A DNA stretch of 64,000 nt, from NCBI RefSeq assembly GCF_010550695.1, contig NZ_JAAGOB010000014.1, positions 62,001 through 126,000 on the forward strand. Reading direction: 5' to 3'. This stretch comes from Phytoactinopolyspora alkaliphila (GTDB lineage: Bacteria; Actinomycetota; Actinomycetes; Jiangellales; Jiangellaceae). The first letter of the stretch is position 1. Each line of letters starts with the position of its first letter. The translations under genes were made by a program, and so were the position numbers. Below the pieces are notes generated by a model. That model was given only the letters and a program-made list of their open reading frames with translations. It was not told where the DNA came from and searched no databases. Of this stretch, positions 1 to 64,000 are shown piece by piece.

Positions 1-673
1 GTTTGGCCATCGGCAGCATGACCCGCCAGAACAGCGAGAAATGCGAGCAGCCATCCATGATTCCGGCCTCGGCGACGGTATCGGGAAGCGTGCGGAAGAA
101 CGCGGTCAGGAAGAACACCGTGAACGGCATCGAGAATGCTGTATAGACCAGGGCCAGACTGACGTGGCTGTTCAGCCCCATGAACTCGCCGATGACCGGC
201 CAGTTCCCGGTGTCGCGCACCACGAAGAACAGCGGCACGAGAGCGAGGAACACCGGAAACATCAGCCCGGCGAGGAACACGTAATAGAGCACCTTGCTGC
301 CGATGAACGTGTATCGCGCCAGCGCATAGGCAAGCATGGCGGAGAACACCATCGTCATGGCCAGCGACATCGTCACGACGATCACGCTGTTGACGAAGTA
401 CTGGCCGATGTTGGCCTCGTCCCAGGCCCGGGCGAAGTTGTCCCACGCCAGCCCGTCGGGCAGGCCCATCGGATCGACACGAAACTGCGCGTTCGTCTTG
501 AACGCGCTGAGCATCGCCCACACCAGCGGAAGGGTGGTGATCAAACCCCAGACGAGCAGGAAGCCGCCGTTGATGAAGCTCACGATGCGATCTGCCCGGC
601 GAGCGTGGCCCGGACGATACGGCGGTGCCGTCGAGGAATCCGGCCTCTGATCCAGCAGTTCTGTGGCAGTCAT
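1..673 (-). CDS. Sugar ABC transporter permease, MalG/CUT1 type (3' end cut by window edge)
   Basis: Inner-membrane permease of a CUT1-type carbohydrate importer. The reading frame is open from an ATG at 673 to position 1, giving 224 residues without a stop; about 60-80 residues should lie outside the window. Hydrophobic helices alternate with short loops, and near the cut end lies an EAA-type loop (EAGIMDGCSHFSLFWRVMLP), the contact site for the ATPase. The ATG lies 2 nt after the stop of the upstream permease gene, so the pair is co-translated. It is the last visible gene of the operon SGNH hydrolase - binding protein - permease - permease. No ATPase is seen; such operons in actinobacteria commonly share an MsiK-like ATPase encoded elsewhere. 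The sugar cannot be deduced from sequence. Confidence 0.9.
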   Translation of the reverse strand, partial: MTATELLDQRPDSSTAPPYRPGHARRADRIVSFINGGFLLVWGLITTLPLVWAMLSAFKTNAQFRVDPMGLPDGLAWDNFARAWDEANIGQYFVNSVIVVTMSLAMTMVFSAMLAYALARYTFIGSKVLYYVFLAGLMFPVFLALVPLFFVVRDTGNWPVIGEFMGLNSHVSLALVYTAFSMPFTVFFLTAFFRTLPDTVAEAGIMDGCSHFSLFWRVMLPMAK

Positions 674-675
674 GA

Positions 676-1647
676 CTAGGCGAGCTCCACTCGTTCGCGG
701 CGAAGAATGCGCATGAAGATCAGCGAAACCGCCAGGGTCAGTAGGAGAAGCACGACGCCGATCGCGGCCGCATATCCGAAGTTGTTCGGCGGCGTGAAGG
801 CTTCTCGATACACCTTCACGCCGAGCACGTCGCCGGCGCCCTCGACGCCCCCGCCGGTCCCGAGCATGACGCTCACCAAGGCGAACCCGTCCATCGCCTG
901 AATGGCGAGATACACCCAGCCAACCTGGACCGTGTCCCACACCAGGGGCACGGTGATCTTGCGGAATGTCGTGAACCTGCTCGACCCGTCCAGCAGCGCT
1001 GCTTCGTAGATGTCGCGGGGGATCGACTGCATCGCCGCGGAGAACATGACGACGTAGAACCCGGCGAACGACCAGGTCATGACGATGACGACGACCCAGA
1101 TGAGGTACTTCGGCTCCGCCAGCCACAGTTGCGCGAGCCTGCCGAGACCGATCGCCTCCAGGGCGTTGTTCAGCACTCCGCCGGCGTTGGCGGGAGCGAA
1201 GACGTACTTCCACACCACGGCGACGATGACCACCGACACCACTTGCGGAAAGAAGTACACGACCTTGTAGACAGACGAGCCGCGGACACCTGTCACCGCG
1301 CCGGCCCGTCCCCGGCCGCCGACGTTGATCATCGACGCCAGGAACAGACCCAGAGCGAGCGTCAGAACCGGCACGACGAGCAGGAGGATCAGGTTGTTCC
1401 GCAACGCCGTCAGCAGCTGCGGATCGGCGATCATCCTGCGGAAGTTGTCGAGCCCGACGAAGTTCATCGTGGCCGTGTAACCGCCCCAGTCGGTCAGCGA
1501 GATCCACATCGCCTGCAGGTACGGCGAGAACATGAAGTAGCCGTAGATGACGGCTCCTGGCACGGTCAGCGCCAAGAGGAACGGGTATTTGCCGCGCTGC
1601 AACGCCACCGACGACGTGCCTGCCGGCCGGCTACGCGTGCGTCTCAT
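676..1647 (-). CDS. Sugar ABC transporter permease, MalF type
   Basis: First permease of the CUT1 pair, 323 aa from the ATG at 1647. About six hydrophobic segments follow a short basic N-terminus (MRRTRSRP). The EAA loop reads EAALLDGSSRFTTFRKITVP near residue 220, a good match to the family. A longer reading frame extends upstream, but it would be antiparallel to nothing and simply runs through the end of the binding-protein gene, so I use the internal ATG, which overlaps the binding-protein stop by 17 nt; no strong ribosome site is visible there, consistent with translational coupling. Membrane component; partner of the permease that follows 2 nt later. Confidence 0.88.
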   Translation of the reverse strand: MRRTRSRPAGTSSVALQRGKYPFLLALTVPGAVIYGYFMFSPYLQAMWISLTDWGGYTATMNFVGLDNFRRMIADPQLLTALRNNLILLLVVPVLTLALGLFLASMINVGGRGRAGAVTGVRGSSVYKVVYFFPQVVSVVIVAVVWKYVFAPANAGGVLNNALEAIGLGRLAQLWLAEPKYLIWVVVIVMTWSFAGFYVVMFSAAMQSIPRDIYEAALLDGSSRFTTFRKITVPLVWDTVQVGWVYLAIQAMDGFALVSVMLGTGGGVEGAGDVLGVKVYREAFTPPNNFGYAAAIGVVLLLLTLAVSLIFMRILRRERVELA

Positions 1648-3121
1648 GCTGAATCGCGTCGTCCTCACGCCACTTCGTGGCCACGCCTTCGCACAAGTCC
1701 GCCCATTCCTCCGGGTTGACGTCGCCCTTGAGCAGCTTGAACGTGGCGCCACTGATGTCGTTGCCGGCGTCGCCGCTCTCCATCGACGGGTACCAGAGCG
1801 GATAGAGCCAGTTGACGACGTTCTCCCCGGCCGCGGTGAAGGCGTCCTTGGCCGAACTCAATCCGGGAGCGTCGAGCTCCACGCCGTCAGCCGCGCCGAG
1901 AACCGAGGTGAAGCTCTTCACCATGTTCGTGAAGCCCTGCGCGCCCTCCTTCGACAGCATCGCCCGCATGTACTCCATCCCGGCTTCGGGGTGCGCGGCG
2001 TCGGCCGGGACCACATACGGAGTGCTCGGCTTGGCTCGCAGCGTTTCGTACGGCAAGGCCGCTGATGCCTCGTCGATGATCGGTTCGTTCATGTAGGCGA
2101 TCTGGAACTCGTCGCCCCGGGCGGTGATGAGGTCTACTTCCTCGTTCTCCAGCCAGGAACCTGCCGGGACGATCGCGGCTTCGCCTTGCACCCAGGCCGC
2201 CTGCGCGTCGCGGAACTCCATTCCTTCGGTGCCTTCCATGAAATAGCCGTTCTCGGCGAGCCGGTAGATGGCTTCCGCGGCCGCCAGCACCGACGGGTCC
2301 TTCCACGCGCCTTCCACCAGGTTGTCGATGTTCTTGAGCACCTCGACGCCGCCCTGCTTGGCGGCCATCGTCAACAGCGGCCAGTTCATGTAGTAGGGAG
2401 CGGTCAGGCCCTGGTAGGTCCACGGCGCGATACCGGCGGACTTGATCTCGGCGCAGAGATCCAGCATGTCGTCCCACGTGCGCGGCACGGTCCAGCCGTT
2501 GGTGTCGAAGAGCGCCTTGTTGTACCAGAGGCCGTACAGCGTGAACGCGTAGTTCAGCTCGTAACACACGCCGCCACGCGAGCCGACCTCCACGGTCCCG
2601 GGCACCAATGTCTCCCGGACGGTTTTGCCGGGGTCGTCCCAGCTCGGCGCGTCCAACAGTGGTCCGAGGTCCGCGAGCTGGCCGTTGGCGATCAACTGGG
2701 CGGTGTCGAGCTGGCCGTCGCCGGAGTTGTTGATGAAGTCCGGCGGGTCGCCCGCGACGAAACGTTGCTGCAGTTCAGCTCCGATGTCGACCGCCTTGTG
2801 GTGGTCGATCGTCAGATCTGGCCACCGCTGCTGGAGGAGCGGTTCATGGATCTCCACGGCGTAGGCATCGGTGAACCCGCCGTCGAAGATCCAGATCTCC
2901 ACCTCGCCGTCCGTGGCGATACCCAGCGGGTTGTCGGCTGTGATCTCGCCGGCCGGCGATGCCGCGGCCTCGTCATCGGGCTCGTCAGTGCTTCCGCTGA
3001 CACAGGATGCCAGAAGTGCGCTGCCCGGGCCTAGGGCGACGCCGGCCAGGCCGATCTGCTTCAGGAACCGGCGCCGCGTGGGCGCACCCGATGGCGTCGT
3101 GCGTTCGGTACTGCGAGACAT
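1631..3121 (-). CDS. Tat-exported sugar-binding lipoprotein of ABC transporter
   Basis: Extracellular solute-binding protein, family 1 (CUT1), 496 aa. The N-terminus has a twin-arginine signal (RRRFLKQIG, residues 16-24) and a lipobox LLASC with Cys40 as the lipidation site, so it should be folded before Tat export and then anchored outside the membrane. The rest shows the family pattern, for example YGLWYNKALF and NGWTVPRTWDDML. The start at 3121 is chosen because GAGGAG lies about 7 nt upstream and because it places the signal peptide at the N-terminus; a longer frame upstream is non-coding in character. It precedes the two permease genes in the same operon and defines substrate specificity, which is unknown. 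Confidence 0.9.
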   Translation of the reverse strand: MSRSTERTTPSGAPTRRRFLKQIGLAGVALGPGSALLASCVSGSTDEPDDEAAASPAGEITADNPLGIATDGEVEIWIFDGGFTDAYAVEIHEPLLQQRWPDLTIDHHKAVDIGAELQQRFVAGDPPDFINNSGDGQLDTAQLIANGQLADLGPLLDAPSWDDPGKTVRETLVPGTVEVGSRGGVCYELNYAFTLYGLWYNKALFDTNGWTVPRTWDDMLDLCAEIKSAGIAPWTYQGLTAPYYMNWPLLTMAAKQGGVEVLKNIDNLVEGAWKDPSVLAAAEAIYRLAENGYFMEGTEGMEFRDAQAAWVQGEAAIVPAGSWLENEEVDLITARGDEFQIAYMNEPIIDEASAALPYETLRAKPSTPYVVPADAAHPEAGMEYMRAMLSKEGAQGFTNMVKSFTSVLGAADGVELDAPGLSSAKDAFTAAGENVVNWLYPLWYPSMESGDAGNDISGATFKLLKGDVNPEEWADLCEGVATKWREDDAIQHETHA

Positions 3122-3239
3122 GTCATCTCCTCTGGGCGTGTGAATGGCCGCGATATGTCGGGTGTTCGGTGCGCGCCGGAGTCGGCCCGCGTTCTGCTGG
3201 GGTCCTGCTGACGACGTCAGCGCCGGTGACTGGTGTGCC

Positions 3240-4328
3240 TCAGGTCGCTGGCTCGTGTGTGAGCCCGGCGTGCTCAAGTGCGGACCTGACGATCGGCTCA
3301 AGCCGCTGCAGCATGTGGTGTGCTCCGAGATCGGTCGGATGCGAACCGTCGACGGTGCCGTCGCCGTCTCGGCCGACCATGCCGTCATGGTCGAGGTAAA
3401 GCAGCCGGCGATCGCCCTGCTCGACCAGGCGCCGATAGACACTGCGCAGCTCAGCCCGTTTGGCGGCATGGTCGTCCATCGCGTCTGGCCGCCACCAGGC
3501 ATCGGTTCGGGTGCGGTCTTCGACCAGAAGGATCGGCACGTCCGGACGACGCTCCCGTAGGTGACGGATAAAGGGTTCCGCCCGGTCGGCGACGTGCTTC
3601 GCAGTCATGTTGGGCAGGGCGTCGACGACGAACAGCGCGGCGTCGATCTCCGCGATGAGTACCGCCAGCGAGATCTCCATCTTCGCGCTGCCCGACAGGC
3701 CGAGATTGATCACCGGCCGGCCGATCCGCCGGCCGAGGATCGCGGGCACGCTCATGCCCGGCCGTGACGCCGCCGATCCTTGGACGATGGAGCTGCCGTA
3801 GTGGACCACCGGTGGTGCCGGATCCGGAGGCGACAGCTCGAGCCGAGCTCCAGGATCCACGCCGACAGCGACGTCGTCGGCGCGGTTGTACATCGGCAGG
3901 TACAGCCGGTATTCGCGTTTCGGCTTGTGTGCTATTCCGTCGATGAGCAGGCACGTCTGCTCGCCTGGCCGGTGGGGAAGGCCGGCGGCCGCGAACCTCA
4001 GCCGGCCGTGCTCGTCCTCAGTGTAAAGGTCGACGCCGCTGACGGACAACGCCGACATGTGCGGGCTCGCGATCGGACCCGCCGGAAGAGTCCACCGCAC
4101 CCCGATCTCGCGTGCATCGGTCCGGAACCGGTAATACAGGCCACTGGCGTGGCGGCTCAGATTCCAGACCGGTTTCGGCACCATCCGCTCAGCCCGCGCG
4201 GGCAACCGGTCCGTCAGCCGTTCCGCCGCAGGGCATCGCCAGCCCCGGCCCTCGGGCTCACCGAACCGAACCCACCGCAGCCGGCCGGGTAAGGCCTGGC
4301 AAGCATCCCCAGCCTGGATGTTGCACAT
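3240..4328 (-). CDS. SGNH/GDSL hydrolase with GxDLY N-terminal domain
   Basis: Probable carbohydrate esterase, 362 aa. The first ~150 residues form the GxDLY-type beta domain (GVDLY at about 98-102). The C-terminal SGNH hydrolase domain has the nucleophile Ser in VHYGSSIVQG (about residue 180) and the catalytic Asp/His pair in DGSHPTDLGAHH near residue 330. Proteins of this two-domain family usually act as acyl (often acetyl) esterases on carbohydrates. No signal peptide is seen, so it is probably cytoplasmic, deacylating imported sugar. It is the first gene of the operon, 118 bp ahead of the binding protein. A TTGACA promoter with a dyad operator lies about 70-95 bp upstream. Start ATG at 4328; the ribosome site is weak. 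Confidence 0.85.
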   Translation of the reverse strand: MCNIQAGDACQALPGRLRWVRFGEPEGRGWRCPAAERLTDRLPARAERMVPKPVWNLSRHASGLYYRFRTDAREIGVRWTLPAGPIASPHMSALSVSGVDLYTEDEHGRLRFAAAGLPHRPGEQTCLLIDGIAHKPKREYRLYLPMYNRADDVAVGVDPGARLELSPPDPAPPVVHYGSSIVQGSAASRPGMSVPAILGRRIGRPVINLGLSGSAKMEISLAVLIAEIDAALFVVDALPNMTAKHVADRAEPFIRHLRERRPDVPILLVEDRTRTDAWWRPDAMDDHAAKRAELRSVYRRLVEQGDRRLLYLDHDGMVGRDGDGTVDGSHPTDLGAHHMLQRLEPIVRSALEHAGLTHEPAT

Positions 4329-4395
4329 GTGCTACGCCTACTTTCGCCGCGTGTGAGCTACAGGGCCTACGAACCGCCGATCACCGACGCAAATC

Positions 4396-4423
4396 ATCCT
4401 ATTCAGACATCTACAGATGTCAA
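4396..4423 (-). promoter_or_regulatory. Promoter (TTGACA-16-TAGGAT) overlapped by a perfect 16-bp dyad operator
   Basis: On the minus strand TTGACA (4423-4418) is followed after 16 nt by TAGGAT (4401-4396), a good sigma-70-type promoter pointing at the SGNH-hydrolase/ABC operon. A perfect inverted repeat, GACATCTACAGATGTC (4406-4421), overlaps the -35 element and fills most of the spacer. A protein bound there would block RNA polymerase, so I read it as the operator of a sugar-responsive repressor. No matching copy was noticed elsewhere, and no adjacent regulator gene is visible; the regulator may lie beyond position 1. Confidence 0.65.
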
Positions 4424-4719
4424 TACCTTTCAAGTACCAATTACAGATGATTACTCGGCCCTCGTGGTGCTCGCGGGGGGCGTGGATGGGCGCCAAATTC
4501 GCAGTCCAGGGCGCCGCTGAGGCGGCCGATTCCGAAGGCCGCGCCGCCGTGCGAGATCACCATTGTCGAACGTCTTATGTTGGAAGATTCCTGGAAACAG
4601 GCCATTGGCATGAGTAGACGCCCTTGCCATACTGAGCCGCGTGAACGTTTCACAGGCGAGTAAGGCGCCAGGGCGGTGCGCTCATGGAACACCCTGGTCG
4701 CCGATGTCTAACTCGTCCG

Positions 4720-5007
4720 TTCGCCGGAACGGCCCGGAGGTCTCACTGGATCACAGCGGCGAGCCGATCGGCGCAACGGCGGTGGCCCGGTTCAGCGCCG
4801 GACGATCCGAGGCGCCCCGGCATTCACCAGCCCCGTCGCCGGCGCGGGCGCGGCCTACTACCTCGCCACGCTGCCCCACGACGACGGCATGCTGGCGGTC
4901 ACCCGTTACGTGTTCACGCACGCAGGAGCTCCGTGCTGCCGGATGCGGACCCCGATGTGGAGCTGCTCCGTGCCGGCGAACACCTCGTCGTCTTTCCTGT
5001 CGGCTGA
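4720..5007 (+). pseudogene. C-terminal remnant of a GH42 beta-galactosidase, frameshifted
   Basis: Three successive reading frames on the plus strand together resemble the trimerisation and C-terminal domains of GH42 beta-galactosidases: GEPIGATAVARFSAG, then from about 4811 GAGAAYYLATLPHDDGML and VFTHAGAP, then SVLPDADPDVELL and GEHLVVFPVG before the stop at 5005-5007. At least two frameshifts separate these blocks, and the catalytic barrel is missing, so the gene is dead. It ends 16 bp before the convergent GH127-like gene. It suggests that a galactoside-hydrolase gene once stood between the two sugar operons. Similarity was judged by eye, so the family call is moderately secure. Confidence 0.6.
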
Positions 5008-5023
5008 TGACGCACGCCAGACA

Positions 5024-6769
5024 CTAGTGCTCGTGCGGGTGCTGCTCATGGGGGTCGTGGACCGACTGCGGCGAGGTGACCAGAATGGGAAACGATATGC
5101 GCGTGGCCGCGTCGTTGCGTCCGCGATCCGTGGTAGCCAGCGGCTCGAGGGTCACATCGGTGCGGAACGTGTCGTATCCCCAGGCAGTCGCCCTCCAACG
5201 TCCGTCCTCGGCCTGCACGATGCCGTCGTGGAGCGAGATCTGAAGCGCGCGAATGCGCAGCAGGTCCTCGAGATCGTTCGTTGTCGACGATGCGGCGAGC
5301 AACCGCGGTCCCAGGTAGACCGCCCATGGCCCCTCGGTGAGATCGATGTCGGGCTCGGTCGAGTTGGCCATGGGGAGGAACGTGCGGGAGCCTCGGCCTT
5401 CGAACGACAGAGCGGCCTCGAGCTCGAAACGCACCGTGGCCTTTCCATCGGGAAGATCCACGACCACCCGGTCACCGTCGAACCGCGTCGCGACGGTCTC
5501 GCCGTCGCGGAGCACCTGGCGCAGGACGGAGGTCCGGGGGAGTCGCAGCCGCAGAATCGTGGGCAGATCACCCGTGGAACTCACTCGCACATCGACCGGA
5601 CCGCTGTCGGGGTAGGCGCTTGTCACCTCCACGTCGATCGTGTGGTCTCCCAGATCGACGACCTGCCGGAACGAGACGGGCAGGGCGATGTCCACGGCGT
5701 CTGACGTAACCACGGCGGCCCTGGAGGCGACGTAGCCGATGGCTGCGACGCCGTGGAACGTGCAGCACCACCATGCCTGAGGGGCGTAGTCCGCATGGAG
5801 CATCGTCGCGTCGGGGTTTCGAGTCTCGCAGCCGAAGTGGCCTGAGGTGTGCTGGGCATGCAGGAGTGCGTTGAACAACGCCTGCTCGTACCGCGTCGCG
5901 TGGCGCGGGCCACGTCCGAGCTCAGCCAGTCGGGCACACAGCATGGCCCAGTCGGCGATGCCACATCCCTCGGTGTTGATGTCCCAGGGGGTCGTCGTGC
6001 TTTCGAGCACGCCACCGTGCGGGAGCAGGAAGCCGGTGGCGACCCGGTCGGCGGCCCGGAGCACGTATTCCGAGAGCTCGGCGTTCCCCGTCTCCACGCC
6101 CAGCTCCAGCATGCCGCGCAAGGCGAGGAGGTAGCCGTGCATGTGGACGCCCTCCAGCCGATCCGGAAGAGCGGCGGCCAGCCGGCCCGCGGTACGCAGT
6201 GCCGTCTCGTCACCCGACTGCCGGTAGTACTCGACCAGGGGGAGGACGCAGGAGTAGCAGTCGAGGAGAAACTTGCGACGCTGGTTCACTGGATCTGCCA
6301 GCCACTCGACCCAGTCGTCCGCGGAGTACGCGAACCAGCGCACCAGTGCGGGCACGGCGTCGCGGAGCCGATGAGCGTTCCGCTCGCCTGACCACGCCGC
6401 TGCCCGGAGCAGTCCGGCGAGCAGCCGGCCATGCCCCCAGGCACGACCATGGTCGAGCATGCCCGCCGCCCCGGGCCGGCCGAAGGAGCCGTCGGGATTC
6501 TGGGTGTTCAAGACGGTGGTCAGGATCCTCTGCGCCTTCTCGGTGTCGAACGGCAGCCCGAGTTCGAAGGCGACACCACAGGCGTCGATGTACCGGCCGG
6601 AGAGGTCTCCCGCGTAGTCCTCGAAGAGGCGTGGAGACTCCGGATCCCGGACCACGTCCTGTACGACGAGCCGTTCGGAGTAGGGCGTGTCCATCGATAG
6701 CTGCGCTACGGCCGCGGCGAGATGCTCACCCAGGATGCCGTTCAGCCGCACTGTGACCTGCTGATTCAT
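5024..6769 (-). CDS. GH127-like six-hairpin glycosidase (beta-L-arabinofuranosidase family)
   Basis: Predicted (alpha/alpha)6-barrel glycoside hydrolase, 581 aa, no signal peptide, so probably cytoplasmic. It carries the residues expected of GH127-type enzymes that use a zinc-bound cysteine nucleophile: a Glu-x-Cys pair in NTEGCGIADW (E267, C269) and a double Cys in QAWWCCTFHG (C335, C336), spaced as in that family. The C-terminal ~200 residues are beta-rich. Start ATG at 6769 overlaps the stop of the preceding permease by 4 nt (ATGA). It is the last gene of the glycosidase/ABC operon and probably finishes degradation of the imported oligosaccharide. The exact linkage cleaved is not determined; beta-L-arabinofuranoside is the family precedent. 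Confidence 0.75.
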   Translation of the reverse strand: MNQQVTVRLNGILGEHLAAAVAQLSMDTPYSERLVVQDVVRDPESPRLFEDYAGDLSGRYIDACGVAFELGLPFDTEKAQRILTTVLNTQNPDGSFGRPGAAGMLDHGRAWGHGRLLAGLLRAAAWSGERNAHRLRDAVPALVRWFAYSADDWVEWLADPVNQRRKFLLDCYSCVLPLVEYYRQSGDETALRTAGRLAAALPDRLEGVHMHGYLLALRGMLELGVETGNAELSEYVLRAADRVATGFLLPHGGVLESTTTPWDINTEGCGIADWAMLCARLAELGRGPRHATRYEQALFNALLHAQHTSGHFGCETRNPDATMLHADYAPQAWWCCTFHGVAAIGYVASRAAVVTSDAVDIALPVSFRQVVDLGDHTIDVEVTSAYPDSGPVDVRVSSTGDLPTILRLRLPRTSVLRQVLRDGETVATRFDGDRVVVDLPDGKATVRFELEAALSFEGRGSRTFLPMANSTEPDIDLTEGPWAVYLGPRLLAASSTTNDLEDLLRIRALQISLHDGIVQAEDGRWRATAWGYDTFRTDVTLEPLATTDRGRNDAATRISFPILVTSPQSVHDPHEQHPHEH

Positions 6770-7542
6770 TTGACCGCCCCCGCGACGATGCCTCGTTCGA
6801 ACCTGCGCTGCATGAGGGCGTAGAGGGCGATGATGGGTAGTTGGATGAGGACGAGCGACGCGAAGATCTTGGGTACGTCGACGAAGAACTGAAGCTGGAA
6901 GCTGGTCGGAACCACGGTCACCGTTTTCATGTCGTCGGTTGCCATGAACATCAATGCGAGCAGGAACTCGTTCCACGAGCTGAGGAACGTCCAGAGCGCC
7001 ACCATGATCACTGTGGGAATGGTGAGCGGGAAGAACACCTGCCAGAACACGCGTGCGTGGGAGGCGCCGTCCACAGCCGCCGCCTCGTGCAGCTCGTGCG
7101 GCAGTGCGTCGTAGGTGTTCTTGAGAAGCACGAGCCCGAACGGAAGGGCCAGCGCCGCGTAGGGCACGAACAGGCCCTGGTACGTGTTCGCCCAGCCCAG
7201 AAGGCTGTGAATCTGGGTGAGGGGAACCAGGACGGCGGCGGTGGGCAGCATCAGTCCACTGAGCAGAAGCACGTAGATCGCGGTCCGCCCGCGAAAGCGC
7301 AGGAGACTGAACGCGAACGCCGCTGCCGAGCCGAAGACCACCACGATCACGATGGCGCAAATCGTGACGATCGCGCTGTTGAGCACGTAACGGCCCAGGC
7401 CCTGGGTGGACAGGACCGTCGCATAGTTGTCCAGGCCCCCACGACTCAGGGACACCTGGCCTAGGTACAGCAATGGCAGCATCCACACGAAGGCGACACC
7501 TGCCGCGATGGTGAGCCCGACGGGCCGCGATCCGGTGGTCAT
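6766..7542 (-). CDS. Sugar ABC transporter permease, MalG type
   Basis: CUT1 permease, 258 aa from the ATG at 7542, which overlaps the stop of the partner permease (ATGA). Six hydrophobic segments; EAA loop HEAAAVDGASHARVFWQVFF at about residues 150-170. The upstream in-frame start at 7569 would overlap the preceding gene by 31 nt and is less likely. Its own stop overlaps the start of the GH127-like gene (ATGA), so translation is chained. Membrane partner of the permease at 7539-8528 and of the lipoprotein at 8536-9840. No ATPase gene is present in the operon. Confidence 0.9.
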   Translation of the reverse strand: MTTGSRPVGLTIAAGVAFVWMLPLLYLGQVSLSRGGLDNYATVLSTQGLGRYVLNSAIVTICAIVIVVVFGSAAAFAFSLLRFRGRTAIYVLLLSGLMLPTAAVLVPLTQIHSLLGWANTYQGLFVPYAALALPFGLVLLKNTYDALPHELHEAAAVDGASHARVFWQVFFPLTIPTVIMVALWTFLSSWNEFLLALMFMATDDMKTVTVVPTSFQLQFFVDVPKIFASLVLIQLPIIALYALMQRRFERGIVAGAVK

Positions 7543-8528
7543 GCGTCTCGCCTCCGTGAGTACAGCCACAACTGGACGAGCGTGACGATCATCGCCACGG
7601 CGAACACCACCGTGCCGATGGCTGCGGCGCGGCCGTCCCTGCCGTCCAGCAGTGTGCGGAGCAACAACGTGGTGGGCACCTCACTGGCATGGTCCGGGCC
7701 GCCCCGGGTGAGGACATAGACGAGGTCGAAGGTCTTCAGCGTGCCGATCACCCCTAAGATGATCAAGGCAAAGTGCGCCGGCCGGAGCAGCGGCGCGATG
7801 ATGTGCATGGCTGTCTGCCTGCTGTTGGCACCGTCCACGACGCTGGCCTCCACCACCTCTTCCGGTATCCCGGCGAGCGCGGCGTGGTAGATGGCCATGC
7901 TGAACCCCGTCCATGTCCACACGTTCACGGCCGCCACCACCGCCAGTGCGGTGCGAGTGTCCGCCAGCCATTCGTGCGCGAGCGCGTCCAGGCCCAGCGA
8001 TCGCAATGTGGTGTTGAGCAGGCCGTTGGTCGTCTCGAACACGTCCGCGAACAGGTAGCCGACGGCGACAGGAGTGAGCACCACCGGGAGGAACAGCAGG
8101 CTGCGGATGACTGTGCGCACTGCCCCGGACCCCCGGAGCATGATCGCAAGGGTGAGGCCGAGCAGCATCTGTACGGGTATCGTCATCGCGGCGAAGAGCG
8201 CCACATTGCGGAAGGCGAGCAGGGTGGCGCGGTTCTCGGCAATCCAGCGGTAGTTGTCGATGCCTGCGAACCGCAGGGTCGGGTCGATCTCGGTGTTGCC
8301 GTAGAACGAGAGTTGGACGTTGCGCAGAACAGGCCAGGCGACGAAGCCGATGAACAGGATCAGGGCGGGGACGACGAACAGGTAGGCGGACCAGCCGCCC
8401 CGCCAGGATCCTGCCCTTGGCCGGGTCGCACTCTCCGTGGGGGACGCGCGGCGACGCGTCCGTCTCTGCCCATCGGGCGAGATGTCGTCAGTCGATGCGC
8501 TCGCATCGACAGGGTCTTTACGGGTCAC
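7539..8528 (-). CDS. Sugar ABC transporter permease, MalF type
   Basis: CUT1 permease, 329 aa, GTG start at 8528, 7 nt after the stop of the binding-protein gene. A polar, Arg- and Ser-rich N-terminal tail of about 45 residues precedes the first membrane helix (SAYLFVVPALILFIGFVAW). The EAA loop appears as VEASVVDGANSRQTAMHIIA near residue 225. It forms a heterodimer with the MalG-type protein encoded immediately after it. Substrate unknown; context with a secreted six-hairpin glycosidase and a GH127-like enzyme suggests a plant-derived or arabinose-containing oligosaccharide. Confidence 0.9.
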   Translation of the reverse strand: MTRKDPVDASASTDDISPDGQRRTRRRASPTESATRPRAGSWRGGWSAYLFVVPALILFIGFVAWPVLRNVQLSFYGNTEIDPTLRFAGIDNYRWIAENRATLLAFRNVALFAAMTIPVQMLLGLTLAIMLRGSGAVRTVIRSLLFLPVVLTPVAVGYLFADVFETTNGLLNTTLRSLGLDALAHEWLADTRTALAVVAAVNVWTWTGFSMAIYHAALAGIPEEVVEASVVDGANSRQTAMHIIAPLLRPAHFALIILGVIGTLKTFDLVYVLTRGGPDHASEVPTTLLLRTLLDGRDGRAAAIGTVVFAVAMIVTLVQLWLYSRRRDA

Positions 8529-8535
8529 CGGCCGC

Positions 8536-9840
8536 TCATCCGGCGTCGTCGGCCGCGTCTTGAACCCGGGAGGCGGCCTCCTCGGGCTGGGTGGACCCGG
8601 CGGCCAGCGCCGTCAGAGCCTGTCCGAGAGCCTCGGACACAGCGGGGGAGGGAACCTGCCGATATCCGGCGAGGCTGTCGTTCGCCAGTTCCTCGATGGA
8701 GCTTCGTGCCGGGCCGGCCTGCTCCGGGAGGCGCTCGGGAACGATGTCCTCGGTCACCACCGGAAAGTCCAGGAAGGCGTCGGCCCAGACCTTGGCTCCG
8801 GCGCCCCGGCTCATGTACTCCGCAAGGCGGAACGCCGCAGCTTGGTTGTCGCTGTCCTTATTGACGACGATGATGCCCGTCACGTCGCCGGTGACCGGCG
8901 CGAGCTGATCCGTTCCGGGAACCGGGAACGGCACGACGTCGATCTCGAACGATCCGACCTCGTCCAGGGAGTTGACGAACATGTCCAGGTTCCAGCTACC
9001 GTTCGCGAAGAAGGCCGCCTGCCCGTTCGCGAACATGTCGTACGTCGTGTTGTAGGTGGTGGCCCCTGCGGCGCCGGCTTGGATGACGCCGTCGTCGAAC
9101 ATCCGCTGGAATCCGCTGAAGGCGTCGACGAGAGGTTCGCTCGTCCAGCTGCCCTCGCCCTCCAGCGCGGCATACAGAGCGTCGCTGTCGATGCCGTTGG
9201 CGATCGCCATGAAGTAGTCGATGTTCATCCACGCGTCTTGTGCGCCGAGCGCGATGGGCTGGTAGCCGGCGTCGACGATCTGTTCGGACGTTTCCACGAG
9301 GTCGTCGTACGAGCTGGGGGCATCGACACCCACGTCGTCGAGTATGGTCTGGTTCACCCAGAGGAAGCCGGCGATGCCGTAGCCGAGCGGCAAGCCGAAC
9401 GTCGCGTCGTCGGCCCTGGCGCGGTCCAGCGCCTCGGGCCGGTAGCCGGCCGCCCAGTCGTCGCCGGAACTGGCTGTGGCGAACGCATCGATCGGCACTG
9501 TGTACTGGCGGAACTGATGGAACATGGCTCCTGGTTCGACGACGAATACGTCCGGGCCCTCACCAGCACGCAGCTGCGTCCGCAGAGCGGTCACGTGGTC
9601 CTCGTACGGAGCGAGCTGGACCTCGACGTTCACGTCGGGGTTCTCGGACTCGAACCCCTCGACTATCGTGTCCATCGTGTCCGCCGTCGGCGTCCAGGAC
9701 TCGAAACGTAGCGACCCGGTAGCGGGACTTGCCGCGGCAGCCGCATCGACATCGTCGGGCTGGTCCGAGTTCTCGCCGCCACCGACGCATGCAGTGGTGG
9801 CGAGGGCGATCCCCGCGAGCAGGATTGCTGGCTTCTTCAT
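8536..9840 (-). CDS. Sugar-binding lipoprotein of ABC transporter
   Basis: Family 1 extracellular solute-binding protein, 434 aa. The N-terminus MKKPAILLAGIALATTAC is a Sec lipoprotein signal with Cys18 as the lipidated residue, unlike the Tat-type lipoprotein of the neighbouring operon. An acidic Asp/Ala linker follows, then the periplasmic-binding fold (RFESWTPTADTMDTIVEGFE). The ATG at 9840 overlaps the stop of the secreted glycosidase gene (ATGA), tying oligosaccharide release to capture. It precedes two permeases. Ligand unknown. Confidence 0.9.
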   Translation of the reverse strand: MKKPAILLAGIALATTACVGGGENSDQPDDVDAAAAASPATGSLRFESWTPTADTMDTIVEGFESENPDVNVEVQLAPYEDHVTALRTQLRAGEGPDVFVVEPGAMFHQFRQYTVPIDAFATASSGDDWAAGYRPEALDRARADDATFGLPLGYGIAGFLWVNQTILDDVGVDAPSSYDDLVETSEQIVDAGYQPIALGAQDAWMNIDYFMAIANGIDSDALYAALEGEGSWTSEPLVDAFSGFQRMFDDGVIQAGAAGATTYNTTYDMFANGQAAFFANGSWNLDMFVNSLDEVGSFEIDVVPFPVPGTDQLAPVTGDVTGIIVVNKDSDNQAAAFRLAEYMSRGAGAKVWADAFLDFPVVTEDIVPERLPEQAGPARSSIEELANDSLAGYRQVPSPAVSEALGQALTALAAGSTQPEEAASRVQDAADDAG

Positions 9841-12800
9841 GGTGTCACCTCGGTTTGGGTGGGCTCAACTGGATCGATATGCAGCGCGTCAACGTTCACC
9901 TGCGTGCCGTCGGCCCGCTCGTCGCTCTCGCCGAGAATGCGCAGAGTCACCGTGTGCTCCGCACGGTCGAGCCCGTCGACGCGGAAGACGGGCTGCATGT
10001 TGGCCGATTCGGTGGCGTAGAAGTCGGCGATGCCGGCTTCTTCTCCGTCGACGAGCACGAGTGCGCGGCCTTTGTCCCTGCCGACCGAGCCGAGCACGGT
10101 GGCAGCCGTGCCGTGGAACGTGACTGTGGCTTCGGCGCCCCGGTTGCTGGATCCGGTCAGGGTGTTTGCGACGTAGCCATGGCCGGAGACCTGCCACCAC
10201 TCGCCGGCATAGGTCCAGAACCGGTCGTCGACGCGCAGGGGTCGCGCGGCGCCTTCGTCGGGAACCTCGTCGCCGCCCTCGATGGCGAAGGTGTGCACTC
10301 CGGCACCGACGGGCTCCGCCCAGGCGATACCGGACGCGTCCGCCGTCACGGTCGAGCGTTCACCATCGACGATGACGACGACGTCGGTTTCCGGCTCTCG
10401 GCGCCACCCGACACGCACGGGAACGCCACCGTCCGAAGTGACGGTGTAGGACTCGCGTTCCTGGTACCGGACCGTCACGTCGTGCTTGCCATGGACCTGG
10501 TAGGGGACTTCGCTGCCCACGAGATCGCTGTCGATGAACGGCACGAGGTTTAGGCGGTCGTGGGCGGGCTGGAATCCGAGGACGGTGTGATAGAGCGGCC
10601 AGACGCCCACCACGTTGTTGACCATGAAAGGCTCCTGCCAGATATCGCGGCGGGGTAGCAGCGTGTCCGGCTGGATGCTGCTCCACCCCCAGAAGCCGTC
10701 CGCGGAGTACCGCTTGAGCAGTTGCCGCGTGAAGCGGACCGTGCGGGCACGGTCTCCGTTCTCGACACCGATGACCGAGGCGGGCTGCTCCATGAGCAGG
10801 TGTGCGCCGCCATCGACGAAGAAGGGAAAGTACATCCGGGGAATGACCGTGCCGTCGTCGAGCTCGACGGTCTCTCCGGTCTGGCAGGTGCGTGGATTGG
10901 AACCGTGGAGCCGCCAGGCATAGCCGTCGTGGACCTGGCTGCCGTGGTCGTAGATGTGGCCCTCGTTCTCCAGCCGGTCATAGTCCAGCGCGAGGCTCGC
11001 GGCCACCGTGCGACGGCGATCCGGGTCGTCGACGATGTCGAACATCAGCGCGTAGCCGTTCGGGAACAGATGAGAGCAGTCCTTGACGATCTCGCCGGAC
11101 TCGTCGCGCGTATAGGCGAAGGTGTCGGTCAGCGTCGACCAGAACCCGCCGTCCGAGGTGTCGGCGTTGTACTTCTCCTTGATGCCTGCCGCTAGGGCTT
11201 CGTAGTGCGCGGCGCGGTCGTGTTCGCCGAGGATGTCGCGTTCCAGCGCGGCCCAGCGCTCGAGCGCCGCGTACGCGAAGACGTTGTGATACGCGCTGAC
11301 CTGGCCGATGTCGTACTGATCGTTCCACTCCGACCAGTCGGTGAAACAGTCCTCCCGAGGCTCCGGTGTGCCGCATAGGGCGTTGCCGATCAGGCCGGCT
11401 GTGGGGCCGCTGCGGATGAGCAGGTTTTCCTCGGCGTACTGGAAGGCCAGCCGTACTCCGTCGGAGATGTCACGCAGCCAGCCGGCATCCGGAGCGAGGT
11501 CGTACAGGAGCGTGGCCGCGAAGATCGGGTTGAGCAGATTGTCGGTCGTCGCGTACGTCGGATCGGAAACGTTGGCGTGGCCGTAGGGGTAGCAGCAGGT
11601 CAGCATGCCGTCTTCGCGCTGAAGCCCGCCCAGGCCGCCGTCGTCGCCGATGGGGGCGTTGACCGCGTCGGGGTCGCGGCGAGGTGCGGCGAACATGTCC
11701 CGGAACTGCTCACGCATCGACGCGAAGGCGCCCGCGTCCTGGAGGATCTCCAATGCGTAGACGTTCCACGGCGACGTGAACCCTGGCGCCTGGGCGGATC
11801 TGAACGAGCGCTCCGAGGAGGCCCCGATATCAGTGCCCTGGACGATGGTCCGGCCGAAGTCGTTGACCAGCCGGCCCAGCGCGGTCACGTCGAGGGTCTC
11901 GATCGAGCCGGCATCGTAGTACTGGTCCGTCGCCTCCGCGCGAAGGTCCAGGGTCACCTTGTCGTGTTGGTTGGAGCGTATGGCGATCTCGTCGAACAGT
12001 GGCTGGTCGAGGTCCTCGGAGAACCGTCCGGGTCCCCACCGCGGGTCGACATAGCCCTTCGGGTTGCCGTTGGCGTAGCCGAGTGGCTCCGCGGCGTGAT
12101 ACCAGTGCGCGACCAGGGAACCCGGCTCGTCCAGCGACCCCGTTCTCGCGAGACGACCACCTGAGTGGAGGTCGCTGTGGACGTCCACAGCGAGCGCGGC
12201 CGGCTCGTCGTGGGAGAGGAAGACGTAGTCTCCGGTATCGAAAACGGCCTGGTTGCCGCCTGCCTCCAACAGGATCCCGTTACGCCGGAGCCCGTCGATG
12301 GCACTGAACTCTTCGCTGGCCGCGCGTAGCTCGTCACCCCACACCGGGACATTGCCCCCGTCTTCGGGCCGGCGGATGTTGTGCCAGGCATCGCGGGCGA
12401 AGGTCAGCGCCGGGGAAGCGGCTGTCGAGAAGCGAGTCTCGGGCCCACGGTGGGTCCGGTCGATGGTCCAGCGGATGCCCTCCGCAGACGTGCCGAACGT
12501 CCACGACTCGTCCACCATGGTCCGGCCGCCTTGCATACGGAAGCTGATCCGCACGCCGTCGGCAGTAGTCTCCAGACGCGGCCTGCCCACGTTGTCGTCA
12601 CTTCGCAGCGACGTGCCATCGGCGGTGACGAGCTCGGTGCCGCCCGGGAACTCGGCTTCGGTGTCCAAGACCTCGCGTCCAGCCACGGTGAACGAGCGCA
12701 CCGTGACGCCCGACGAGTAGTCGATCTTCAGACTGAGCTCGCCGCCCTCGAGCGTGACCGTTCCACGGGGGTCGGCGGCCGCGGAGCCGACCTGTCCTGC

Positions 12801-12908
12801 CTGTCCCGTGGCGGAGACCTGCTGGCCGATGAGCGTGGTGACGGCCAAGGCGCCGATGGTGACGAGAGCGGCCCATCGGCGAGATCTTGTCGGCGTCGTT
12901 GCCCGCAT
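9837..12908 (-). CDS. Large secreted six-hairpin glycosidase-like protein
   Basis: Exported protein of 1023 aa with a classical signal: basic MRATTPTRSRRW, hydrophobic core LVTIGALAVTTLIG, probable cleavage around residues 33-36. An N-terminal beta-sandwich (about 40-330) precedes an alpha-helical toroid (about 370-750) with aromatic and acidic clusters typical of six-hairpin glycosidases, for example DWSEWNDQYDIGQVSAYHN and DGFWGWSSIQPD. The C-terminal ~150 residues look like a carbohydrate-binding or discoidin-like domain ending NVDALHIDPV. I chose the ATG at 12908, preceded by GGGAG; a TTG 39 nt earlier lies inside the operator. First gene of the operon; it probably trims an external polysaccharide for the importer that follows. 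I cannot assign a CAZy family. Confidence 0.75.
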   Translation of the reverse strand: MRATTPTRSRRWAALVTIGALAVTTLIGQQVSATGQAGQVGSAAADPRGTVTLEGGELSLKIDYSSGVTVRSFTVAGREVLDTEAEFPGGTELVTADGTSLRSDDNVGRPRLETTADGVRISFRMQGGRTMVDESWTFGTSAEGIRWTIDRTHRGPETRFSTAASPALTFARDAWHNIRRPEDGGNVPVWGDELRAASEEFSAIDGLRRNGILLEAGGNQAVFDTGDYVFLSHDEPAALAVDVHSDLHSGGRLARTGSLDEPGSLVAHWYHAAEPLGYANGNPKGYVDPRWGPGRFSEDLDQPLFDEIAIRSNQHDKVTLDLRAEATDQYYDAGSIETLDVTALGRLVNDFGRTIVQGTDIGASSERSFRSAQAPGFTSPWNVYALEILQDAGAFASMREQFRDMFAAPRRDPDAVNAPIGDDGGLGGLQREDGMLTCCYPYGHANVSDPTYATTDNLLNPIFAATLLYDLAPDAGWLRDISDGVRLAFQYAEENLLIRSGPTAGLIGNALCGTPEPREDCFTDWSEWNDQYDIGQVSAYHNVFAYAALERWAALERDILGEHDRAAHYEALAAGIKEKYNADTSDGGFWSTLTDTFAYTRDESGEIVKDCSHLFPNGYALMFDIVDDPDRRRTVAASLALDYDRLENEGHIYDHGSQVHDGYAWRLHGSNPRTCQTGETVELDDGTVIPRMYFPFFVDGGAHLLMEQPASVIGVENGDRARTVRFTRQLLKRYSADGFWGWSSIQPDTLLPRRDIWQEPFMVNNVVGVWPLYHTVLGFQPAHDRLNLVPFIDSDLVGSEVPYQVHGKHDVTVRYQERESYTVTSDGGVPVRVGWRREPETDVVVIVDGERSTVTADASGIAWAEPVGAGVHTFAIEGGDEVPDEGAARPLRVDDRFWTYAGEWWQVSGHGYVANTLTGSSNRGAEATVTFHGTAATVLGSVGRDKGRALVLVDGEEAGIADFYATESANMQPVFRVDGLDRAEHTVTLRILGESDERADGTQVNVDALHIDPVEPTQTEVTP

Positions 12909-12933
12909 CCAAACCACTCCCGCGTAGTGTCGG

Positions 12934-12947
12934 TTAAACCGTTTCAA
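12934..12947 (-). promoter_or_regulatory. LacI-type operator at predicted transcription start
   Basis: TTAAACCGTTTCAA is an imperfect palindrome of the kind bound by LacI-family repressors. It begins about 5 nt downstream of the -10 element of the promoter at 12953-12981, so it covers the predicted start point of the glycosidase operon. The divergent gene 150 bp away encodes a LacI-family protein, the obvious candidate ligand-responsive repressor. Confidence 0.6.
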
Positions 12948-12952
12948 GACGA

Positions 12953-12981
12953 AAGTTAGCGTCTAACGGGTGAGGCGTCAA
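12953..12981 (-). promoter_or_regulatory. Promoter of glycosidase/ABC operon (TTGACG-17-TAACTT)
   Basis: On the minus strand TTGACG (12981-12976) is followed by a 17-nt spacer and TAACTT (12958-12953). Spacing is optimal and five of six -35 bases match the consensus; the -10 is weaker. It points to the secreted glycosidase gene, leaving a leader of roughly 35 nt. Confidence 0.5.
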
Positions 12982-13097
12982 TGCGCCGTATCCTGTTTTC
13001 TGAAATCTAAAGGCCTGGTTGTTGGGGTTCAGCGCCGCAGGATGAGAAGATCAGATGTCCGTGGCGCGGTGGTCACGGGGGACCTGAAGGAGTGTGG

Positions 13098-14150
13098 ATG
13101 AACCGGTTCAAGGACGGCGGCGGGGATGAGCGCAAGCTGACCGGAATCCGAGAGGTCGCGCGCATAGCCGGGGTCTCGGTCGGCACAGTCTCCAACGTCC
13201 TCAACCGCCCCGACGTCGTCGCGGAGGCGACGCGTCAGCGTGTTCACGCTGTCATCGAGCAACTGGAGTTCGTCCCGAATCGCGGCGCCGCCGATCTCCG
13301 GTCAGGTCGTAGCCGGATGATCGGGCTGGTGGTCCCCGACATCACGAATCCGTTCTTCGCGGAAGTCGCCCGCGGAGCCGTCAACGCCGCGAACGAAGAC
13401 AACATCGCGGTGGTGTTGTGCAACAGTGACCACGCCGCATCCCAGGAAGATCGCTACCTCGACGTTCTCGAGCAGCACCGGGTGGCCGGGGTGCTGATCA
13501 ACCCGTTGGGCAAGGTTCCGTCCCGGCTGGAGAGCTTGCGCGACCGAGGGTTGAAAGTGGTGTGCGTCGACCGCTCCGTCCGCAAGAGCGCCTACTGTTC
13601 GGTCTCGGTCGACGACGTGCGAGGGGGCGAGATCGCGGTCGAGCATTTGCTGGCGCCGGGCGCGCGACGGCTGGTGCTGGTCAACGGACCGGCGTCGTTG
13701 CGACCGTGTGCGGATCGCCGGCGGGGCGCATGGCGCGCGCTCGACAAGGCCGGCCTCTCACGAGACAGCTTGACCGAGGTCGTCTGCCGGTCCATGACCA
13801 TTCGGGCAGGAGTGGAAGCCGGCGCCCGGATGCTCCAGCTACCCGAGCTGCCCGATGCCGTCTTCTGCACGAACGACCTGTTGGCGATCGGAGTGATGCG
13901 CGCGCTCGTCAACGCCGGTGTGGGCGTGCCAGGAGACGTCGCCATCGTCGGCTACGACGACATAGACCTGGCCGCCGACGCGGCTGTTCCGCTGACATCG
14001 GTCAGTCAGCCGAAGTTCGCACTGGGACGCAAGGCCATGCAGTTGCTCCTTGCCGAGATCGCGGAAGGATCGAGCCACGAACACGAACGGATCGCATTCC
14101 AGCCGGATCTGACCGTGCGCGATTCGTCCGCCGCGCCGAAGGCCGGGTGA
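13098..14150 (+). CDS. LacI-family transcriptional repressor
   Basis: Sugar-responsive DNA-binding protein, 350 aa. The N-terminal helix-turn-helix and hinge helix are clear (IREVARIAGVSVGTVSNVLN, then FVPNRGAADLRSGRSR). The periplasmic-binding-like effector domain follows (IGLVVPDITNPFFAEV to VGYDDIDLA). Start ATG at 13098 has GAAGGA 6 nt upstream; a GTG at 13092 overlaps that site. Divergent from the glycosidase/ABC operon and separated by 189 bp that contain the operator at 12934-12947; it most likely represses that operon and releases it when the imported sugar binds. It could also autoregulate. Confidence 0.92.
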   Translation: MNRFKDGGGDERKLTGIREVARIAGVSVGTVSNVLNRPDVVAEATRQRVHAVIEQLEFVPNRGAADLRSGRSRMIGLVVPDITNPFFAEVARGAVNAANEDNIAVVLCNSDHAASQEDRYLDVLEQHRVAGVLINPLGKVPSRLESLRDRGLKVVCVDRSVRKSAYCSVSVDDVRGGEIAVEHLLAPGARRLVLVNGPASLRPCADRRRGAWRALDKAGLSRDSLTEVVCRSMTIRAGVEAGARMLQLPELPDAVFCTNDLLAIGVMRALVNAGVGVPGDVAIVGYDDIDLAADAAVPLTSVSQPKFALGRKAMQLLLAEIAEGSSHEHERIAFQPDLTVRDSSAAPKAG

Positions 14151-14292
14151 CGGAACGATGGCGCGTACCAGTGGGCTGCGCTGATAAGAGCGCGGGTTGG
14201 TGCGGGCGACGAAGCGGGCGAGCGGCTCAGGGGTCGTGCTGAATCCGAGCCGAATTTTCCACGAATCCCCCGAGTGATGTTCACATGGAGAA

Positions 14293-14751
14293 ATGACCAG
14301 CGACGAGAACGTTCCGCGTGTCGTATCCGCCAGCCGCGAGATCGCAGCCGGTGGAGAACGCATCTTCGAGCTCATCGCGGACCCGATGCGGCAGTCGGAC
14401 TGGGACGGCAACGACAACCTGGCTAGTGCACCCGGCGGGCAACGAATCCGCGCTGTCGGTGATGTGTTCACTATGACGCTCACAGGAGGCAGCGTTCGGG
14501 ACAACCATGTGGTCGAGTTCGACGAGGGCCGCGTCGTCGCGTGGAAACCCGCCGAGCCCGGTCACACCCCGCCGGGTCACCTCTGGCGGTGGGTACTTGA
14601 GCCGGTCGACTCGTCGCGAACGCATGTCACCCATACCTACGACTGGTCTGAGCTGACCGACGAGACCCGCCTTGCGCGTGCCCGCGGGACCACCGCCGAC
14701 ATGCTTCAGGCGTCGCTGGAGCGTCTTGCAGCGATTGCGGAGCGGGAATGA
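14293..14751 (+). CDS. SRPBCC-domain protein (polyketide cyclase/START-like)
   Basis: Small soluble protein of 152 aa with the START/SRPBCC pattern: an N-terminal strand (VVSASREIAAGGERIFELIA), a WDGND turn, and a C-terminal helix (ARARGTTADMLQASLERLAA). The family forms a hydrophobic ligand pocket; members include polyketide cyclases, lipid-transfer proteins and Aha1-like factors, and specific function cannot be told. GGAG lies only 2-3 nt before the ATG, closer than usual. Stands alone, 142 bp after the LacI gene; not obviously part of either sugar system. Confidence 0.75.
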   Translation: MTSDENVPRVVSASREIAAGGERIFELIADPMRQSDWDGNDNLASAPGGQRIRAVGDVFTMTLTGGSVRDNHVVEFDEGRVVAWKPAEPGHTPPGHLWRWVLEPVDSSRTHVTHTYDWSELTDETRLARARGTTADMLQASLERLAAIAERE

Positions 14752-14868
14752 TCGGGTGACTGCAGAGCCACGACACCGCGCCGGGCGGGGGCACTATCGC
14801 GGCGGGTTTGCGCAGGTGAGTAGTGGTGGCTGCGGCGATGGCTATGCCGCGACGAGTCTGATTGCCGG

Positions 14869-15792
14869 TCAGGCGCCGGAGGGGGAGTACTGAGCCTCGC
14901 GCCACGGCCTGAGGTCTAGGTGAGGGTAGCGCTGCTGCATGCCGTCGAGCGTTTCCGCGGTCCAGAACTGGTGGCCGGGCGGTGGGAAACCGAAGAGTTC
15001 CAGTTGGCGTGGCGTGGCGCGGTGCACGAACCGGTACCACTCAGGCATGTGGCTTCGCGCCGCCCACGCCATCCGCTGGCCCCAGTCGACGTGGGCCGGG
15101 CGGTAGATGAGCTGCATGGAGTAGCGTGCCCCGCGAGGCTTGCTCAGGCCGGTGCCGCGGTGGAAGGTCCGGGTGTTGAAGGCGATGACTGTGCCCGCCG
15201 GGCCTGCGCCGGACTGCTCTGCGGCGTACAGGTTCGAATTGTCGGCGGTAGAGACGAACTCGCCGCTGCCGCCTCTCCTGGGATAGAAGTTCGGGTTCAT
15301 CGGCAGGTGGTCGGTGTGGTCCCGCGAAACCAGGTGCGGCGGGCCGAGTTCCTCGGGGACGTCGACCAGGAAGACGAACAGCTCCAGGTGCTGGTATCGA
15401 TCCTCTGTCGAAGGAACCAGGATCGTGTGAGTGAGATAGTCGCGGTGCAGCGCCTGCTCGTACGGCGTGGCGCCGGTGTACTTGGCCCACGCTTCGGCCG
15501 AGGAGATCCGCAGGTCAGTCTGTCCGAGCAGATTCTCCGCTAGCTGGACGATTCGGGGATGCACGGCCAGGAGGCTGAACTCGGTGCTGGAGAACGGGAA
15601 CTTGTCGATCCCGTCGAACTCGTCCTCGACATAGCGGGTACGACGGGGATCGGTGCCGTCGTGAAAGCCGTTCGGTGTGGGGAACATCGTGTCCATCTCG
15701 CCGAGCGCGGGCGCCAGGTCGTCGGCGGAGAGGAAGCCAGGCAAAATCACAAACCCATCCGTGCGCCAGGCGTCTACGATGCCGTTCTCCAT
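14869..15792 (-). CDS. Phytanoyl-CoA dioxygenase (PhyH)-family protein
   Basis: Fe(II)/2-oxoglutarate-dependent oxygenase of the PhyH family, 307 aa. The jelly-roll metal triad is visible: His-x-Asp in LHRDYLTHTI (about residue 143) and the distal His with the 2-oxoglutarate-binding Arg in TFHRGTGLSKPRGARY (about 225-240). The N-terminus AWRTDGFVILPGFLSADDL is characteristic. I use the ATG at 15792, preceded by a G-rich ribosome site; a longer frame adds 19 residues unlike the family. Transcribed away from the AraC gene's 3' side. Substrate unknown; bacterial relatives hydroxylate small molecules, sugars or amino-acid derivatives. Confidence 0.85.
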   Translation of the reverse strand: MENGIVDAWRTDGFVILPGFLSADDLAPALGEMDTMFPTPNGFHDGTDPRRTRYVEDEFDGIDKFPFSSTEFSLLAVHPRIVQLAENLLGQTDLRISSAEAWAKYTGATPYEQALHRDYLTHTILVPSTEDRYQHLELFVFLVDVPEELGPPHLVSRDHTDHLPMNPNFYPRRGGSGEFVSTADNSNLYAAEQSGAGPAGTVIAFNTRTFHRGTGLSKPRGARYSMQLIYRPAHVDWGQRMAWAARSHMPEWYRFVHRATPRQLELFGFPPPGHQFWTAETLDGMQQRYPHLDLRPWREAQYSPSGA

Positions 15793-15931
15793 GCGCCCCC
15801 ATGCTGATGGGCCGGGCGATCGATGCGCAACCGAGTTTAGCGGTGACACGAATCGGGTCCGCTGCTATGCGTCTCACCGGATGGGCCGCCCCGCAATAGA
15901 CCGACCCTGCCTCGTTCGTGGACCCGGAGGG

Positions 15932-16795
15932 CTATATCGAGCCCTCGGTGATCATTCGGCGGTAATGACGGGGGTTGGTGTGTTTGAGGGCGCGGAAGCG
16001 GCGGTTGAAGTTGGACAGGTTGCTGTATCCGCATTGGGCTGCTATTTCGGTGATGGGCAGCTCTGTGTCGGTGAGCAGCTCGCAGGCGGCGCTGATCCGG
16101 AGCTCGTTCACGTAGTCGGTCATGGTTTGACCTAGGGCGCGGCGGAAGTGGCGGCTGAGCGCGGTAGGGCTCATGTGTGCCACGGCTGCGACCTCCTCCG
16201 AGCTGACCGGCCGCCTGAAGTGCTCGTGTAGGTAGGCGCAGATGTCGTTGATGCGCTGTCTGGCGGGTCCGCCCAGGACGGGGTGTCTGGTGCTTGTGCT
16301 CAGCGGCCTGGTCTCAGCCATGGTGAGCTGTATGACGATGTCGATGAGGGTCAGGGTTCGCGTCGCCGGTAGGAGGCCGGGCAGCGATGTCAGGGTATTG
16401 ACCATTGCCGGTGTCGCCTCGATCGCCAGCCCTCGGCTGGCCTCGTTCAGTAGCCGGTCGGCGTGCATGAATTCGGGTCGGGTGAACAGATCGGCGCCGA
16501 GGAAATCACGGCGAAACTGTACGACGATCGCCTCATGCTCGTCGGCATCCTGTTGTGCGCCGGTGGAGGACGAGGCGTAGGTGTGCGGCACGTCGGCGCC
16601 GATCAGCGCTAGGTCGCCCGGACGGTAGTGCTCGATGCTGTCCCCAACGAAGCGGGCGCCGCTCCCGCGGGTGATCAAGGTCAGTTCAATCTCGGGATGA
16701 ACGTGCCACCGGAAGCCGAACTGGCGCTCCCGGCGTGTGAAGTACGTCCAGGATATGTCTGACCCGCCGACGATGTGCTCACGTTCGGGTTGCAT
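15932..16795 (-). CDS. AraC-family transcriptional regulator with cupin sensor domain
   Basis: 287-aa regulator. The N-terminal ~140 residues form a cupin-like sugar-sensing domain (WHVHPEIELTLITRGSGARF, YRPGDLALIGADVPH). The C-terminal ~100 residues carry two helix-turn-helix motifs ending in the AraC signature (SSEEVAAVAHMSPTALSRHF; ITEIAAQCGYSNLSNFNRRF). ATG 16795 and GTG 16801 are both possible; neither has a clear ribosome site. It sits between two PhyH genes, divergent from the one at 16920 across a 124-bp gap with a 15-bp inverted repeat, so it probably controls that gene and perhaps both. Confidence 0.9.
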   Translation of the reverse strand: MQPEREHIVGGSDISWTYFTRRERQFGFRWHVHPEIELTLITRGSGARFVGDSIEHYRPGDLALIGADVPHTYASSSTGAQQDADEHEAIVVQFRRDFLGADLFTRPEFMHADRLLNEASRGLAIEATPAMVNTLTSLPGLLPATRTLTLIDIVIQLTMAETRPLSTSTRHPVLGGPARQRINDICAYLHEHFRRPVSSEEVAAVAHMSPTALSRHFRRALGQTMTDYVNELRISAACELLTDTELPITEIAAQCGYSNLSNFNRRFRALKHTNPRHYRRMITEGSI

Positions 16796-16838
16796 CAACA
16801 CAAACGATACGTGAAGACCCCACCTGACTCGACCCTGG

Positions 16839-16853
16839 TGACCTCATAGGTCA
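16839..16853. promoter_or_regulatory. 15-bp inverted repeat between divergent AraC and PhyH genes
   Basis: TGACCTCATAGGTCA is a perfect 6-3-6 inverted repeat in the AraC/PhyH intergenic region, a plausible regulator site. AraC proteins more often bind direct repeats, so the binder is uncertain. Confidence 0.4.
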
Positions 16854-16919
16854 TACGAGTATCAGAAATGGTCATCCAGAGCGTAGTGCTTGTCAAAGCC
16901 AGCCGACGATGATGGCGGC

Positions 16920-17720
16920 ATGGATATCGACACGCCCTACACCCTCGGCCCCGCCGCAGCCAAGCAGTTCGACGACGATGGCTACATTCGCCTACCCGGC
17001 GTGCTGGACGCGGACACCATCGCCGCCTTCGAACCCGAGATCACCTCCAAGGTCCTCGAGCTGAATACGCTGCACCTGCCCATGGCAGAGAGATCGACTT
17101 ATCAGAAGGCATTTCTGCAAGTGGCGAACCTGTGGCGGCACAGCGAACTGGTCCGCCGGTTCGTGTTCTCCGCCCGACTGGCGCGGATCGCCGCCGAGCT
17201 GATGGGCGTCGACGGCGTCCGGCTCTATCACGACCAAGCCCTCTACAAAGAGACCAGCGGCGGGATCACACCCTGGCACGCCGACCAGTACTACTGGCCG
17301 CTGTCGACCGACCGAGCCTGCACCGTGTGGGTGCCATTGCAAGAGACGCCACACGAGATGGGGCCGCTGGAGTTCGCCGCTGGCAGCCACCGTTTCGAAT
17401 ACGGGCGTGACCTACCCATCGGTGACGAGTCAGAGTCTGCGTTGCAGACCGCGCTCGCCGAGCAGGGATTTCCGGTCTCCAGCGAGCCGTACGCGCTCGG
17501 TGACATCAGCTACCACCAGGGCTGGACCTTCCACCGCGCCGGACCCAACCAGACACCGACACCTCGACGGGTCATGACCATCATCTACATCGACGCCGAC
17601 ATGACCGTGTCCACACCGACTAACCATCACCAGGAGGTCGACCTCACCACCTGGATGCCGGGTGCCAGCCCAGGCGACGTGCCGAACACGGAACTCAACC
17701 CCACCCTCTACCACCACTGA
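16920..17720 (+). CDS. Phytanoyl-CoA dioxygenase (PhyH)-family protein
   Basis: Second Fe(II)/2-oxoglutarate oxygenase, 266 aa from the ATG at 16920 (a TTG at 16890 would add ten residues and is also open). Metal ligands: His-x-Asp in GITPWHADQYYWPL (about residue 120) and distal His in WTFHRAGPNQTPTPRRVM (about 205), with Arg for 2-oxoglutarate. The N-terminal FDDDGYIRLPGVLDADTI matches the family. It differs clearly in sequence from the PhyH protein at 14869-15792, so the two are not a recent duplication. Divergent from the AraC gene, its likely regulator. Substrate unknown. Confidence 0.87.
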   Translation: MDIDTPYTLGPAAAKQFDDDGYIRLPGVLDADTIAAFEPEITSKVLELNTLHLPMAERSTYQKAFLQVANLWRHSELVRRFVFSARLARIAAELMGVDGVRLYHDQALYKETSGGITPWHADQYYWPLSTDRACTVWVPLQETPHEMGPLEFAAGSHRFEYGRDLPIGDESESALQTALAEQGFPVSSEPYALGDISYHQGWTFHRAGPNQTPTPRRVMTIIYIDADMTVSTPTNHHQEVDLTTWMPGASPGDVPNTELNPTLYHH

Positions 17721-17854
17721 CTCTCTAACTACGGGGGGAACCACCAGGCAAAAGACACCGCTACGGAGGGGCGGAGGCATCAGGGTGACCATCGTCCAAC
17801 CGCATCCGGCGGCTGGCACGGAGTGTCCCCATACGCATGTCTCTCCGGCACGAC

Positions 17855-18775
17855 TCAAAGCTGCTCAAGTGCGCGCATAGTCGGCAAGACGTCGTTGACG
17901 GTGCACGTTGGTTGTCGTCCTCCGGCGACCGCGGCCACGAACTCTTCGTCTTGGCGAATCAGCCCGAGGCGCTCCATCTTCGCGGTGTTCCCACAGTCGA
18001 CCACGATGCCGTCCGGGGAGAGCAGCTGGCCGCCGTCGATACGCAGGGTCGTATCTTCGGCGATGATGGTGAGCTCGCGAGCGGGTAGGCGCGCATGGTA
18101 CGAGAGCGCGATCGTGGCGATCCCGCCACTCGGGGTAGTGAGGACGAGGCCGGCGTCCATCGTACGGCCGCTCCCTGGCCAGGCTGGTCCCGCGCCGCCA
18201 GACACGGCGGCAACCTCTGCTGCGAGAAGCCACAACGCGGCGTCGACAGTATGTGCGCCATGATGCCAGCGGACATCGTCGGTCCACGTCCGGGTTCGGC
18301 CCTCCAGCCCGACGTTGCGCTGGCGGTGCATAAGAGTCCGGGCGACGACGTGTCTCACGGTCAATTCGCCGGAGTCGACGAGGCCGCGCACCGCTCGGTA
18401 CGGCTGGCAGAACCGGAGGGTGTGCGCCACTGCGACGTGGCGACTGGCGATCTTTGACGCCGCCGCAACTGCCTGCGCTTCTTTCAAGCTCATCCCTACC
18501 GGGATCTCGCACAGCACATGCAGCCCAGCCCGAAGCGCTGCGATCGTCTGGGGCGCGTGCATGTCGTTGGGTGAGGCGATCACAACGGCGTCGAGCCCGG
18601 GGTGCGCGAAAAGATCGTCTGCGTTCCGGTACGTAGCAGCCTCTTGGATGAGTCCTCCGGCGCGGACAGGGTCAGGGTCCGCGACCGCCGTCAGCTCCGC
18701 GCCTGCGCCGAGTAACGCCGTGACGTGCTGTTCAGCGATGGCACCGGCGCCGACCACGCCGATCTGGACGCTCAC
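17855..18775 (-). CDS. Gfo/Idh/MocA-family oxidoreductase
   Basis: NAD(P)-dependent sugar oxidoreductase, 306 aa. Rossmann motif IGVVGAGAIAEQHV at residues 5-18; the conserved EKP-like segment reads CEIPVGMS, with Ile in place of Lys, a departure from the usual catalytic Lys. The C-terminal Gfo/Idh domain includes TWTDDVRWHHGAHTVDAALW. GTG start at 18775 has GGAGG 6 nt upstream and overlaps the preceding stop (GTGA). Third gene of an operon with an amidohydrolase and a 3-hydroxyisobutyrate-dehydrogenase-like gene, preceded by motif site A. The missing Lys suggests altered chemistry or a non-dehydrogenase role. Confidence 0.85.
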   Translation of the reverse strand: MSVQIGVVGAGAIAEQHVTALLGAGAELTAVADPDPVRAGGLIQEAATYRNADDLFAHPGLDAVVIASPNDMHAPQTIAALRAGLHVLCEIPVGMSLKEAQAVAAASKIASRHVAVAHTLRFCQPYRAVRGLVDSGELTVRHVVARTLMHRQRNVGLEGRTRTWTDDVRWHHGAHTVDAALWLLAAEVAAVSGGAGPAWPGSGRTMDAGLVLTTPSGGIATIALSYHARLPARELTIIAEDTTLRIDGGQLLSPDGIVVDCGNTAKMERLGLIRQDEEFVAAVAGGRQPTCTVNDVLPTMRALEQL

Positions 18776-19554
18776 GAAGCCTCCACAGGCCAGCCGAACA
18801 GCTCGCGCGCTGCTCCTCCGAGGATCCATACCCGGTCCTCGTCCGACAGGTAGGAGCGGTCGGTCACGTGCCGGATCGCATCCGGGTAGGAACGGGCCAG
18901 GGGATCGGGCCGGTTCCAGTCGCCGCTCCAGGTGATCCGGCGTGCACCGTACGCCGCGACAATCTCGCGCAGGAACGGGTCCGCGTCCGGGTAGGGATAC
19001 GCCGTGCCGCTGTTGGCGTAGAAGCCGGCCCACATGGTGTAGACGCGCGGCCGGGACGCGAGCGCCAGAAATCGGTCGAAGTCACGGCGGTCCACCGCCG
19101 CATCCGGGTATCGGGTGAAACCGGCGTGCTCCAGCCGCAGCCGCAATTCTGGTAGCTCGTCGACCACTTCCGCGAACGCCGGATGGGCGATGTCGGCGAG
19201 CGGACCGCGCACGCTCGCGACAAGCCCGTGGCCGGCGATGGCCCGCCACAGGGCGAGCGGATCCGACCCCGGAGAGCGGGTGGCCGCCCACAGCCGGACC
19301 CCAGTGAAGTGGCTCGTGGCGGCGAGTCTCGCGACATGGTCGATCGCGCCCGGGGTGTCATCCTCAACCATCGCGATCGCGGTAAACCGTGCCGGATCGG
19401 CGGCGACGCACTGGGAGAGGTAGCTGTTGTCCGCGTTGCCGACGAACTGGACCAGCACGGCGTGGCTGACGCCGGCCTCCAGCATGGCGGCCCGGTACTC
19501 ATCTAGCGGCGGGTACTTCCACCGCCCGACGTGCACGTGCGAGTCCACGATCAC
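18772..19554 (-). CDS. Amidohydrolase-2 family protein (possible sugar lactonase)
   Basis: Metal-dependent TIM-barrel hydrolase of 260 aa. It opens with [11 protein letters not shown], the His-x-His metal motif. Later conserved elements are RLRLEHAGF (around 130) and ITWSGDWNRPDP (around 205, the metal-binding Asp region). Relatives in COG3618 hydrolyse sugar lactones such as L-rhamnono- and L-fucono-lactone or 2-pyrone dicarboxylate. GTG start at 19554 overlaps the preceding stop (GTGA) with GGAG 8 nt upstream. Flanked by two dehydrogenases, it fits the oxidise-then-open-the-lactone logic of the regulon. Confidence 0.8.
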   Translation of the reverse strand: MIVDSHVHVGRWKYPPLDEYRAAMLEAGVSHAVLVQFVGNADNSYLSQCVAADPARFTAIAMVEDDTPGAIDHVARLAATSHFTGVRLWAATRSPGSDPLALWRAIAGHGLVASVRGPLADIAHPAFAEVVDELPELRLRLEHAGFTRYPDAAVDRRDFDRFLALASRPRVYTMWAGFYANSGTAYPYPDADPFLREIVAAYGARRITWSGDWNRPDPLARSYPDAIRHVTDRSYLSDEDRVWILGGAARELFGWPVEAS

Positions 19555-20429
19555 GTTGGCCACTCCATCAGCGCGGTGACCAAGGCCTGCGTGCCACAGT
19601 CGCCACCGCGTTGATGCCGTACTTTGTCGACCAGCTCGGTGACGAGGGCCGTGCCTGGGAGTTCGACGTCGCCCGCGGCCTCGGCCACTAGGCCGAGGTC
19701 CTTGCGGAGATGATCGAGCCTGAATCCCGGTTCGAGGTCGCCCTCCCGGAGGCGCGACCACACGAAGTCGAACAGCGACGACCCGGCCACACCCGGCCGC
19801 ACGGAGTCCGCCACCAGCTCCACGTCCAAGCCTCCCGTCCTCGCGAGGACGAACGCCTCGCAGGCCGCGAGGGTTATTCCCGCGACGAGTGTCTGATTGA
19901 CCAGCTTTGCCAGTTGCCCGGAGCCGGCCAGGCCATGATGGACAACCTCACTGGCGAACGCATCGAGCACCGGCCGAACGCGCTGCAGGCCGTCGGCGTC
20001 GCCGCCGACCATGACCGAGAGTGCGCCGGCCTGAGCACCCGCCGGACCTCCGCTGACGGGCGCATCCAACACCGTGATACCGCGATCGGCACTTGCTTCG
20101 GTGATTCGGCGGGCAAGGTCCGGTGCGGACGTCGTCATGTCGACGGCTACGGTCCCGGCCGCCGCGTTCGCCAGCACGCCGTCCTCGCCCAGGTAGATCT
20201 GCTCGACATCGGCGGGCGCCGATACGATCGTCACGACGACGTCGGCCCCGCGAACGGCATCGGCGACGGTGCGAGCGGCCCCGGCGCCAGCCTGAACCAG
20301 GGGTGCGGCCCGCGCGGGAGTGCGGGCGAACACGGTGACGTCGTGGCCGGCGGCCAGGACGTGGCGAGCCATCGGGAGTCCCATGAGGCCGGATCCGATC
20401 CACCCGACGCGGAACGACTGCGCGGTCAT
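19551..20429 (-). CDS. 3-hydroxyisobutyrate/tartronate-semialdehyde reductase-like dehydrogenase
   Basis: NAD(P)-dependent beta-hydroxyacid dehydrogenase, 292 aa. The N-terminus has the Rossmann motif [20 protein letters not shown]; the substrate-binding block [16 protein letters not shown] lies at about 118-133 and the catalytic Lys in [15 protein letters not shown] near residue 170. The family includes GarR-type tartronate semialdehyde reductase of glucarate breakdown, which would suit the regulon, but the substrate is not proven. Strong ribosome site AAGGAG before the ATG. First gene of the operon, with motif site A 77 bp upstream. Confidence 0.85.
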
Positions 20430-20505
20430 CGCGTGCTCTCCTTATCGATGAGTTCCGGTGGCAAGCGACTACCACTGTAGTCCGCCACAAGGTCTCTTTC
20501 TTAGA

Positions 20506-20520
20506 CTAAAGACCTAGGAC
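20506..20520 (+). promoter_or_regulatory. Regulon motif site A (CTAAAGACCTAGGAC)
   Basis: Copy of the 15-bp motif CTWAGGNCCTAGGWC shared by ten intergenic sites in this window; lies 77 bp upstream of the minus-strand dehydrogenase gene at 20429. Presumed operator of the GntR protein encoded at 27029. Confidence 0.65.
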
Positions 20521-20522
20521 AT

Positions 20523-20901
20523 TTAAGCTTGTGAGGCCGCCAGAGGAGATGGCCTGGTGCAGGACTGGTTCTGGGCGGCGAAGTGCCGCTGACTGAGGCC
20601 CGACGCGATCTCGCCGGAGCGTTTCCCGGCGTCGAGCGCGGACTGCGACATCGGCGTGCAATCCCGAAGGCACAGCGACGACGACGGCATCGATGTCGTC
20701 GCGGTCGAGGAGGTGCTCGACGGACGACGCCGCGTCGACGCCGAATTCGGCGGCGGCCGTCCGCGCAGCGTCCTGCGACACATCTGCCATTGCAACGAGG
20801 TCGGCGGGGGAGACGGTCGAGTACAGCCGCGTTATGTAGCCGCGGCCGATGACACCGACGTCGACGACGCCCATAGGGAGTCGGGTAGAAGCGGAGGTCA
20901 T
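20523..20901 (-). pseudogene. Truncated Gfo/Idh/MocA oxidoreductase gene
   Basis: Only the NAD-binding half survives: MGVVDVGVIGRGYITRLYST, ADVSQDAARTAAAEFGVDA, IDAVVVAVPSGLHADVAV. A frameshift then moves the expected ALDAGKHVLVEKP region into another frame (SALDAGKRSGEIASG), and the frame ends at 20523, next to site A. The C-terminal substrate domain is absent. A good ribosome site (AAAGGAAC) still precedes the ATG at 20901. It lies 10 nt after a short upstream frame, so it is the wreck of an operon once driven from site B. Confidence 0.75.
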
Positions 20902-20911
20902 AGTGTTCCTT

Positions 20912-21049
20912 TCACTTGAAGATGGCGTCGACCTTGGTGCGCATGACGGCGACGGGGGAGCAGATGGGTGACACGATCGTGTCACTCCCATGTGTCCGAA
21001 GCAGGCGGGTAGGCCACTGTGGCCCGCAAGGCGTGCACGTCAAGGCCAC
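20912..21049 (-). pseudogene. Possible 3'-end remnant of an unidentified gene
   Basis: A 45-codon frame (GTG at 21049) ending SPVAVMRTKVDAIFK, placed 10 nt before the decayed Gfo/Idh gene and 23 bp after site B on the same strand. Spacing suggests the tail of a deleted first gene of that operon. I do not recognise the family; it could be a chance frame. Confidence 0.25.
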
Positions 21050-21071
21050 GCTGCCGGCTATGCGGTGACAT

Positions 21072-21086
21072 GACCTAGGTCTTAAG
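21072..21086 (-). promoter_or_regulatory. Regulon motif site B (CTTAAGACCTAGGTC on minus strand)
   Basis: Motif copy upstream of the decayed Gfo/Idh operon at 20523-21049, matching the 15-bp consensus at all invariant positions. Confidence 0.6.
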
Positions 21087-21276
21087 ATAGCACCTTCTAT
21101 AGATCGGAGCGGGCCATGGCCGACCTAATGTGTCCGATTCCTCCCGCAGGTCATCGCCGGCCGGCTGATGCGTCCACCGTAAAGCGCGACTCGGCCCGAT
21201 GAAATGGCGTATGGCCCCTGAGCTGCCACATCGCCGGAAACTCCAAGGTACATCGGCGATGTAGAAATCTAAGCTA

Positions 21277-21291
21277 CTTAGGCCCTAGGTC
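21277..21291 (+). promoter_or_regulatory. Regulon motif site C (CTTAGGCCCTAGGTC)
   Basis: Motif copy 69 bp before the beta-helix protein gene. A TTGACA hexamer (21292-21297) directly abuts it and may be the -35 element; the matching -10 is weak. Confidence 0.65.
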
Positions 21292-21359
21292 TTGACACGG
21301 GTTGGACGTGCCCATCATCGTTGGGGCACCACACTCGCATCAGCTCGAAGGAGACTCCC

Positions 21360-23255
21360 GTGACGCAGACCTCCAACAAGCCGACGATGCTGAGTCGCCG
21401 CCAGGCCGCTCTTGCCGCGATTGCGGGAGGCGCTGCCCTGGGCACCGTCGCTCTCCCGGCCAATGCGGCTCCGCCCTTGCGCCGACCAACGCGGTACGCC
21501 GGCGCCGTCCGTGATGTCCGTGACCATGGGGCGATCGGGGATGGTGTCACCGATGACACCGCAGCAATCCAAGCTGCTCTCGACGCCCTCGATGACGGCG
21601 AGGGACTGTACTTTCCAGCCGGCACCTTCGTGGTCAGTCCCTCCACCACCACCGACTTCATTCTTCGGATCAAGACCAAGAACGTCTCGATCTTCGGCGA
21701 GTCGCGGGAGACGTCCATCATCAGGATCAAGGATGGATCAGGACCTTACTGGGGAATTCTCGGGTCGCTAACTGCGGCGGAACACTGGGAGATCAGGAAT
21801 CTCGGGTTCGATCACAATCAGCAGAACAATCCGCTCGCGACCGATGCCGAGTACTGGCGGCCAACGCTCCGCTACACGGTTGCGTGTTATCCCGGTGACT
21901 CGGACACGATCTGTGTGGACACCATCGATGTGCTCAATTGTGACTCGGTCGTCAGTCTCTACTTCCCGTCCAGCGGGCCACGTAGCCGGAGCGTCACCGT
22001 GTCGAACTCGCGGTGGCTGGCGTGCGATTCGCAGTCCTCTGCCTCGTACTCGTACGACCAGTCCTTGATCAACGTCGCGGGTGAGTCGATTATCATCACT
22101 GGCTGCACCTTTCAAGGCGCCAGATGGGAGAAGGCGCCGGCGACGGCTATGGAACTGCACGGCACCACGGTCAGCGTGATCGGCAATACGATCACCGGCT
22201 TCCAGACTGGTGTGAACCTCACCGGTATCAGCCGCGGCGGCACTGATTACGGTCTCACCTGCATCGGTAACTCCGTGGAGGCGTCGCGATTTGGCATCAC
22301 GATCTGGTCTGGACAATTCAGCGGCCAGGAGGAGATCCCGCCGATCGGCTTGGCCGGTGTCCTCGTTGCGGGTAACAGCATCACCATGCGCACCGACCTC
22401 TATCCCGAGGCGTACACGTCACCCCGCGGTGCGGCCGTGACCTTCTTTCCGTACTCCTTGTCCCTAGACCTGGCTTCTGTGAGCATCGTCGACAACATGA
22501 TCAGCTATGGCGATGGAGTGACGATACCCGCCCTACGGCAAGGCACTCCCGGCATCTACGCCGCCGCCATCAGCGTGCCGACCTCGGGATCGTCCGCGGC
22601 GAAGCCCTTGCTTGCCCAGCTGGAAATCTCCGGCAATACCGTGCGTCATGCGCCATTTGCTGCCCTCGCGGTCACCTGCGCTCCGCTCATGGGATTCCAC
22701 GCCAGTGGGAACAACTTCCTGGACTGCGGTGTCAGTTCCGGAGCGCCGGGAACGCCTTTTGGGCATGTCGTGATCTTGGACGGCGAGTTCCTCGACGATC
22801 CCGTGATGACCGGCGGCAAGATAGCCATCCACGCAGACACCACCTGCTCGTCGGTGATCTACTATCGGGATCGCACTGAAGACCCAAAGCCATTGGTACT
22901 TAGCACCATGATCGACATCCGTAGTGCCGACTCCTCGAGTTGCGGGGACTATGTGAGCGTCTATCCCGGCAGTTCGGTGCAGATCGCAAGTCACGTCGGC
23001 GGCGTCGTGAAGCGCATGCCGCCGTTGGCAACCCCAGGTTCGCGGGTCACCACCGACGGGCAGCTTGTCCACGAGTTCGTCGGCGGTGGGTGGGTCACTC
23101 GGGGCGCCGGCACCGCGGCGCCGACCAGCGGGACGCACACCCGCGGATCGACGGTCACCAACGAGGCGCCCGCTCCCGGGGGCGTGACTGGCTGGATCTG
23201 CGTCGAAAGCGGCGATCCGGGAGTCTGGAAGGGATTCGGCAGTATCGAGTCGTGA
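21360..23255 (+). CDS. Tat-secreted pectate-lyase-superfamily (beta-helix) protein
   Basis: Exported right-handed beta-helix protein, 631 aa. A twin-arginine signal (LSRRQAALAAIAGGAALGTV) ends near Ala-Asn-Ala at about residue 39. The pectate_lyase_3 signature follows: DVRDHGAIGDGVTDDTAAIQ (about 50-70) and YFPAGTF. The middle consists of parallel-helix rungs with GNSI/GNTI repeats. The C-terminus (GWICVESGDPGVWKGF) resembles the GxW end found on phage and bacterial beta-helix proteins. GTG at 21360 has AAGGAG 7 nt upstream. It may bind or cleave an extracellular polyuronide; catalytic residues cannot be assigned by eye. Preceded by site C, so part of the regulon; no signal for a downstream partner before site D. 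Confidence 0.82.
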   Translation: MTQTSNKPTMLSRRQAALAAIAGGAALGTVALPANAAPPLRRPTRYAGAVRDVRDHGAIGDGVTDDTAAIQAALDALDDGEGLYFPAGTFVVSPSTTTDFILRIKTKNVSIFGESRETSIIRIKDGSGPYWGILGSLTAAEHWEIRNLGFDHNQQNNPLATDAEYWRPTLRYTVACYPGDSDTICVDTIDVLNCDSVVSLYFPSSGPRSRSVTVSNSRWLACDSQSSASYSYDQSLINVAGESIIITGCTFQGARWEKAPATAMELHGTTVSVIGNTITGFQTGVNLTGISRGGTDYGLTCIGNSVEASRFGITIWSGQFSGQEEIPPIGLAGVLVAGNSITMRTDLYPEAYTSPRGAAVTFFPYSLSLDLASVSIVDNMISYGDGVTIPALRQGTPGIYAAAISVPTSGSSAAKPLLAQLEISGNTVRHAPFAALAVTCAPLMGFHASGNNFLDCGVSSGAPGTPFGHVVILDGEFLDDPVMTGGKIAIHADTTCSSVIYYRDRTEDPKPLVLSTMIDIRSADSSSCGDYVSVYPGSSVQIASHVGGVVKRMPPLATPGSRVTTDGQLVHEFVGGGWVTRGAGTAAPTSGTHTRGSTVTNEAPAPGGVTGWICVESGDPGVWKGFGSIES

Positions 23256-23325
23256 GCAGTCGACAATGACTGTGTCCAGGTGACGGCTCGCTGCGACTCG
23301 ACGGCGTCTCCTCCGGCGACCCTGG

Positions 23326-23364
23326 GTCGTCCGTCGTCCGTCGTCCGTCGTCCGTCGTCCGTCG
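23326..23364. repeat. Tandem repeat of 7-bp unit GTCGTCC, about 5.6 copies
   Basis: Five exact head-to-tail copies of GTCGTCC plus a partial sixth, in the gap between the beta-helix protein and the dehydratase operon. No hairpin potential and no coding frame; a likely slippage-prone microsatellite. Confidence 0.9.
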
Positions 23365-23435
23365 GGCTCGCGCTCGGGGCGGTAGGGCTACATCGATGAT
23401 GCGTTGCTGGCACTGACCCTATCGTCGAAACGAAA

Positions 23436-23450
23436 CCTAGGTCCTAGGTC
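23436..23450 (+). promoter_or_regulatory. Regulon motif site D (CCTAGGTCCTAGGTC)
   Basis: The most symmetrical copy: CCTAGG-T-CCTAGG followed by TC. It lies 41 bp before the dehydratase gene and just before GATAAACT, a possible -10 region, so a bound protein would overlap the promoter. Confidence 0.7.
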
Positions 23451-23491
23451 TGATAAACTGAACCACTCAGTCTCCTGGAGAAGGGCTCCGA

Positions 23492-24667
23492 ATGCGTGTC
23501 ACTGCTGTCCGGAAGTGGGTCGCCGAGTTCGGGTACTACAACGCGATCTATGTCCGGATCGAGACCGACGAGGGCGTGGTGGGCGAGTCTGAGGTGGCCA
23601 TGCGCCGGCGGACGCGCACGGTCTCCGCACTCATCGACGAGCTGGGCGAGTACCTGGTAGGCAAGGATCCCACCCGGATCGAACAGCACTTCGAGCGTAT
23701 GTACCGTGACTCATTTCTCGGCGGCACACTCCTGACGATCGGCATCTCGGCACTGGACATCGCTCTGTGGGATCTGAATGCCCGAGCGCTTGGCGTCCCT
23801 GTCCACCGGTTGCTTGGCGGCAAGTTCCGGGACAGCGTGCCGGTCTACACACACGCCCGGGCCACCGAGACGCCGGAGCTCTTCGCCAAGGAGGTCGCGG
23901 ACCGGCTCCAGCGCGGCTTCACCGCGATCAAGACCACGCTGCCGGGCTTCTACACCAAGGTTTCGAGCGTGCACCATGAGACACCTGCTGCCATCCCGGC
24001 CCGGCAGACCGAGACGGAGCTGCTTCCCAACTGGATCTGGCGGTTGATCGCGGAGTATTTCGACGCCGCGCGGGAGACCGCCGGGCCGGACGTCCACCTG
24101 ATGCTGGATTGTCACGGACGGCTCAACGTCGCCAACTCGGTGCGCTTGGCCGAAACGGTGGAGCCGTACCGCTTGACCTTTATCGAGGAGCCGACCCCGC
24201 CGGAGCGGCCGGACTGGCTGGTCGAGGTGGCCCGGCGCTCGTCGACGCCGATCGCCGCGGGAGAGCGCTGGGCCAATCACTACGGCGCGGCGCCGTTCCT
24301 CGAGCAGCCGGCGGTGGCGATCGCGCAACCCGACGTGATGTTCTGCGGTGGCATCACAGCGGCGAAGCGTATCGCCACGCTGGCCGAGACTCATGGCGTC
24401 TCGATCGCCTTCCACAACCCGTTCGGCCCGATGGCCAGCGCGGCAACCTGGCAGCTGGCGGCCACGCTACCGAACTTCCTCATCTCCGAATCGATGATCA
24501 CCCCGCAGCAGATGGCGTACTGGGACCGGTACACCGAGAACCCGCCGCGAGTGTCAGAGGGGGAGTGGAAAGTGACGGACGAACCGGGGCTCGGGCCGCG
24601 TTTGCGGGTGGAGGAGATCGTCAAGCACCCGTTCAAGCCCGAGTACGACCAAGGCGGGACCCGATGA
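23492..24667 (+). CDS. Enolase-superfamily sugar-acid dehydratase (galactonate/mannonate dehydratase-like)
   Basis: Mandelate racemase/muconate lactonising enzyme family member, 391 aa, predicted to dehydrate an aldonic or aldaric acid to a 2-keto-3-deoxy acid. The Mg ligands are visible: Asp206 in LMLDCHGRL, Glu232 in FIEEP and Glu258 in AAGERW, with acid/base His208 (Asp-x-His, as in D-galactonate and D-mannonate dehydratases) and His308 in AFHNPFGP. GAGAAGG precedes the ATG by 7 nt. Its stop overlaps the start of the aldolase-like gene (ATGA), so product and next enzyme are coupled. Preceded by site D. Confidence 0.87.
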   Translation: MRVTAVRKWVAEFGYYNAIYVRIETDEGVVGESEVAMRRRTRTVSALIDELGEYLVGKDPTRIEQHFERMYRDSFLGGTLLTIGISALDIALWDLNARALGVPVHRLLGGKFRDSVPVYTHARATETPELFAKEVADRLQRGFTAIKTTLPGFYTKVSSVHHETPAAIPARQTETELLPNWIWRLIAEYFDAARETAGPDVHLMLDCHGRLNVANSVRLAETVEPYRLTFIEEPTPPERPDWLVEVARRSSTPIAAGERWANHYGAAPFLEQPAVAIAQPDVMFCGGITAAKRIATLAETHGVSIAFHNPFGPMASAATWQLAATLPNFLISESMITPQQMAYWDRYTENPPRVSEGEWKVTDEPGLGPRLRVEEIVKHPFKPEYDQGGTR

Positions 24668-25557
24668 GCGCACCATTGGCAGGCGTCTGGCCGGCGCCGC
24701 TGACCATGTTCGACGCGGATGGCGGTCTTGACGAGGACGCCATGGCGGCACACCTGGACTGGCTCATCACGGCCGGCGTGCACGGGCTGGTGATCAACGG
24801 GACCAGCGGGGAGTTCATCGCCCTGACGGACGCGGAGCGCCGCCGTGTGCTCGAGATCGCGGTTCGCACAAGCGGCGGCCGAGTACCGGTGCTGGCCGGG
24901 ACCGGCAGCTATACGACCGCGGACAGTATTCGACTGACCAGGCACGCCGCTCAGGCTGGGGCAGAGGCGGCTCTCGTGGTGTTGCCGTACTTTCAGCGCC
25001 CGTCCCGGGCTGAGGTACTTGACCACTATCGGGCTATCGCGGCGGCAGTGGAGATCCCGCTCTTCGTGTACAACATCCCGGCCAACGCGGCGACTGCGGC
25101 CGTGACCGTGCCGGACCTGGCCACCCTGTATGCCGAGGGCGTGGTGTGCGGTGTGAAGAACACGGGCCCTGCCGTGCACGTGGTCAACCAACTGCGCACC
25201 AGACTCGACGACGGGTTCCGGATCTTCTATGGCGGGACCACCGCTCCGGTGGAGGCCATGGCCGGGGGTGCACACGGCTGGGTCAGCGGCCTGCTCAACG
25301 TCATTCCGGCCGCGGCGGTGAGTCTGTGGACGGCGATGGTCGATGGCGATCTTGAAGGCGCCCGGCGCGATTGGGGCAGGTTGTGGATCTATCGGGAGTT
25401 GCTGGCCGAGCCGCTGTTCCCCGACGCCAGCGACCTGGCCATTTATCGTGGTCTGTTGCGGGTGTGGGGACGCCCTGCAGGCTACTGCCGGCCACCGCTG
25501 CGGGACTTGGACAGTCACCAGCTGACCGAACTGGAGAAGAAGCTCGCGACAGCGTAG
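24664..25557 (+). CDS. DHDPS/NAL-family aldolase or dehydratase (KdgD/KDG-aldolase-like)
   Basis: Class I Schiff-base lyase of the dihydrodipicolinate synthase superfamily, 297 aa. The family motifs are GTSGEF (46-51), the catalytic Tyr136 in FVYNIPAN and the Schiff-base Lys165 in CGVKNTG. It is coupled to an enolase-type dehydratase and followed by a second one, so the role is more likely in sugar-acid breakdown than in lysine synthesis: either 5-keto-4-deoxyglucarate dehydratase/decarboxylase (giving 2-oxoglutarate semialdehyde) or a 2-keto-3-deoxy-sugar-acid aldolase. Sequence alone does not separate these. Confidence 0.85.
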   Translation: MSAPLAGVWPAPLTMFDADGGLDEDAMAAHLDWLITAGVHGLVINGTSGEFIALTDAERRRVLEIAVRTSGGRVPVLAGTGSYTTADSIRLTRHAAQAGAEAALVVLPYFQRPSRAEVLDHYRAIAAAVEIPLFVYNIPANAATAAVTVPDLATLYAEGVVCGVKNTGPAVHVVNQLRTRLDDGFRIFYGGTTAPVEAMAGGAHGWVSGLLNVIPAAAVSLWTAMVDGDLEGARRDWGRLWIYRELLAEPLFPDASDLAIYRGLLRVWGRPAGYCRPPLRDLDSHQLTELEKKLATA

Positions 25558-25625
25558 TCCGCCGGGAGTCGCGGTGGGGGAGACCATCGGGGATGCGGGG
25601 CGCACCGAACATTGGAGGCAAGAGG

Positions 25626-26912
25626 ATGACGCTTCGCGTCACCGACATCGAGCGTTTCGTGATCAACGTCCCGTTCCGGCATCGCGTGCGGCCGTGGAAC
25701 GAGCTCCTGGTGGCCAAGTGGGGCGTCATCGAGATCATCAAGGTCACCACCAGTTCACGTGACATCGTCGGCTACGGCGAGACATTGGTGCACTACACGT
25801 GGCAGCAGGTCGCCGATGAGACCGTGGGGCGCGTCATCGGCACCAATCCAGCCGAACACCTCGCCGATGATTCACTGGGTGCGGGTTTGCAGATGGCGCT
25901 GTACGACGTCGTGGGTCAGGCGCTCGGCGTGCCGATGTACCGGCTGCTGAGCGAACGCAAGGTGCGTGACTGGTGCCCGATCTCCTGGTGGAACACCAAG
26001 ATGCCGGCCGACCTGCTGGCCGAGGAGGCGCGCGATGCGCTCGCCGAGGGCTATTTGGCCCACAAGATCAAGGTACGTCCGTGGTTCGACGTGCGGGAGC
26101 AGGTCCAGGCGATCAGCGATGTCACGCCTGAGTCCTACCTCATCGATCTGGACTGGAACGGGATGCTGCGCACGCCGGGGGAGGCGTTGCCGGTGCTGCG
26201 AGAACTTGACGCGTGGTCGCGGGTCGGTCTGTTCGAGAGCCCCATCCGCCAGGACGACGTCATCGGGCACGCCCATCTGCGCGGCCGCTTGCCCCGTCCG
26301 CTGGCTGAACACTTCCGGAAGGACCTGTTCCCGGTCTGGATGCGGGACGATTCACTCGACGCATTCGTGGTGTTCGGTGCCGGTGTCAGTGGCCTGATGC
26401 GGCAAGGCCAGCTCGCCGCGAGCTTCAACAAGGAGTTTTGGCTCCAGGTGGTCGGGACGGGGCTGACCACTGCTTTTACCCTGCATATGGGTGCTGTGCT
26501 GAGCCACGCCACGTGGCCGATGGTGACCGGGATGAACACGCTGGCCGATGACCTGATCGTCGAGCCTATCGAGATTCAGCACGGGCTGGCCCGCACTCCA
26601 GAGAGGCCGGGCCTCGGCGTCACAGTTGATCAGGAGGCCATCGAGAAGTACCGGGTAGACACCTCCGACGTGCCAGAGACACCGCTGCGCATCCTAAGAT
26701 TCGACCTCGGTGACGGCCGGCGTCGCTACTATGCGGACATGCTTCAGCTATGGCGAGACTGCCGCGAAGACCGGAACATGCCCGTGCAGCCTCGGAACGC
26801 CAGTCTGAGCTTTCATGACGACGACGGGACGCAGGAATTCGCCGAGACCCATCGGCGGCTGCGTTCCGCCCCGTTGTGGGACATGGATCTTGCCCCGGCG
26901 GCGTGGACCTGA
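25626..26912 (+). CDS. Second enolase-superfamily (mandelate racemase-like) enzyme, divergent
   Basis: 428 aa, MR/MLE fold. A Lys-x-Lys motif (AHKIKVRPW, K147/K149) stands where the MLE/MR subgroups place their base; candidate metal ligands are Asp174 or Asp176 in LIDLDWNG, Glu204 in LFESPI and Glu228 in LAEHF. The second half departs from well-known members (WLQVVGTGLTTAFTLHMGAV) and a C-terminal extension of about 60 residues is unusual. It could be an epimerase or a dehydratase for a different sugar acid. GAGG lies 7 nt before the ATG. Third gene of the operon, 68 bp after the aldolase-like gene. Confidence 0.78.
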   Translation: MTLRVTDIERFVINVPFRHRVRPWNELLVAKWGVIEIIKVTTSSRDIVGYGETLVHYTWQQVADETVGRVIGTNPAEHLADDSLGAGLQMALYDVVGQALGVPMYRLLSERKVRDWCPISWWNTKMPADLLAEEARDALAEGYLAHKIKVRPWFDVREQVQAISDVTPESYLIDLDWNGMLRTPGEALPVLRELDAWSRVGLFESPIRQDDVIGHAHLRGRLPRPLAEHFRKDLFPVWMRDDSLDAFVVFGAGVSGLMRQGQLAASFNKEFWLQVVGTGLTTAFTLHMGAVLSHATWPMVTGMNTLADDLIVEPIEIQHGLARTPERPGLGVTVDQEAIEKYRVDTSDVPETPLRILRFDLGDGRRRYYADMLQLWRDCREDRNMPVQPRNASLSFHDDDGTQEFAETHRRLRSAPLWDMDLAPAAWT

Positions 26913-26968
26913 CATCGCCAGGCAGCCAGAAGCGGCGATGCCCCGTCGCTTATTGCGAATCGTGTGGA

Positions 26969-26983
26969 CTAGAGCCCTAAGAC
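26969..26983 (+). promoter_or_regulatory. Regulon motif site H (CTAGAGCCCTAAGAC), in the gntR promoter
   Basis: Motif copy followed 11 nt later by TACGAT (26995-27000), a likely -10 for the GntR gene. The site would cover the -35 region, which suggests negative autoregulation. Confidence 0.65.
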
Positions 26984-27028
26984 TCTTCTTGCGATACGAT
27001 GTCCCAGGATCGATGAAGGGTGACGGGC

Positions 27029-27772
27029 GTGGCGTCGGAGCAGGTTGGCCCGGAGAAGACGGGCACGGATGAGAGCGCGGGCGGTGGCCGGCGTGTCCTG
27101 ATGGGCGCTAGCGTCGCTGGCAAGATCGCTGAGTACATCCGACGGGAATCGCTTGTCGAAGGAGACCCGCTGCCGTCGGAGGCCGTCCTTGCCGACGAGT
27201 ACAACGTCAGCCAGCGGGTTGTGCGTGACGCGCTGAGAGCGTTGAGCCAGCAGGGGGTGATCCGCACCCGGCAGGGCAAACGTGCGGTTGTGAGCAGCCT
27301 GCGTCCAGTCGCCGTCCGCGGGTACTTCCAGCATGCGGTGGCGGGCGATTCGTCCGCTATTCATGAGCTGCTAGAGCTGCGCCAAGCGATCGAGACGCGG
27401 GCGGCCGGCAGCGCGGCACTGCATCTGACCGCCGATGAGTTGGCGAATCTCGCCGCGGTCCTCGACGAAGCCGAAGCCGAGGATCTGACCACCGCACGGC
27501 GGGTTGAGCTAGATCTCGCGTTTCATCGGGCGATCGTGCGCCATTCCGGCAACCGGTTCTTCGACGGGATCCTCGAAGTTCTCACCGACACGCTCACCGA
27601 GGAACGGCGACGCGGGAAGCAACTCACCGAACATGCCGGCGGTACGCACGAGACCAGCGACCGCGAGCATCGCTCGATTCTGCGTGCGCTCGAGGCGCGT
27701 GACAGCTTCTTAGCCGAGCAGGCCATGCGGGCTCACCTGGAACGGGTCCGGCAAACCTTTCGGGCCATGTAG
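27029..27772 (+). CDS. GntR-family regulator, FadR subfamily (FCD domain)
   Basis: Predicted controller of the 17.9-53 kb regulon, 247 aa. The winged helix-turn-helix covers about 20-95 (LPSEAVLADEYNVSQRVVRD, then IRTRQGKRAVVSS). The all-helical FCD effector domain follows, with metal-ligand candidates Asp and His in LDLAFHRAIVRHSGN, His in REHRSIL and His in MRAHLERV. GTG at 27029 is preferred because AAGGG lies 8 nt upstream; a GTG at 27020 would sit on that ribosome site. FadR-type proteins bind 17-bp odd-centred dyads, the geometry of the repeated motif seen at ten sites, including its own promoter. The inducer is probably a sugar-acid intermediate. Confidence 0.9.
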   Translation: MASEQVGPEKTGTDESAGGGRRVLMGASVAGKIAEYIRRESLVEGDPLPSEAVLADEYNVSQRVVRDALRALSQQGVIRTRQGKRAVVSSLRPVAVRGYFQHAVAGDSSAIHELLELRQAIETRAAGSAALHLTADELANLAAVLDEAEAEDLTTARRVELDLAFHRAIVRHSGNRFFDGILEVLTDTLTEERRRGKQLTEHAGGTHETSDREHRSILRALEARDSFLAEQAMRAHLERVRQTFRAM

Positions 27773-27836
27773 TACAGAGTTCTCAGCTACGTCTTTTGGG
27801 CCCGCACTGGAGATAGCTCGAAGTGCCTGATATTTC

Positions 27837-29106
27837 TCAGTTTGCGCCGAGGTCGATCGATCGGTGTTCGTACATGGATAGGTCTGCGGCGAAACCCAGT
27901 AGATGGCCTGTAGTGGAGTCATCGAGGGTCGTGGCGGAGATCGAGGGTTTGTAGTGTCGGACGATGTTGACGAAGTCTTCGACAAGCCGAAGGTCCCCAC
28001 CGCCGTGCATCTCGCCTTTGATGTTGAGATTGATGTGTTCCTCGGCGTATTCGTGCCCAGGGCGCGTGTCGAAGGTGCGCACGACGAAGTGGCCGTCTTC
28101 GAGGGCTCCCGCGATCTCGCGGTGGTGCCAACGATCTTTATTGATCGGCATGATTTGGCGGCGTTGCCGACGACATTCAGGGTGGGGGTGGCGCCGTCGG
28201 TGAATTCGGCCATGACGGATTGGTGGTCGACGACGGTGTTGTCGGATGCCACACGTAGCGGCCGTGTGGATTATCAGTCTTGAGGGATTAGAGCTTCTCC
28301 TCAAGGGTCGGTTCACGGTCGGCCCGCTCGATGTTGTGACAGGCCGCTCGATGTTGTGCCAGGCGTAGACGCCCCATAGATCTTGGTCGATATAGTTCTT
28401 GCGGGCCGAATAGGGCAGCTATTTTCGATCGAACAGTCTACGAGGCAGCGGATGCCAGCACCCGGGGGCGCTTTATCTGGCGCGAAGTGGGTGAGGTTGC
28501 CGAAGCTGGTCACTCGGTGCGGAGCGATACCGCTTTTGAGCCATACCAAGAGGTCAAGGTCGTGGCATGCTTTAGCCATCAGCATCGCCGAGCCGCTGGC
28601 CTTCTCATTTGCTCATTTACCGCGGACGAAGGCCGTTGCCATGTGGTGTAGCTGACATGCTTGGTAAGCTGGAGATTGAGGGTTCCGCCGATATCGCCGT
28701 CGGCGAGGCGTTCCTTGATCTTCCGGTAGAACGGGGCGTGGCGGAGGACGTGGCAAATCAGGACTGTTCGGCCATGCCGGGTAGCTTCGCGATGGAGTGT
28801 CAGGACGTTGTCGGCCGTCGTGCTGATCGGCTTTTCTAGCAGTAGATCGTAGCCGCTGCGCAGCAGCGGTATGGCGGTGTCGAGGTGCAGGTCGTCCATC
28901 GTGGCATTGATCGCGACGTCGGCGATCTTGCCGTATGCGATGAGTTCGTTGACTGAGTTGAACCGGTGAGTCGGTAGGACAGTGAAGCGCTCGGCGGTCA
29001 CGGAAAACAGATCATTGTTGATTGCTTCGTCCATGGACCAATCAGACACGAGCACGGCGGCCCTGAGATGAAGAAGGCACCAATTGCGTTTTATCTGCAT
29101 TGACAC
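27837..29106 (-). pseudogene. Decayed full-length Gfo/Idh/MocA oxidoreductase gene
   Basis: Three frames in series reconstruct one oxidoreductase: the NAD-binding half with VADVAINATMDDLHLDTAIPL-like text and LLLEKPISTTADNVLTLHRE (from 29106), a middle block AKACHDLDLLVWLKSGIAPHRVTSFGNL near 28.5 kb, then VDHQSVMAEFTDGATPTLNV and the C-terminal GEMHGGGDLRLVEDFVNIVR ending at 27837. At least three frameshifts interrupt it. The intact ancestor would have been about 420 residues. No motif site is seen in front of it. Its decay next to the regulator fits the other broken genes of this locus. Confidence 0.8.
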
Positions 29107-29170
29107 CTAACGGCCGGCCAGTTAACGGGCATAGGATTCTTGACAGAAGTGCGCATTCACTCACATACTC

Positions 29171-29692
29171 ATGCGGCCCGCACGCGACGAGGTGTACCTG
29201 GAGCAGTGGAGAGAGTGGAAATACACGCTTCATCGCCAGAGCATCTGCTATCGACTCGATATTGAGACTGACGCATTTGACCCCAGCCACGTGATCGGCG
29301 GATACGCACGACCGTTCAGCGGTCCGCAGATGTGGGTGTCAGATTTGGTCGCCCGGGACGACCCATGGGTGGAACTGAACTGGAAGGATCCAGTCACCTT
29401 CAATGAGGTCGCGTTGATTTTCGACGATGACGTCCAGGAGGACCTGATCAACCTTCGTGCGTTCCGAACTCCGTATGAGGTCCTGGCAACGCTGGTCCGG
29501 GACTACAAGATCGAGGCGGAGATCGAGGGCGGATGGACGCTCGCATCGGAACGGGACCACCGCCGACGGCATCGCGTGCATCAGCTACGTAGAACTGTAA
29601 CCAGCAACCGGCTGCGTATTGTGATGACGTCAACCAACGGCGCTCCGCGGGCTCATCTGATCGCCACGCGAGTGTACCGCGAGCCCCGCTGA
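29171..29692 (+). CDS. Lone F5/8C-like domain, probably the tail of a lost FAD-dependent oxidoreductase
   Basis: A 173-aa frame whose middle (HVIGGYARPFSGPQMWVSD, WVELNWKDPVTFNEVALIFD) and end (RLRIVMTSTNGAPRAHLIAT) match the jelly-roll domain at the C-terminus of FAD_oxidored-type proteins of polysaccharide-utilisation clusters. The FAD-binding body that should precede it is absent; only the decayed Gfo/Idh gene lies upstream on the other strand. No ribosome site is clear before the ATG at 29171. I think it is a truncated gene, but a stand-alone carbohydrate-binding domain cannot be excluded. A strong hairpin terminator follows 43 bp after the stop. Confidence 0.5.
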   Translation: MRPARDEVYLEQWREWKYTLHRQSICYRLDIETDAFDPSHVIGGYARPFSGPQMWVSDLVARDDPWVELNWKDPVTFNEVALIFDDDVQEDLINLRAFRTPYEVLATLVRDYKIEAEIEGGWTLASERDHRRRHRVHQLRRTVTSNRLRIVMTSTNGAPRAHLIATRVYREPR

Positions 29693-29735
29693 CAGGCAGG
29701 GCTCCACGGAGAGCGCACATCACACGAATTACAAA

Positions 29736-29770
29736 CGAAGGCCGCCGCGGGAATCCCGCGGCGGCCTTCG
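29736..29770 (+). terminator. Strong hairpin terminator, 16-bp perfect stem, 3-nt loop
   Basis: Stem CGAAGGCCGCCGCGGG, loop AAT, perfect complementary arm. There is no T-tract, as is common for actinobacterial terminators. It lies between converging remnants and may work in both directions. Confidence 0.8.
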
Positions 29771-29790
29771 TCAGGCGTAACATTCGATTG

Positions 29791-29937
29791 TCACGACGAC
29801 GGCACCTGGTACACCACGATGTCATCAATGTGGAGGAATCCAAGATCGTGTTCAAACCCATCCAGTATGAGGATGTACTGCGCAAACTTCACGGGTGTGC
29901 CGTCGATCTCGTCCGGAACAGCTGACCTTACAGCCAT
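29791..29937 (-). pseudogene. C-terminal remnant of a secreted carbohydrate-active protein (tentative)
   Basis: A 48-codon frame that reads KFAQYILILDGFEHDLGFLH followed by IDDIVVYQVPSS and a stop. The ending resembles the last strands of beta-sandwich carbohydrate-binding domains at the C-terminus of secreted glycosidases. Nothing upstream in the same frame continues it. Likely a relic left after deletion of the main gene. Confidence 0.35.
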
Positions 29938-30044
29938 AGTGGTGGTGGCTGTCGGAACATGATCCGCGGATAATTCCTAGGCCGATGTCGCCTGATCTTG
30001 AACATCCTACTTCCCGGGCCGAGCAGGGCCGTGACCTTTCCCTA

Positions 30045-31073
30045 TCAGCCGCCGAGTACCACGGCCCCTCCGCCGGCTTGGGCTGATGCGTAGGCGGCGT
30101 CTAGAACCCGCATCACTGCTTGGGCGTCGGTGATCGTGTTGTCACTAACATGCCCGGACCGAACTGCAGTCAGGAAACTGTGAGCCTGCCCATGGTAGCG
30201 ATCTCCGGCTGCTGACCGTGTCTCAGATTGCTGTTCACCGTGACGCCATTGTTGCTTCGTTCCAATCCGATAACGCAGTGCTGGCTGGCCATACTCGATC
30301 ACCGCTTGGCCTTTTGTACCGTAGATGTCCACCATGGCCGATCCTGGTGGCGTGGCCCAGGACGCCTGCATCGTCGCAACCGTTCCGGAGTCCGTTTGCA
30401 GCGACACGACCGCTGAGTCTTCAACCCGAATACCTGGAATCGCGGTGTGTGTGAAGGCGGAAACCGCGCGGGGCTCGCCCACAAGGACGCGGACAATGCT
30501 GACGCTGTGCACCAGAGTATCGAGCATGATCCCGCCGCCGGCGATCTCCGGATCGGCGAACCAACTGTCTTGGAGACCGTCGAAACGGTGAGCGAACCGC
30601 ACATTGAGGTGTACCACGTCGCCGAGCCGACCGGACGTAAGCAGATCGTTCGCTTGTTGCACCCCTGGGTGAAAGACGTGACACATACCAAACTGCAGCA
30701 TTGGGTCTGGCCCGATTCGAGCGGCCAGCGTGTCCAGTTCGGCCCCGGTACGCGTGGGCGGCTTCTCGCAAAGCACAGCGACCCCTCGCTCCAGCGCGGA
30801 GGCGGCAGCCGTCGCGTGATCATTGGGCGGGGTACACACGCTGATGGCGTCCAGCTTCTCCGCTGCCAGAAGGGAGCCGAGATCGGCGTACACTTTGGGC
30901 CGTGCGCCGGTCCGCTCGGCGACGTCATCGGCAAGTGCCTCGGCCGTTGTCGTCGTGGGATCGCAGACCGCAACGACTAGGCAGCCGCCGACGTCGGCAT
31001 AGCGGCGAGCATGCGTGCGACCCATGCTGCCAGCACCGATGATGCCGATCTGTAGTTCGTCCTGGCCGGTCAT
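30045..31073 (-). CDS. Gfo/Idh/MocA-family oxidoreductase
   Basis: Intact NAD(P)-dependent sugar oxidoreductase, 342 aa. Rossmann motif IGIIGAGSMGRTHARRYADV at residues 9-28; the catalytic-site segment CEKPPTRTGAELD (about 100) retains the Lys; the C-terminal domain begins after HVFHPGVQQANDLLTSGRLG. ATG at 31073 overlaps the stop of the companion oxidoreductase gene (ATGA). Substrate not known; family members act on inositols, glucuronides, 1,5-anhydrosugars or 3-keto-glycosides. Second gene of a two-gene operon controlled from site E. Confidence 0.88.
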   Translation of the reverse strand: MTGQDELQIGIIGAGSMGRTHARRYADVGGCLVVAVCDPTTTTAEALADDVAERTGARPKVYADLGSLLAAEKLDAISVCTPPNDHATAAASALERGVAVLCEKPPTRTGAELDTLAARIGPDPMLQFGMCHVFHPGVQQANDLLTSGRLGDVVHLNVRFAHRFDGLQDSWFADPEIAGGGIMLDTLVHSVSIVRVLVGEPRAVSAFTHTAIPGIRVEDSAVVSLQTDSGTVATMQASWATPPGSAMVDIYGTKGQAVIEYGQPALRYRIGTKQQWRHGEQQSETRSAAGDRYHGQAHSFLTAVRSGHVSDNTITDAQAVMRVLDAAYASAQAGGGAVVLGG

Positions 31074-31951
31074 CGCGATTCCTCCACGTCATAGTTGGGT
31101 CGTCCGATTTCGATCCACTCACCGCCAGACGCCAACGAGGCCTGGGAAGCTGCGAGAACGGAAGCGAGCCTGGCTAGTTCCTCTGGAGTCGACTCCGCTG
31201 CGCCGTCGGCGAAGAAGTCCAGATAGTGCCGCAAGAGGTTGGTGTAGAACATTTCGGCATCGGTGACGGTGGCAGTACGCCAGGAGCCATCGACCTTGAC
31301 CCCACAGGTCCAACCGAGAGCCTCCGCCGCATTTCTACCGGTACGGCAGTCGACGAGGGTGCGTCTGTCGCCGTGGTCGAGGACGAGAGCGCGGCTATCG
31401 TCGACCCCACATTCGCGGACCCGACGGATCCGATGGCCGCCGAGTCGGACAGCAAGCGACAAGGTGTGGATCCCGTAGTGGTCCCAGCGCCCATAGCCGC
31501 GGGCGAACGCGTCCTGCACATCGTCGGAGCCGACATCGGCGAGTAACTCCTCGACCTCGGCGGCGTAGCGCAGGCCAGAGCCGCTGAAGATGGCGGCCTC
31601 GTGCCGCTCCGCGAGCTCGACGATCTGCCAGGCCTCTGTGGGGTTCGGTGCAAGCAACTTGTCGAATACGACACGTCTACCCGAGGGCAGCAGCTGCTGA
31701 GCGAAAGCACGATGAGTGTCGAGATTGTCGGGTGCAAGCACCAGCACGGCATCGGCAGCACGGATAGCGTCGGCTGCCGACTCCGCGCGAGGCACCCCAT
31801 GCTCGGCGCACCAGTCGGTGCCGGGGACCGGATCCGTTTCGAAGGCGGCGACCAGCTCGATATCGCGGTCAGCGAAGGTCGTGGTAATCAACCGATGGAA
31901 GACATCGGCGTGGTAATTGGCCAGGTGGTGGTCGAGGAAGGCAAGGCGCAC
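31070..31951 (-). CDS. Gfo/Idh/MocA-like oxidoreductase, short form
   Basis: 293 aa with a modified Rossmann start (RLAFLDHHLANYHADVFHRL) that lacks the usual GxGxxG, so its cofactor site looks abnormal. The middle keeps the family order: DAVLVLAPDNLDTHRAFAQQ, then VVFDKLLAPN in the place of the EKP motif, then a C-terminal domain. GTG at 31951 has GGAG 6 nt upstream. It may be an accessory subunit or a diverged enzyme working with the intact oxidoreductase immediately downstream, to which it is translationally coupled. Confidence 0.75.
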   Translation of the reverse strand: MRLAFLDHHLANYHADVFHRLITTTFADRDIELVAAFETDPVPGTDWCAEHGVPRAESAADAIRAADAVLVLAPDNLDTHRAFAQQLLPSGRRVVFDKLLAPNPTEAWQIVELAERHEAAIFSGSGLRYAAEVEELLADVGSDDVQDAFARGYGRWDHYGIHTLSLAVRLGGHRIRRVRECGVDDSRALVLDHGDRRTLVDCRTGRNAAEALGWTCGVKVDGSWRTATVTDAEMFYTNLLRHYLDFFADGAAESTPEELARLASVLAASQASLASGGEWIEIGRPNYDVEESR

Positions 31952-32027
31952 CTGATTCTCCGTTTCAGTTCGAAAGGAAGGCCCACGTTGATAGCGCTCT
32001 CAGTTCATTGGCTGTCTGGGTCGAGTG

Positions 32028-32042
32028 CCTAGGTCCTAAGTG
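32028..32042 (+). promoter_or_regulatory. Regulon motif site E (CCTAGGTCCTAAGTG)
   Basis: Motif copy 77 bp upstream of the two-gene oxidoreductase operon (start 31951, minus strand), the same distance as site A from its gene. Confidence 0.65.
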
Positions 32043-32630
32043 TAGGTCATTGGTTGCGGGGGTGAGCACGTAGGTGGACCTTTAAACATTGGAATGCCGC
32101 GGACCAGCTTCTCCATGAGCTCAAGGCCTCGATATGTCCTAGGACTCTAGACTGTCGACTAGGCCTCTGCGATACGCAAGGTCGGTATGGGCGATGCCCA
32201 TCATCGACGTAGGGCCGCATCGTGAGAATCAGAGGTCACCATCGGTCACCCGCTGCCGGGTGTGAACTGAGTCCCCGATGCGGCCGAGGAGCGCTACCAC
32301 GGCAACCAGCAGTCCGGCACAGGCAGGCGTCTAGGTGGGATGCGAACTCGTCGATCTGCGCTTCACCCATGAGGCAGGCGTATGAATCAAAGCCCAGGTG
32401 GCGCGTGGCCAGCCGGTTTTCTGCTACTTAGCCGCCTCGCACTGCATGGCCTGTGGGTGCCTCCAGAGAGATAGTTCGTGGGCGTCCTCAATCCATGGTT
32501 GGGGACACCTTGACGACGGCGCGCGCTGCGGGGCGGGATGGTGGAGCGTCCTCATGCCACGAGTTCCAGGCCGAGTCGCGCCTAACTCTTGACGACTTAT
32601 GATCCAGCCGACTAAAGTCTCGCTATCAGT
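32043..32630. other. 588-bp stretch without a supported gene
   Basis: Short frames exist on both strands but none has a ribosome site with coding-like composition or a recognisable domain. It contains motif site F, which no intact gene follows. I read it as remains of a deleted regulon gene between sites F and G. Confidence 0.5.
32136..32150 (-). promoter_or_regulatory. Regulon motif site F (CTAGAGTCCTAGGAC on minus strand), orphan
   Basis: Good match to the motif, 94 bp from site E. It may serve the minus-strand oxidoreductase operon as a second operator, or mark a lost plus-strand gene. Confidence 0.55.
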
Positions 32631-32645
32631 CCTAGGTCCTAGGTT
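32631..32645 (+). promoter_or_regulatory. Regulon motif site G (CCTAGGTCCTAGGTT)
   Basis: Motif copy 179 bp before the DUF4838 gene. A TTGACG hexamer (32589-32594) lies upstream; if it is a -35, the site falls just after the start point. Confidence 0.65.
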
Positions 32646-32823
32646 ATTTGTCGAATTCAACCCTGCGGCGACAGCGTGTTCCCTTCACGCTAACTGCCGT
32701 GATCCCGCTATCGACCGTGCGGGCGGCAGAAGAGCAAGACGGGCGGTTGCGAACTGGCCGGTCCGCCTGTGCGGCCGGCCGGTTGTTCACCGTCACGCAC
32801 ATCCCAATACCCGGAGGCGCCCG

Positions 32824-35352
32824 ATGTCCTTAGACCCGGAAATCCACTCCCGCGATTTCACGCGCCGGCAGGCACTCACCGTAGGTGGCGCCGCCGGAGC
32901 CGCCGCGATCATCACCGGCACGGCGCTCGGAGCCGGTGCGGCCGTGGCATCGACGAGGAGCGCTCCGGCCGGTGCCATACCGGTTGTCTACGACGGCACA
33001 GCCCAGGCGGTCGTCGTCACGGAAGACGACGCAAGCGACGCGGTGCGGCACGCGGCCGCGGAACTCGTCACCTTCGTCGCCAAGTCGACGGGCGTCACGC
33101 TGCCCACCACCTCGCTACCGTCGAACCCGCCGACGGGGGACGTGACGGCCATATACGTGGGCTTCACTGGGCCGACCAGCCATCCGGTGCTGCCACGAAT
33201 CCTGAACCGTTCGGCTGACGATGGATTTGTCATCACGCCATACAACGGCAGTATCACGATCACGGGCTCCACCGAGTGGGGCACACTTAACGGCGTCTAC
33301 GAGTTCCTAGAGCGCTACGTCGGCGTCGCGTGGCTCATGCCGACGACTATCGGGGAGGACGTTCCCCAGCGATCATCCCTTGCGGTACCGCGTCGGATCG
33401 TGCGTTCCGCACCCGCATTCGACCAGCGCTCAATCAGCCCGCTCCTGATCGAGCCGGGAACGGGTGGACCGTATCCGGACCAGTACGTATGGGCGCAACG
33501 CAACAGGCTGCAGGGCAACTACAACAGACCCGTCGAGTTCCATCACAATCTCCACACCTTTTTCCCGGTGTCGGAGTACGGAGACCGGCCCGAGTTGTAC
33601 GCGAACGGCGTCGTACCTGCACCGGGGGTCCTCATCGGATGGCAGCCCGCGTTCAGCAACCCGGAGACAGTCGATATCGTCGTGGCCGACATCCTGGCGA
33701 TGCTTGCGGCGGATCCCTCCCTCACATCTGTATCTCTGGGTGTGAACGACGGGGCATATCCCAGCTACGAGACCGGGCTGCCGATCCCAGAAACCTACTA
33801 CGGCTGGGTGAACGAGGTCGCATCGCAGGTCACAGCGGTCCATCCGGACATGAGGTTCGGCCTTCTCGCCTACCACGACCTCGAGGTTCCGCCGCCGTTC
33901 GACCTGCACCCCTCCGTGATTCCCTTTCTCACCGAGGACCGCTACGCCTGGATCGACCCCGCGACGCGCCAGCACCGCGAGGACCAACTACTCGAATGGT
34001 CGCAGTGCGCGACCGAGCTTGGTACCTACGACTACCTCTATGGGGCTCCCTACGCCGTGCCGCGCATGTACCTGTCGCTGCTGGCCGACGTGTACCGAAC
34101 GACGTACGACCTCGGAGTGCGCTACCACTACGCGGAGCTGTACCCGAATTGGGGTGAAGGCCCCAAGCCCTGGGTGATCTCGCGACTGCTCTGGGATCCC
34201 GACGCCGAGGTGTCTGACTTGATTGAGGAATGGTGCCGCCGGGCAGTGGGTAGTCAGGCCGCCGATTCGCTCGCGGACTATTACCAACTCTGGGAGGACG
34301 TATGGACGACCGACATCGCCCAGAGCCCGTGGTTCATCAGCCACCGGACGTATCAGCCGTTCGACTCGCCGAGCTACCTGGCTGCCGTCGACGCGACGGT
34401 CCTGGATGAGGCCGAGGCGCTGATGAACGCCGTGGTCGCAACCGCGGAGACCGCGACGCCGGAACAGCGGGAGCGCGCCCTCACTCTCGCGAGCGCACAT
34501 GAGTACTACGACGCCACGGCTCGGCTGTTCCCACGCGCGGTCCCGGTCCCTGATACGACGGATGCCGCGCTCGAAGTCGCCCAGTCTCTCCTCGCCAACC
34601 TGCCGACCCGCGAGGCGCTCATGACCCGCCGTGCGGACTGGCTCGCGGAGGCCGCGACCGACCCGATCCTCGTACAGCCGCTCGACCCCACCCGCGGCGG
34701 GCTCACCGGGCTGTCGGTGTACAACCATTATCCGATATGGGCATTGATCGAGTTTCTACGCGCCCACGAACCGTCCGGAGGCGAGGTCACCCAGTGGCTC
34801 GCCGATCACCGTAACGATCACCCCTTGTTCGCGCGCGCCGCGGACGTGATCACGGCGGCGCTCACGCCGAGCGTCAGCATCTTCACGAACTCCGGGTTCG
34901 AGGACGGCATGGCCGGCTGGTCGAGCTGGGTGACCTCGAGAGGCGTGCACAGCATCTCCACGGCGGAGGCACGCTCCGGAAGCCAATCGTTGGAGGCATT
35001 GTCCGTCGACCGTGGAGGTCCCATTCAGGTGCTCGACGCCGGTCCGGGGATCCTGGCATCGCAGGTCTGGGTGAAGGCCAGTGCGGACATCGGCGAGGCG
35101 ACCATCCAGTTCGCCTTGAACCTCTATAACAGTGCCGGGCAGCAAGTCGGCACGGTCCGTGGCGAGTCCCTGCGGCTGCAGGCGTACGTAGGCGAGTGGC
35201 GGTCGCTCACGAGCGTGGAGGAGTTCGTCGCTCCGGCGGACCCGGCACGGGCGGTGGCCACCGCTCAGTACATTCCTATCCTGACCGGTCTCCCCGAGGG
35301 TGCCCGTGTGTGGTTCGATGACGCCGAGGCGTATTTCGTTCCCTACGCCTGA
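32824..35352 (+). CDS. Tat-secreted DUF4838 protein (glucuronidase/hexosaminidase-like barrel) with C-terminal CBM
   Basis: Exported 842-aa protein with a twin-arginine signal (FTRRQALTVGGAAGAAAII, residues 12-30). Residues ~55-185 form the alpha-glucuronidase/GH20b-type N-terminal domain (AVRHAAAELVTFVAKSTGV; LNGVYEFLERYVGVAWLMPT). A barrel-like DUF4838 region follows (about 190-560) with FGLLAYHDLEVPPP and VRYHYAELYPNWGEGPKPW, whose acidic residues are catalytic candidates. A helical part and a C-terminal beta-sandwich CBM (NSGFEDGMAGWSSWVTSRG to VWFDDAEAYFV) complete it. GGAGG sits 6 nt before the ATG. Likely a glycoside hydrolase acting outside the cell on uronic-acid or amino-sugar glycan. 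Cotranscribed with the DUF2264 gene 41 bp downstream. Confidence 0.82.
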   Translation: MSLDPEIHSRDFTRRQALTVGGAAGAAAIITGTALGAGAAVASTRSAPAGAIPVVYDGTAQAVVVTEDDASDAVRHAAAELVTFVAKSTGVTLPTTSLPSNPPTGDVTAIYVGFTGPTSHPVLPRILNRSADDGFVITPYNGSITITGSTEWGTLNGVYEFLERYVGVAWLMPTTIGEDVPQRSSLAVPRRIVRSAPAFDQRSISPLLIEPGTGGPYPDQYVWAQRNRLQGNYNRPVEFHHNLHTFFPVSEYGDRPELYANGVVPAPGVLIGWQPAFSNPETVDIVVADILAMLAADPSLTSVSLGVNDGAYPSYETGLPIPETYYGWVNEVASQVTAVHPDMRFGLLAYHDLEVPPPFDLHPSVIPFLTEDRYAWIDPATRQHREDQLLEWSQCATELGTYDYLYGAPYAVPRMYLSLLADVYRTTYDLGVRYHYAELYPNWGEGPKPWVISRLLWDPDAEVSDLIEEWCRRAVGSQAADSLADYYQLWEDVWTTDIAQSPWFISHRTYQPFDSPSYLAAVDATVLDEAEALMNAVVATAETATPEQRERALTLASAHEYYDATARLFPRAVPVPDTTDAALEVAQSLLANLPTREALMTRRADWLAEAATDPILVQPLDPTRGGLTGLSVYNHYPIWALIEFLRAHEPSGGEVTQWLADHRNDHPLFARAADVITAALTPSVSIFTNSGFEDGMAGWSSWVTSRGVHSISTAEARSGSQSLEALSVDRGGPIQVLDAGPGILASQVWVKASADIGEATIQFALNLYNSAGQQVGTVRGESLRLQAYVGEWRSLTSVEEFVAPADPARAVATAQYIPILTGLPEGARVWFDDAEAYFVPYA

Positions 35353-35393
35353 GCGGAACCGTGGCACCAACCCCCGTCGTTCTCGGAGGAAGC

Positions 35394-37304
35394 ATGAACA
35401 GCTCGCGGCCTCCGTTCGATCAACGGGAGGCTCTCGATCTCTGGTCATGGCTGGTCGCGGGTTGGGCAGGATCACTGGACCAGTCCGGTTCCAGGACCCT
35501 CACGGACGGCATCCACTGCCCGTACGACGAAGGGGGCAGCTTCGAGGGTGTCACCCGCATGATGTGGGGGCTCGGTGGTTGGCTGACACGCTCGGACCGC
35601 CCGTCGTCGGTGCACTGGCGAGGGGTCGACTACGACATCACGCACCTCGCCCGACAGGCGCTGCTCCATGGCACCGACCCCGGCTCACCCGGCTACTGGG
35701 GCGAGTCGGCCTGTCCGGGCAGCGCCGACATCTGGATGGTCGAAGCCGGCCACGTCGCATTCGCGCTCTGGCAGTCGCGCGAGCGGATCTGGGACCAGCT
35801 CCTGCCGGCCGAGCAGGCTCAGATCGTCCGCTGGCTGGAGGCGTGCGGTCACCATCCCGGCCGCTTCGGCAGCAACTTCGCGCTGTTCTGGGGTCTCAAC
35901 CACGCATCCCGCAAAGCCCTCGGCCAGCGTTACGACCAGCGGGTCATCTCCGACGTGCTCGACTACTGCGATCGCATCTACGCCGGTGACGGCTGGTTCG
36001 ACGACGGTCCCGAACGCGGCACGGACCACTTCGACGACTACAACTACTGGGCCTTCACCTCGCATTTGCTGGCGATCATGGAGGTCGAGGGCGATAACGC
36101 CCGGGAGTGGCGCGATAGGAGCCGCGATCGCGTCCGCCTGCAGATGGAGTCCTTTCCCCACTTCTTCTCGGTGGACGGCGCCTACGCCGAGCATGGACGC
36201 AGCCTCGCCTACAAGTTCGCGCGTCTGGGCGCGCCGATCTGGGCGCATCACCACGGGTGCTGGCCGCATAGTCCCGGAATGCTACGACGACTCGTCGGCA
36301 GGCACCTACGGTGGTACATCGATCGAGGCGCCGTGCGGGCCGACGGATCGCTACGTCAGGCGCTGACCAGTCAAGGCACACAGGACATCCGGGAACGGTA
36401 CATCTCAACCGGCTCCGCGTACTGGTCTATGCAGGCGTTCGGGGGACTCTGGTCCCTTGCCGCCGACGATCCGTTCTGGACGAGCCCGGAGGAGGACCTC
36501 CCGGTAGAGACCGGTGACTTCATCCGGGTCATGCCGACAACCGGTTGGGTGCTCGCAGGGCACCGCCGATCGGGTCACGTGCAGCGGTTCTCCGCCAAGG
36601 GCGGCGATCATCCCGCCAAGTACGGCAAGTACCACTACTCGACGCTCGCACCTTTCAATGCAGGACTCGTCGACGGTCTTCCGGCGATCGACGGCATGTT
36701 GTCACTGCGTTCCGGCGACGAAACCGGTCACCGATGCCGTTCCTCGGTGTCGGCCGTCGGCGAGCCCGGATGGTTGCGCTTCCAGTACCGGCAGACCCTC
36801 GGAGGCGACGATCACGAACTCGAGACGGTCGTCCTCGTGCTCGGCAACAGCCATCTCCGAGTGCACCGGATCCGGCCCGCGGGCGACGAGCGGGCTCTCG
36901 ATGCGGTCGAGGGTGCTGCACCGCTCGCCTATGCGCCCGGTGAGCAGATCGAATGCGGTGTCGACTGCGGCGGGACACGGTCGTGGGCCCTCGTGCGCGA
37001 ACGGTCTCGATCCAGATTTGTCGCTATTCAAGCGATCCGCGGATACAGCCGCGCGAAACAACCACGGGCGTGGCGTCACGGCCATCACATCAACAGCGTC
37101 TACGGCCGCAACGTCATCCCCCGCCTCGTCGTCGACCGTGTCGATCCGTCGCAGGTCTACGTGTCCCTGGTGACGATAGGCACTGAGGACGACCGGCGGC
37201 CAGCGGCAGAGTCCGTCCAGGTCGACTGGCGGAGCGACGATATCGTGGAGATCGACTGGCCACCTCATGGACGCGTGAACGTACCCCCGCTGGGTCTCGG
37301 CTGA
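35394..37304 (+). CDS. DUF2264-domain protein, predicted (alpha/alpha)-barrel carbohydrate enzyme
   Basis: 636 aa, no signal peptide. The N-terminal half is an alpha-helical toroid with DUF2264 landmarks: FEGVTRMMWGLGGWL, NFALFWGLNHASRKALGQRY and ERGTDHFDDYNYWAFTSHLL, rich in Trp, Asp and His; the second half is beta-rich. Proteins with this domain accompany polysaccharide-degradation genes, and the fold resembles unsaturated-uronyl hydrolases and polysaccharide lyases; no activity can be claimed from sequence alone. GGAGGA is 3 nt from the ATG. Second gene of the site-G operon; it ends 94 bp from the convergent SGNH gene, a gap with a small GAGGCCGAGGCCTC palindrome at 37377-37390. Confidence 0.8.
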   Translation: MNSSRPPFDQREALDLWSWLVAGWAGSLDQSGSRTLTDGIHCPYDEGGSFEGVTRMMWGLGGWLTRSDRPSSVHWRGVDYDITHLARQALLHGTDPGSPGYWGESACPGSADIWMVEAGHVAFALWQSRERIWDQLLPAEQAQIVRWLEACGHHPGRFGSNFALFWGLNHASRKALGQRYDQRVISDVLDYCDRIYAGDGWFDDGPERGTDHFDDYNYWAFTSHLLAIMEVEGDNAREWRDRSRDRVRLQMESFPHFFSVDGAYAEHGRSLAYKFARLGAPIWAHHHGCWPHSPGMLRRLVGRHLRWYIDRGAVRADGSLRQALTSQGTQDIRERYISTGSAYWSMQAFGGLWSLAADDPFWTSPEEDLPVETGDFIRVMPTTGWVLAGHRRSGHVQRFSAKGGDHPAKYGKYHYSTLAPFNAGLVDGLPAIDGMLSLRSGDETGHRCRSSVSAVGEPGWLRFQYRQTLGGDDHELETVVLVLGNSHLRVHRIRPAGDERALDAVEGAAPLAYAPGEQIECGVDCGGTRSWALVRERSRSRFVAIQAIRGYSRAKQPRAWRHGHHINSVYGRNVIPRLVVDRVDPSQVYVSLVTIGTEDDRRPAAESVQVDWRSDDIVEIDWPPHGRVNVPPLGLG

Positions 37305-37398
37305 CACCGGGGGCGGGCGGCGGGGGAGTGCTGACGATGAAGGTCCCGCCGCAGATGCTTCGCCGTGGCATCTTGACGAGGCCGAGGCCTCTTGTCCC

Positions 37399-38490
37399 CT
37401 ATCTCTGAGTGGCCGCCCGTGTCGATGCATCAAGACTCGGCGGCAAGACAGTCCGCAGTCTAGCGAGGATCGACCGGCCGAGTGCGACGTATCCCTCCGG
37501 ACCGGGGTGCAGCCCATCGTGCAGGAGGGCTGCCCGCTCGAGACCGAACACGTCGAGGCCGGAGATCAGATGGATGTCGCCGTCATCCTCGCTCAACAGA
37601 CGTGCCGCCTCTTCAACGGCGGACCTGACCTCGTGCAAGGTCATGCCGGTGGGGCCGACGGCGGTCTCCCGTTCCGGGCTGATGATGGGAGACAGCACGA
37701 CGATCGGCTTCCCGGGGTGGCCATCGCGAACCGTGCTCAGGAACCCCAGGATGGCCGGCAGAAACGACCGCTCGGTGAAGGTGCCCGAGCCGTAGACGTT
37801 GATCCCGAGGCACGTGATGATGACGTCAGCGGGCCGGTCCCGGATCAGCCGGGCGATCATCGGATCCAGGTGGCATTCGCTGCCGAAGCCCAGACAGGTC
37901 AGGTCCATGCCCAGATCCGCCGCCACCAGCGCCGGCCATGTCCTCGAAGGCGAGGCCGCAGCCCGGCATTGGGTGATCGAGCTACCGTAGGTGACAAGAT
38001 GGGGACGGACCGCGCCGGACGCGGGCCGGACGTCGGCGCCGACGTTCACCGCCAGAGACGTGAGCCGGACGTCCCCGTACTGCGGCAGCCACAGCTCCAC
38101 CGTCTTCATGCCAGCGGGTAGCGCATGGAAGGCGAAGGAACCATCCCCGATGATGGAGGACGACGCCACGTAGGAACCGTCAATGACCAGGTCAATCAAC
38201 GGCGTGCGCGGCTGCTCATCGACCATTGCGGTCCCGCTGATCGTCGTAGCGTCAGCGCGGAACTCCAGGCGGATTCCCGCTTGCATCGCCGCTCGACTGC
38301 GAAGCTGCTCGCCGGGGAAGAGGTGGATCTGGCTGACCGGCAGCCGCCATCCTCGCGACCATCCGCTCGCGTGCTCGACCTCGACAGCGCCGCCCCAGGT
38401 TACTCGGTCGTCTCGAAGGTCGACATCATGGACCGCTGCTCCATTGGATTCTCCGGTGGCGCTCATGTGGATCTGTCCGTCCCGTCTCAT
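37399..38490 (-). CDS. SGNH/GDSL-type hydrolase
   Basis: Probable carbohydrate esterase, 363 aa, cytoplasmic. An N-terminal beta domain (about 20-165) precedes the SGNH fold: nucleophile Ser in VTYGSSITQCRAA (about 175), block III-like CLGINVYGSGTF, and Asp/His in HDGLHPGPEGYVALG (about 330). It has no recent kinship with the GxDLY protein at 3240-4328 beyond the fold. Starts at 38490 (ATG) or 38466 (ATG) are both possible; the first is 17 nt after the upstream stop. Last gene of the Opp-type operon; deacylation of imported oligosaccharide is the likely task. Confidence 0.82.
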   Translation of the reverse strand: MRRDGQIHMSATGESNGAAVHDVDLRDDRVTWGGAVEVEHASGWSRGWRLPVSQIHLFPGEQLRSRAAMQAGIRLEFRADATTISGTAMVDEQPRTPLIDLVIDGSYVASSSIIGDGSFAFHALPAGMKTVELWLPQYGDVRLTSLAVNVGADVRPASGAVRPHLVTYGSSITQCRAAASPSRTWPALVAADLGMDLTCLGFGSECHLDPMIARLIRDRPADVIITCLGINVYGSGTFTERSFLPAILGFLSTVRDGHPGKPIVVLSPIISPERETAVGPTGMTLHEVRSAVEEAARLLSEDDGDIHLISGLDVFGLERAALLHDGLHPGPEGYVALGRSILARLRTVLPPSLDASTRAATQR

Positions 38491-38509
38491 CACCGTGTTT
38501 GACGGATCT

Positions 38510-39550
38510 CTAGAGAAGGCCAGTCTGCTGACGCGCGCGTTCGATGATGTCGATCTGGCGGCGGACGCTGTCCGGTGTGACGTACAGGTCGGCGCCGTGG
38601 CGGATGGTTCGCGCGAGGTGTTCGTAGTAGAGCAAGGTGCGTTTGCCGGTGGCAGGTTCGGGGGTGATGGTCTCTTCGTGCCAGTCGATGTGTTCCCCGG
38701 TGCCGTAGGCTCGGCCAGGTGCTGCGCCTTCCGCGGGTTGGAGTTCGTCGACGCTGGTGGGGTCGTACCACTTCACGTGCAGTCCGTCGGTTGTGCTGGT
38801 GAGGGTGCCGGTGGTGCCGGCGACGAACCAGGCGGGTTGTGGCATTGCCACCACGTTGCTGGATTCGAGGTCGACCAGCGGGCCGCTCTTGGGTTTGAGC
38901 ACCAGTTTGGCGTGGTCTTCGGCGTCGCCGGCGGAGACTGTGCGCCTTAGGTCGGCGAGCAGCTCGATGGGTCCGTCGTCGATGAGCAGGAGAAGCTGGT
39001 CGAGGAAGTGCGAGGCGGTGTTCGGTAGTTCGCCTCCGCCGAACTTGCGCAGGGTCTGCCAGTCCGCGCGTCGAGCGTACCGGTGTATCGCGCGGCGGAT
39101 CAGCACCAGTTCACCGAGTCGGCCGGAGTCGATGACGTCGCGGATGGCCAGGAACGTCGGTTCGAAGCGGTTGTTCTGAAAGCACGTGAGCACGCGCCCG
39201 GCCTTCTCGGCGGCCGCGGTCAACGTGTCGACCTCGGCCGCGGTCTGTGCCAGCGGTTTCTCTACGACGACGTGCTTGCCGGCGGCGAGCGCGGCGAGGC
39301 CGAGCGGGACATGCGTGTGCGAGGGTGTGGCCACGATGGCGAGTTCGACGTCGGCGTTGGCGAGGAAGGCTTCGGGGTCGGTGTAGCTGGTGCAGCCAAA
39401 TCGGGTTTCTGCTTCGGTGCGGCGGTCGGGGTCGGGGTCGGCGGCGGCGACGACCTGGTATTGGTCGAGTTCGGCGAGTCCGGCGGCATGGATGTTCCAT
39501 CCGCTGCGGCCCAGGCCCATGAGGCCTACCCGGATCGGTGCTTCGGTCAC
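38510..39550 (-). CDS. Gfo/Idh/MocA-family oxidoreductase
   Basis: 346 aa. Rossmann motif VGLMGLGRSGWNIHAAGLAE at 8-27 and intact catalytic Lys in VVVEKPLAQTAAEVD (about 97). The C-terminal domain contains GGGELPNTASHFLDQLLLLI, with His in the family's catalytic position. GTG start at 39550 with GGAG about 10 nt upstream. It lies between the peptide/oligosaccharide-binding protein and the SGNH hydrolase genes of the Opp-type operon, so it should act on the imported compound or a sugar derived from it. The third intact Gfo/Idh enzyme controlled by the same motif. Confidence 0.88.
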   Translation of the reverse strand: MTEAPIRVGLMGLGRSGWNIHAAGLAELDQYQVVAAADPDPDRRTEAETRFGCTSYTDPEAFLANADVELAIVATPSHTHVPLGLAALAAGKHVVVEKPLAQTAAEVDTLTAAAEKAGRVLTCFQNNRFEPTFLAIRDVIDSGRLGELVLIRRAIHRYARRADWQTLRKFGGGELPNTASHFLDQLLLLIDDGPIELLADLRRTVSAGDAEDHAKLVLKPKSGPLVDLESSNVVAMPQPAWFVAGTTGTLTSTTDGLHVKWYDPTSVDELQPAEGAAPGRAYGTGEHIDWHEETITPEPATGKRTLLYYEHLARTIRHGADLYVTPDSVRRQIDIIERARQQTGLL

Positions 39551-39609
39551 GGTGCGTGCTCTCCTCTTGTCTGCCGCTGTGGGCCGGTGACAGTCACGTG
39601 CAGGGGACG

Positions 39610-41421
39610 CTAGCCGTCAATGGTGACTCCCTTGGTGGTGAAGATGGTGGGATAGATCCACGGCTTGAGGTTCTGCACCCGTGGTTTGACCAGGAGGTTG
39701 TAGCCGCCCCAGAGCACGGGGATGAGCGTGTATGTCTCGTTCCACGCAGTCGATGCCTGGATCAGCAGGTCGTTCTGCGTCGCCTCATCTCGCTCCCCAA
39801 TGGCTTCCCGGAGCAGGGTGACGCATTCCTCTAGCTCGGGGTGACGGTTGCCTTCGATCATCGCGTACACGTCGGCCGGCGCGGTGCCGTTCTCTTGGGC
39901 AGCCAGCACGTCCTCGCCGATCTCGGGCGGTACCAGGTTCGTGCCGTTGATGGTCGGCGCGCCGGGAATCGCGGACTGGGCGGTAGCGAGGAATGTGGGT
40001 GGGTTGATCGCTCCGTTCTGGATGTAGAAGCCGGTGTAGTCCTCCGGGTGCACCGCGTCGCGTTTCTCGACGTAGACGCCGATCTCGACGATGTCGAGTT
40101 CAACGTTAATGTTGAGGTTCTCGCGCCACATCTGGGCGATTGCTTCCACCCACGGGCTTTGCTGAAAGTCCAGCAGGCTAACGGTCGGCATGCCCTCGCC
40201 GTCGGCATAACCGGCATCTTGCAGCAGGCTCTGGGCTTGGTCCACGTTGTATTCGATGCCGGGAACTTGGTCGTATTCCGGGACCGCGGACGGAACGAGC
40301 GAATTTCCGGCAACGGCCGGCTTGGCCACGCCTGCCAGCGCCTCACGGTCGATGGACATGGCCAGCGCCTGGCGGACGCGTACATCATGAAGAGCCGGGT
40401 TCTTGCTGTTCATGACGATGAGCCGGCGGACCTGGTTGGTGGGTGAGGTCATGAGTTCGTCGGCGACGTCGGAGGTGGTGACGGCTTCGAGGTCGTCCTC
40501 GATGCGGCCGGTGATGTCGATCTCGCCTTGCTGGTAGGCGAGCAGGTCGGCTGTGGTGCCGCCGTCGTTGAACGTCACCTCCCACCGATCCAGGTAGTAG
40601 CTGTCTGCGTCCCAGTAGTGTTCGTTGGGCAGCAGAACGGCGCCTTGATTGACCCGGAATGAGTCAAGCACATACGCGCCATTGCTGACCCAGTTCTCCG
40701 GGTCCAGCCACGCCTCGCCGAGTTCCTCTACGGTGGCTGGGTGAAGCGGCAGCGCCCAGTATCCGGCGAGATGGATGAGGAAGTCGGGGTTGGGCTCTTC
40801 AAGGGTGAGCTCGAAGGTGGCGTCGTCGAGGGCGGTCACGCCGACGGTAGTGAAGTCGGTAGTCTCGCCGTTCATGTAGGCGCCTGCGCCGACGATACGG
40901 GTGGTTGAGGCATTGAACGACGGCGCTCCTTCGCCGGCGATGCCAGGGGTGAGGATGCGCTTCCAGTTCCACTCGAAATCGCTGACGGTGACAGGGTCGC
41001 CGTTGGACCACGTCGCGTCGGAGCGCAGGTGGAAGGTGTAGGTGAGGCCGTCGTTGGAGATGTCCCAGGACTCCGCCACACCGGGAAGCACCTGGGAGGG
41101 ATCGTCGGCGTCGATGACGACGAGGCCTTCCCAGAGCCCGATCATCATGATCTGCCCGAATGACGAATTGCCCGACACTGCCGGGTCGAGGTGGGTGACC
41201 GGGATCATGGATTGCCGTAGTGTGCCGCCGCGCTGCGGCTCGCTTCCGCCACCACTATTGTTGGCGTCGTCCTCGTCGCTGGTGTTGTTGTCACTGCCGT
41301 CGTCGCCGAACCCGCACGCTGCGGAGGCTGCCGCGGCTGCGGCGATGGTGGCGGCGAGAAACGTCCGTCGACCGATGAGTTGTGGCACGTTGTCGACTAT
41401 GTTGCGGGTAGCGCGTGTCAT
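39610..41421 (-). CDS. Tat-exported substrate-binding lipoprotein, family 5 (Opp/Dpp type)
   Basis: 603 aa. A twin-arginine signal (GRRTFLAATIAAAAAA) leads to a lipobox ending at Cys36 and an Asp/Asn/Ser linker. The family 5 core is clear: GVAESWDISNDGLTYTFHLR, ATWSNGDPVTVSDFEWNWKR, and VRQALAMSIDREAL. Though named for peptides, this family also carries oligosaccharides such as plant cell-wall and xyloglucan fragments; the regulon context favours an oligosaccharide. GAAGGAG precedes the ATG. Placed fourth in the operon, after the permeases and ATPase, an order less common than binding protein first. Confidence 0.9.
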   Translation of the reverse strand: MTRATRNIVDNVPQLIGRRTFLAATIAAAAAASAACGFGDDGSDNNTSDEDDANNSGGGSEPQRGGTLRQSMIPVTHLDPAVSGNSSFGQIMMIGLWEGLVVIDADDPSQVLPGVAESWDISNDGLTYTFHLRSDATWSNGDPVTVSDFEWNWKRILTPGIAGEGAPSFNASTTRIVGAGAYMNGETTDFTTVGVTALDDATFELTLEEPNPDFLIHLAGYWALPLHPATVEELGEAWLDPENWVSNGAYVLDSFRVNQGAVLLPNEHYWDADSYYLDRWEVTFNDGGTTADLLAYQQGEIDITGRIEDDLEAVTTSDVADELMTSPTNQVRRLIVMNSKNPALHDVRVRQALAMSIDREALAGVAKPAVAGNSLVPSAVPEYDQVPGIEYNVDQAQSLLQDAGYADGEGMPTVSLLDFQQSPWVEAIAQMWRENLNINVELDIVEIGVYVEKRDAVHPEDYTGFYIQNGAINPPTFLATAQSAIPGAPTINGTNLVPPEIGEDVLAAQENGTAPADVYAMIEGNRHPELEECVTLLREAIGERDEATQNDLLIQASTAWNETYTLIPVLWGGYNLLVKPRVQNLKPWIYPTIFTTKGVTIDG

Positions 41422-41519
41422 CGCTGGAACTCCTTCACTGAAGCTATGACGACTTGACCCGGCCGGATACTGGCGGGTTGTGTGTCTCGGACCGCGCCCG
41501 TGCGCGGGTGTTTGTTGTT

Positions 41520-43412
41520 CTAGGTGCTGTTTGCACCGGTCGTTGCTGCGGACCGGGTAGCGCGTGCGCCGTGGGCTGTGGTGCGGACCCAGTGGCGTGG
41601 GCTGGATTCGATCAGCTGGCCGGTGGTGTCTATTGGGGGGGTGTCGCGGCTGGTTGTGCCGGGGGTGGGTGCTGGCTGGCGGTGGATGGGCAGGACCGCG
41701 GCGAGGAGAGCTTGGGTGTAGGGGTGCTCGGGGTGGGTGAAGAGTTCCTGGGTGGGGGCGGCTTCAACGATGTGTCCGTTGGCCATGACGATGATGCGGT
41801 CGCACAGTTGCTGGGCCACGGCGAGGTTATGGGTGATGAACAGCATTGACAGCCCGAGCCGGTTCTTGAGGTCTTGGAGAAGATCGAGGACTTGGGCTTG
41901 GATGGACACGTCGAGTGCGGAGGTGGGTTCGTCACACACGAGCAGGTCGGGTTCCAGCGCGAGGGCGCGGGCGATGGCGACGCGTTGTTGCTGTCCGCCG
42001 GAGAACTGCCTCGGGTATTGATCGACCCGCTCCTGCGGGATCCCGACGAGGTCGAGAAGTTCGATCGCGCGGGCGCGGCGGCTCGTGGTGGTGCCGACCT
42101 TGTGCACCCTTAGGGGCTCAGCGACGTTCGCTGCGATGGTCTGGTGCGGGAGCAGAGAGGCGTAGGGGTTCTGGAACACCATCTGCACCCGTCGTCGCCA
42201 TGCTTTCAACGGCGCACCGGTGAGGGTGAGCACGTCGGTGCCGTCGAAGGCGACACTGCCGGCCGTGGGGTCAATGAGGCGAGTGAGCAGCCGGGCCAGG
42301 GTCGATTTCCCACTGCCGGATTCGCCGACCACGCCGACGGTCTCACCCTTGGTGATGGTCAGGTCCACGTCTGTGACGGCGGGAACGTCGCCTCCGCGGC
42401 CGTGGAACACCTTCGCCAGATCCCGCACCAGCACCAGATCCCGCCCACCGCCAGCTGACTCGGTCCTGGCGGCACGCGGCTGAATGCCGATGGATTCACT
42501 GCCAGTCGCGGTGGTTTCGCCGGCGGTGTCAGTAGAGGTGTCGCCGCCGTTGCCGTTGTTGTCGGTGGTGGTGTCGAGGGCGGCGTTGAGGAGTTGCTGG
42601 GAGTATGCGTGTTGGGGTGTGGTGATGAAGGAGCGCAGGGGTGCTGTTTCGACGACGTGGCCGTGGCGCATGACGATAATGTCGTCGCAGAGGTATTTCG
42701 CGACGCCGAGGTCGTGGGTGATCATCACCAGTGCGAGTCCGTCTTCGCGGCGCAGGTCTTTGAGGAGGTCGAGGACTTGGCGTTGAACGGTGACGTCCAG
42801 GGCGGTGGTGGGCTCGTCCGCGATCAGCAACTGCGGCCTTGCGGCGATGGCCATGGCGATCATGGCACGTTGGCGCTGCCCGCCGGAGAGCTGGAACGGA
42901 TACATCCGGATCCGCCGGTGTGGTTCCGGGATCCCGACCCTCTCCAGCGCCTCGACCGCGAGGTTCAGTGCTTGCTTGCGGTTGGTGGTGCCGTGCCAGC
43001 GCAGATGCTCGGTCAACTGCACCTTGAGCGTGCGGGTGGGGTTGAGCGCGGACATGGCGTTCTGGAACACCATCCCGATCCGGGCGCCACGCACTCGCCG
43101 CAACTGTGTCTCGGGCATGCCGATGAGGTCCTGCCCGTCGAAGACGGCCTGACCGGTGACGTGTGCCGTCTCCGGGAGCACCCCGAGTATCGCCCGCATC
43201 GACACCGTCTTCCCAGACCCGGATTCCCCGACGATCGCAACCGACCCGCCGGCTGGGATCTGCATCGACAACCCGTCCACGACGGTGGACCCCGGTCCCG
43301 TTCGGGGCCGGGTGAACGTTACCCGCAGATCGGTCACGGACAACACCGTCCCGCCTGAGGTATGCGATGTCGTCGCACGCCCATCTGCGGTTGTGCTCGA
43401 GTTCGTGCTCAT
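41520..43412 (-). CDS. Fused double ATP-binding protein of Opp/Dpp-type ABC importer
   Basis: 630 aa; a DppD-like and a DppF-like ATPase joined in one chain. First domain: Walker A GESGSGKTVS (about 55), signature LSGGQRQRAM, Walker B LLIADEPTTALD. Second domain: Walker A GESGSGKSTLARLL (about 375), signature FSGGQQQRVAIARA, Walker B LLVCDEPTSALDVS. A low-complexity Thr/Asn/Gly linker (about 290-320) separates them. All ATPase residues seem intact in both halves. ATG overlaps the permease stop (ATGA). Powers the importer formed with the proteins at 43409-45456. Confidence 0.93.
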   Translation of the reverse strand: MSTNSSTTADGRATTSHTSGGTVLSVTDLRVTFTRPRTGPGSTVVDGLSMQIPAGGSVAIVGESGSGKTVSMRAILGVLPETAHVTGQAVFDGQDLIGMPETQLRRVRGARIGMVFQNAMSALNPTRTLKVQLTEHLRWHGTTNRKQALNLAVEALERVGIPEPHRRIRMYPFQLSGGQRQRAMIAMAIAARPQLLIADEPTTALDVTVQRQVLDLLKDLRREDGLALVMITHDLGVAKYLCDDIIVMRHGHVVETAPLRSFITTPQHAYSQQLLNAALDTTTDNNGNGGDTSTDTAGETTATGSESIGIQPRAARTESAGGGRDLVLVRDLAKVFHGRGGDVPAVTDVDLTITKGETVGVVGESGSGKSTLARLLTRLIDPTAGSVAFDGTDVLTLTGAPLKAWRRRVQMVFQNPYASLLPHQTIAANVAEPLRVHKVGTTTSRRARAIELLDLVGIPQERVDQYPRQFSGGQQQRVAIARALALEPDLLVCDEPTSALDVSIQAQVLDLLQDLKNRLGLSMLFITHNLAVAQQLCDRIIVMANGHIVEAAPTQELFTHPEHPYTQALLAAVLPIHRQPAPTPGTTSRDTPPIDTTGQLIESSPRHWVRTTAHGARATRSAATTGANST

Positions 43413-44368
43413 GCGTGGTCCTCCTCGCTGGAGTCGAACGCATCGCGGAGACCGTCGCCCATCCAGGTGAACGCGAGCATGGTGAGGCTGAACAGTGCTA
43501 GGGGCGCGGCGATCAGGTGCGGGTTGGCCAGCACATAGGTGTATCCGTCGATGATCATCCCGCCCCAGCTGGGTGTGGGCGGAGCGACCCCCAGACCGAG
43601 CAGCGCTAGCCCGGACTCGGCGATGATCGCCCCCGGGATCGCGAAACTCGTGGTGACCAGCAGCGGGCCGACCGCGTTCGGCAGAATGTGGCGCACGGTG
43701 ATCGCCACCCCGCCGGTGCCGATCGACCGAGCCGCCTCGACATACTCAAAGTTCTTGATCTTCAATACCTGTGCGCGGACCAGGCGGGCCTGGGTGACCC
43801 AGCCGGCGATCCCGATCGCCAGGATGATCGCGAACACCGAGCGTCCCATGATCACCACCAGCAGCACCGAGAACAGGTAGCTCGGGAACGCATACATCAC
43901 ATCGGTGAACGACATCAGCAGTGACTCGGCCTTGCCGCCGCGCCAGCCTGCCCACAGCCCCACTCCGAGCGCCACGATGAGCGCGACCAGCTCGGCGGCG
44001 AATCCGATCATCAACGCCGTGCGCAGGGAGTACAGCAGCCGGGAGAACACGTCGCGGCCCAACTGGTCCGTGCCTAGCAGATGACCATCGGCCAGCGGCG
44101 GCAACAACCGCGCGGTCAGGTCCTGCTCGGTGTACGAGTACGGCGCAAGCACCGGCGCCGCTACGGCGACCATCACCAGCACTCCGACAAAGATCAGACT
44201 GCCCAACGCAAGCCGGTTGCGTTTGAACCGGACCCAACCTCGCCCCAGCTCGCTCTGCGCCCGCATCCGGTCACCGGAACCACCACCATGACCAGGACCA
44301 TCGCTAGTGTCGTTAGCCGATGCAGGAGCCGCGGCGATGCCCTGCCTGATCTGCTCAAGACTGCTCAT
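43409..44368 (-). CDS. Opp/Dpp-type ABC permease (DppC-like)
   Basis: 319 aa from the ATG at 44368, which overlaps the DppB-like stop (ATGA); longer upstream frames run inside that gene and are rejected. A polar 45-residue N-tail is followed by the first helix (LALGSLIFVGVLVMVAVAAP), the conserved LLGTDQLGRDVFSRLLYSLR loop, and the EAA-type loop YVEAARSIGTGGVAITVRHI near residue 205. Membrane half of the importer for the presumed oligo-uronide. Confidence 0.92.
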   Translation of the reverse strand: MSSLEQIRQGIAAAPASANDTSDGPGHGGGSGDRMRAQSELGRGWVRFKRNRLALGSLIFVGVLVMVAVAAPVLAPYSYTEQDLTARLLPPLADGHLLGTDQLGRDVFSRLLYSLRTALMIGFAAELVALIVALGVGLWAGWRGGKAESLLMSFTDVMYAFPSYLFSVLLVVIMGRSVFAIILAIGIAGWVTQARLVRAQVLKIKNFEYVEAARSIGTGGVAITVRHILPNAVGPLLVTTSFAIPGAIIAESGLALLGLGVAPPTPSWGGMIIDGYTYVLANPHLIAAPLALFSLTMLAFTWMGDGLRDAFDSSEEDHA

Positions 44369-45456
44369 CCCCGCGCCCCCATACTCGTCGCCGCGTCCGG
44401 CGATCCCGCAGCAGGTGACCCGCCACCACCGCCGTCGTGATCGGTGTTGTTGCCGAGAACCGGCGAGCCCCGCAACATCCTGGGGCGTTTCGGCCGGCGC
44501 CACCTACTGTCGGCGCGTTGCTGATGCCGGATCCTCGGATCGAGCAAGCCATAGGCGAGATCCACAATCAAATTCATCACCATCAACACCAACGCGAAGA
44601 ACAACGTGGTGCCCATCAGCAGCGGCATATCCCGTGTCCTCGCCGCCAGCGTGAACAATCGCCCCAAACCCGGAATCCCCAGGAGGACTTCCACAAAGAC
44701 GGTCCCGGTCGCCAGGGCGGCGAAGATCGGGCCAACCACCGTGACCAGCGGGATCAACGAGTTCCTCAGTACATGGCGCACCAACACCACACGTTTGGTG
44801 CCGCCTTTCGCCAACGCCGCCACCACATATTCATCCCGCAGCGCCTCCAGCATCGATGAGCGCACATATCGCGCCAGCATCGCCGTGGGCTGCACCGCCA
44901 AGGCCACCACTGGAATGATCATGTATTCGGGACCATTCCACCCCCGCACCGGCAACCAGCCGAATCCCACCGAGAAGATCAACACCAGCACCAACGCGAA
45001 CAGATACCCCGGCAGCGCCTGGATCGTGGTCAGCGTGAAAATCGACCCGTAGTCGGCAAGCTTGTCCTTCTTCACCGCCGCCAGCATCCCGATCGGAATC
45101 GCGACCAGCAGCGTCAGCAACGTCGCCGGCACCGCCAACGACAGCGACACCGGGAACGCCTCACCGATCAACTCCTCCACCGTGGTCTGCGGGTACTTAT
45201 ATGTCGGCCCCATGTCCCAGGTCGCCAAGCCCCGCATGAACGTCGCGTACTGCTCCCACGCCGGCACCTCGTCGCCATACCGACCGGCCAAACCACCGTC
45301 ATCTGACGACGCCTGATCACCCAACGCCGTCGAACCGACATCGGCCAGATCCGAGAACGACCCCGGAACCAGTTGCAACAGCCCAAAGGTGATGATCGAC
45401 ACCACGACGAGCGACAGCGTCAACCGCACCAACCGACGAGCCATGAATCTCAACAT
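44365..45456 (-). CDS. Opp/Dpp-type ABC permease (DppB-like)
   Basis: 363 aa. N-terminal RLTLSLVVVSIITFGLLQLVPG matches the DppB family; the EAA-type loop YVVAALAKGGTKRVVLVRHV lies near residue 215. The insert between helices 1 and 2 (about 35-90) is longer than usual. The C-terminal ~55 residues after DLAYGLLDPRIR form an unusual Arg-, Gly- and Pro-rich tail that overlaps the next gene; it may be an artefact of a late stop. GAGAGGAG precedes the ATG. First gene of a six-gene operon driven by the promoter at 45621-45649. Confidence 0.92.
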   Translation of the reverse strand: MLRFMARRLVRLTLSLVVVSIITFGLLQLVPGSFSDLADVGSTALGDQASSDDGGLAGRYGDEVPAWEQYATFMRGLATWDMGPTYKYPQTTVEELIGEAFPVSLSLAVPATLLTLLVAIPIGMLAAVKKDKLADYGSIFTLTTIQALPGYLFALVLVLIFSVGFGWLPVRGWNGPEYMIIPVVALAVQPTAMLARYVRSSMLEALRDEYVVAALAKGGTKRVVLVRHVLRNSLIPLVTVVGPIFAALATGTVFVEVLLGIPGLGRLFTLAARTRDMPLLMGTTLFFALVLMVMNLIVDLAYGLLDPRIRHQQRADSRWRRPKRPRMLRGSPVLGNNTDHDGGGGGSPAAGSPDAATSMGARG

Positions 45457-45620
45457 GGTTCACGCTCCTCTCGCGGCGTCGCTGTTCTTCATACGTCCGG
45501 TGGCGCAACCAGGGAGTTGTGCACCGCTTGGATAATGCGGGGAGGCGGAACTCACTATCGGGAAACCTCCAAGGTGCCCGGTAGCGGGCATTGCGGCCGT
45601 CCGGTACGCGCGCTGCCAGA

Positions 45621-45649
45621 ATCATGGCACCACTCAGGTCCTAGGTCAA
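45621..45649 (-). promoter_or_regulatory. Promoter of the Opp-type operon (TTGACC-17-CATGAT)
   Basis: On the minus strand TTGACC (45649-45644) is followed after exactly 17 nt by CATGAT (45626-45621). Motif site I occupies the spacer and part of the -35, so binding would block the promoter; this is the clearest case for repression by the motif-binding protein. Confidence 0.6.
45633..45647 (+). promoter_or_regulatory. Regulon motif site I (CTCAGGTCCTAGGTC)
   Basis: Motif copy inside the promoter of the six-gene Opp-type operon (first start 45456, minus strand). Confidence 0.7.
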
Positions 45650-45768
45650 GAGTTTGCTTATGTTGCGGCAAGGGTTTCTGCGCTGGACATCACACGTCGG
45701 CAGGCACGGGCTATCCTCGCTGACCGATGCGAGCGACAGGTCGCATCGGGCGAGCCTGTCCGATGAGA

Positions 45769-46545
45769 TTACGCAGTGACCTGGCTGGACCGATGGAAAT
45801 CGACGATGAAGCGGGCCACGGCATCGCTGATGTTCTCCAGAGCCTTCTCACCGGTATCAGCGTTGGCCCGGCTGGAGTCGTCGGTCCGACCGTCGCTGAG
45901 CTGCCAGATGCCAGGCTGGCGTATCACGGCTTCGCGCGCTCCGAGGCGTACCAGCGGCTGAACCGATTCCTCGGCCGGAGGGAACTGGTCGGAGCGGACT
46001 CGATCCGGATGGAGAGCTAACAAGCACGAGGTTTCGAACCCGCCCGCATGCCCGGGCACCGGGCCGACATCCAGGTTCATGTCGCGCAGGGCATCTGCCG
46101 CACAGGTCCAGTACGAGGTGCCTGCGACATGCATGTCGAGACCGTTCTCGACGACGAGCCGGTCACCTACGGCGCGGACGGCCGCGTCATTGCCGCCATG
46201 CCCGTTGATGAAGATCAGCCGCCTGAACCCGGACGCGTGCAGGCTGGTGCCGATGTCCGTGAGCACCTGAAGGTAGGTGAGCATGCCGATGCTGACGGTC
46301 CCGCCGAATGGCAGGTGGTGATGAGCGAATCCGAACGGCAAGGTCGGTGCGACGACCACCGGGACGTCGAGCGCCGCCTGGGTGGCCGCGCGTTCTGCTA
46401 TGTCGGTGACGATCGCGGAGTCCGCGCAGACGGGCAGGTGCGGGCCGTGCTGCTCGGTGGAGCCGAGGGGCACCAACACCGTGGCCCGCGGCGCGAGCCG
46501 GGCCAGCTCGTCGCGCGTCAGGTGATCAAGTCTCGCGGTGGTCAT
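45769..46545 (-). CDS. Creatininase-family metal-dependent hydrolase
   Basis: 258 aa. The metal-binding motifs of the family are present: GSTEQHGPHLPVCADSAI (Glu, His, Asp at about 30-45), HHHLPFGGTVS, INGHGGNDAAV and PGHAGGFETS (Glu near 180). Family members open cyclic amides or hydrolyse keto-sugars, for example creatininase, formamide hydrolases in riboflavin/F420 routes and 3-dehydro-scyllo-inosose hydrolase in inositol breakdown. In this regulon, ring-opening of an oxidised sugar fits. The ATG at 46545 lies 20 nt inside the preceding gene, with GAGG upstream. Last gene of the operon that runs from 49382. Confidence 0.85.
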   Translation of the reverse strand: MTTARLDHLTRDELARLAPRATVLVPLGSTEQHGPHLPVCADSAIVTDIAERAATQAALDVPVVVAPTLPFGFAHHHLPFGGTVSIGMLTYLQVLTDIGTSLHASGFRRLIFINGHGGNDAAVRAVGDRLVVENGLDMHVAGTSYWTCAADALRDMNLDVGPVPGHAGGFETSCLLALHPDRVRSDQFPPAEESVQPLVRLGAREAVIRQPGIWQLSDGRTDDSSRANADTGEKALENISDAVARFIVDFHRSSQVTA

Positions 46546-47506
46546 GCGCCTCAGCTTTCGTTGGTAGCGATGTGTGGTGGAGCCTGACGCGAAGCCACGC
46601 GTCACGGGTGGCCCCGGGTTGCAGAACGGGGGCGGCTCCGGTGGCGGCGGCCTCGGCCAGGGTGGGAACAGCACTGGCTTGTGGTTCTAATGCGCAGGCA
46701 ACGAGCTCGGGCTTACCGGGGGTGGCGCGGTTGGTGGCCCAGATCCACAGGGCCGGGAACGCCTGACCGTCCCAAGTGACGGTGACTCCCGCCCCGAGAT
46801 CTTCGGACCACACGTCGTACCAGTACTCCGGCAGGGCGTCGGCGAAGAGCATGGCGGCGAACGGCTGGGCTGGAAACCGGGTCAGGTCGACGGTGCCGCC
46901 ACCACGGGCAGGAAGCGCGTCGAGGCGGCCCCGAGCGCCGGGCGCGTAAGGGCTGCTCGGTCGGTCGACGCCATCGCGGGCGAACACCTCGGTATCAGGC
47001 AGGCTGATGCGGGACGCGGCTGCCATGAACGCTTCACCGAAGGTGATGTGGTGTCCCCACAGGTAGGGGAGCGGGCGATCGGAGACATTGGTGATGGTCT
47101 CGCTGACGTGCACGATGGTGTCTTCGAAGCGCAGCCGGATGGTCTTGGTGACGTCAAAGGGCAAATCCTGACTCCGGGTGCGGAAGGCGACCTCGACGGT
47201 CTCGGGCGTGGCGGTCTGGACTTCGTATTGCCAGGGTTGGTGCTGGATGTCACCGTGCTTGGACATCTGATGCCCGTCGAGGGAGCAGGCGTTGCCGGCG
47301 TTGGGGAACAGCTCGTACCAGCCGCCCACGGTGTAGTGGCGTGGGCCTTTCGGGTCCTGGTAGAGCAGGTTGGTTCCGCTACGCAGGTCGGTGAACTCAT
47401 AGATGTGGGTGCCGTAGTCCGCGTTGATCGCGACGCGGATCTCGGCGGACTCCAGAATCAGGCAGCGGTCGCCGTCGACGCGCGCTTCGCGGAGTGTGGC
47501 GCTCAC
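46526..47506 (-). CDS. Aldose 1-epimerase-like (mutarotase-fold) protein
   Basis: 326 aa, beta-sandwich type. Family-like landmarks are GGWYELFPNAGNACSLDGHQ (about 62-81), then HGDIQHQPWQYEV and YLWGHHITFGEAF with the His pair expected near the active site. It probably interconverts anomers of the imported sugar or its derivative; a DUF4432/DUF5107-type protein of the same superfamily is the alternative name. GTG at 47506 overlaps the preceding stop (GTGA). Fits a route in which a dehydrogenase acts on one anomer only. Confidence 0.75.
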   Translation of the reverse strand: MSATLREARVDGDRCLILESAEIRVAINADYGTHIYEFTDLRSGTNLLYQDPKGPRHYTVGGWYELFPNAGNACSLDGHQMSKHGDIQHQPWQYEVQTATPETVEVAFRTRSQDLPFDVTKTIRLRFEDTIVHVSETITNVSDRPLPYLWGHHITFGEAFMAAASRISLPDTEVFARDGVDRPSSPYAPGARGRLDALPARGGGTVDLTRFPAQPFAAMLFADALPEYWYDVWSEDLGAGVTVTWDGQAFPALWIWATNRATPGKPELVACALEPQASAVPTLAEAAATGAAPVLQPGATRDAWLRVRLHHTSLPTKAEAHDHRET

Positions 47507-48237
47507 CCAGACCCCACTTCCTGGGTTCGGTCGGCCCGTGGTTCCCAGCCCAGCACGTCCAGGGTGCGGTCCCAGGAGACGTAGCGCTGCTCGCGATCGC
47601 CGCAGACAACGAGTGCTTCAAAGCCGCGCACCGGGCGCTCCAAAGCGGCGACGAACGCGGATGCCACATCGCTGCCGGCGGTCCGGATCTCGGGCATTGG
47701 GCCGTCGTAGGCCGCGTACTCCTCGTCCGGTAGCGGTCCACATAGCCGCAGTGAGACGACGTCGATGCCGTGCTCGCGTACGGCTGCCTCGCATACCTGC
47801 TCGCCGAGTCGTTTGGTCAGGCCGTAGGCGTCGGTGGCGTCTGGCGCGCGCTCGTCCAGTTCGTGACCGTGGTCGAGGTAGGAATGAAAGATCGATAGTG
47901 AGCTTGCGTATACGACTCGGTGCGCGCCGGCCGCGACTGCTGCCTGAATGGAGAGGTAGAGACCTTTCACGTTGACGTCGAAGTGGCTTTCTGCCCAACC
48001 GCCGGTAGAACCCCACCCGTCCTGGCGACCCATGGCCACATAGACCAGAGCGTCCTGATCTTTTGCCGCACGATGCAGGGAGCTGATGTCGGTGACGTTG
48101 ACGGCGACTGACTCGGCGGCGCCTGGGATCAGTTGTCCCTCGTGCAGATCCGCGCCCCGCACAGAATGCCGTTTGCCCAGCTCACCGACGATCATCGCGC
48201 CCACGCGGCCGGCTGCACCGATGACGAGAATCTTCAC
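47503..48237 (-). CDS. NAD-dependent uronate-dehydrogenase-like SDR (extended type)
   Basis: 244 aa, close in length and pattern to uronate dehydrogenases that oxidise glucuronate or galacturonate to the aldaro-lactone. The NAD motif GAAGRVG is at residues 7-13. The catalytic set is Ser in VVYASSLSIFHS, then Tyr-x-x-x-Lys in DAYGLTKRLGEQ (about 138). The segment VSLRLCGPLPDEEY matches the substrate loop region of the family. GTG start at 48237; it sits between the lactonase and the mutarotase-like gene. Together with the lactonases and the aldarate-type dehydratase it suggests the oxidative uronate pathway. Other sugar dehydrogenases of the SDR family remain possible. Confidence 0.72.
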   Translation of the reverse strand: MKILVIGAAGRVGAMIVGELGKRHSVRGADLHEGQLIPGAAESVAVNVTDISSLHRAAKDQDALVYVAMGRQDGWGSTGGWAESHFDVNVKGLYLSIQAAVAAGAHRVVYASSLSIFHSYLDHGHELDERAPDATDAYGLTKRLGEQVCEAAVREHGIDVVSLRLCGPLPDEEYAAYDGPMPEIRTAGSDVASAFVAALERPVRGFEALVVCGDREQRYVSWDRTLDVLGWEPRADRTQEVGSG

Positions 48238-48287
48238 GCTGAATGCTCACTTTCCTTCGGACTTGATGACGGCGTGTCGGCCCGGCG

Positions 48288-49382
48288 TCATATCAGGCCG
48301 TCACGCGTACTGGCTACTTCGGAACGACCCGCCGGCAGGGCCTGCGGGCTGGGCACGCCGATCGGGAGGATGCAGACAGGGCACGGTACGTCGATCGACG
48401 TGTCCGTGATCTGTGGAACGCCGCTACGTGGATCCACGTAGAAGACGCTGAGCGTGCTGGAGCGTTGGTTCACGACATAGAGGTGATCGTCGTGGATGGT
48501 TGCATCCCATGGGTAATCTCCGCCGGAATCCACGGTCGCGATCAACGAGAGGTCAGGTCCGTCGACGGTGAACGTGGCGACGGTGTTCGGCCCACGGTTG
48601 AGGACGTAACAAAACCTACCGTCTGGGGAGAACCGGATGGCCGAGGGGTAGCAGGGGCCGGCGCCGACGGTCGCGTGCGAAAGCACTGTGGTGAGAACCG
48701 TAGGCGGCGACGTGTTGAGGTCCAGGACGGTAACGGTGGAGCCGAGTTCGCCGACGACGTACGCGTAGTCGCCGTGGACGGCGAGGTGGCGTGGTCCCGT
48801 GCCCAGCGGCAGCGTGACAAGGTCGGCTTCGTCGAGGTGGCCGGTAGAGGTGTCGAGGCGGTAGCGATAGATCGTGTCCGTGCCGAGGTCGACGGCGAGA
48901 AAGTGCCCGCGTCCAGGCCGGTCGGAAGGGTCAGCGGTGATCATGTGCGGGTGTGAGCCGCCTTGTCGCCGGCCGCGGGTCCCCACGCCGGGATGCTGGA
49001 TGACATCGCTGGCGTCGCCCAGGGTCCCGTCGTCGTTGATGGTATGCACGGCGATGGTGCCGCTGGCGTAGTTGGTGGTGAGCAGGTGCCGACCACGGGG
49101 ATCCACACTGAGATGGCACGCCACCCCGCCGCCGGTGTGGCGGGTAGGTCCGAGCTGGGTCAGCACGGCGCCCCGCACCATCCAAGCGCTGACCTGTCCG
49201 TCCGCCGTGGCATGCGCCGCATAGAGGACCGCCTGATCGGCGGACGTTGCGAAGTACATGGGATTGGTCGCGCTCCCGGCGGTGGAGCCGGCGACTCGTG
49301 TGCGCGGACCGTCGAGGTCGACGACGGTGATCCCGCGCGCGGGATCGTCTTGGCTGGCCATGGTGCCGATGTACGCGTACAT
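48288..49382 (-). CDS. Beta-propeller lactonase (6-phosphogluconolactonase/YbhE family)
   Basis: Seven-bladed propeller lactonase, 364 aa. Blade repeats include CHLSVDPRGRHLLTTNYASG (about 90), GPRHLAVHGDYAYVVGELGS and PSAIRFSPDGRFCYVLNRGP. The start GTNPMYFA-like stretch and the histidines near SHPHMITADPSDRPGRGH match the family. It would open the lactone made by the dehydrogenase gene that follows 50 bp later. GGAGG precedes the ATG. First gene of a four-gene minus-strand operon; site J separates it from the divergent aminotransferase operon. Confidence 0.85.
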   Translation of the reverse strand: MYAYIGTMASQDDPARGITVVDLDGPRTRVAGSTAGSATNPMYFATSADQAVLYAAHATADGQVSAWMVRGAVLTQLGPTRHTGGGVACHLSVDPRGRHLLTTNYASGTIAVHTINDDGTLGDASDVIQHPGVGTRGRRQGGSHPHMITADPSDRPGRGHFLAVDLGTDTIYRYRLDTSTGHLDEADLVTLPLGTGPRHLAVHGDYAYVVGELGSTVTVLDLNTSPPTVLTTVLSHATVGAGPCYPSAIRFSPDGRFCYVLNRGPNTVATFTVDGPDLSLIATVDSGGDYPWDATIHDDHLYVVNQRSSTLSVFYVDPRSGVPQITDTSIDVPCPVCILPIGVPSPQALPAGRSEVASTRDGLI

Positions 49383-49471
49383 GGGTGGCCTCCGGGGCTC
49401 CGGACGCGCGCGGCGGCGGTCAACGCTGCGCGAACGACGTGCTGTAGCGTAATCTACATTACTCGGTAGGA

Positions 49472-49486
49472 CTTAGGTCCTAGCAG
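49472..49486 (+). promoter_or_regulatory. Regulon motif site J (CTTAGGTCCTAGCAG) between divergent operons
   Basis: Motif copy within TAGGACTTAGGTCCTA, itself a 6-4-6 inverted repeat (49467-49482). It lies between operons starting at 49382 (minus) and 49512 (plus) and could control both. Confidence 0.65.
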
Positions 49487-49511
49487 CGCCGGATATGAGG
49501 AGGCAAATGTG

Positions 49512-50786
49512 ATGTCGGTGCGGGTGCGGGATCGGTCGGCCGAGTTGGGGGCACGGGCTGTTGGTATCACTCCGGGTGGTGTGCATTCGAATGTGCGTTT
49601 GGCGGGGCCGGGGGTGTTCTTTGAGCGGGGTGAGGGCGCGTGGTTGTTTGATGCGGACGGCAACGATTACGTCGACTACCTCCTCGGTCAGGGCCCCAAC
49701 TTCTTGGGGCACGCCCCTGCGGTGGTGAACAACGCGGTGGCGGGGGCGGCACGGCGGGGGTCGGTGTTCGGGGCACAGCATTCGCTGGAGAACGAGGCCG
49801 GTGAGTTGTTCCTGGATTCGGTCGGCTGGGCGGAGCGGGTCCGGTTCGGCGTGACCGGGACGGAGGTTGATCAGGCGGCGTTGCGGCTGGCGCGGGCGGC
49901 CACGGGCCGGTCGAAGTTCGTCCGGTTCGAGGGCACGTATCACGGCTGGTTGGACAACATGCTCGTCACGACGGTGGACGGGGTGACCGGGCCGGCGAGT
50001 GCGGGGCAGTTGGCACATCATCTGGATGACACGTATTTCTTGCCGTATAACGACATCGCGGCGTTGTCGGCGACGCTGGCCGAGCGTGATGATGTGGCGG
50101 CGGTGATTGCGGAGCCGGTGATGTGCAACAGCGGCGCGATCGTGCCCCGTGATGGGTATCTGCAGCAGGTGCGGCAGTTGTGTGACCGTCATGGCGTGGT
50201 GCTGATCTTCGACGAAGTCATCACGGGGTTCCGGCTCGCGTTGGGTGGTGCGGCCGAGCGGTTCGGTGTGACGCCTGATCTGGGGGTGTATGGCAAGGCG
50301 ATGGCTGGGGGGTGGCCGGTGGCGGCGCTGGCGGGCAAAGCCGAGCTGATGGATATGTTCGCCGGCGGTGTGAATCATTCGGGGACGTTCAACTCGTCGG
50401 TTCCAGCGTGCGCGGCGGTGACGGCGGCGTTGACGGCGCTGCGGGAGGATCCGCCGTACAAGCGGGTCGAGGACCATGGCGCGAAGCTGATGGCCGGTAT
50501 CCGTGAGCTGGGAGCCTCTCATGGGGTGCCGGTGCGGGTGCAGGGGTTGCCGATGGCATTTCACGTCTCGTTCGGTGACCCAGACCAGGTCTGGGACTAC
50601 GCGGGCATGGCCCGCCTCGACCAGGTCCGCTACGCACGCTTCGCCGAGGTGCTGGTGGATCACGGCGTGTGGGTCGCCCCAAGGGGGATCTGGTATGTCT
50701 CGGCCGCGCATAGTGAGCGTGAGCTCGAGGTGGTGCTGCAGCGGTTCGAGGCCGCGCTCGGTGACTTCGTGGCGGGCGGCACGTGA
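49512..50786 (+). CDS. Class III aminotransferase, glutamate-1-semialdehyde aminomutase-like
   Basis: PLP enzyme, 424 aa. It matches GSA aminomutase-type sequences: ITPGGVHSNVRLAGPG at the N-terminus, VTGTEVDQAALRLARAAT, FEGTYHGWLDN, the PLP-pyridine Asp in LIFDEVITGFR (about 237) and the Schiff-base Lys in GVYGKAMAGGWPVAAL (about 263). Its place in a sugar-acid operon argues against haem synthesis; catabolic relatives move amino groups on sugar or beta-amino acids. GAGGAGG precedes two possible starts (GTG 49509, ATG 49512). Its stop overlaps the next start. A RidA gene two genes on fits removal of reactive enamine by-products. Confidence 0.85.
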   Translation: MSVRVRDRSAELGARAVGITPGGVHSNVRLAGPGVFFERGEGAWLFDADGNDYVDYLLGQGPNFLGHAPAVVNNAVAGAARRGSVFGAQHSLENEAGELFLDSVGWAERVRFGVTGTEVDQAALRLARAATGRSKFVRFEGTYHGWLDNMLVTTVDGVTGPASAGQLAHHLDDTYFLPYNDIAALSATLAERDDVAAVIAEPVMCNSGAIVPRDGYLQQVRQLCDRHGVVLIFDEVITGFRLALGGAAERFGVTPDLGVYGKAMAGGWPVAALAGKAELMDMFAGGVNHSGTFNSSVPACAAVTAALTALREDPPYKRVEDHGAKLMAGIRELGASHGVPVRVQGLPMAFHVSFGDPDQVWDYAGMARLDQVRYARFAEVLVDHGVWVAPRGIWYVSAAHSERELEVVLQRFEAALGDFVAGGT

Positions 50787-51730
50787 TGGACCATACGGTA
50801 CGTGCGGGCTTTGTGGCTGCTGTGCTGGTCGAGGAGGCGGTGGGGCCGCGGACCTGGCTGGGGGAGAGCCCGCGCTGGGACGGTGTGGCGTGGTGGTGGG
50901 TGGATGCGTCGGTGGGAGACGTGTGGACCCGTACACTCGGGGAGGACGCGGTTTGCGTGTGGCGCACTGGGCGGCGGACGTCTTTGGTGCAGCCGGAGGC
51001 GTCCGGCGGGGTGGTGGTGGCGGTCGGGCAGGAACTGTATGTGCTCGGCCGGCGCGATGACGGGGCGTGGGGGCAGGGCCGGCGGTGGTGTGGGCTCGGG
51101 CTGGGTGATGGCTGGCTGGTCAACGATGGGGTCGCGGACTCGCGGGGCCGGTTGTGGATCGGGTCGATCGCGCCGGATCGCCGCCCGCTGGACGGTGGGT
51201 TGTTGCGGGTCGAGCCGGACGGCACCGTGGGGCAGGCGGCGTCGGGGTTCACGTTGACGAACGGGATGGCGTTCAGCGCGGATGAGCAGTACCTGTTCCA
51301 TGTGGACACCTTCGAGCGCGCCATCTGGGCGCACCGAGTCGATCTCGATATCGGTGAGGTGTTCGGGCGGGAGGCGTTCGTGGATTTCACCGCCGACGAT
51401 GGGATGCCGGACGGTCTGGCGATCGATGCCGATGGTGGGGTGTGGGTGGCGATGTACGGCTCGGGCGAGGCCCGCCGCTACACCCCCACCGGGAGCCTCG
51501 ACTTCGTCGTGGTGGTGGATCCGGCGCAGTGCACCAGCATCGCCCTGGGCGGCCCGGACTCCCGCGATGTGTTGATCACCACGGCGCGAGAGGGCTACGG
51601 CGAAGAACGCAGCACTGCCGAGCCGCTGGCCGGACGGCTATACCAAGCCCGCAGCCCGTACCCTGGCCTGGCCACGGCCACCGTCGCGGTTCAGAAGGAC
51701 GTGGCCGTCGAGAAGAAGCGGCGCATGTGA
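50786..51730 (+). CDS. SMP-30/gluconolactonase-family protein
   Basis: Six-bladed-propeller lactonase, 314 aa. The metal ligands are visible: Glu in WLGESPRWDG (about 26), Asn in GWLVNDGVADSRGRLWIGS (about 110), Asn in TLTNGMAFSADEQ and Asp in MPDGLAIDADGGVWVAM (about 210). It should hydrolyse an aldono- or aldaro-lactone. Start ATG at 50786 shares one base with the preceding stop (TGATG); a GTG at 50783 is equally coupled. It is the second soluble propeller lactonase of the regulon, suggesting two different lactones or a partly redundant step. Confidence 0.88.
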   Translation: MDHTVRAGFVAAVLVEEAVGPRTWLGESPRWDGVAWWWVDASVGDVWTRTLGEDAVCVWRTGRRTSLVQPEASGGVVVAVGQELYVLGRRDDGAWGQGRRWCGLGLGDGWLVNDGVADSRGRLWIGSIAPDRRPLDGGLLRVEPDGTVGQAASGFTLTNGMAFSADEQYLFHVDTFERAIWAHRVDLDIGEVFGREAFVDFTADDGMPDGLAIDADGGVWVAMYGSGEARRYTPTGSLDFVVVVDPAQCTSIALGGPDSRDVLITTAREGYGEERSTAEPLAGRLYQARSPYPGLATATVAVQKDVAVEKKRRM

Positions 51731-51798
51731 ACGGTTGGCGTTGAGATCGTCGGTTGTTGTCGGTTGGTGAAGGATCCATCGAGTGAAGAGTGAGGAAC

Positions 51799-52266
51799 AT
51801 GATGAGCACAGCTGAGGATCGTCTTGCTGAGGCGTTGGCGGTGGCTCCGGCACCGGTGGGTGCCAAGGCGTTGATCGACCCGGTGGTGGTGGCTGACGGG
51901 GTGGCGTATGTATCGGGTCAGGTCGCCTTCGTCGGTGCGGAGGGGCCGCTGCTGGGTAAGGTCGGCGCGGGTGTCACGGTGGAGCGGGCCGCCGAGGAGG
52001 CGGGTAAGGCGGTGGCGAACGGGCTGTACCGGCTGATCGAGGCCGTCGGTTCGTTGGACGCGGTGGAGCGGGTGCTCAAGTTGACGGTCTTCGTCAACGC
52101 CGTCGATGACCTGATCGAGCAGCCGGAGGTGGCCAATGGTGCTAGCCGGGTGCTGCTCGAGGTGCTGGGGGATCGGGGCCGGCACGCCCGTTCCGCCGTG
52201 GGCGTGGCGAGTCTGCCCCTGGGCGTTCCGGTGGAGGTCGAGCTGGTCGTGAAGGTGCGGTCCTGA
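51799..52266 (+). CDS. RidA-family (YjgF/YER057c) enamine/imine deaminase
   Basis: 155 aa. The RidA pattern is present: VADGVAYVSGQVAFVGAEG, then LKLTVFVNAVDDL and HARSAVGVASLPLGVPVEVE, with the substrate-carboxylate Arg in HARSAVGV. Somewhat longer than the ~130-aa norm because of an N-terminal extension typical of the LP9771-like/RutC-like branch. It probably hydrolyses reactive enamines released by the aminotransferase encoded upstream. GAGG precedes the ATG at 51799. The stop overlaps the start of the broken M81 gene. Confidence 0.88.
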   Translation: MMSTAEDRLAEALAVAPAPVGAKALIDPVVVADGVAYVSGQVAFVGAEGPLLGKVGAGVTVERAAEEAGKAVANGLYRLIEAVGSLDAVERVLKLTVFVNAVDDLIEQPEVANGASRVLLEVLGDRGRHARSAVGVASLPLGVPVEVELVVKVRS

Positions 52267-53110
52267 TGAGGCTGGCCACGCTCGGCTTCAGCCACGAGGC
52301 GAACACGTTCGCTCCGGCGAAGGCGACGTTGGCGGCGTGACAGGCCGCGGGCATTGTTGAGGGTGAGGCGATCCGGGTCGAGTACGCGACGTCGGAATCG
52401 ATTCTGGCCGGGTTCTTCGCCTACGAGGCGGAGCAGTCCGACGTCGAGGTGGTGCCGTTGGTGTTCAGCTGGATCACACCTACTGGGGCCAGCACTACCG
52501 AGGCGTTCGAGCACCTGACGGATCGCATGATCGGCGCGCTCGAAAAGCATGGTCCGTTCGATGGGGTGTCGGTCAGCGTGGTCGAAGGTTTCCCCTACGC
52601 CGACATCGCCGAGATGGGTCTGAGCGTCGTCGTGGTCACCGACGATGATGCCGGCCTCGCGGAGGACGTCGCAGGGACGATCGTTGAGGCGGCGTGGGGG
52701 ATGCGCGAGGAGATGATCGGTGACGCGCCGAGTGTCGACGACGCGCTGCGTGCGGCGGCTGCTGAACCGGAGGGGCCGGTGGTGGTGCTGCCACCCACGG
52801 CGGTGCCCGGTTCTTCGACCTCGGCGCCTCAGCCGGGGTCCGCACCGACGACGGTTTCCTGCTGGCCGTCCACGCCCGGCCCACCGGTACGTCGAGTCAG
52901 GTCCAGTTCCGTATGGTCGGCATTGAACCCACGACGGTCGCGATTATCGCGGCCAAAGGCGTGCACTCGCCGCGGGCGGCATTCGAACCGATCGCCACCA
53001 AGCTGATCTGGGCCAACACCCCCGGCGCCACCAGCGCCGACCTCTTCACCCTCACCTACCGGCATCGCCGCAGCCCCATGTTTCCATTCGAAACTGAAGC
53101 AAGCAGGTGA
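52266..53110 (+). pseudogene. M81 family (MlrC-like) metallopeptidase gene, broken
   Basis: The frame begins properly (RLATLGFSHEANTFAPAKAT, overlapping the RidA stop) but meets an in-frame TGA at 52338, after 24 codons. Beyond it, M81/MlrC-type sequence continues (VEVVPLVFSWITPTGASTTE, VVEGFPYADIAEMGLSVVVV), but the middle of the protein, including the metal-binding His-rich region, is deleted, and a further frameshift near 52800 precedes the C-terminal MlrC_C part (FFDLGASAGVRTDDGFLLAV, VAIIAAKGVHSPRAAFEPIA). An intact homologue would be about 480 residues; here about 280 codons remain. In other operons M81 genes stand beside RidA and aminotransferase genes, so the loss is probably recent in evolutionary terms. 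Confidence 0.85.
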
Positions 53111-53418
53111 TCTCACCGAGTCGAGCTAATCACGTCAACGACGCGCAGGCGATGTGCGGAACCGGTGGAGTGCAGGTCAGCTCGTCTGTGTTGCCGGCCA
53201 TGTCGAGTAGCCCGTATGCGCTATCGACCGGTCGAGTACGGCGCAGTATCTACGGACGAGACGGTTATGCGCTGGTGCGAGGAGTGCCGAAGCGAGCGTC
53301 CGCCACGGCGCGAGGTCTCATTGAGGTTGCTTCGGTTGGTCGTGGAAGGCGGATCTGCGGTCCGTAGAATGTTGGGCGCCAACGAGCGGCGCATTCGGTA
53401 TGCCGGAATAGGGAGATC
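53111..53418. other. 308-bp gap without a supported gene
   Basis: No convincing frame or RNA. A small GTTGGGCGCCAAC inverted repeat lies near 53371-53383, about 36 bp before the next gene. This gap marks the end of the regulon; no motif copy is found here or farther on. Confidence 0.4.
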
Positions 53419-53853
53419 ATGTCTGACGGAACGCACGAGCTTGACCAGGCGAACAAGCCGCGAGTGGCACGCGGCGTGACTATGGGAGCCTGTGCCGCCA
53501 CGCTGGTGATCGGCATGGCCGCTGGATTGCTCGCCGGATCCCTCGTGTTCGGAGACGATGCGCCCGCGTCCGCAGATTCGGCGGACGTCGCAGCGGCTCA
53601 TGTCGACGTCGCCTGTGGCATCGCCCTCCGGGTCAACGAGACGCACACCAGCGCGGACGACTTCGGTGGCCTGCGGGATGATCCGGTGTTCTGGGAGGTT
53701 CCCGCACTCGGCTATCTGATGAGCGCGGCTGCCATTCACGACGCTCAATATGAACGGTTCGCGGCCGCCGGAGAGGCGACCATTGGCAACATACAGCGAA
53801 TGAATCTCGACGAGTTCGTTTCGGCTGCGGTCGAGCAGTGTGAACAGGATTGA
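53419..53853 (+). CDS. Small membrane-anchored or secreted hypothetical protein
   Basis: 144 aa. One hydrophobic segment (ACAATLVIGMAAGLLAGSLV, about 24-43) after a short polar N-terminus, then an acidic Ala/Asp linker and a soluble domain with a Cys in DVACGIALRV and a C-terminal VEQCEQD, possibly a disulfide pair. I do not recognise the family. GGGAG lies 4 nt before the ATG. It stands alone, converging with the XRE-cupin gene 8 bp beyond its stop. Confidence 0.7.
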   Translation: MSDGTHELDQANKPRVARGVTMGACAATLVIGMAAGLLAGSLVFGDDAPASADSADVAAAHVDVACGIALRVNETHTSADDFGGLRDDPVFWEVPALGYLMSAAAIHDAQYERFAAAGEATIGNIQRMNLDEFVSAAVEQCEQD

Positions 53854-53861
53854 CCGCAGTG

Positions 53862-54446
53862 TCAGCTGCGTTTTGGCTTGGCGCGGACGTGCATGCGTTC
53901 GCCTTGTGGTCCGAAGAGGCTGAGGAATTCGACGGCGTTGTCGTCTGCTCGGCCGAACCAGTGCGGTGTTCTGGTGTCGAATTCGGCGGCTTCGCCGGCT
54001 GGTAGCACAAGGTCGTGTTCTCCGAGCACGAGCCGGAGCCGTCCGCTGAGGACGTACATCCATTCGTAGCCTTCGTGGACCTGGGGTGTGGGTTCGGATC
54101 GTTTCGTTCCGGCGGGGATGATGTGCTTGAACGCCTGCAGGCCGCCTGCGCCGCGGCTGAGCGGGAGGATCGTCATCCCGTACGCGGTGAAGGGCCGAAT
54201 GTGAATGCGCGGGTCGCCAGTTGCGGGCGCGCCGACCAGCTCGTCGAGCGGGACCCCGTGTGCGCGGGCGAGGGGGAGCAGGAGCTCGAGGTTGGGGCGG
54301 CGCTGGCCGGACTCCAACCGGGAGAGGGTGCTGACGGAGATCCCGGTGCGTTCGGACAGGTCGGCAAGCGTGGTTCCCTGCTTGGCGCGTAGCGCTCGCA
54401 GCCGGGGGCCGACGGTGCTGATCACATCTTCGGTGGCGTCATCCAT
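53862..54446 (-). CDS. XRE-family regulator with C-terminal cupin domain
   Basis: 194 aa. Helix-turn-helix at about 13-68 (LRALRAKQGTTLADLSERTG, ISVSTLSRLESGQRRP), cupin_2 sensor at about 110-185 (HEGYEWMYVLSGRLRLVLGE, DTRTPHWFGR). The family regulates detoxification, polyamine or redox genes in response to a small ligand bound in the cupin. ATG at 54446. Divergent from the flavoprotein gene at 54512 with 65 bp between, so that gene is its probable target. Confidence 0.88.
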   Translation of the reverse strand: MDDATEDVISTVGPRLRALRAKQGTTLADLSERTGISVSTLSRLESGQRRPNLELLLPLARAHGVPLDELVGAPATGDPRIHIRPFTAYGMTILPLSRGAGGLQAFKHIIPAGTKRSEPTPQVHEGYEWMYVLSGRLRLVLGEHDLVLPAGEAAEFDTRTPHWFGRADDNAVEFLSLFGPQGERMHVRAKPKRS

Positions 54447-54511
54447 AGGCCCAGTTTGCCACTTCGGCAAGAGAGTTTGTCATCGGCAGCGTACGGGCGG
54501 AACATTGCACC

Positions 54512-55522
54512 ATGATGACAATGAAGATCGATAGCAACTACGACGTCGTGATCATCGGTGGGGGAGCGGCCGGCCTGAGCGGCGCGGTGGTATTGGGGCG
54601 GTCTCGTCGTTCGGTCCTGGTGGTCGACGCGGGCGAGCCGCGCAACGCTCCCGCGGAAGGCGTGCACGCGTTCCTGACGCGAGACGGCGTGAGCCCGGCC
54701 GAACTGCTGCGCATCGGCCGGAAGGAGGCGGAGTCTTACGGGGCAGTGATCGTGAACGGCTCGGTGACGGCTACGGCACGCACCGAGGACGGGTTCTCGG
54801 TCACCCTGGACGACGACACCGTGGTGGGTGCCCGCCGGCTGCTGCTCACCAGCGGACTCGTCGACGAGCTGCCCGACGTGCCGGGACTGCGGGAACGGTG
54901 GGGCAAGGATGTGGTGCACTGCCCGTACTGCCACGGGTGGGAGAACCGGGACAAGGTGATCGGAGTGCTCGGCACCGGCCCGATGGCGGTGCACCAGGTG
55001 ATGATGTTCCGGCAGCTGAGCCCGAAGGTCACGCTGTTCGTGCACACCATGCCGGAGCTGTCGGACGAGGATCGGGAGAAGCTGGCAGCGCGTGGTGTCG
55101 GCGTTATCGACTCTCCGGTGACGGCGGTGGAGTCCACCGGCGACGCGCTCACGGGCGTCGTCACGGAAGACGGGACCACCCACGCGGTGCAGACCCTGGC
55201 CGTGGCGCCCGGGTTCCGCCCACGGTCGGACATGATGGCCGGCCTCGGCCTCGACACGGTGCCGCATCCCATGGGCATCGGCACGGTGGTGGAGACGGAC
55301 CCGAGAGGACTGACCTCCGTACCCGGCGTGTGGGCCGCGGGCAATGTCACCGACCCGATGGCGCAGGTGATCAAGGCGTCTGCCGACGCCGTACGGGCGG
55401 CAGCGGTGATCAACGCGGACCTGATCGAGGACGAGGTCAACGCCGATCTCGCGCGATACCGGTCCGGTCAACGGCCGGTCAACGCATCGGCAAGAGCCTC
55501 CATCCGCTTGAAAGTTCCCTGA
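54512..55522 (+). CDS. Thioredoxin-reductase-like FAD/NAD(P)-dependent oxidoreductase
   Basis: 336 aa. FAD motif VVIIGGGAAGLSGAVVLG (12-29), redox-active pair in VHCPYCHGWENR (Cys-x-x-Cys, about 137-140), NADPH motif VIGVLGTGPMAVHQVMM, and the C-terminal FAD segment GVWAAGNVTDP. This is the low-molecular-weight thioredoxin-reductase/YpdA-like group often paired with an XRE or cupin regulator rather than with thioredoxin, so its partner is unknown. Three ATGs lie near the start; 54512 is used. The gene's 3' end overlaps the convergent LLM gene by 55 bp. Confidence 0.88.
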   Translation: MMTMKIDSNYDVVIIGGGAAGLSGAVVLGRSRRSVLVVDAGEPRNAPAEGVHAFLTRDGVSPAELLRIGRKEAESYGAVIVNGSVTATARTEDGFSVTLDDDTVVGARRLLLTSGLVDELPDVPGLRERWGKDVVHCPYCHGWENRDKVIGVLGTGPMAVHQVMMFRQLSPKVTLFVHTMPELSDEDREKLAARGVGVIDSPVTAVESTGDALTGVVTEDGTTHAVQTLAVAPGFRPRSDMMAGLGLDTVPHPMGIGTVVETDPRGLTSVPGVWAAGNVTDPMAQVIKASADAVRAAAVINADLIEDEVNADLARYRSGQRPVNASARASIRLKVP

Positions 55523-56283
55523 TACTCGCCGAAGTGGACAGCCACCTGGGCCGCTCCAGCGTCCCGGTACGCGATCACGTCATCGGCGACGCGCTCGACC
55601 GGCGTGGTCCCGTCCCAGCCGATCCGCAATGCAGGCACGATGTCGCGGTCGGCCGCGAGCTCAGCCAGCCTCCGCGCCCGTTCCGCGAAGGCGCGGGGGC
55701 TGGCGGGGAGACCCTGCCAGATGTCGCCGTACCGTGCGGCGCGGCGCAATGCGGCGTCGCTGTTGCCGCCGACCATGATCGGCACTCCGCCGTCCGGGAT
55801 CGGCGCGAACACTCCATGCTCGTAGGAGAACCGTCGGCCCTGGTAGGGCGCCGTACCGCCGGAGAACAAGTGGCGCAGCAGCTCAAGTATGTCGTCGGTG
55901 ATCGCGCCCCGGTGCCGGTAGTCGGCTCCGAGTGCGTCGAACTCCTGCTCGTTCCAGCCCACCCCGAGGCCGAGGGTCACGCGTCCCGCGGATAGTCGGT
56001 GCAGGGTCGCGATCTGCTTGGCGAGTACGAAAGGATCGCGGAGCGGCGCGACGAGCACCGAAGTGCCCAATTGCAGGCGTTCGGTGACGGCCGCCAGATG
56101 TCCGATGGTTACCAGCGGCTCGTAGACACCGCCGAAGGTGGCGCCGTACTCGCCCGGGGGCAGCACGTGGTCCGGTAACCATGCGGCCGAGTACCCCAGT
56201 TCCTCGGCCGCCCGCGCCAGATCGACGAGCGTATCCACGGGCATCGACGGCGACTCATCGGGTAAAACCACGTGAAGCTCCAT
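55468..56283 (-). CDS. LLM-class F420/FMN-dependent oxidoreductase
   Basis: Luciferase-like monooxygenase family, 271 aa, probably using coenzyme F420 as is typical for actinobacterial TIGR03619-like proteins. Landmarks: AEELGYSAAWLPDHVLPP (about 34-51), LQLGTSVLVAPLRDPFVLAK, RVTLGLGVGWNEQEFDALG and VPIMVGGNSDAALRRAARYG. Start ATG at 56283; the longer frame upstream is unlike the family. Its last 55 bp are antisense to the end of the flavoprotein gene. Substrate unknown. Confidence 0.88.
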   Translation of the reverse strand: MELHVVLPDESPSMPVDTLVDLARAAEELGYSAAWLPDHVLPPGEYGATFGGVYEPLVTIGHLAAVTERLQLGTSVLVAPLRDPFVLAKQIATLHRLSAGRVTLGLGVGWNEQEFDALGADYRHRGAITDDILELLRHLFSGGTAPYQGRRFSYEHGVFAPIPDGGVPIMVGGNSDAALRRAARYGDIWQGLPASPRAFAERARRLAELAADRDIVPALRIGWDGTTPVERVADDVIAYRDAGAAQVAVHFGEYQGTFKRMEALADALTGR

Positions 56284-56364
56284 GGCTGAGCTGAACCTTG
56301 AGTTCCGTAGGCCTATTCCCCAGGGCAAGTTGCACTCTGCGGGTCGTTTTGGATGCTTTGGCGA

Positions 56365-56763
56365 GTGACCGCGCTCGTCGTCGACAACTCGGTTCTCGTC
56401 TACGTTCTCACCAACGCGCAATCCAACGACGTGTTACGCCAACGGCTATCAGCACCGCGTGTGCTGAGCGCGCCCCATCTCGTCGACTATGAGTTCGCTA
56501 ACGCGTTGCGGGGTTTGGTCCAGGCCGGGAAACTGGTACCAGAACACGCGGATGATGCGAGGTTGGATTTCGCCGATCTGCAGATCCAGCGCTATCCCGG
56601 GGCCGTCACCGCTGAACGCGCGTGGGAACTCCGCCACAAGTTCGCCGCCTACGACGCCGCCTACATCGCACTGGCAGAGTTACTCGACTGCCCGCTGTTG
56701 ACCGGCGATCGAAAGCTCATCGGGGCGCATCGCGCCAACGTGGAGCTCTACCCCAGCTCGTGA
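56365..56763 (+). CDS. PIN-domain toxin, VapC family
   Basis: Predicted Mg-dependent ribonuclease, 132 aa. All acidic residues of the PIN active site are seen: Asp in LVVDNSVLVY, Glu in DYEFANALRG, Asp in AAYDAAYIALAE and Asp in LTGDRKLIG. GTG at 56365 or ATG at 56353 may start it. No VapB antitoxin of normal size (about 70-90 aa) precedes it; the only upstream frame is a 28-codon one at 56282-56368 whose TGA overlaps the GTG (GTGA). An antitoxin may be truncated, encoded elsewhere, or the toxin may be inert. Confidence 0.8.
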   Translation: MTALVVDNSVLVYVLTNAQSNDVLRQRLSAPRVLSAPHLVDYEFANALRGLVQAGKLVPEHADDARLDFADLQIQRYPGAVTAERAWELRHKFAAYDAAYIALAELLDCPLLTGDRKLIGAHRANVELYPSS

Positions 56764-56845
56764 CTTCGTTTCTCGCGCCGCGGACGCGCAGGCAGGCCAG
56801 ATCACGTCTCCACCCGTGCTCCCGATGTCTTCATAGTCGGCAACG

Positions 56846-58285
56846 TCAGACCCTGGGCTGGCACGCAGTGCACGCCGCAAGCGGCGCTCTCGTCACACCG
56901 CCGTCGGCGAGGGATGCGAGGGACGACTCGGCGTCGGCAGCGGTCCACAGCACGCGCTCGTCGGTGCCCGACGCCCCTGAGATGGACAGCCCGAATGGCA
57001 CCCCGTCGGAGGTCATGCCCCCAGGTAGCGTGATGCTGGGAAAGTCGAGGAAGCTCGTGATCATGGTGTTGTGCAGTACCCGTCGGTTGGCGTCGGCGAA
57101 GGCCCGTGGATCGGTCTCCACCGTGGTGGTGCGTGGAGCCGTCACGGCTACTGTCGGGTAGACGAGGAGAGTGGGCCCGAGTCGAGCTTGGGCGCGTCGT
57201 CGCAGCTCCGCTCGCCGTGCGAGCAGCGTCGGATAGTGGTTCTCCAGGACCGTCCGCCCGGCCAGCAACCGGCTCCGGATCCGGGGGTCCATTAGCGCGG
57301 CGTCGGCGCTGTGTACGGCGGAGGCACGGGTACGGTACGCCTCGGCACCCACGAGTGTGCCGACGGCCTCGAAGAGCTGGGCGACATCGTCGATCTCGGG
57401 AATCCGTACGCGCCGGATGCTCCAGCCATCACGGCACAGCCGATCGAGAACTATGCCGAACTGCTCGGCCACCGGCGGGTCCAGATTCTCGACGAGCGGG
57501 CCGCGCGGGACGACGACGTCCCCCGGGGGTGGCTGCGTGCGCCGCAGCCCAACAGCGCCGCCCGCGAGCACCGCATCCAGCGCGATGGCGTCGATGACGG
57601 TGCGGGTGATCGGTCCTACCGTGTCCAGCGTCGGCGCCAGCGGCGCCACTCCCGTCAAGCACACCCGTCCCCAGGTTGGCCGGAAGCCGACCAGTCCGCA
57701 GAACGACGCCGGCACCCGGACCGAGCCGGATGTGTCGGTGCCCACGGCACATGGGACCAGGCCCAGAGCGACGGCCACCGCTGAACCGGACGACGACCCA
57801 CCCGGCACGCGACCCGGCGCGCGAGGGTTGTCCGGGGTGCCGAAATGTCGATTGGTGCCGAGGCCGGAGAACGCGAACTCGCTCAGATTGGTCTTGCCGA
57901 TGGTGACCAGGCCGGCGGTGGTCGCGTTGCGGACCACGTCGGCGCCTGCGCCCGCCTCGGCCAGCGTCCCGGTGGTTGCCGACCCCGCCGTGGTGCGGAT
58001 GCCGCGAAGGTCGACGAGGTCTTTCCAGGCGATCGGCACGCCGTCCAGCGGCCCGGCGGGTGTGCCCTGCCGCTGCCGGCGAGCTCCAGCCTCCGCTTCC
58101 CGCCGGGCGCGGGCCGAGGTCAGGGTGATGAAGACGTGCTCCGCCTCGGTACCAGCGGCACGGTCCACGCACATGTCCACCAGCGATACCGGATCCAGCC
58201 GGCCCTCGGCGATCTCGCGGCCAATCCAGAGCGCACTGCCTTCGGTCAGGTGATGAGTGCTGTGGGCGGCCGGGGACCGGCTCAT
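56846..58285 (-). CDS. Amidase-signature family amidohydrolase
   Basis: 479 aa. The Ser-cisSer-Lys triad is intact: Lys in PIAWKDLVDL (about 87), the Gly/Ser-rich loop GGSSSGSAVAVALG (about 158-171) and the nucleophile Ser in GTDTSGSVRVPA (about 186). Hydrolyses a C-N bond of an amide; members also act on carbamates, ureas and ring-opened heterocycles such as allophanate. ATG at 58285 overlaps the preceding stop (ATGA). Last gene of the permease - flavin reductase - amidase operon, opposite a PucR regulator, so it probably completes release of nitrogen from an imported heterocycle. Confidence 0.88.
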   Translation of the reverse strand: MSRSPAAHSTHHLTEGSALWIGREIAEGRLDPVSLVDMCVDRAAGTEAEHVFITLTSARARREAEAGARRQRQGTPAGPLDGVPIAWKDLVDLRGIRTTAGSATTGTLAEAGAGADVVRNATTAGLVTIGKTNLSEFAFSGLGTNRHFGTPDNPRAPGRVPGGSSSGSAVAVALGLVPCAVGTDTSGSVRVPASFCGLVGFRPTWGRVCLTGVAPLAPTLDTVGPITRTVIDAIALDAVLAGGAVGLRRTQPPPGDVVVPRGPLVENLDPPVAEQFGIVLDRLCRDGWSIRRVRIPEIDDVAQLFEAVGTLVGAEAYRTRASAVHSADAALMDPRIRSRLLAGRTVLENHYPTLLARRAELRRRAQARLGPTLLVYPTVAVTAPRTTTVETDPRAFADANRRVLHNTMITSFLDFPSITLPGGMTSDGVPFGLSISGASGTDERVLWTAADAESSLASLADGGVTRAPLAACTACQPRV

Positions 58286-58932
58286 CCGATCACCGCCGGG
58301 ACGTCGTCGTGCGCGGCGACAGCTGGCGAGGCAAACTCGCCCAAGCTGTCGATGATGCGCTCCACCGGGCTGAACGACGCTCCGACCCGGCCCATGGGCT
58401 GCCACCTGAGGACGTCGACGTGATGCTCCCCGTCGACGATGGCGGCGTCGACGTGCCAGAGGACGACCCGCCCGATGACCACCGCATCCCCGCCTGGCTG
58501 GATGATCCGTTCCAGTTCGCATTCCAGGCTGATCGGCGCGTCCGCCACCAGCGGCGCGCCGATCCGGTGTGCCGGACGCGCCGCGACACCCGCCAGGTCG
58601 AACTCGTCCACCTCGCTGGGGTGTTCCGCAGACGTCGTGCACATCTGAGCGGCCATGCCTGCGGTGACGACGTTCACCGCGAACTCGCCCGTGGACCGGA
58701 TGTTGAGCAAGCTGTCCTTTTCCCGGCCGTCGTCGTGGCGCTCGATGGTGATCGAGACCATCGGCGGCGCGGTAGAGACGACGGTGAAGAAGCTGAACGG
58801 CGCCAGGTTCCGGATCCCGGAGGCGCTGATGGTGGACGTCCACGCGATGGGGCGCGGATTGACGCTGCCGAAGAGCAGCCGGCGCGTCGTCTGCGGCAGC
58901 GCCGCCGACGGGTCGATAAGCAGCCGGGTCAC
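58282..58932 (-). CDS. Flavin-reductase-like (FMN-binding split barrel) protein
   Basis: 216 aa. NPRPIAWTSTISASGIRNLA (about 25-44), APFSFFTVVSTAPPMVSI and FAVNVVTAGMAAQMCTTSAE are the signature of the DIM6/NTAB-type FMN-binding family. Members supply reduced flavin to a monooxygenase or act as oxidoreductases themselves. GTG at 58932 overlaps the permease stop (GTGA). A matching monooxygenase is not in this operon; the OYE-type protein at 62912 or the LLM protein at 55468 are possible partners, or it works alone. Confidence 0.83.
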   Translation of the reverse strand: MTRLLIDPSAALPQTTRRLLFGSVNPRPIAWTSTISASGIRNLAPFSFFTVVSTAPPMVSITIERHDDGREKDSLLNIRSTGEFAVNVVTAGMAAQMCTTSAEHPSEVDEFDLAGVAARPAHRIGAPLVADAPISLECELERIIQPGGDAVVIGRVVLWHVDAAIVDGEHHVDVLRWQPMGRVGASFSPVERIIDSLGEFASPAVAAHDDVPAVIG

Positions 58933-60347
58933 GGACGGCCCTCGGATGCGCCGGCGGCGGAGGCCATGGTGGCGGCTTCGTCGCCCGGCTGGCCGTGCAC
59001 GTCGTCGTCCGGCCGGCCCGGCTCGTCGTCCTTCTCGGGCCGCACGGTGTGCATGCTGCGCACACCCAGGCGGCGCAGGCCCCAGGTGAACAGCGGCACG
59101 GCGAGAAATGCCGTGAGGATGCCCTGAACCGGGGGCAGCCCGACCGACAGCCGGTCGCTGAGCCACGCGACCAGTGTTCCGAGCGCGTACGCCGAGAGGC
59201 AGTCCCAGCGGAACCGCACAAACCGGGTCTTGTCGAGGCGAGGCAGCCGGCCGCGCCACACGAACAAATAGTCGCCGATGATGACGCCGCCGAGCGGCGG
59301 GATGAAGACGCCGAGCAGGACGAGATACTGGGGGAGCGCCTCGTAGATGCCGGACAGCGCCAGGATCACGGCGACGATGACGCCACCGACGATGAACGGC
59401 CGCTTGTCGTTGACACCGAACATCTCGGCGCCGGCCACTCCGAACGAATAGGCGGAGTTGTCCTGGGTGGTCCAGATGTTGAACACCAGCAGGACCACCG
59501 CCGCGACGGTCAGATTCAGCTGCAGCAGCACGGCGACGAAATCGGGCTCCTGATAGGCGATGGCGCCGACTGCGCCGAACACCAGCATCATCAGGTTCGC
59601 GAAGAAGAACGCGCCGAAGGTGGCCATGAGGGCGTGGGAGGGCTTGCGGGCGAATCGCGTCCAGTTGGGCGTCTGGGTGCCGCCGCTGACAAACGTGCCG
59701 ACCACGATGGTGACCGCCGTCGCCCAGGCCAGCGACGACGTCGGCTCCACCGCGTCGAGACCGCCGGCCGTGTCGATCTCCCGCCACGCCTGGGCGGCCA
59801 CCCAGCCCATCAGCAGCAGCATCAGGGGAACCGACACGGCGCTGAGGGCCTCCAAACCGCGGTAGCCGAAGTAGGCGGTGACCCCCGTGAAGGACGCCGC
59901 GACGACGATGATCAGCCACGTGTGCTCTTGCCACCCGAACGCGCTGGCCAACAGGTCGGCGAGGAACGCCGCTGTGACCGCGTACCAGCAGACCTGGGTG
60001 CCGCCGAGCAGAATGTCGGCCCACTTGGCGCCGGCGCGGCCCAGCGTGTAGCGGGCGAGGAGGACGGTGGTCAGCCCGGTGCGCGCGCCGATCACGCCCA
60101 GCACGGCCACATAGGTTCCGAGAATCAGGCTGCCCACAACGAGCACCGCGAGCAGTTCGCTGGGCCGGAACGCCGCACCCAGCCGAGCGCCGGAGAGCAT
60201 CGTGGGAGTGAAGAAGACGAACCCGATGAGGATCATGATCAGCGGAAGGACTCCCCGCCGGGCTTTGGCCGGGACTTCGCTGAGCGGGTAGTCGTTGAAG
60301 GCCGTCTCCTCGCCGGTGGTGCCGCGCGGCGTGGGTGGACCGAACAT
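58929..60347 (-). CDS. NCS1-family permease (cytosine/purine/allantoin-type)
   Basis: 472 aa with about twelve hydrophobic helices. NCS1 landmarks: the acidic N-terminal FNDYPLSEVPAKARRGVLPL, SGARLGAAFRPSELLAVLVV, and GGTQTPNWTRFARKPSHAL in helix 6. It imports a nucleobase, hydantoin, allantoin or related N-heterocycle by proton or sodium symport. A hydrophilic C-tail of ~45 residues is rich in Asp and Gly. AGGAGG is 4 nt before the ATG. First gene of the operon with the flavin-reductase-like protein and amidase; divergent from the PucR gene. Confidence 0.9.
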   Translation of the reverse strand: MFGPPTPRGTTGEETAFNDYPLSEVPAKARRGVLPLIMILIGFVFFTPTMLSGARLGAAFRPSELLAVLVVGSLILGTYVAVLGVIGARTGLTTVLLARYTLGRAGAKWADILLGGTQVCWYAVTAAFLADLLASAFGWQEHTWLIIVVAASFTGVTAYFGYRGLEALSAVSVPLMLLLMGWVAAQAWREIDTAGGLDAVEPTSSLAWATAVTIVVGTFVSGGTQTPNWTRFARKPSHALMATFGAFFFANLMMLVFGAVGAIAYQEPDFVAVLLQLNLTVAAVVLLVFNIWTTQDNSAYSFGVAGAEMFGVNDKRPFIVGGVIVAVILALSGIYEALPQYLVLLGVFIPPLGGVIIGDYLFVWRGRLPRLDKTRFVRFRWDCLSAYALGTLVAWLSDRLSVGLPPVQGILTAFLAVPLFTWGLRRLGVRSMHTVRPEKDDEPGRPDDDVHGQPGDEAATMASAAGASEGRP

Positions 60348-60454
60348 GGTGCCTCCTCGTGGCGAGCTCCGGTGGTGATGTGCGGGACAGCGGACCATCC
60401 GGGAGGCACGGGCGAACATGGAGATAGCTCTAGTTCATCGCTCGTCTGACTGGC

Positions 60455-60467
60455 TATTCTCACACCG
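60455..60467 (+). promoter_or_regulatory. -10 element placed for a leaderless PucR transcript
   Basis: TATTCT at 60455-60460 lies 6 nt before the GTG at 60467, the spacing of a leaderless mRNA; no ribosome site is present. Confidence 0.4.
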
Positions 60468-62038
60468 TGCTGACTATCCGCTCGCTGGTGTCGAATCAGG
60501 CGCTGGGTCTGCGTGTCCTGGTGGCAGGTGCGCCCGGCGCGCTGGACGCACCACTGCTATGGGTGCACAACACCGAGCTGCTGGACCCGTCGGAGTACCT
60601 GCGAGAGCGGGAACTGGTGCTGACCAACGGACTCTGGCACGTGGACGGCAACGCGGCGAAGTTCGTCGTGAACGTCGCGCGTAGCGGGGGCGCGGGTGTG
60701 GTCTACGGACTGCGGGAGGAGAGCCCTGCCGTGCCGCGGGACCTCGTGGCGGCGTGCGAGGCGTCCGGCCTGCCGTTGCTGCAACTACCGGTGGAGATTC
60801 CGTTCACCGAGATGACCAGGGCGGTGGCAGCCGAGCTGGCCGACCGTCGGCAAGCCGCATTGGTCGAGACCGTACGCCGGGGGCATGATCTGGCCGATGC
60901 CATCTCGCGAGGGTCGGGTCCCACGGGCGTGCTGAAGGTGCTGCGGCGGGATCACCAGCTGCCGCTCGCGGTGGTGGACCGCACCGGGCGAGTGCTGGCG
61001 GCAGCGGATGCGTCGCTGACGGACGACGCCGGGGCACGGGCGGGCACGGCGCTTCGCCAGCACCCGCCGCCGTTGGAGGTGGACCTCGGGGAGCAGGGGA
61101 CGGCCGCGATCTTCCTGGTGGCGGCGCTCGACCACGTGGACGCGGGTCTGCTCTGCTTACGCCCGGCCGGCGAGCTGTCCGGCGTGGAACACGAAGCGCT
61201 CACCCAGGCGGCGCACTACCTGAGCCTCGAGGTGGCGCGGATGCGGCTGGCCCAGGCGATGGAGGCGCGGTTTGCCAGCGAGCTGCTGGAGATGATCCTC
61301 GCGGGCACCGAGGTAGCGGCGGAGGTCTATCCCCGCCTCGAAGCGTTCGGCATCGATCCGGCCAGTCCCATGCTGGTGGTCGCGGCGGCCTGTGTGGGCG
61401 ACGACGGGTCCGCTGGTGCGGAGTTGACCTCCCGGCTCAGTGAGCTTCTGCCTTCGTGGGGGATACCCGCGCTGGTGGCGAACAGCGCGCGCGACGTCGT
61501 CGCCATCTTCCCCTGGGCGCAGTCGGCCGAGAACGGGCTGGACATGGCCCGGCGGATGATCATCCACGTCCAGCAGCAGCTGCCGGAGACTCGGCTTGTG
61601 GCCGGCGTGAGCGGCCCGGCCGACGGTGCGCGGGCGCTGCGGCGGCCGCTGCGGGAGGCCCGCCAGGCGTGCCGGGTGCTCCTGCGCCGAGCCGGTGGCC
61701 AGGCCGTCGAGCGGTTCAGCGAGCTCGGCACCTACCACCTTCTGCTAGGCGGTGAGGACGGTCGGTCGCTGCGGCGGATCAGCGACACTGTGCTCGCCCC
61801 GCTGCGGGACTACGACGCCCGCCGCGGCGGGCGGCTGGAGACGACGCTGCGGGCCTTTCTTGACAACGACGCTCAGCTGGCATCCACAGCGGCGACCCTG
61901 TACATCCACGTCAACACGCTCCGGAACCGGCTGGCGAAGATCACCGAGCTGACCGGCCGGGACGTGATGACCACCGAGGGCAGGGTCGACGCCTTTCTCG
62001 CCCTTGAGGCGGATGCGATGGTAGGCGCGGCCGACTGA
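60467..62038 (+). CDS. PucR-family transcriptional regulator
   Basis: 523 aa. N-terminal PucR sensor domain (about 1-120; LLWVHNTELLDPSEYLRERE, LVLTNGLW), a central GGDEF-like domain (about 270-400) and the C-terminal PucR helix-turn-helix (HTH_30: TLRAFLDNDAQLASTAATLY, IHVNTLRNRLAKI at about 465-500). The family activates purine, allantoin or other nitrogen-source genes. GTG at 60467 has no ribosome site and lies next to a -10-like TATTCT, suggesting leaderless translation. Divergent from the NCS1 permease operon, its presumed target. Confidence 0.92.
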   Translation: MLTIRSLVSNQALGLRVLVAGAPGALDAPLLWVHNTELLDPSEYLRERELVLTNGLWHVDGNAAKFVVNVARSGGAGVVYGLREESPAVPRDLVAACEASGLPLLQLPVEIPFTEMTRAVAAELADRRQAALVETVRRGHDLADAISRGSGPTGVLKVLRRDHQLPLAVVDRTGRVLAAADASLTDDAGARAGTALRQHPPPLEVDLGEQGTAAIFLVAALDHVDAGLLCLRPAGELSGVEHEALTQAAHYLSLEVARMRLAQAMEARFASELLEMILAGTEVAAEVYPRLEAFGIDPASPMLVVAAACVGDDGSAGAELTSRLSELLPSWGIPALVANSARDVVAIFPWAQSAENGLDMARRMIIHVQQQLPETRLVAGVSGPADGARALRRPLREARQACRVLLRRAGGQAVERFSELGTYHLLLGGEDGRSLRRISDTVLAPLRDYDARRGGRLETTLRAFLDNDAQLASTAATLYIHVNTLRNRLAKITELTGRDVMTTEGRVDAFLALEADAMVGAAD

Positions 62039-62183
62039 ACGGCGAGCGTGACGGACCAATCGATGGTTTGACTAGCGCAGAGGCGGCTGCCTGGGTGCGG
62101 GTGTGTGAACGTCCATCACCAATGGGCCCTTGCTGGAGATATCGACATGGCCTCGGCGCGGCGCCATCCGGTCTGCTGGGTCC

Positions 62184-62804
62184 ATGACGTCGAACGCACT
62201 GATCAACCAGATCGAGGTGCCGGCCCGGCAGGCCCGCGTGGTGGAGCTGGCCGCCGGCGAGAGCGCCCGGATCGTGGATGTGGAGGGTGGCCAGGTGGGC
62301 GACGTGTTCGCCTTCAACCGCCACGACCCGTCCGAGTACCTCAGCGCCGCCCACACACGCGGACACCTCAGCAAGCTGTTTCCGGAACCGGGCGAGCAGT
62401 TCGTCACCAATCAGCGCAGGGCCATCCTCGCCCTGGTGGCGGACGACTCACCAGGACGGCACGACATGCTCATCCCGGCATGCGATCCCGCCCGCTACCG
62501 GGCGCTCGGAGTCAAGGGCTGGCACGCGTCGTGCGCGCAGAATCTGCAGGAGGCGCTGGCGAGCGTGGGAGTCGACATTGAGACCGTCCCGCAGCCGGTC
62601 AACGTCTTCATGGACATCCCGGTGTCCGATGCCGGGAACCTGGCCTGGATGCCGGCGTCGACCCGACCCGGTGACAGCGTGACTTTCCGTAGCGAGCTGG
62701 ATTGCCTGCTGGTGGTGTCTGCCTGCCCCCAGGACCTGGTCGATATCAACGGCGGAGTCCCCAAGCCGCTCGGCATCGAGGTGCTGTCCGCGCCCACTCC
62801 ATGA
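62184..62804 (+). CDS. DUF1989 / urea-carboxylase-associated family protein
   Basis: 206 aa. Matches the DUF1989 pattern: GESARIVDVEGGQVGDVFAF (about 25-44), SKLFPEPGEQFVTNQRRAIL, DMLIPACDPARYRALG and HASCAQNLQEAL with conserved Cys and His that could bind metal. Such proteins are encoded near urea carboxylase and guanidine- or amine-degradation genes; some act as aminomethyltransferase-like or carboxyguanidine deiminase subunits. ATG at 62184 chosen; the frame extends to 62130. Follows PucR by 145 bp and fits nitrogen-compound catabolism. Confidence 0.83.
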   Translation: MTSNALINQIEVPARQARVVELAAGESARIVDVEGGQVGDVFAFNRHDPSEYLSAAHTRGHLSKLFPEPGEQFVTNQRRAILALVADDSPGRHDMLIPACDPARYRALGVKGWHASCAQNLQEALASVGVDIETVPQPVNVFMDIPVSDAGNLAWMPASTRPGDSVTFRSELDCLLVVSACPQDLVDINGGVPKPLGIEVLSAPTP

Positions 62805-62854
62805 TCATCAATGGTTGACCGTGTGATCACCCGATCAACCGTTGATGATCATGG
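62799..62854. terminator. Long inverted repeat, 20-bp arms with one mismatch, 16-nt loop
   Basis: Left arm CCATGATCATCAATGGTTGA (62799-62818) overlaps the DUF1989 stop; right arm TCAACCGTTGATGATCATGG (62835-62854). The loop contains GTGATCAC, so a cruciform with a nested palindrome is possible. The arms are AT-rich relative to the genome and lack a T-tract. It may be a terminator, a regulator site for the OYE gene 58 bp on, or both. Confidence 0.6.
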
Positions 62855-62911
62855 GACGACCCGTCATTGACGACCCGACCGATTATCCGAACCAGGAGAA
62901 CTTGACCCACG

Positions 62912-64000
62912 ATGACCACACCCGAGCACCCCGCACTCGCACCGATCACCATCGGCGGACTGGCACTGGCCAACCGGCTGGCCGTGGCGCCGATGACCAG
63001 GGTCTCCGCCAGCCGGGCCGGCGTCCCTACAGCTCGGATGGCCGACTACTACGAGCGGTTCGCCATCGGAGGCTTCGGCCTTGTCCTCACCGAAGGCACC
63101 TACACCGACGCCCGGTACAGCCAGGGGTACACGAACCAGCCCGGTCTGGTGACCTCGGACCACGTCGCCGGGTGGCGGCCGGTGACCGCCCGGGTCCACG
63201 AGGCAGGCTCTCGGATCGTGGCCCAGCTCATGCACGCCGGGGCGTTGTCGCAGGGCAACGAGCACTCGGCGGAGACCGCAGGCCCCTCGGCGATCCCGCC
63301 ACTGGGCGAGAAGATGCCCGAGTACGGCGGAAGCGGCCCGTGGGCACCACCACGGGCGATGACCGAGGTTGATCTGGGCGTCGTCGTCGACGGATTCGTC
63401 GCCGCGACACGCAACGCCCGGGCGGCCGGATTCGACGGCATCGAGATCCACGCGGCCAACGGATACCTGCTCGACCAGTTCCTCACCCCCTACACCAACC
63501 GGCGCACCGACAGCTACGGTGGCTCCGTGGCCAACCGTGTGCGGCTGACGGCCGAGGTGGTCGCCGCGATCGTCGCTGCCGTACCGGCGTCGTTCCTGGT
63601 GGGAGTCCGGCTGTCGCAGACCAAGGTGAACGACTTCGGGTACCGGTGGCCGGGTGGCGCCCAGGACGCCGAGATCATCTTCGGCGCGTTGGCGGCAACC
63701 GGCGCGGACTACCTGCACGTGGCCAGCGAAGGGCGGGACTGGATCGAGACCGCGCGATTCGGCAGCGGCGAGACGATCACGGCGGTGGCCCGCAAGGTCT
63801 CCGGGCTGCCGGTGATCGCCAACGGCGGTATGCACGACGTCGGCCAAGCCGCCGCCGTCCTCGTCGAGGAGCACGCCGACCTCGTGTCGGTGGCGCGGGG
63901 AGCCCTGGCCAACCCTGACCTGCCGCACCGGCTGTCCACGGGGCACCGGCTCGACCCGTTCGACCGGGCCATGCTCGAGCCGATGGCGACGTTGGAGAAT
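62912..64000 (+). CDS. Old yellow enzyme family NADH:flavin oxidoreductase (3' end cut by window edge)
   Basis: FMN-dependent TIM-barrel oxidoreductase; 363 codons are open to the window end. Landmarks: PITIGGLALANRLAVAPMTR at the N-terminus, IVAQLMHAGALSQG, the substrate His/Asn region in IHAANGYLLDQFLTPYTNRR (about 178-197), RTDSYGGSVANRVRL and the FMN-phosphate segment LPVIANGGMHD. AGGAG lies about 14 nt before the ATG. About 10-30 residues should be missing. Reduces an activated C=C bond; probably part of the preceding nitrogen-heterocycle group, though the inverted repeat between them could separate transcription. Confidence 0.9.
   Translation, partial: MTTPEHPALAPITIGGLALANRLAVAPMTRVSASRAGVPTARMADYYERFAIGGFGLVLTEGTYTDARYSQGYTNQPGLVTSDHVAGWRPVTARVHEAGSRIVAQLMHAGALSQGNEHSAETAGPSAIPPLGEKMPEYGGSGPWAPPRAMTEVDLGVVVDGFVAATRNARAAGFDGIEIHAANGYLLDQFLTPYTNRRTDSYGGSVANRVRLTAEVVAAIVAAVPASFLVGVRLSQTKVNDFGYRWPGGAQDAEIIFGALAATGADYLHVASEGRDWIETARFGSGETITAVARKVSGLPVIANGGMHDVGQAAAVLVEEHADLVSVARGALANPDLPHRLSTGHRLDPFDRAMLEPMATLEN

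Follow-up and report, generated by a model that had tools for sequence, protein, structure and literature searches.

A divergent, partnerless member of the uronate dehydratase family encoded beside an exported GH67/GH115-like protein in Phytoactinopolyspora alkaliphila

Genes at the locus

The window (the whole 64,000-nucleotide stretch of Phytoactinopolyspora alkaliphila DNA that was analysed) contains two neighbouring plus-strand genes that belong, according to Pfam, to the families DUF4838 (PF16126; 132.3 bits against a cut-off of 26.6, 2.7e-38) and DUF2264 (PF10022; 212.8 bits against a cut-off of 25, 9.4e-63). The first gene (32824–35352) encodes a protein of 842 aa with a leader that by eye looks like the twin-arginine type (TRRQALTVGG...), a GH67N-like N-terminal region identified with profiles, a DUF4838 region (residues 173–487) and an unassigned C-terminal part. 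The second (35394–37304) encodes a protein of 636 aa that has no leader visible by eye and is cytoplasmic by appearance; Pfam, the solved structures 9o4u, 9nwf and 8oi4 and active-site mapping place it in the family formerly called GH154 (uronate dehydratases), as a divergent member. The genes are separated by 41 bp if the ATG at 35394 is taken as the start of DUF2264, an in-frame GTG at 35361 being the alternative, and the ATG is preceded by GGAGGA. Given the short gap and this GGAGGA, the two genes are likely to be carried on one transcript. The original prediction that both genes are real, lie at these positions and form one operon behind motif G is upheld by the Pfam matches, the common strand and the 41-bp gap, and its view of one exported and one internal protein agrees with the presence and absence of a leader, as judged by eye.

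The genes were also said to bracket an importer. This is acceptable in the sense of one protein outside and one inside the cell, but not as a genomic position: the Opp-type importer (39610–45456, minus strand; by Pfam, an SBP_bac_5 binding protein, a protein with two ABC ATPase stretches, and OppC-like and OppB-like permeases) lies on one side of the pair only. Downstream of the importer genes are an SGNH/GDSL hydrolase and a Gfo/Idh/MocA oxidoreductase (37399–39550, minus strand; Pfam). Further away, the window contains a ManD-like dehydratase, a DHDPS-family protein, a second enolase-superfamily protein and a GntR-FCD regulator, preceded by motif G (23441–27772, plus strand), and a beta-hydroxyacid dehydrogenase, an amidohydrolase 2 and a MocA oxidoreductase, with motif G upstream at 20511–20520 (17855–20520, minus strand). 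A beta-helix protein at 21321 was considered as a pectinase; its matches to solved structures cover the N-terminal third only. The idea that an SDR at 47506–48237 is a uronate dehydrogenase was dropped, because a search of solved structures gave no relative at E 1e-15. Decay has affected several of the neighbouring genes in the cluster.

Motif G and the probable regulon

The operator-like palindrome called motif G (GWCCTAGGWC) occurs upstream of the DUF4838-DUF2264 operon as two copies that overlap (32629–32645, plus strand): an exact site, GTCCTAGGTC, at 32629–32638, and a copy with one mismatch at 32636–32645. The window has six exact sites (20511, 21072, 23441, 32136, 32629 and 45638), where 0.17 would be expected, and none of 100 shuffles reached six. 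Only seven sites are present in the home genome (5.5 Mb), six of them inside the window and the seventh on another contig (C7), against 58 genome sites for a reversed control pattern; the CCTAGG core alone is present in the window at only about twice the expected number (14 versus 6.8). Because the motif was read from this window before it was tested, finding it here is no surprise, and the informative part is its near absence elsewhere. Motif G is likely to mark a regulon, since six of the seven genome sites sit in the window. The operons downstream of it comprise the dehydrogenase/amidohydrolase/MocA genes, the beta-helix gene, the ManD-like/DHDPS/enolase/GntR genes, a MocA gene pair, DUF4838-DUF2264 and the importer (site at 45638–45647), and the set looks like a dedicated catabolic regulon, of which the GntR-FCD protein (27020–27772) may be the regulator.

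Two related clusters, one in genome G014 and one in Occultella aeris, retain DUF4838 (73% and 76% identity, respectively), with motif G upstream of it in both (L046 and L044), and a CCTAGG-centred palindrome is common to the upstream regions of the window genes and of these clusters. In G014, a single 20-kb stretch (L046) contains five exact sites, and the adjoining 35 kb (L045, L047) contain none; none were found in the flanks of the window in the home genome either (L048, L049). Both relatives keep the ManD-like, DHDPS, enolase and GntR genes (67–91% identity for the 23441–27772 genes) and the dehydrogenase, amidohydrolase and MocA genes (60–79% for those at 17855–20520). The importer and the GDSL gene (72% identity) are also kept in G014, but are not found in the 22 kb of Occultella.

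DUF2264 was found neither within 55 kb of G014 nor within 22 kb of Occultella. The DUF4838 and GDSL frames of G014 converge with their stop codons 8 bp apart, exactly at the place that DUF2264 occupies in the window, and the sole DUF2264 match of that genome is elsewhere on the contig, at 0.57 Mb as against 4.27–4.31 Mb for the cluster. As the DUF4838 clusters of G014 and of the Occultella stretch are without it, DUF2264 is an accessory of the home cluster, gained there or lost in the relatives, and the idea of DUF4838 and DUF2264 as a standing pair does not extend to the stretches examined in these two organisms.

The exported DUF4838 protein

In a single-sequence search of solved structures, the DUF4838 protein had no meaningful relative. 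A 15-row profile matched the N-terminal regions of GH115 (7pxq, E 2.5e-7) and GH67 (1k9d, E 3.1e-7), with a second collinear stretch in GH67 at the RLLWDP region. This likeness to alpha-glucuronidases has its limits: Glyco_hydro_67N scored 21.2 bits in Pfam, below the cut-off of 24.3, and neither Glyco_hydro_67M nor a GH115 domain was reported by Pfam at E 0.001. The home genome has no match to GH67 (67M). Against three GH67 proteins, hhalign aligned only 70 N-terminal columns (probability 54%, E 1.3e-4), and the GH67 catalytic residues can therefore not be mapped onto DUF4838. An AlphaFold model built from two sequences had a mean pLDDT of 33.4 and was discarded. As read from these profile matches, the protein may be described as an exported GH67/GH115-like protein, probably with a TIM-barrel fold and possibly with glycosidase activity.

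D309, R202, Y350 and W392 are among the columns that are invariant in the 15 rows (alignment A6). D309 is the best-conserved acid, present in 15/15 rows and in 16/17 of a wider set, in which some rows are fragments and two of these come from a single locus (L007). E438, one residue ahead of the LYPNWGEG segment, is found in 13 of the same 17 rows, and E445, inside it, is shared only by the closer rows. Their conservation makes D309 and E438 the candidate catalytic residues.

DUF4838 is rare: a search of 396 genomes of the phylum recovered it in four at E 0.001, three of them above the cut-off and the home genome included. A scan of genome contigs gave one relative of DUF4838, that of Occultella aeris, and the viral contigs scanned contained no relative of DUF4838 or DUF2264. 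In Burkholderia pyrrocinia, a DUF4838 gene is found inside a polysaccharide-assembly locus, which is consistent with work on carbohydrates.

The supposition that the DUF4838 domain has no assigned chemistry is not confirmed, since Table 3 of PMC9870897 already labels a DUF4838 protein as GH163. The GH163 enzyme characterized in PMC10154615 is endo-acting and cuts the GlcNAc-beta1,2-Man linkage of complex N-glycans, and the window protein might accordingly be an endo-beta-N-acetylglucosaminidase of this type rather than an alpha-uronidase. The domain name favours this reading, but the DUF4838 profiles recover alpha-glucuronidases and no chain named GH163 or endo-GlcNAcase at E up to 1 or 0.1, with weak matches to O-GlcNAcases only (E about 0.04), and the substrate context here resembles sugar acids; the sugar-acid-type enzymes of the regulon would not suggest amino sugars. 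A GH163-type activity is thus considered unlikely.

DUF2264 and the uronate dehydratases

Searched as a single sequence against solved structures, the DUF2264 protein aligned over about 330 residues with 9o4u (E 4.2e-19) and also matched 9nwf (E 2.9e-18), both annotated as beta-D-glucuronic acid dehydratase, as well as 8oi4, deposited as a beta-galactosidase. All ten residue letters compared in the 9o4u fragment agree with the BcGDH numbering in PMC12269599, and 9nwf has alanine at the position of R285, where that paper made R285A; both entries are therefore taken as BcGDH. In the literature searched, no work on the family was found under the names DUF2264 and PF10022 (judged by titles for PF10022). 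According to PMC12269599 (2025), BcGDH from Bacteroides caccae and BT_3677, which had been placed in GH154, are beta-D-glucuronate dehydratases (4,5-dehydratases) and not hydrolases; BcGDH readies terminal glucuronate for GH88, and its site lacks a glycoside-hydrolase-like architecture. The published model pairs uronate dehydratases with a GH88/GH105 partner (PMC12269599). DUF2264 was wrongly regarded as a domain without assigned chemistry, and a description of the two proteins as possible new CAZymes is not supported because these domains already carry the CAZy names GH154 and GH163 in print.

The PF10022 match in the window protein spans profile positions 43–352 of 353. The proposed catalytic residues of BcGDH, Y229, R285 and Y289, are kept as Y216 (codon at 36039–36041, plus strand), R269 and Y273 (codons R269 to Y273 at 36198–36212, plus strand). 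With E51, R55, N161, F165 and Y336, eight of the ten tested BcGDH residues are retained, that is, five of the seven others mutated (E74, R78, N176, N177, W178, F181 and Y354). The two exceptions fall in codons S160-N161-F162 (35871–35879, plus strand), equivalent to N176-N177-W178: S160 replaces N176 (N176S) and F162 replaces W178 (W178F). All ten BcGDH alanine mutants, those at N176 and W178 included, had no detectable activity in PMC12269599, whose authors warn that the substrate is a poor one. The original prediction had suggested mutating the acidic residues of the GTDHFDDYNYW segment, a choice likely to have missed the relevant residues: in that segment the tyrosine Y216, and not an acid, is the equivalent of the proposed base, with R269 and Y273 completing the set.

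These positions were compared in 43 homolog rows, obtained from 57 loci that phmmer matched at E 1e-15 to either BcGDH or the window protein, after removal of identical or contained frames. The rows are open frames read from stop to stop, at least five of which (L018, L028, L030, L035 and L039) reach the end of their locus, and they represent at most 42 genes, because L030 and L039 overlap as pieces of one gene. The Tyr/Arg/Tyr set is identical in 43/43 rows. The position of N176 varies (N in 32 rows, I in five, C in five and S in one), and W178 is present in BcGDH, in 43/43 rows and in three proteins from outside the class (one haloarchaeal and two rhizobial), whereas the window protein has phenylalanine. 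The rows include a paralog from the home genome (contig C23), with W at 178 and C at 176; it lies one gene away from a heparinase-II/III-like gene (sub-threshold Pfam match), which is itself adjoined by a gene for a LacI-type regulator. The window protein resembles these class proteins in its catalytic residues and in extending past the DUF2264 domain (their frames are of at least 578 aa), and differs from BcGDH in having about 270 extra C-terminal residues past the match, the identity between the two being 24%.

Other measures also set the window protein apart. Its identity to any of the 43 rows is at most 32% over the BcGDH columns, and it branches outside both large groups of a tree rooted on BcGDH, with a terminal branch of 1.68 (next 0.57, median 0.13; the branch of BcGDH itself is not comparable). 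Its family-model score is 214.6 bits, against at least 319.8 for the other full-length proteins among the matches listed for 393 genomes of the class. On residue conservation, this is a family member in which the catalytic core probably works and the substrate pocket appears to be altered.

Partner enzymes

A GH88/GH105 partner is the usual, though not strictly defining, association of DUF2264. In the home genome, PF07470 (GH88/GH105) gave no match at E 0.001 (two candidates scored) and KduI none, both searches being positive in control genomes; the usual next steps are thus missing there, unlike in the context of BcGDH. Among the 393 class genomes, 62 have DUF2264 and 51 have PF07470 (45 above the cut-off). 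PF07470 is present in 26/62 genomes with DUF2264 versus 25/331 without it (Fisher p 1.3e-10, not corrected for relatedness), and in eight of the 26 genomes with both, the genes lie within 10 kb of each other; the other 36 DUF2264-bearing genomes have no PF07470 match. In three plasmid neighbourhoods hand-picked from 262 records (Halostagnicola, Ensifer and Neorhizobium), a GH88 gene lies at most 9 kb from DUF2264 in all three, and one also has KduI and KduD. A further comparison is offered by P29_PDnc, an ulvan oligosaccharide dehydratase (PMC8511951, as cited in PMC12269599), which likewise dehydrates a saturated terminal uronate, but which, according to the citing paper, has no sequence relation to GH154 and is paired with GH105.

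Interpretation

The homology, the residue conservation, the operon layout and the shared motif are observed at this locus, and they are best explained, with a probability of roughly 55%, by an operon within a glycan-catabolic regulon, in which the exported DUF4838 protein trims, the importer takes up and DUF2264 dehydrates a uronate. Outside the cell, a Tat-exported relative of the GH67/GH115 glycosidases would trim a glycan containing uronic acid. Oligosaccharides would be brought in by the Opp-type importer. Inside, by analogy with BcGDH, DUF2264 would take the C5 proton of the uronate at the non-reducing end, with Y216 as the base and R269 helping, and Y273 might act as the acid, the O4 hydroxyl being expelled to give a 4,5-unsaturated uronide and water. 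The predicted uronic-acid chemistry, with one protein outside and one inside, stands as the best reading, given the 9o4u and GH115/GH67 matches, and the novelty of the families does not. Counting against this explanation are the missing PF07470 and KduI matches, N176S and W178F, the long branch, the low score, a profile match that begins only at position 43 and related clusters without DUF2264.

Several of these points would also fit a DUF2264 protein that has kept the Tyr/Arg/Tyr set while its substrate pocket changed, and has drifted to another reaction (another sugar acid, another linkage or a lyase reaction). Such a drift could account for a W178F that is unique against 43 rows, for N176S, for the long branch, for a model score far below those of other DUF2264 proteins and for a genome with no GH88/GH105 or KduI match, but the protein retains the whole proposed catalytic trio and another five residues of the active site, and its gene sits in a carbohydrate regulon, so that this reading is possible but doubtful. 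The same features have a more specific, rather speculative interpretation, which is judged improbable: the window protein might represent a uronate dehydratase lineage of its own, with an active site rebuilt through W178F and N176S, that serves a pathway independent of GH88/GH105, in which another enzyme of the regulon (e.g., one of the MocA oxidoreductases or the GDSL hydrolase) removes or opens the unsaturated uronide, and the ManD-like and DHDPS-family proteins then act without KduI. Were this true, the 36 of 62 class genomes with DUF2264 and without PF07470 would be further places to look.

It is quite improbable that DUF2264 is a chance passenger, inserted in the operon and unrelated to the substrate of the regulon. 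The 8-bp junction of DUF4838 and GDSL in G014 and the distant location of its only DUF2264 would be expected of a passenger, but in the window an intact frame of 636 codons follows DUF4838 after 41 bp, with a ribosome site and nearly all of its active site preserved, and it has remained intact although several neighbouring genes of the cluster decayed. Least probable of all is the view that the DUF2264/GH154 proteins are true glycosidases (beta-glucuronidases or beta-galactosidases), the activity originally described for BT_3677 and for the protein of 8OI4: the deposition of 8oi4 as a beta-galactosidase and the earlier reports cited in PMC12269599 speak for it, but that paper ascribes the hydrolase signals in its own preparations to contamination, identifies BcGDH and BT_3677 as dehydratases and describes no typical hydrolase site.

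Significance

The preferred reading of an operon for uronate dehydration thus concerns a divergent, partnerless member of the uronate dehydratase family beside a GH67/GH115-like exported protein, and not a new class. The two domains do not lack chemistry, and the targets for mutants are moved to the likely catalytic residues. DUF4838, a domain scarcely named in the literature searched, can now be placed in a defined regulon, where its substrate may be looked for. The window DUF2264 protein appears as a deep-branching relative of the uronate dehydratases without the usual hydrolase and, if the dehydratase assignment holds, the operon would provide a test of whether uronate dehydratases can work without a GH88/GH105 partner.

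Partial decay of the gene cluster

The cluster in the window is partly decayed by comparison with that of the related genome G014, in which the same genes are present as open frames. The remnants are those of a MocA oxidoreductase (frame-disrupted; 27849-29004), an FAD-dependent oxidoreductase (one piece; 29177-29683), a second DUF4838 protein, represented by 41 residues of its end (29797-29919), and an MlrC/M81 protein (pieces; 52266-53098). Two large open frames on the minus strand of the window, of 820 aa (5027-7486) and 1036 aa (9840-12947), matched no family above the cut-off in a Pfam search, although a GH127-like match below that cut-off was obtained for the 820-aa frame.

G014 carries four DUF4838 paralogs within 26 kb (contig C1:4266525-4292307, the adjoining stretches L045 and L046), and these are 31-73% identical to the DUF4838 protein of the window.

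Extent of the motif G regulon and distribution of DUF2264

A copy of motif G (GWCCTAGGWC) with one mismatch (49470-49479) lies immediately upstream of a single run of genes (45769-49382) encoding a creatininase-family protein, a DUF4432 aldose-epimerase-like protein, an SDR and a beta-propeller lactonase, possibly an additional operon of this regulon. A whole-genome motif search found only one exact copy outside the window, at 16391-16400 of contig C7, which possibly marks a distant regulon member.

In class-wide profile searches, 36 of the 62 genomes carrying DUF2264 had no match to PF07470 (GH88/GH105); it may therefore be common for uronate dehydratases to occur where no known unsaturated uronyl hydrolase is encoded.
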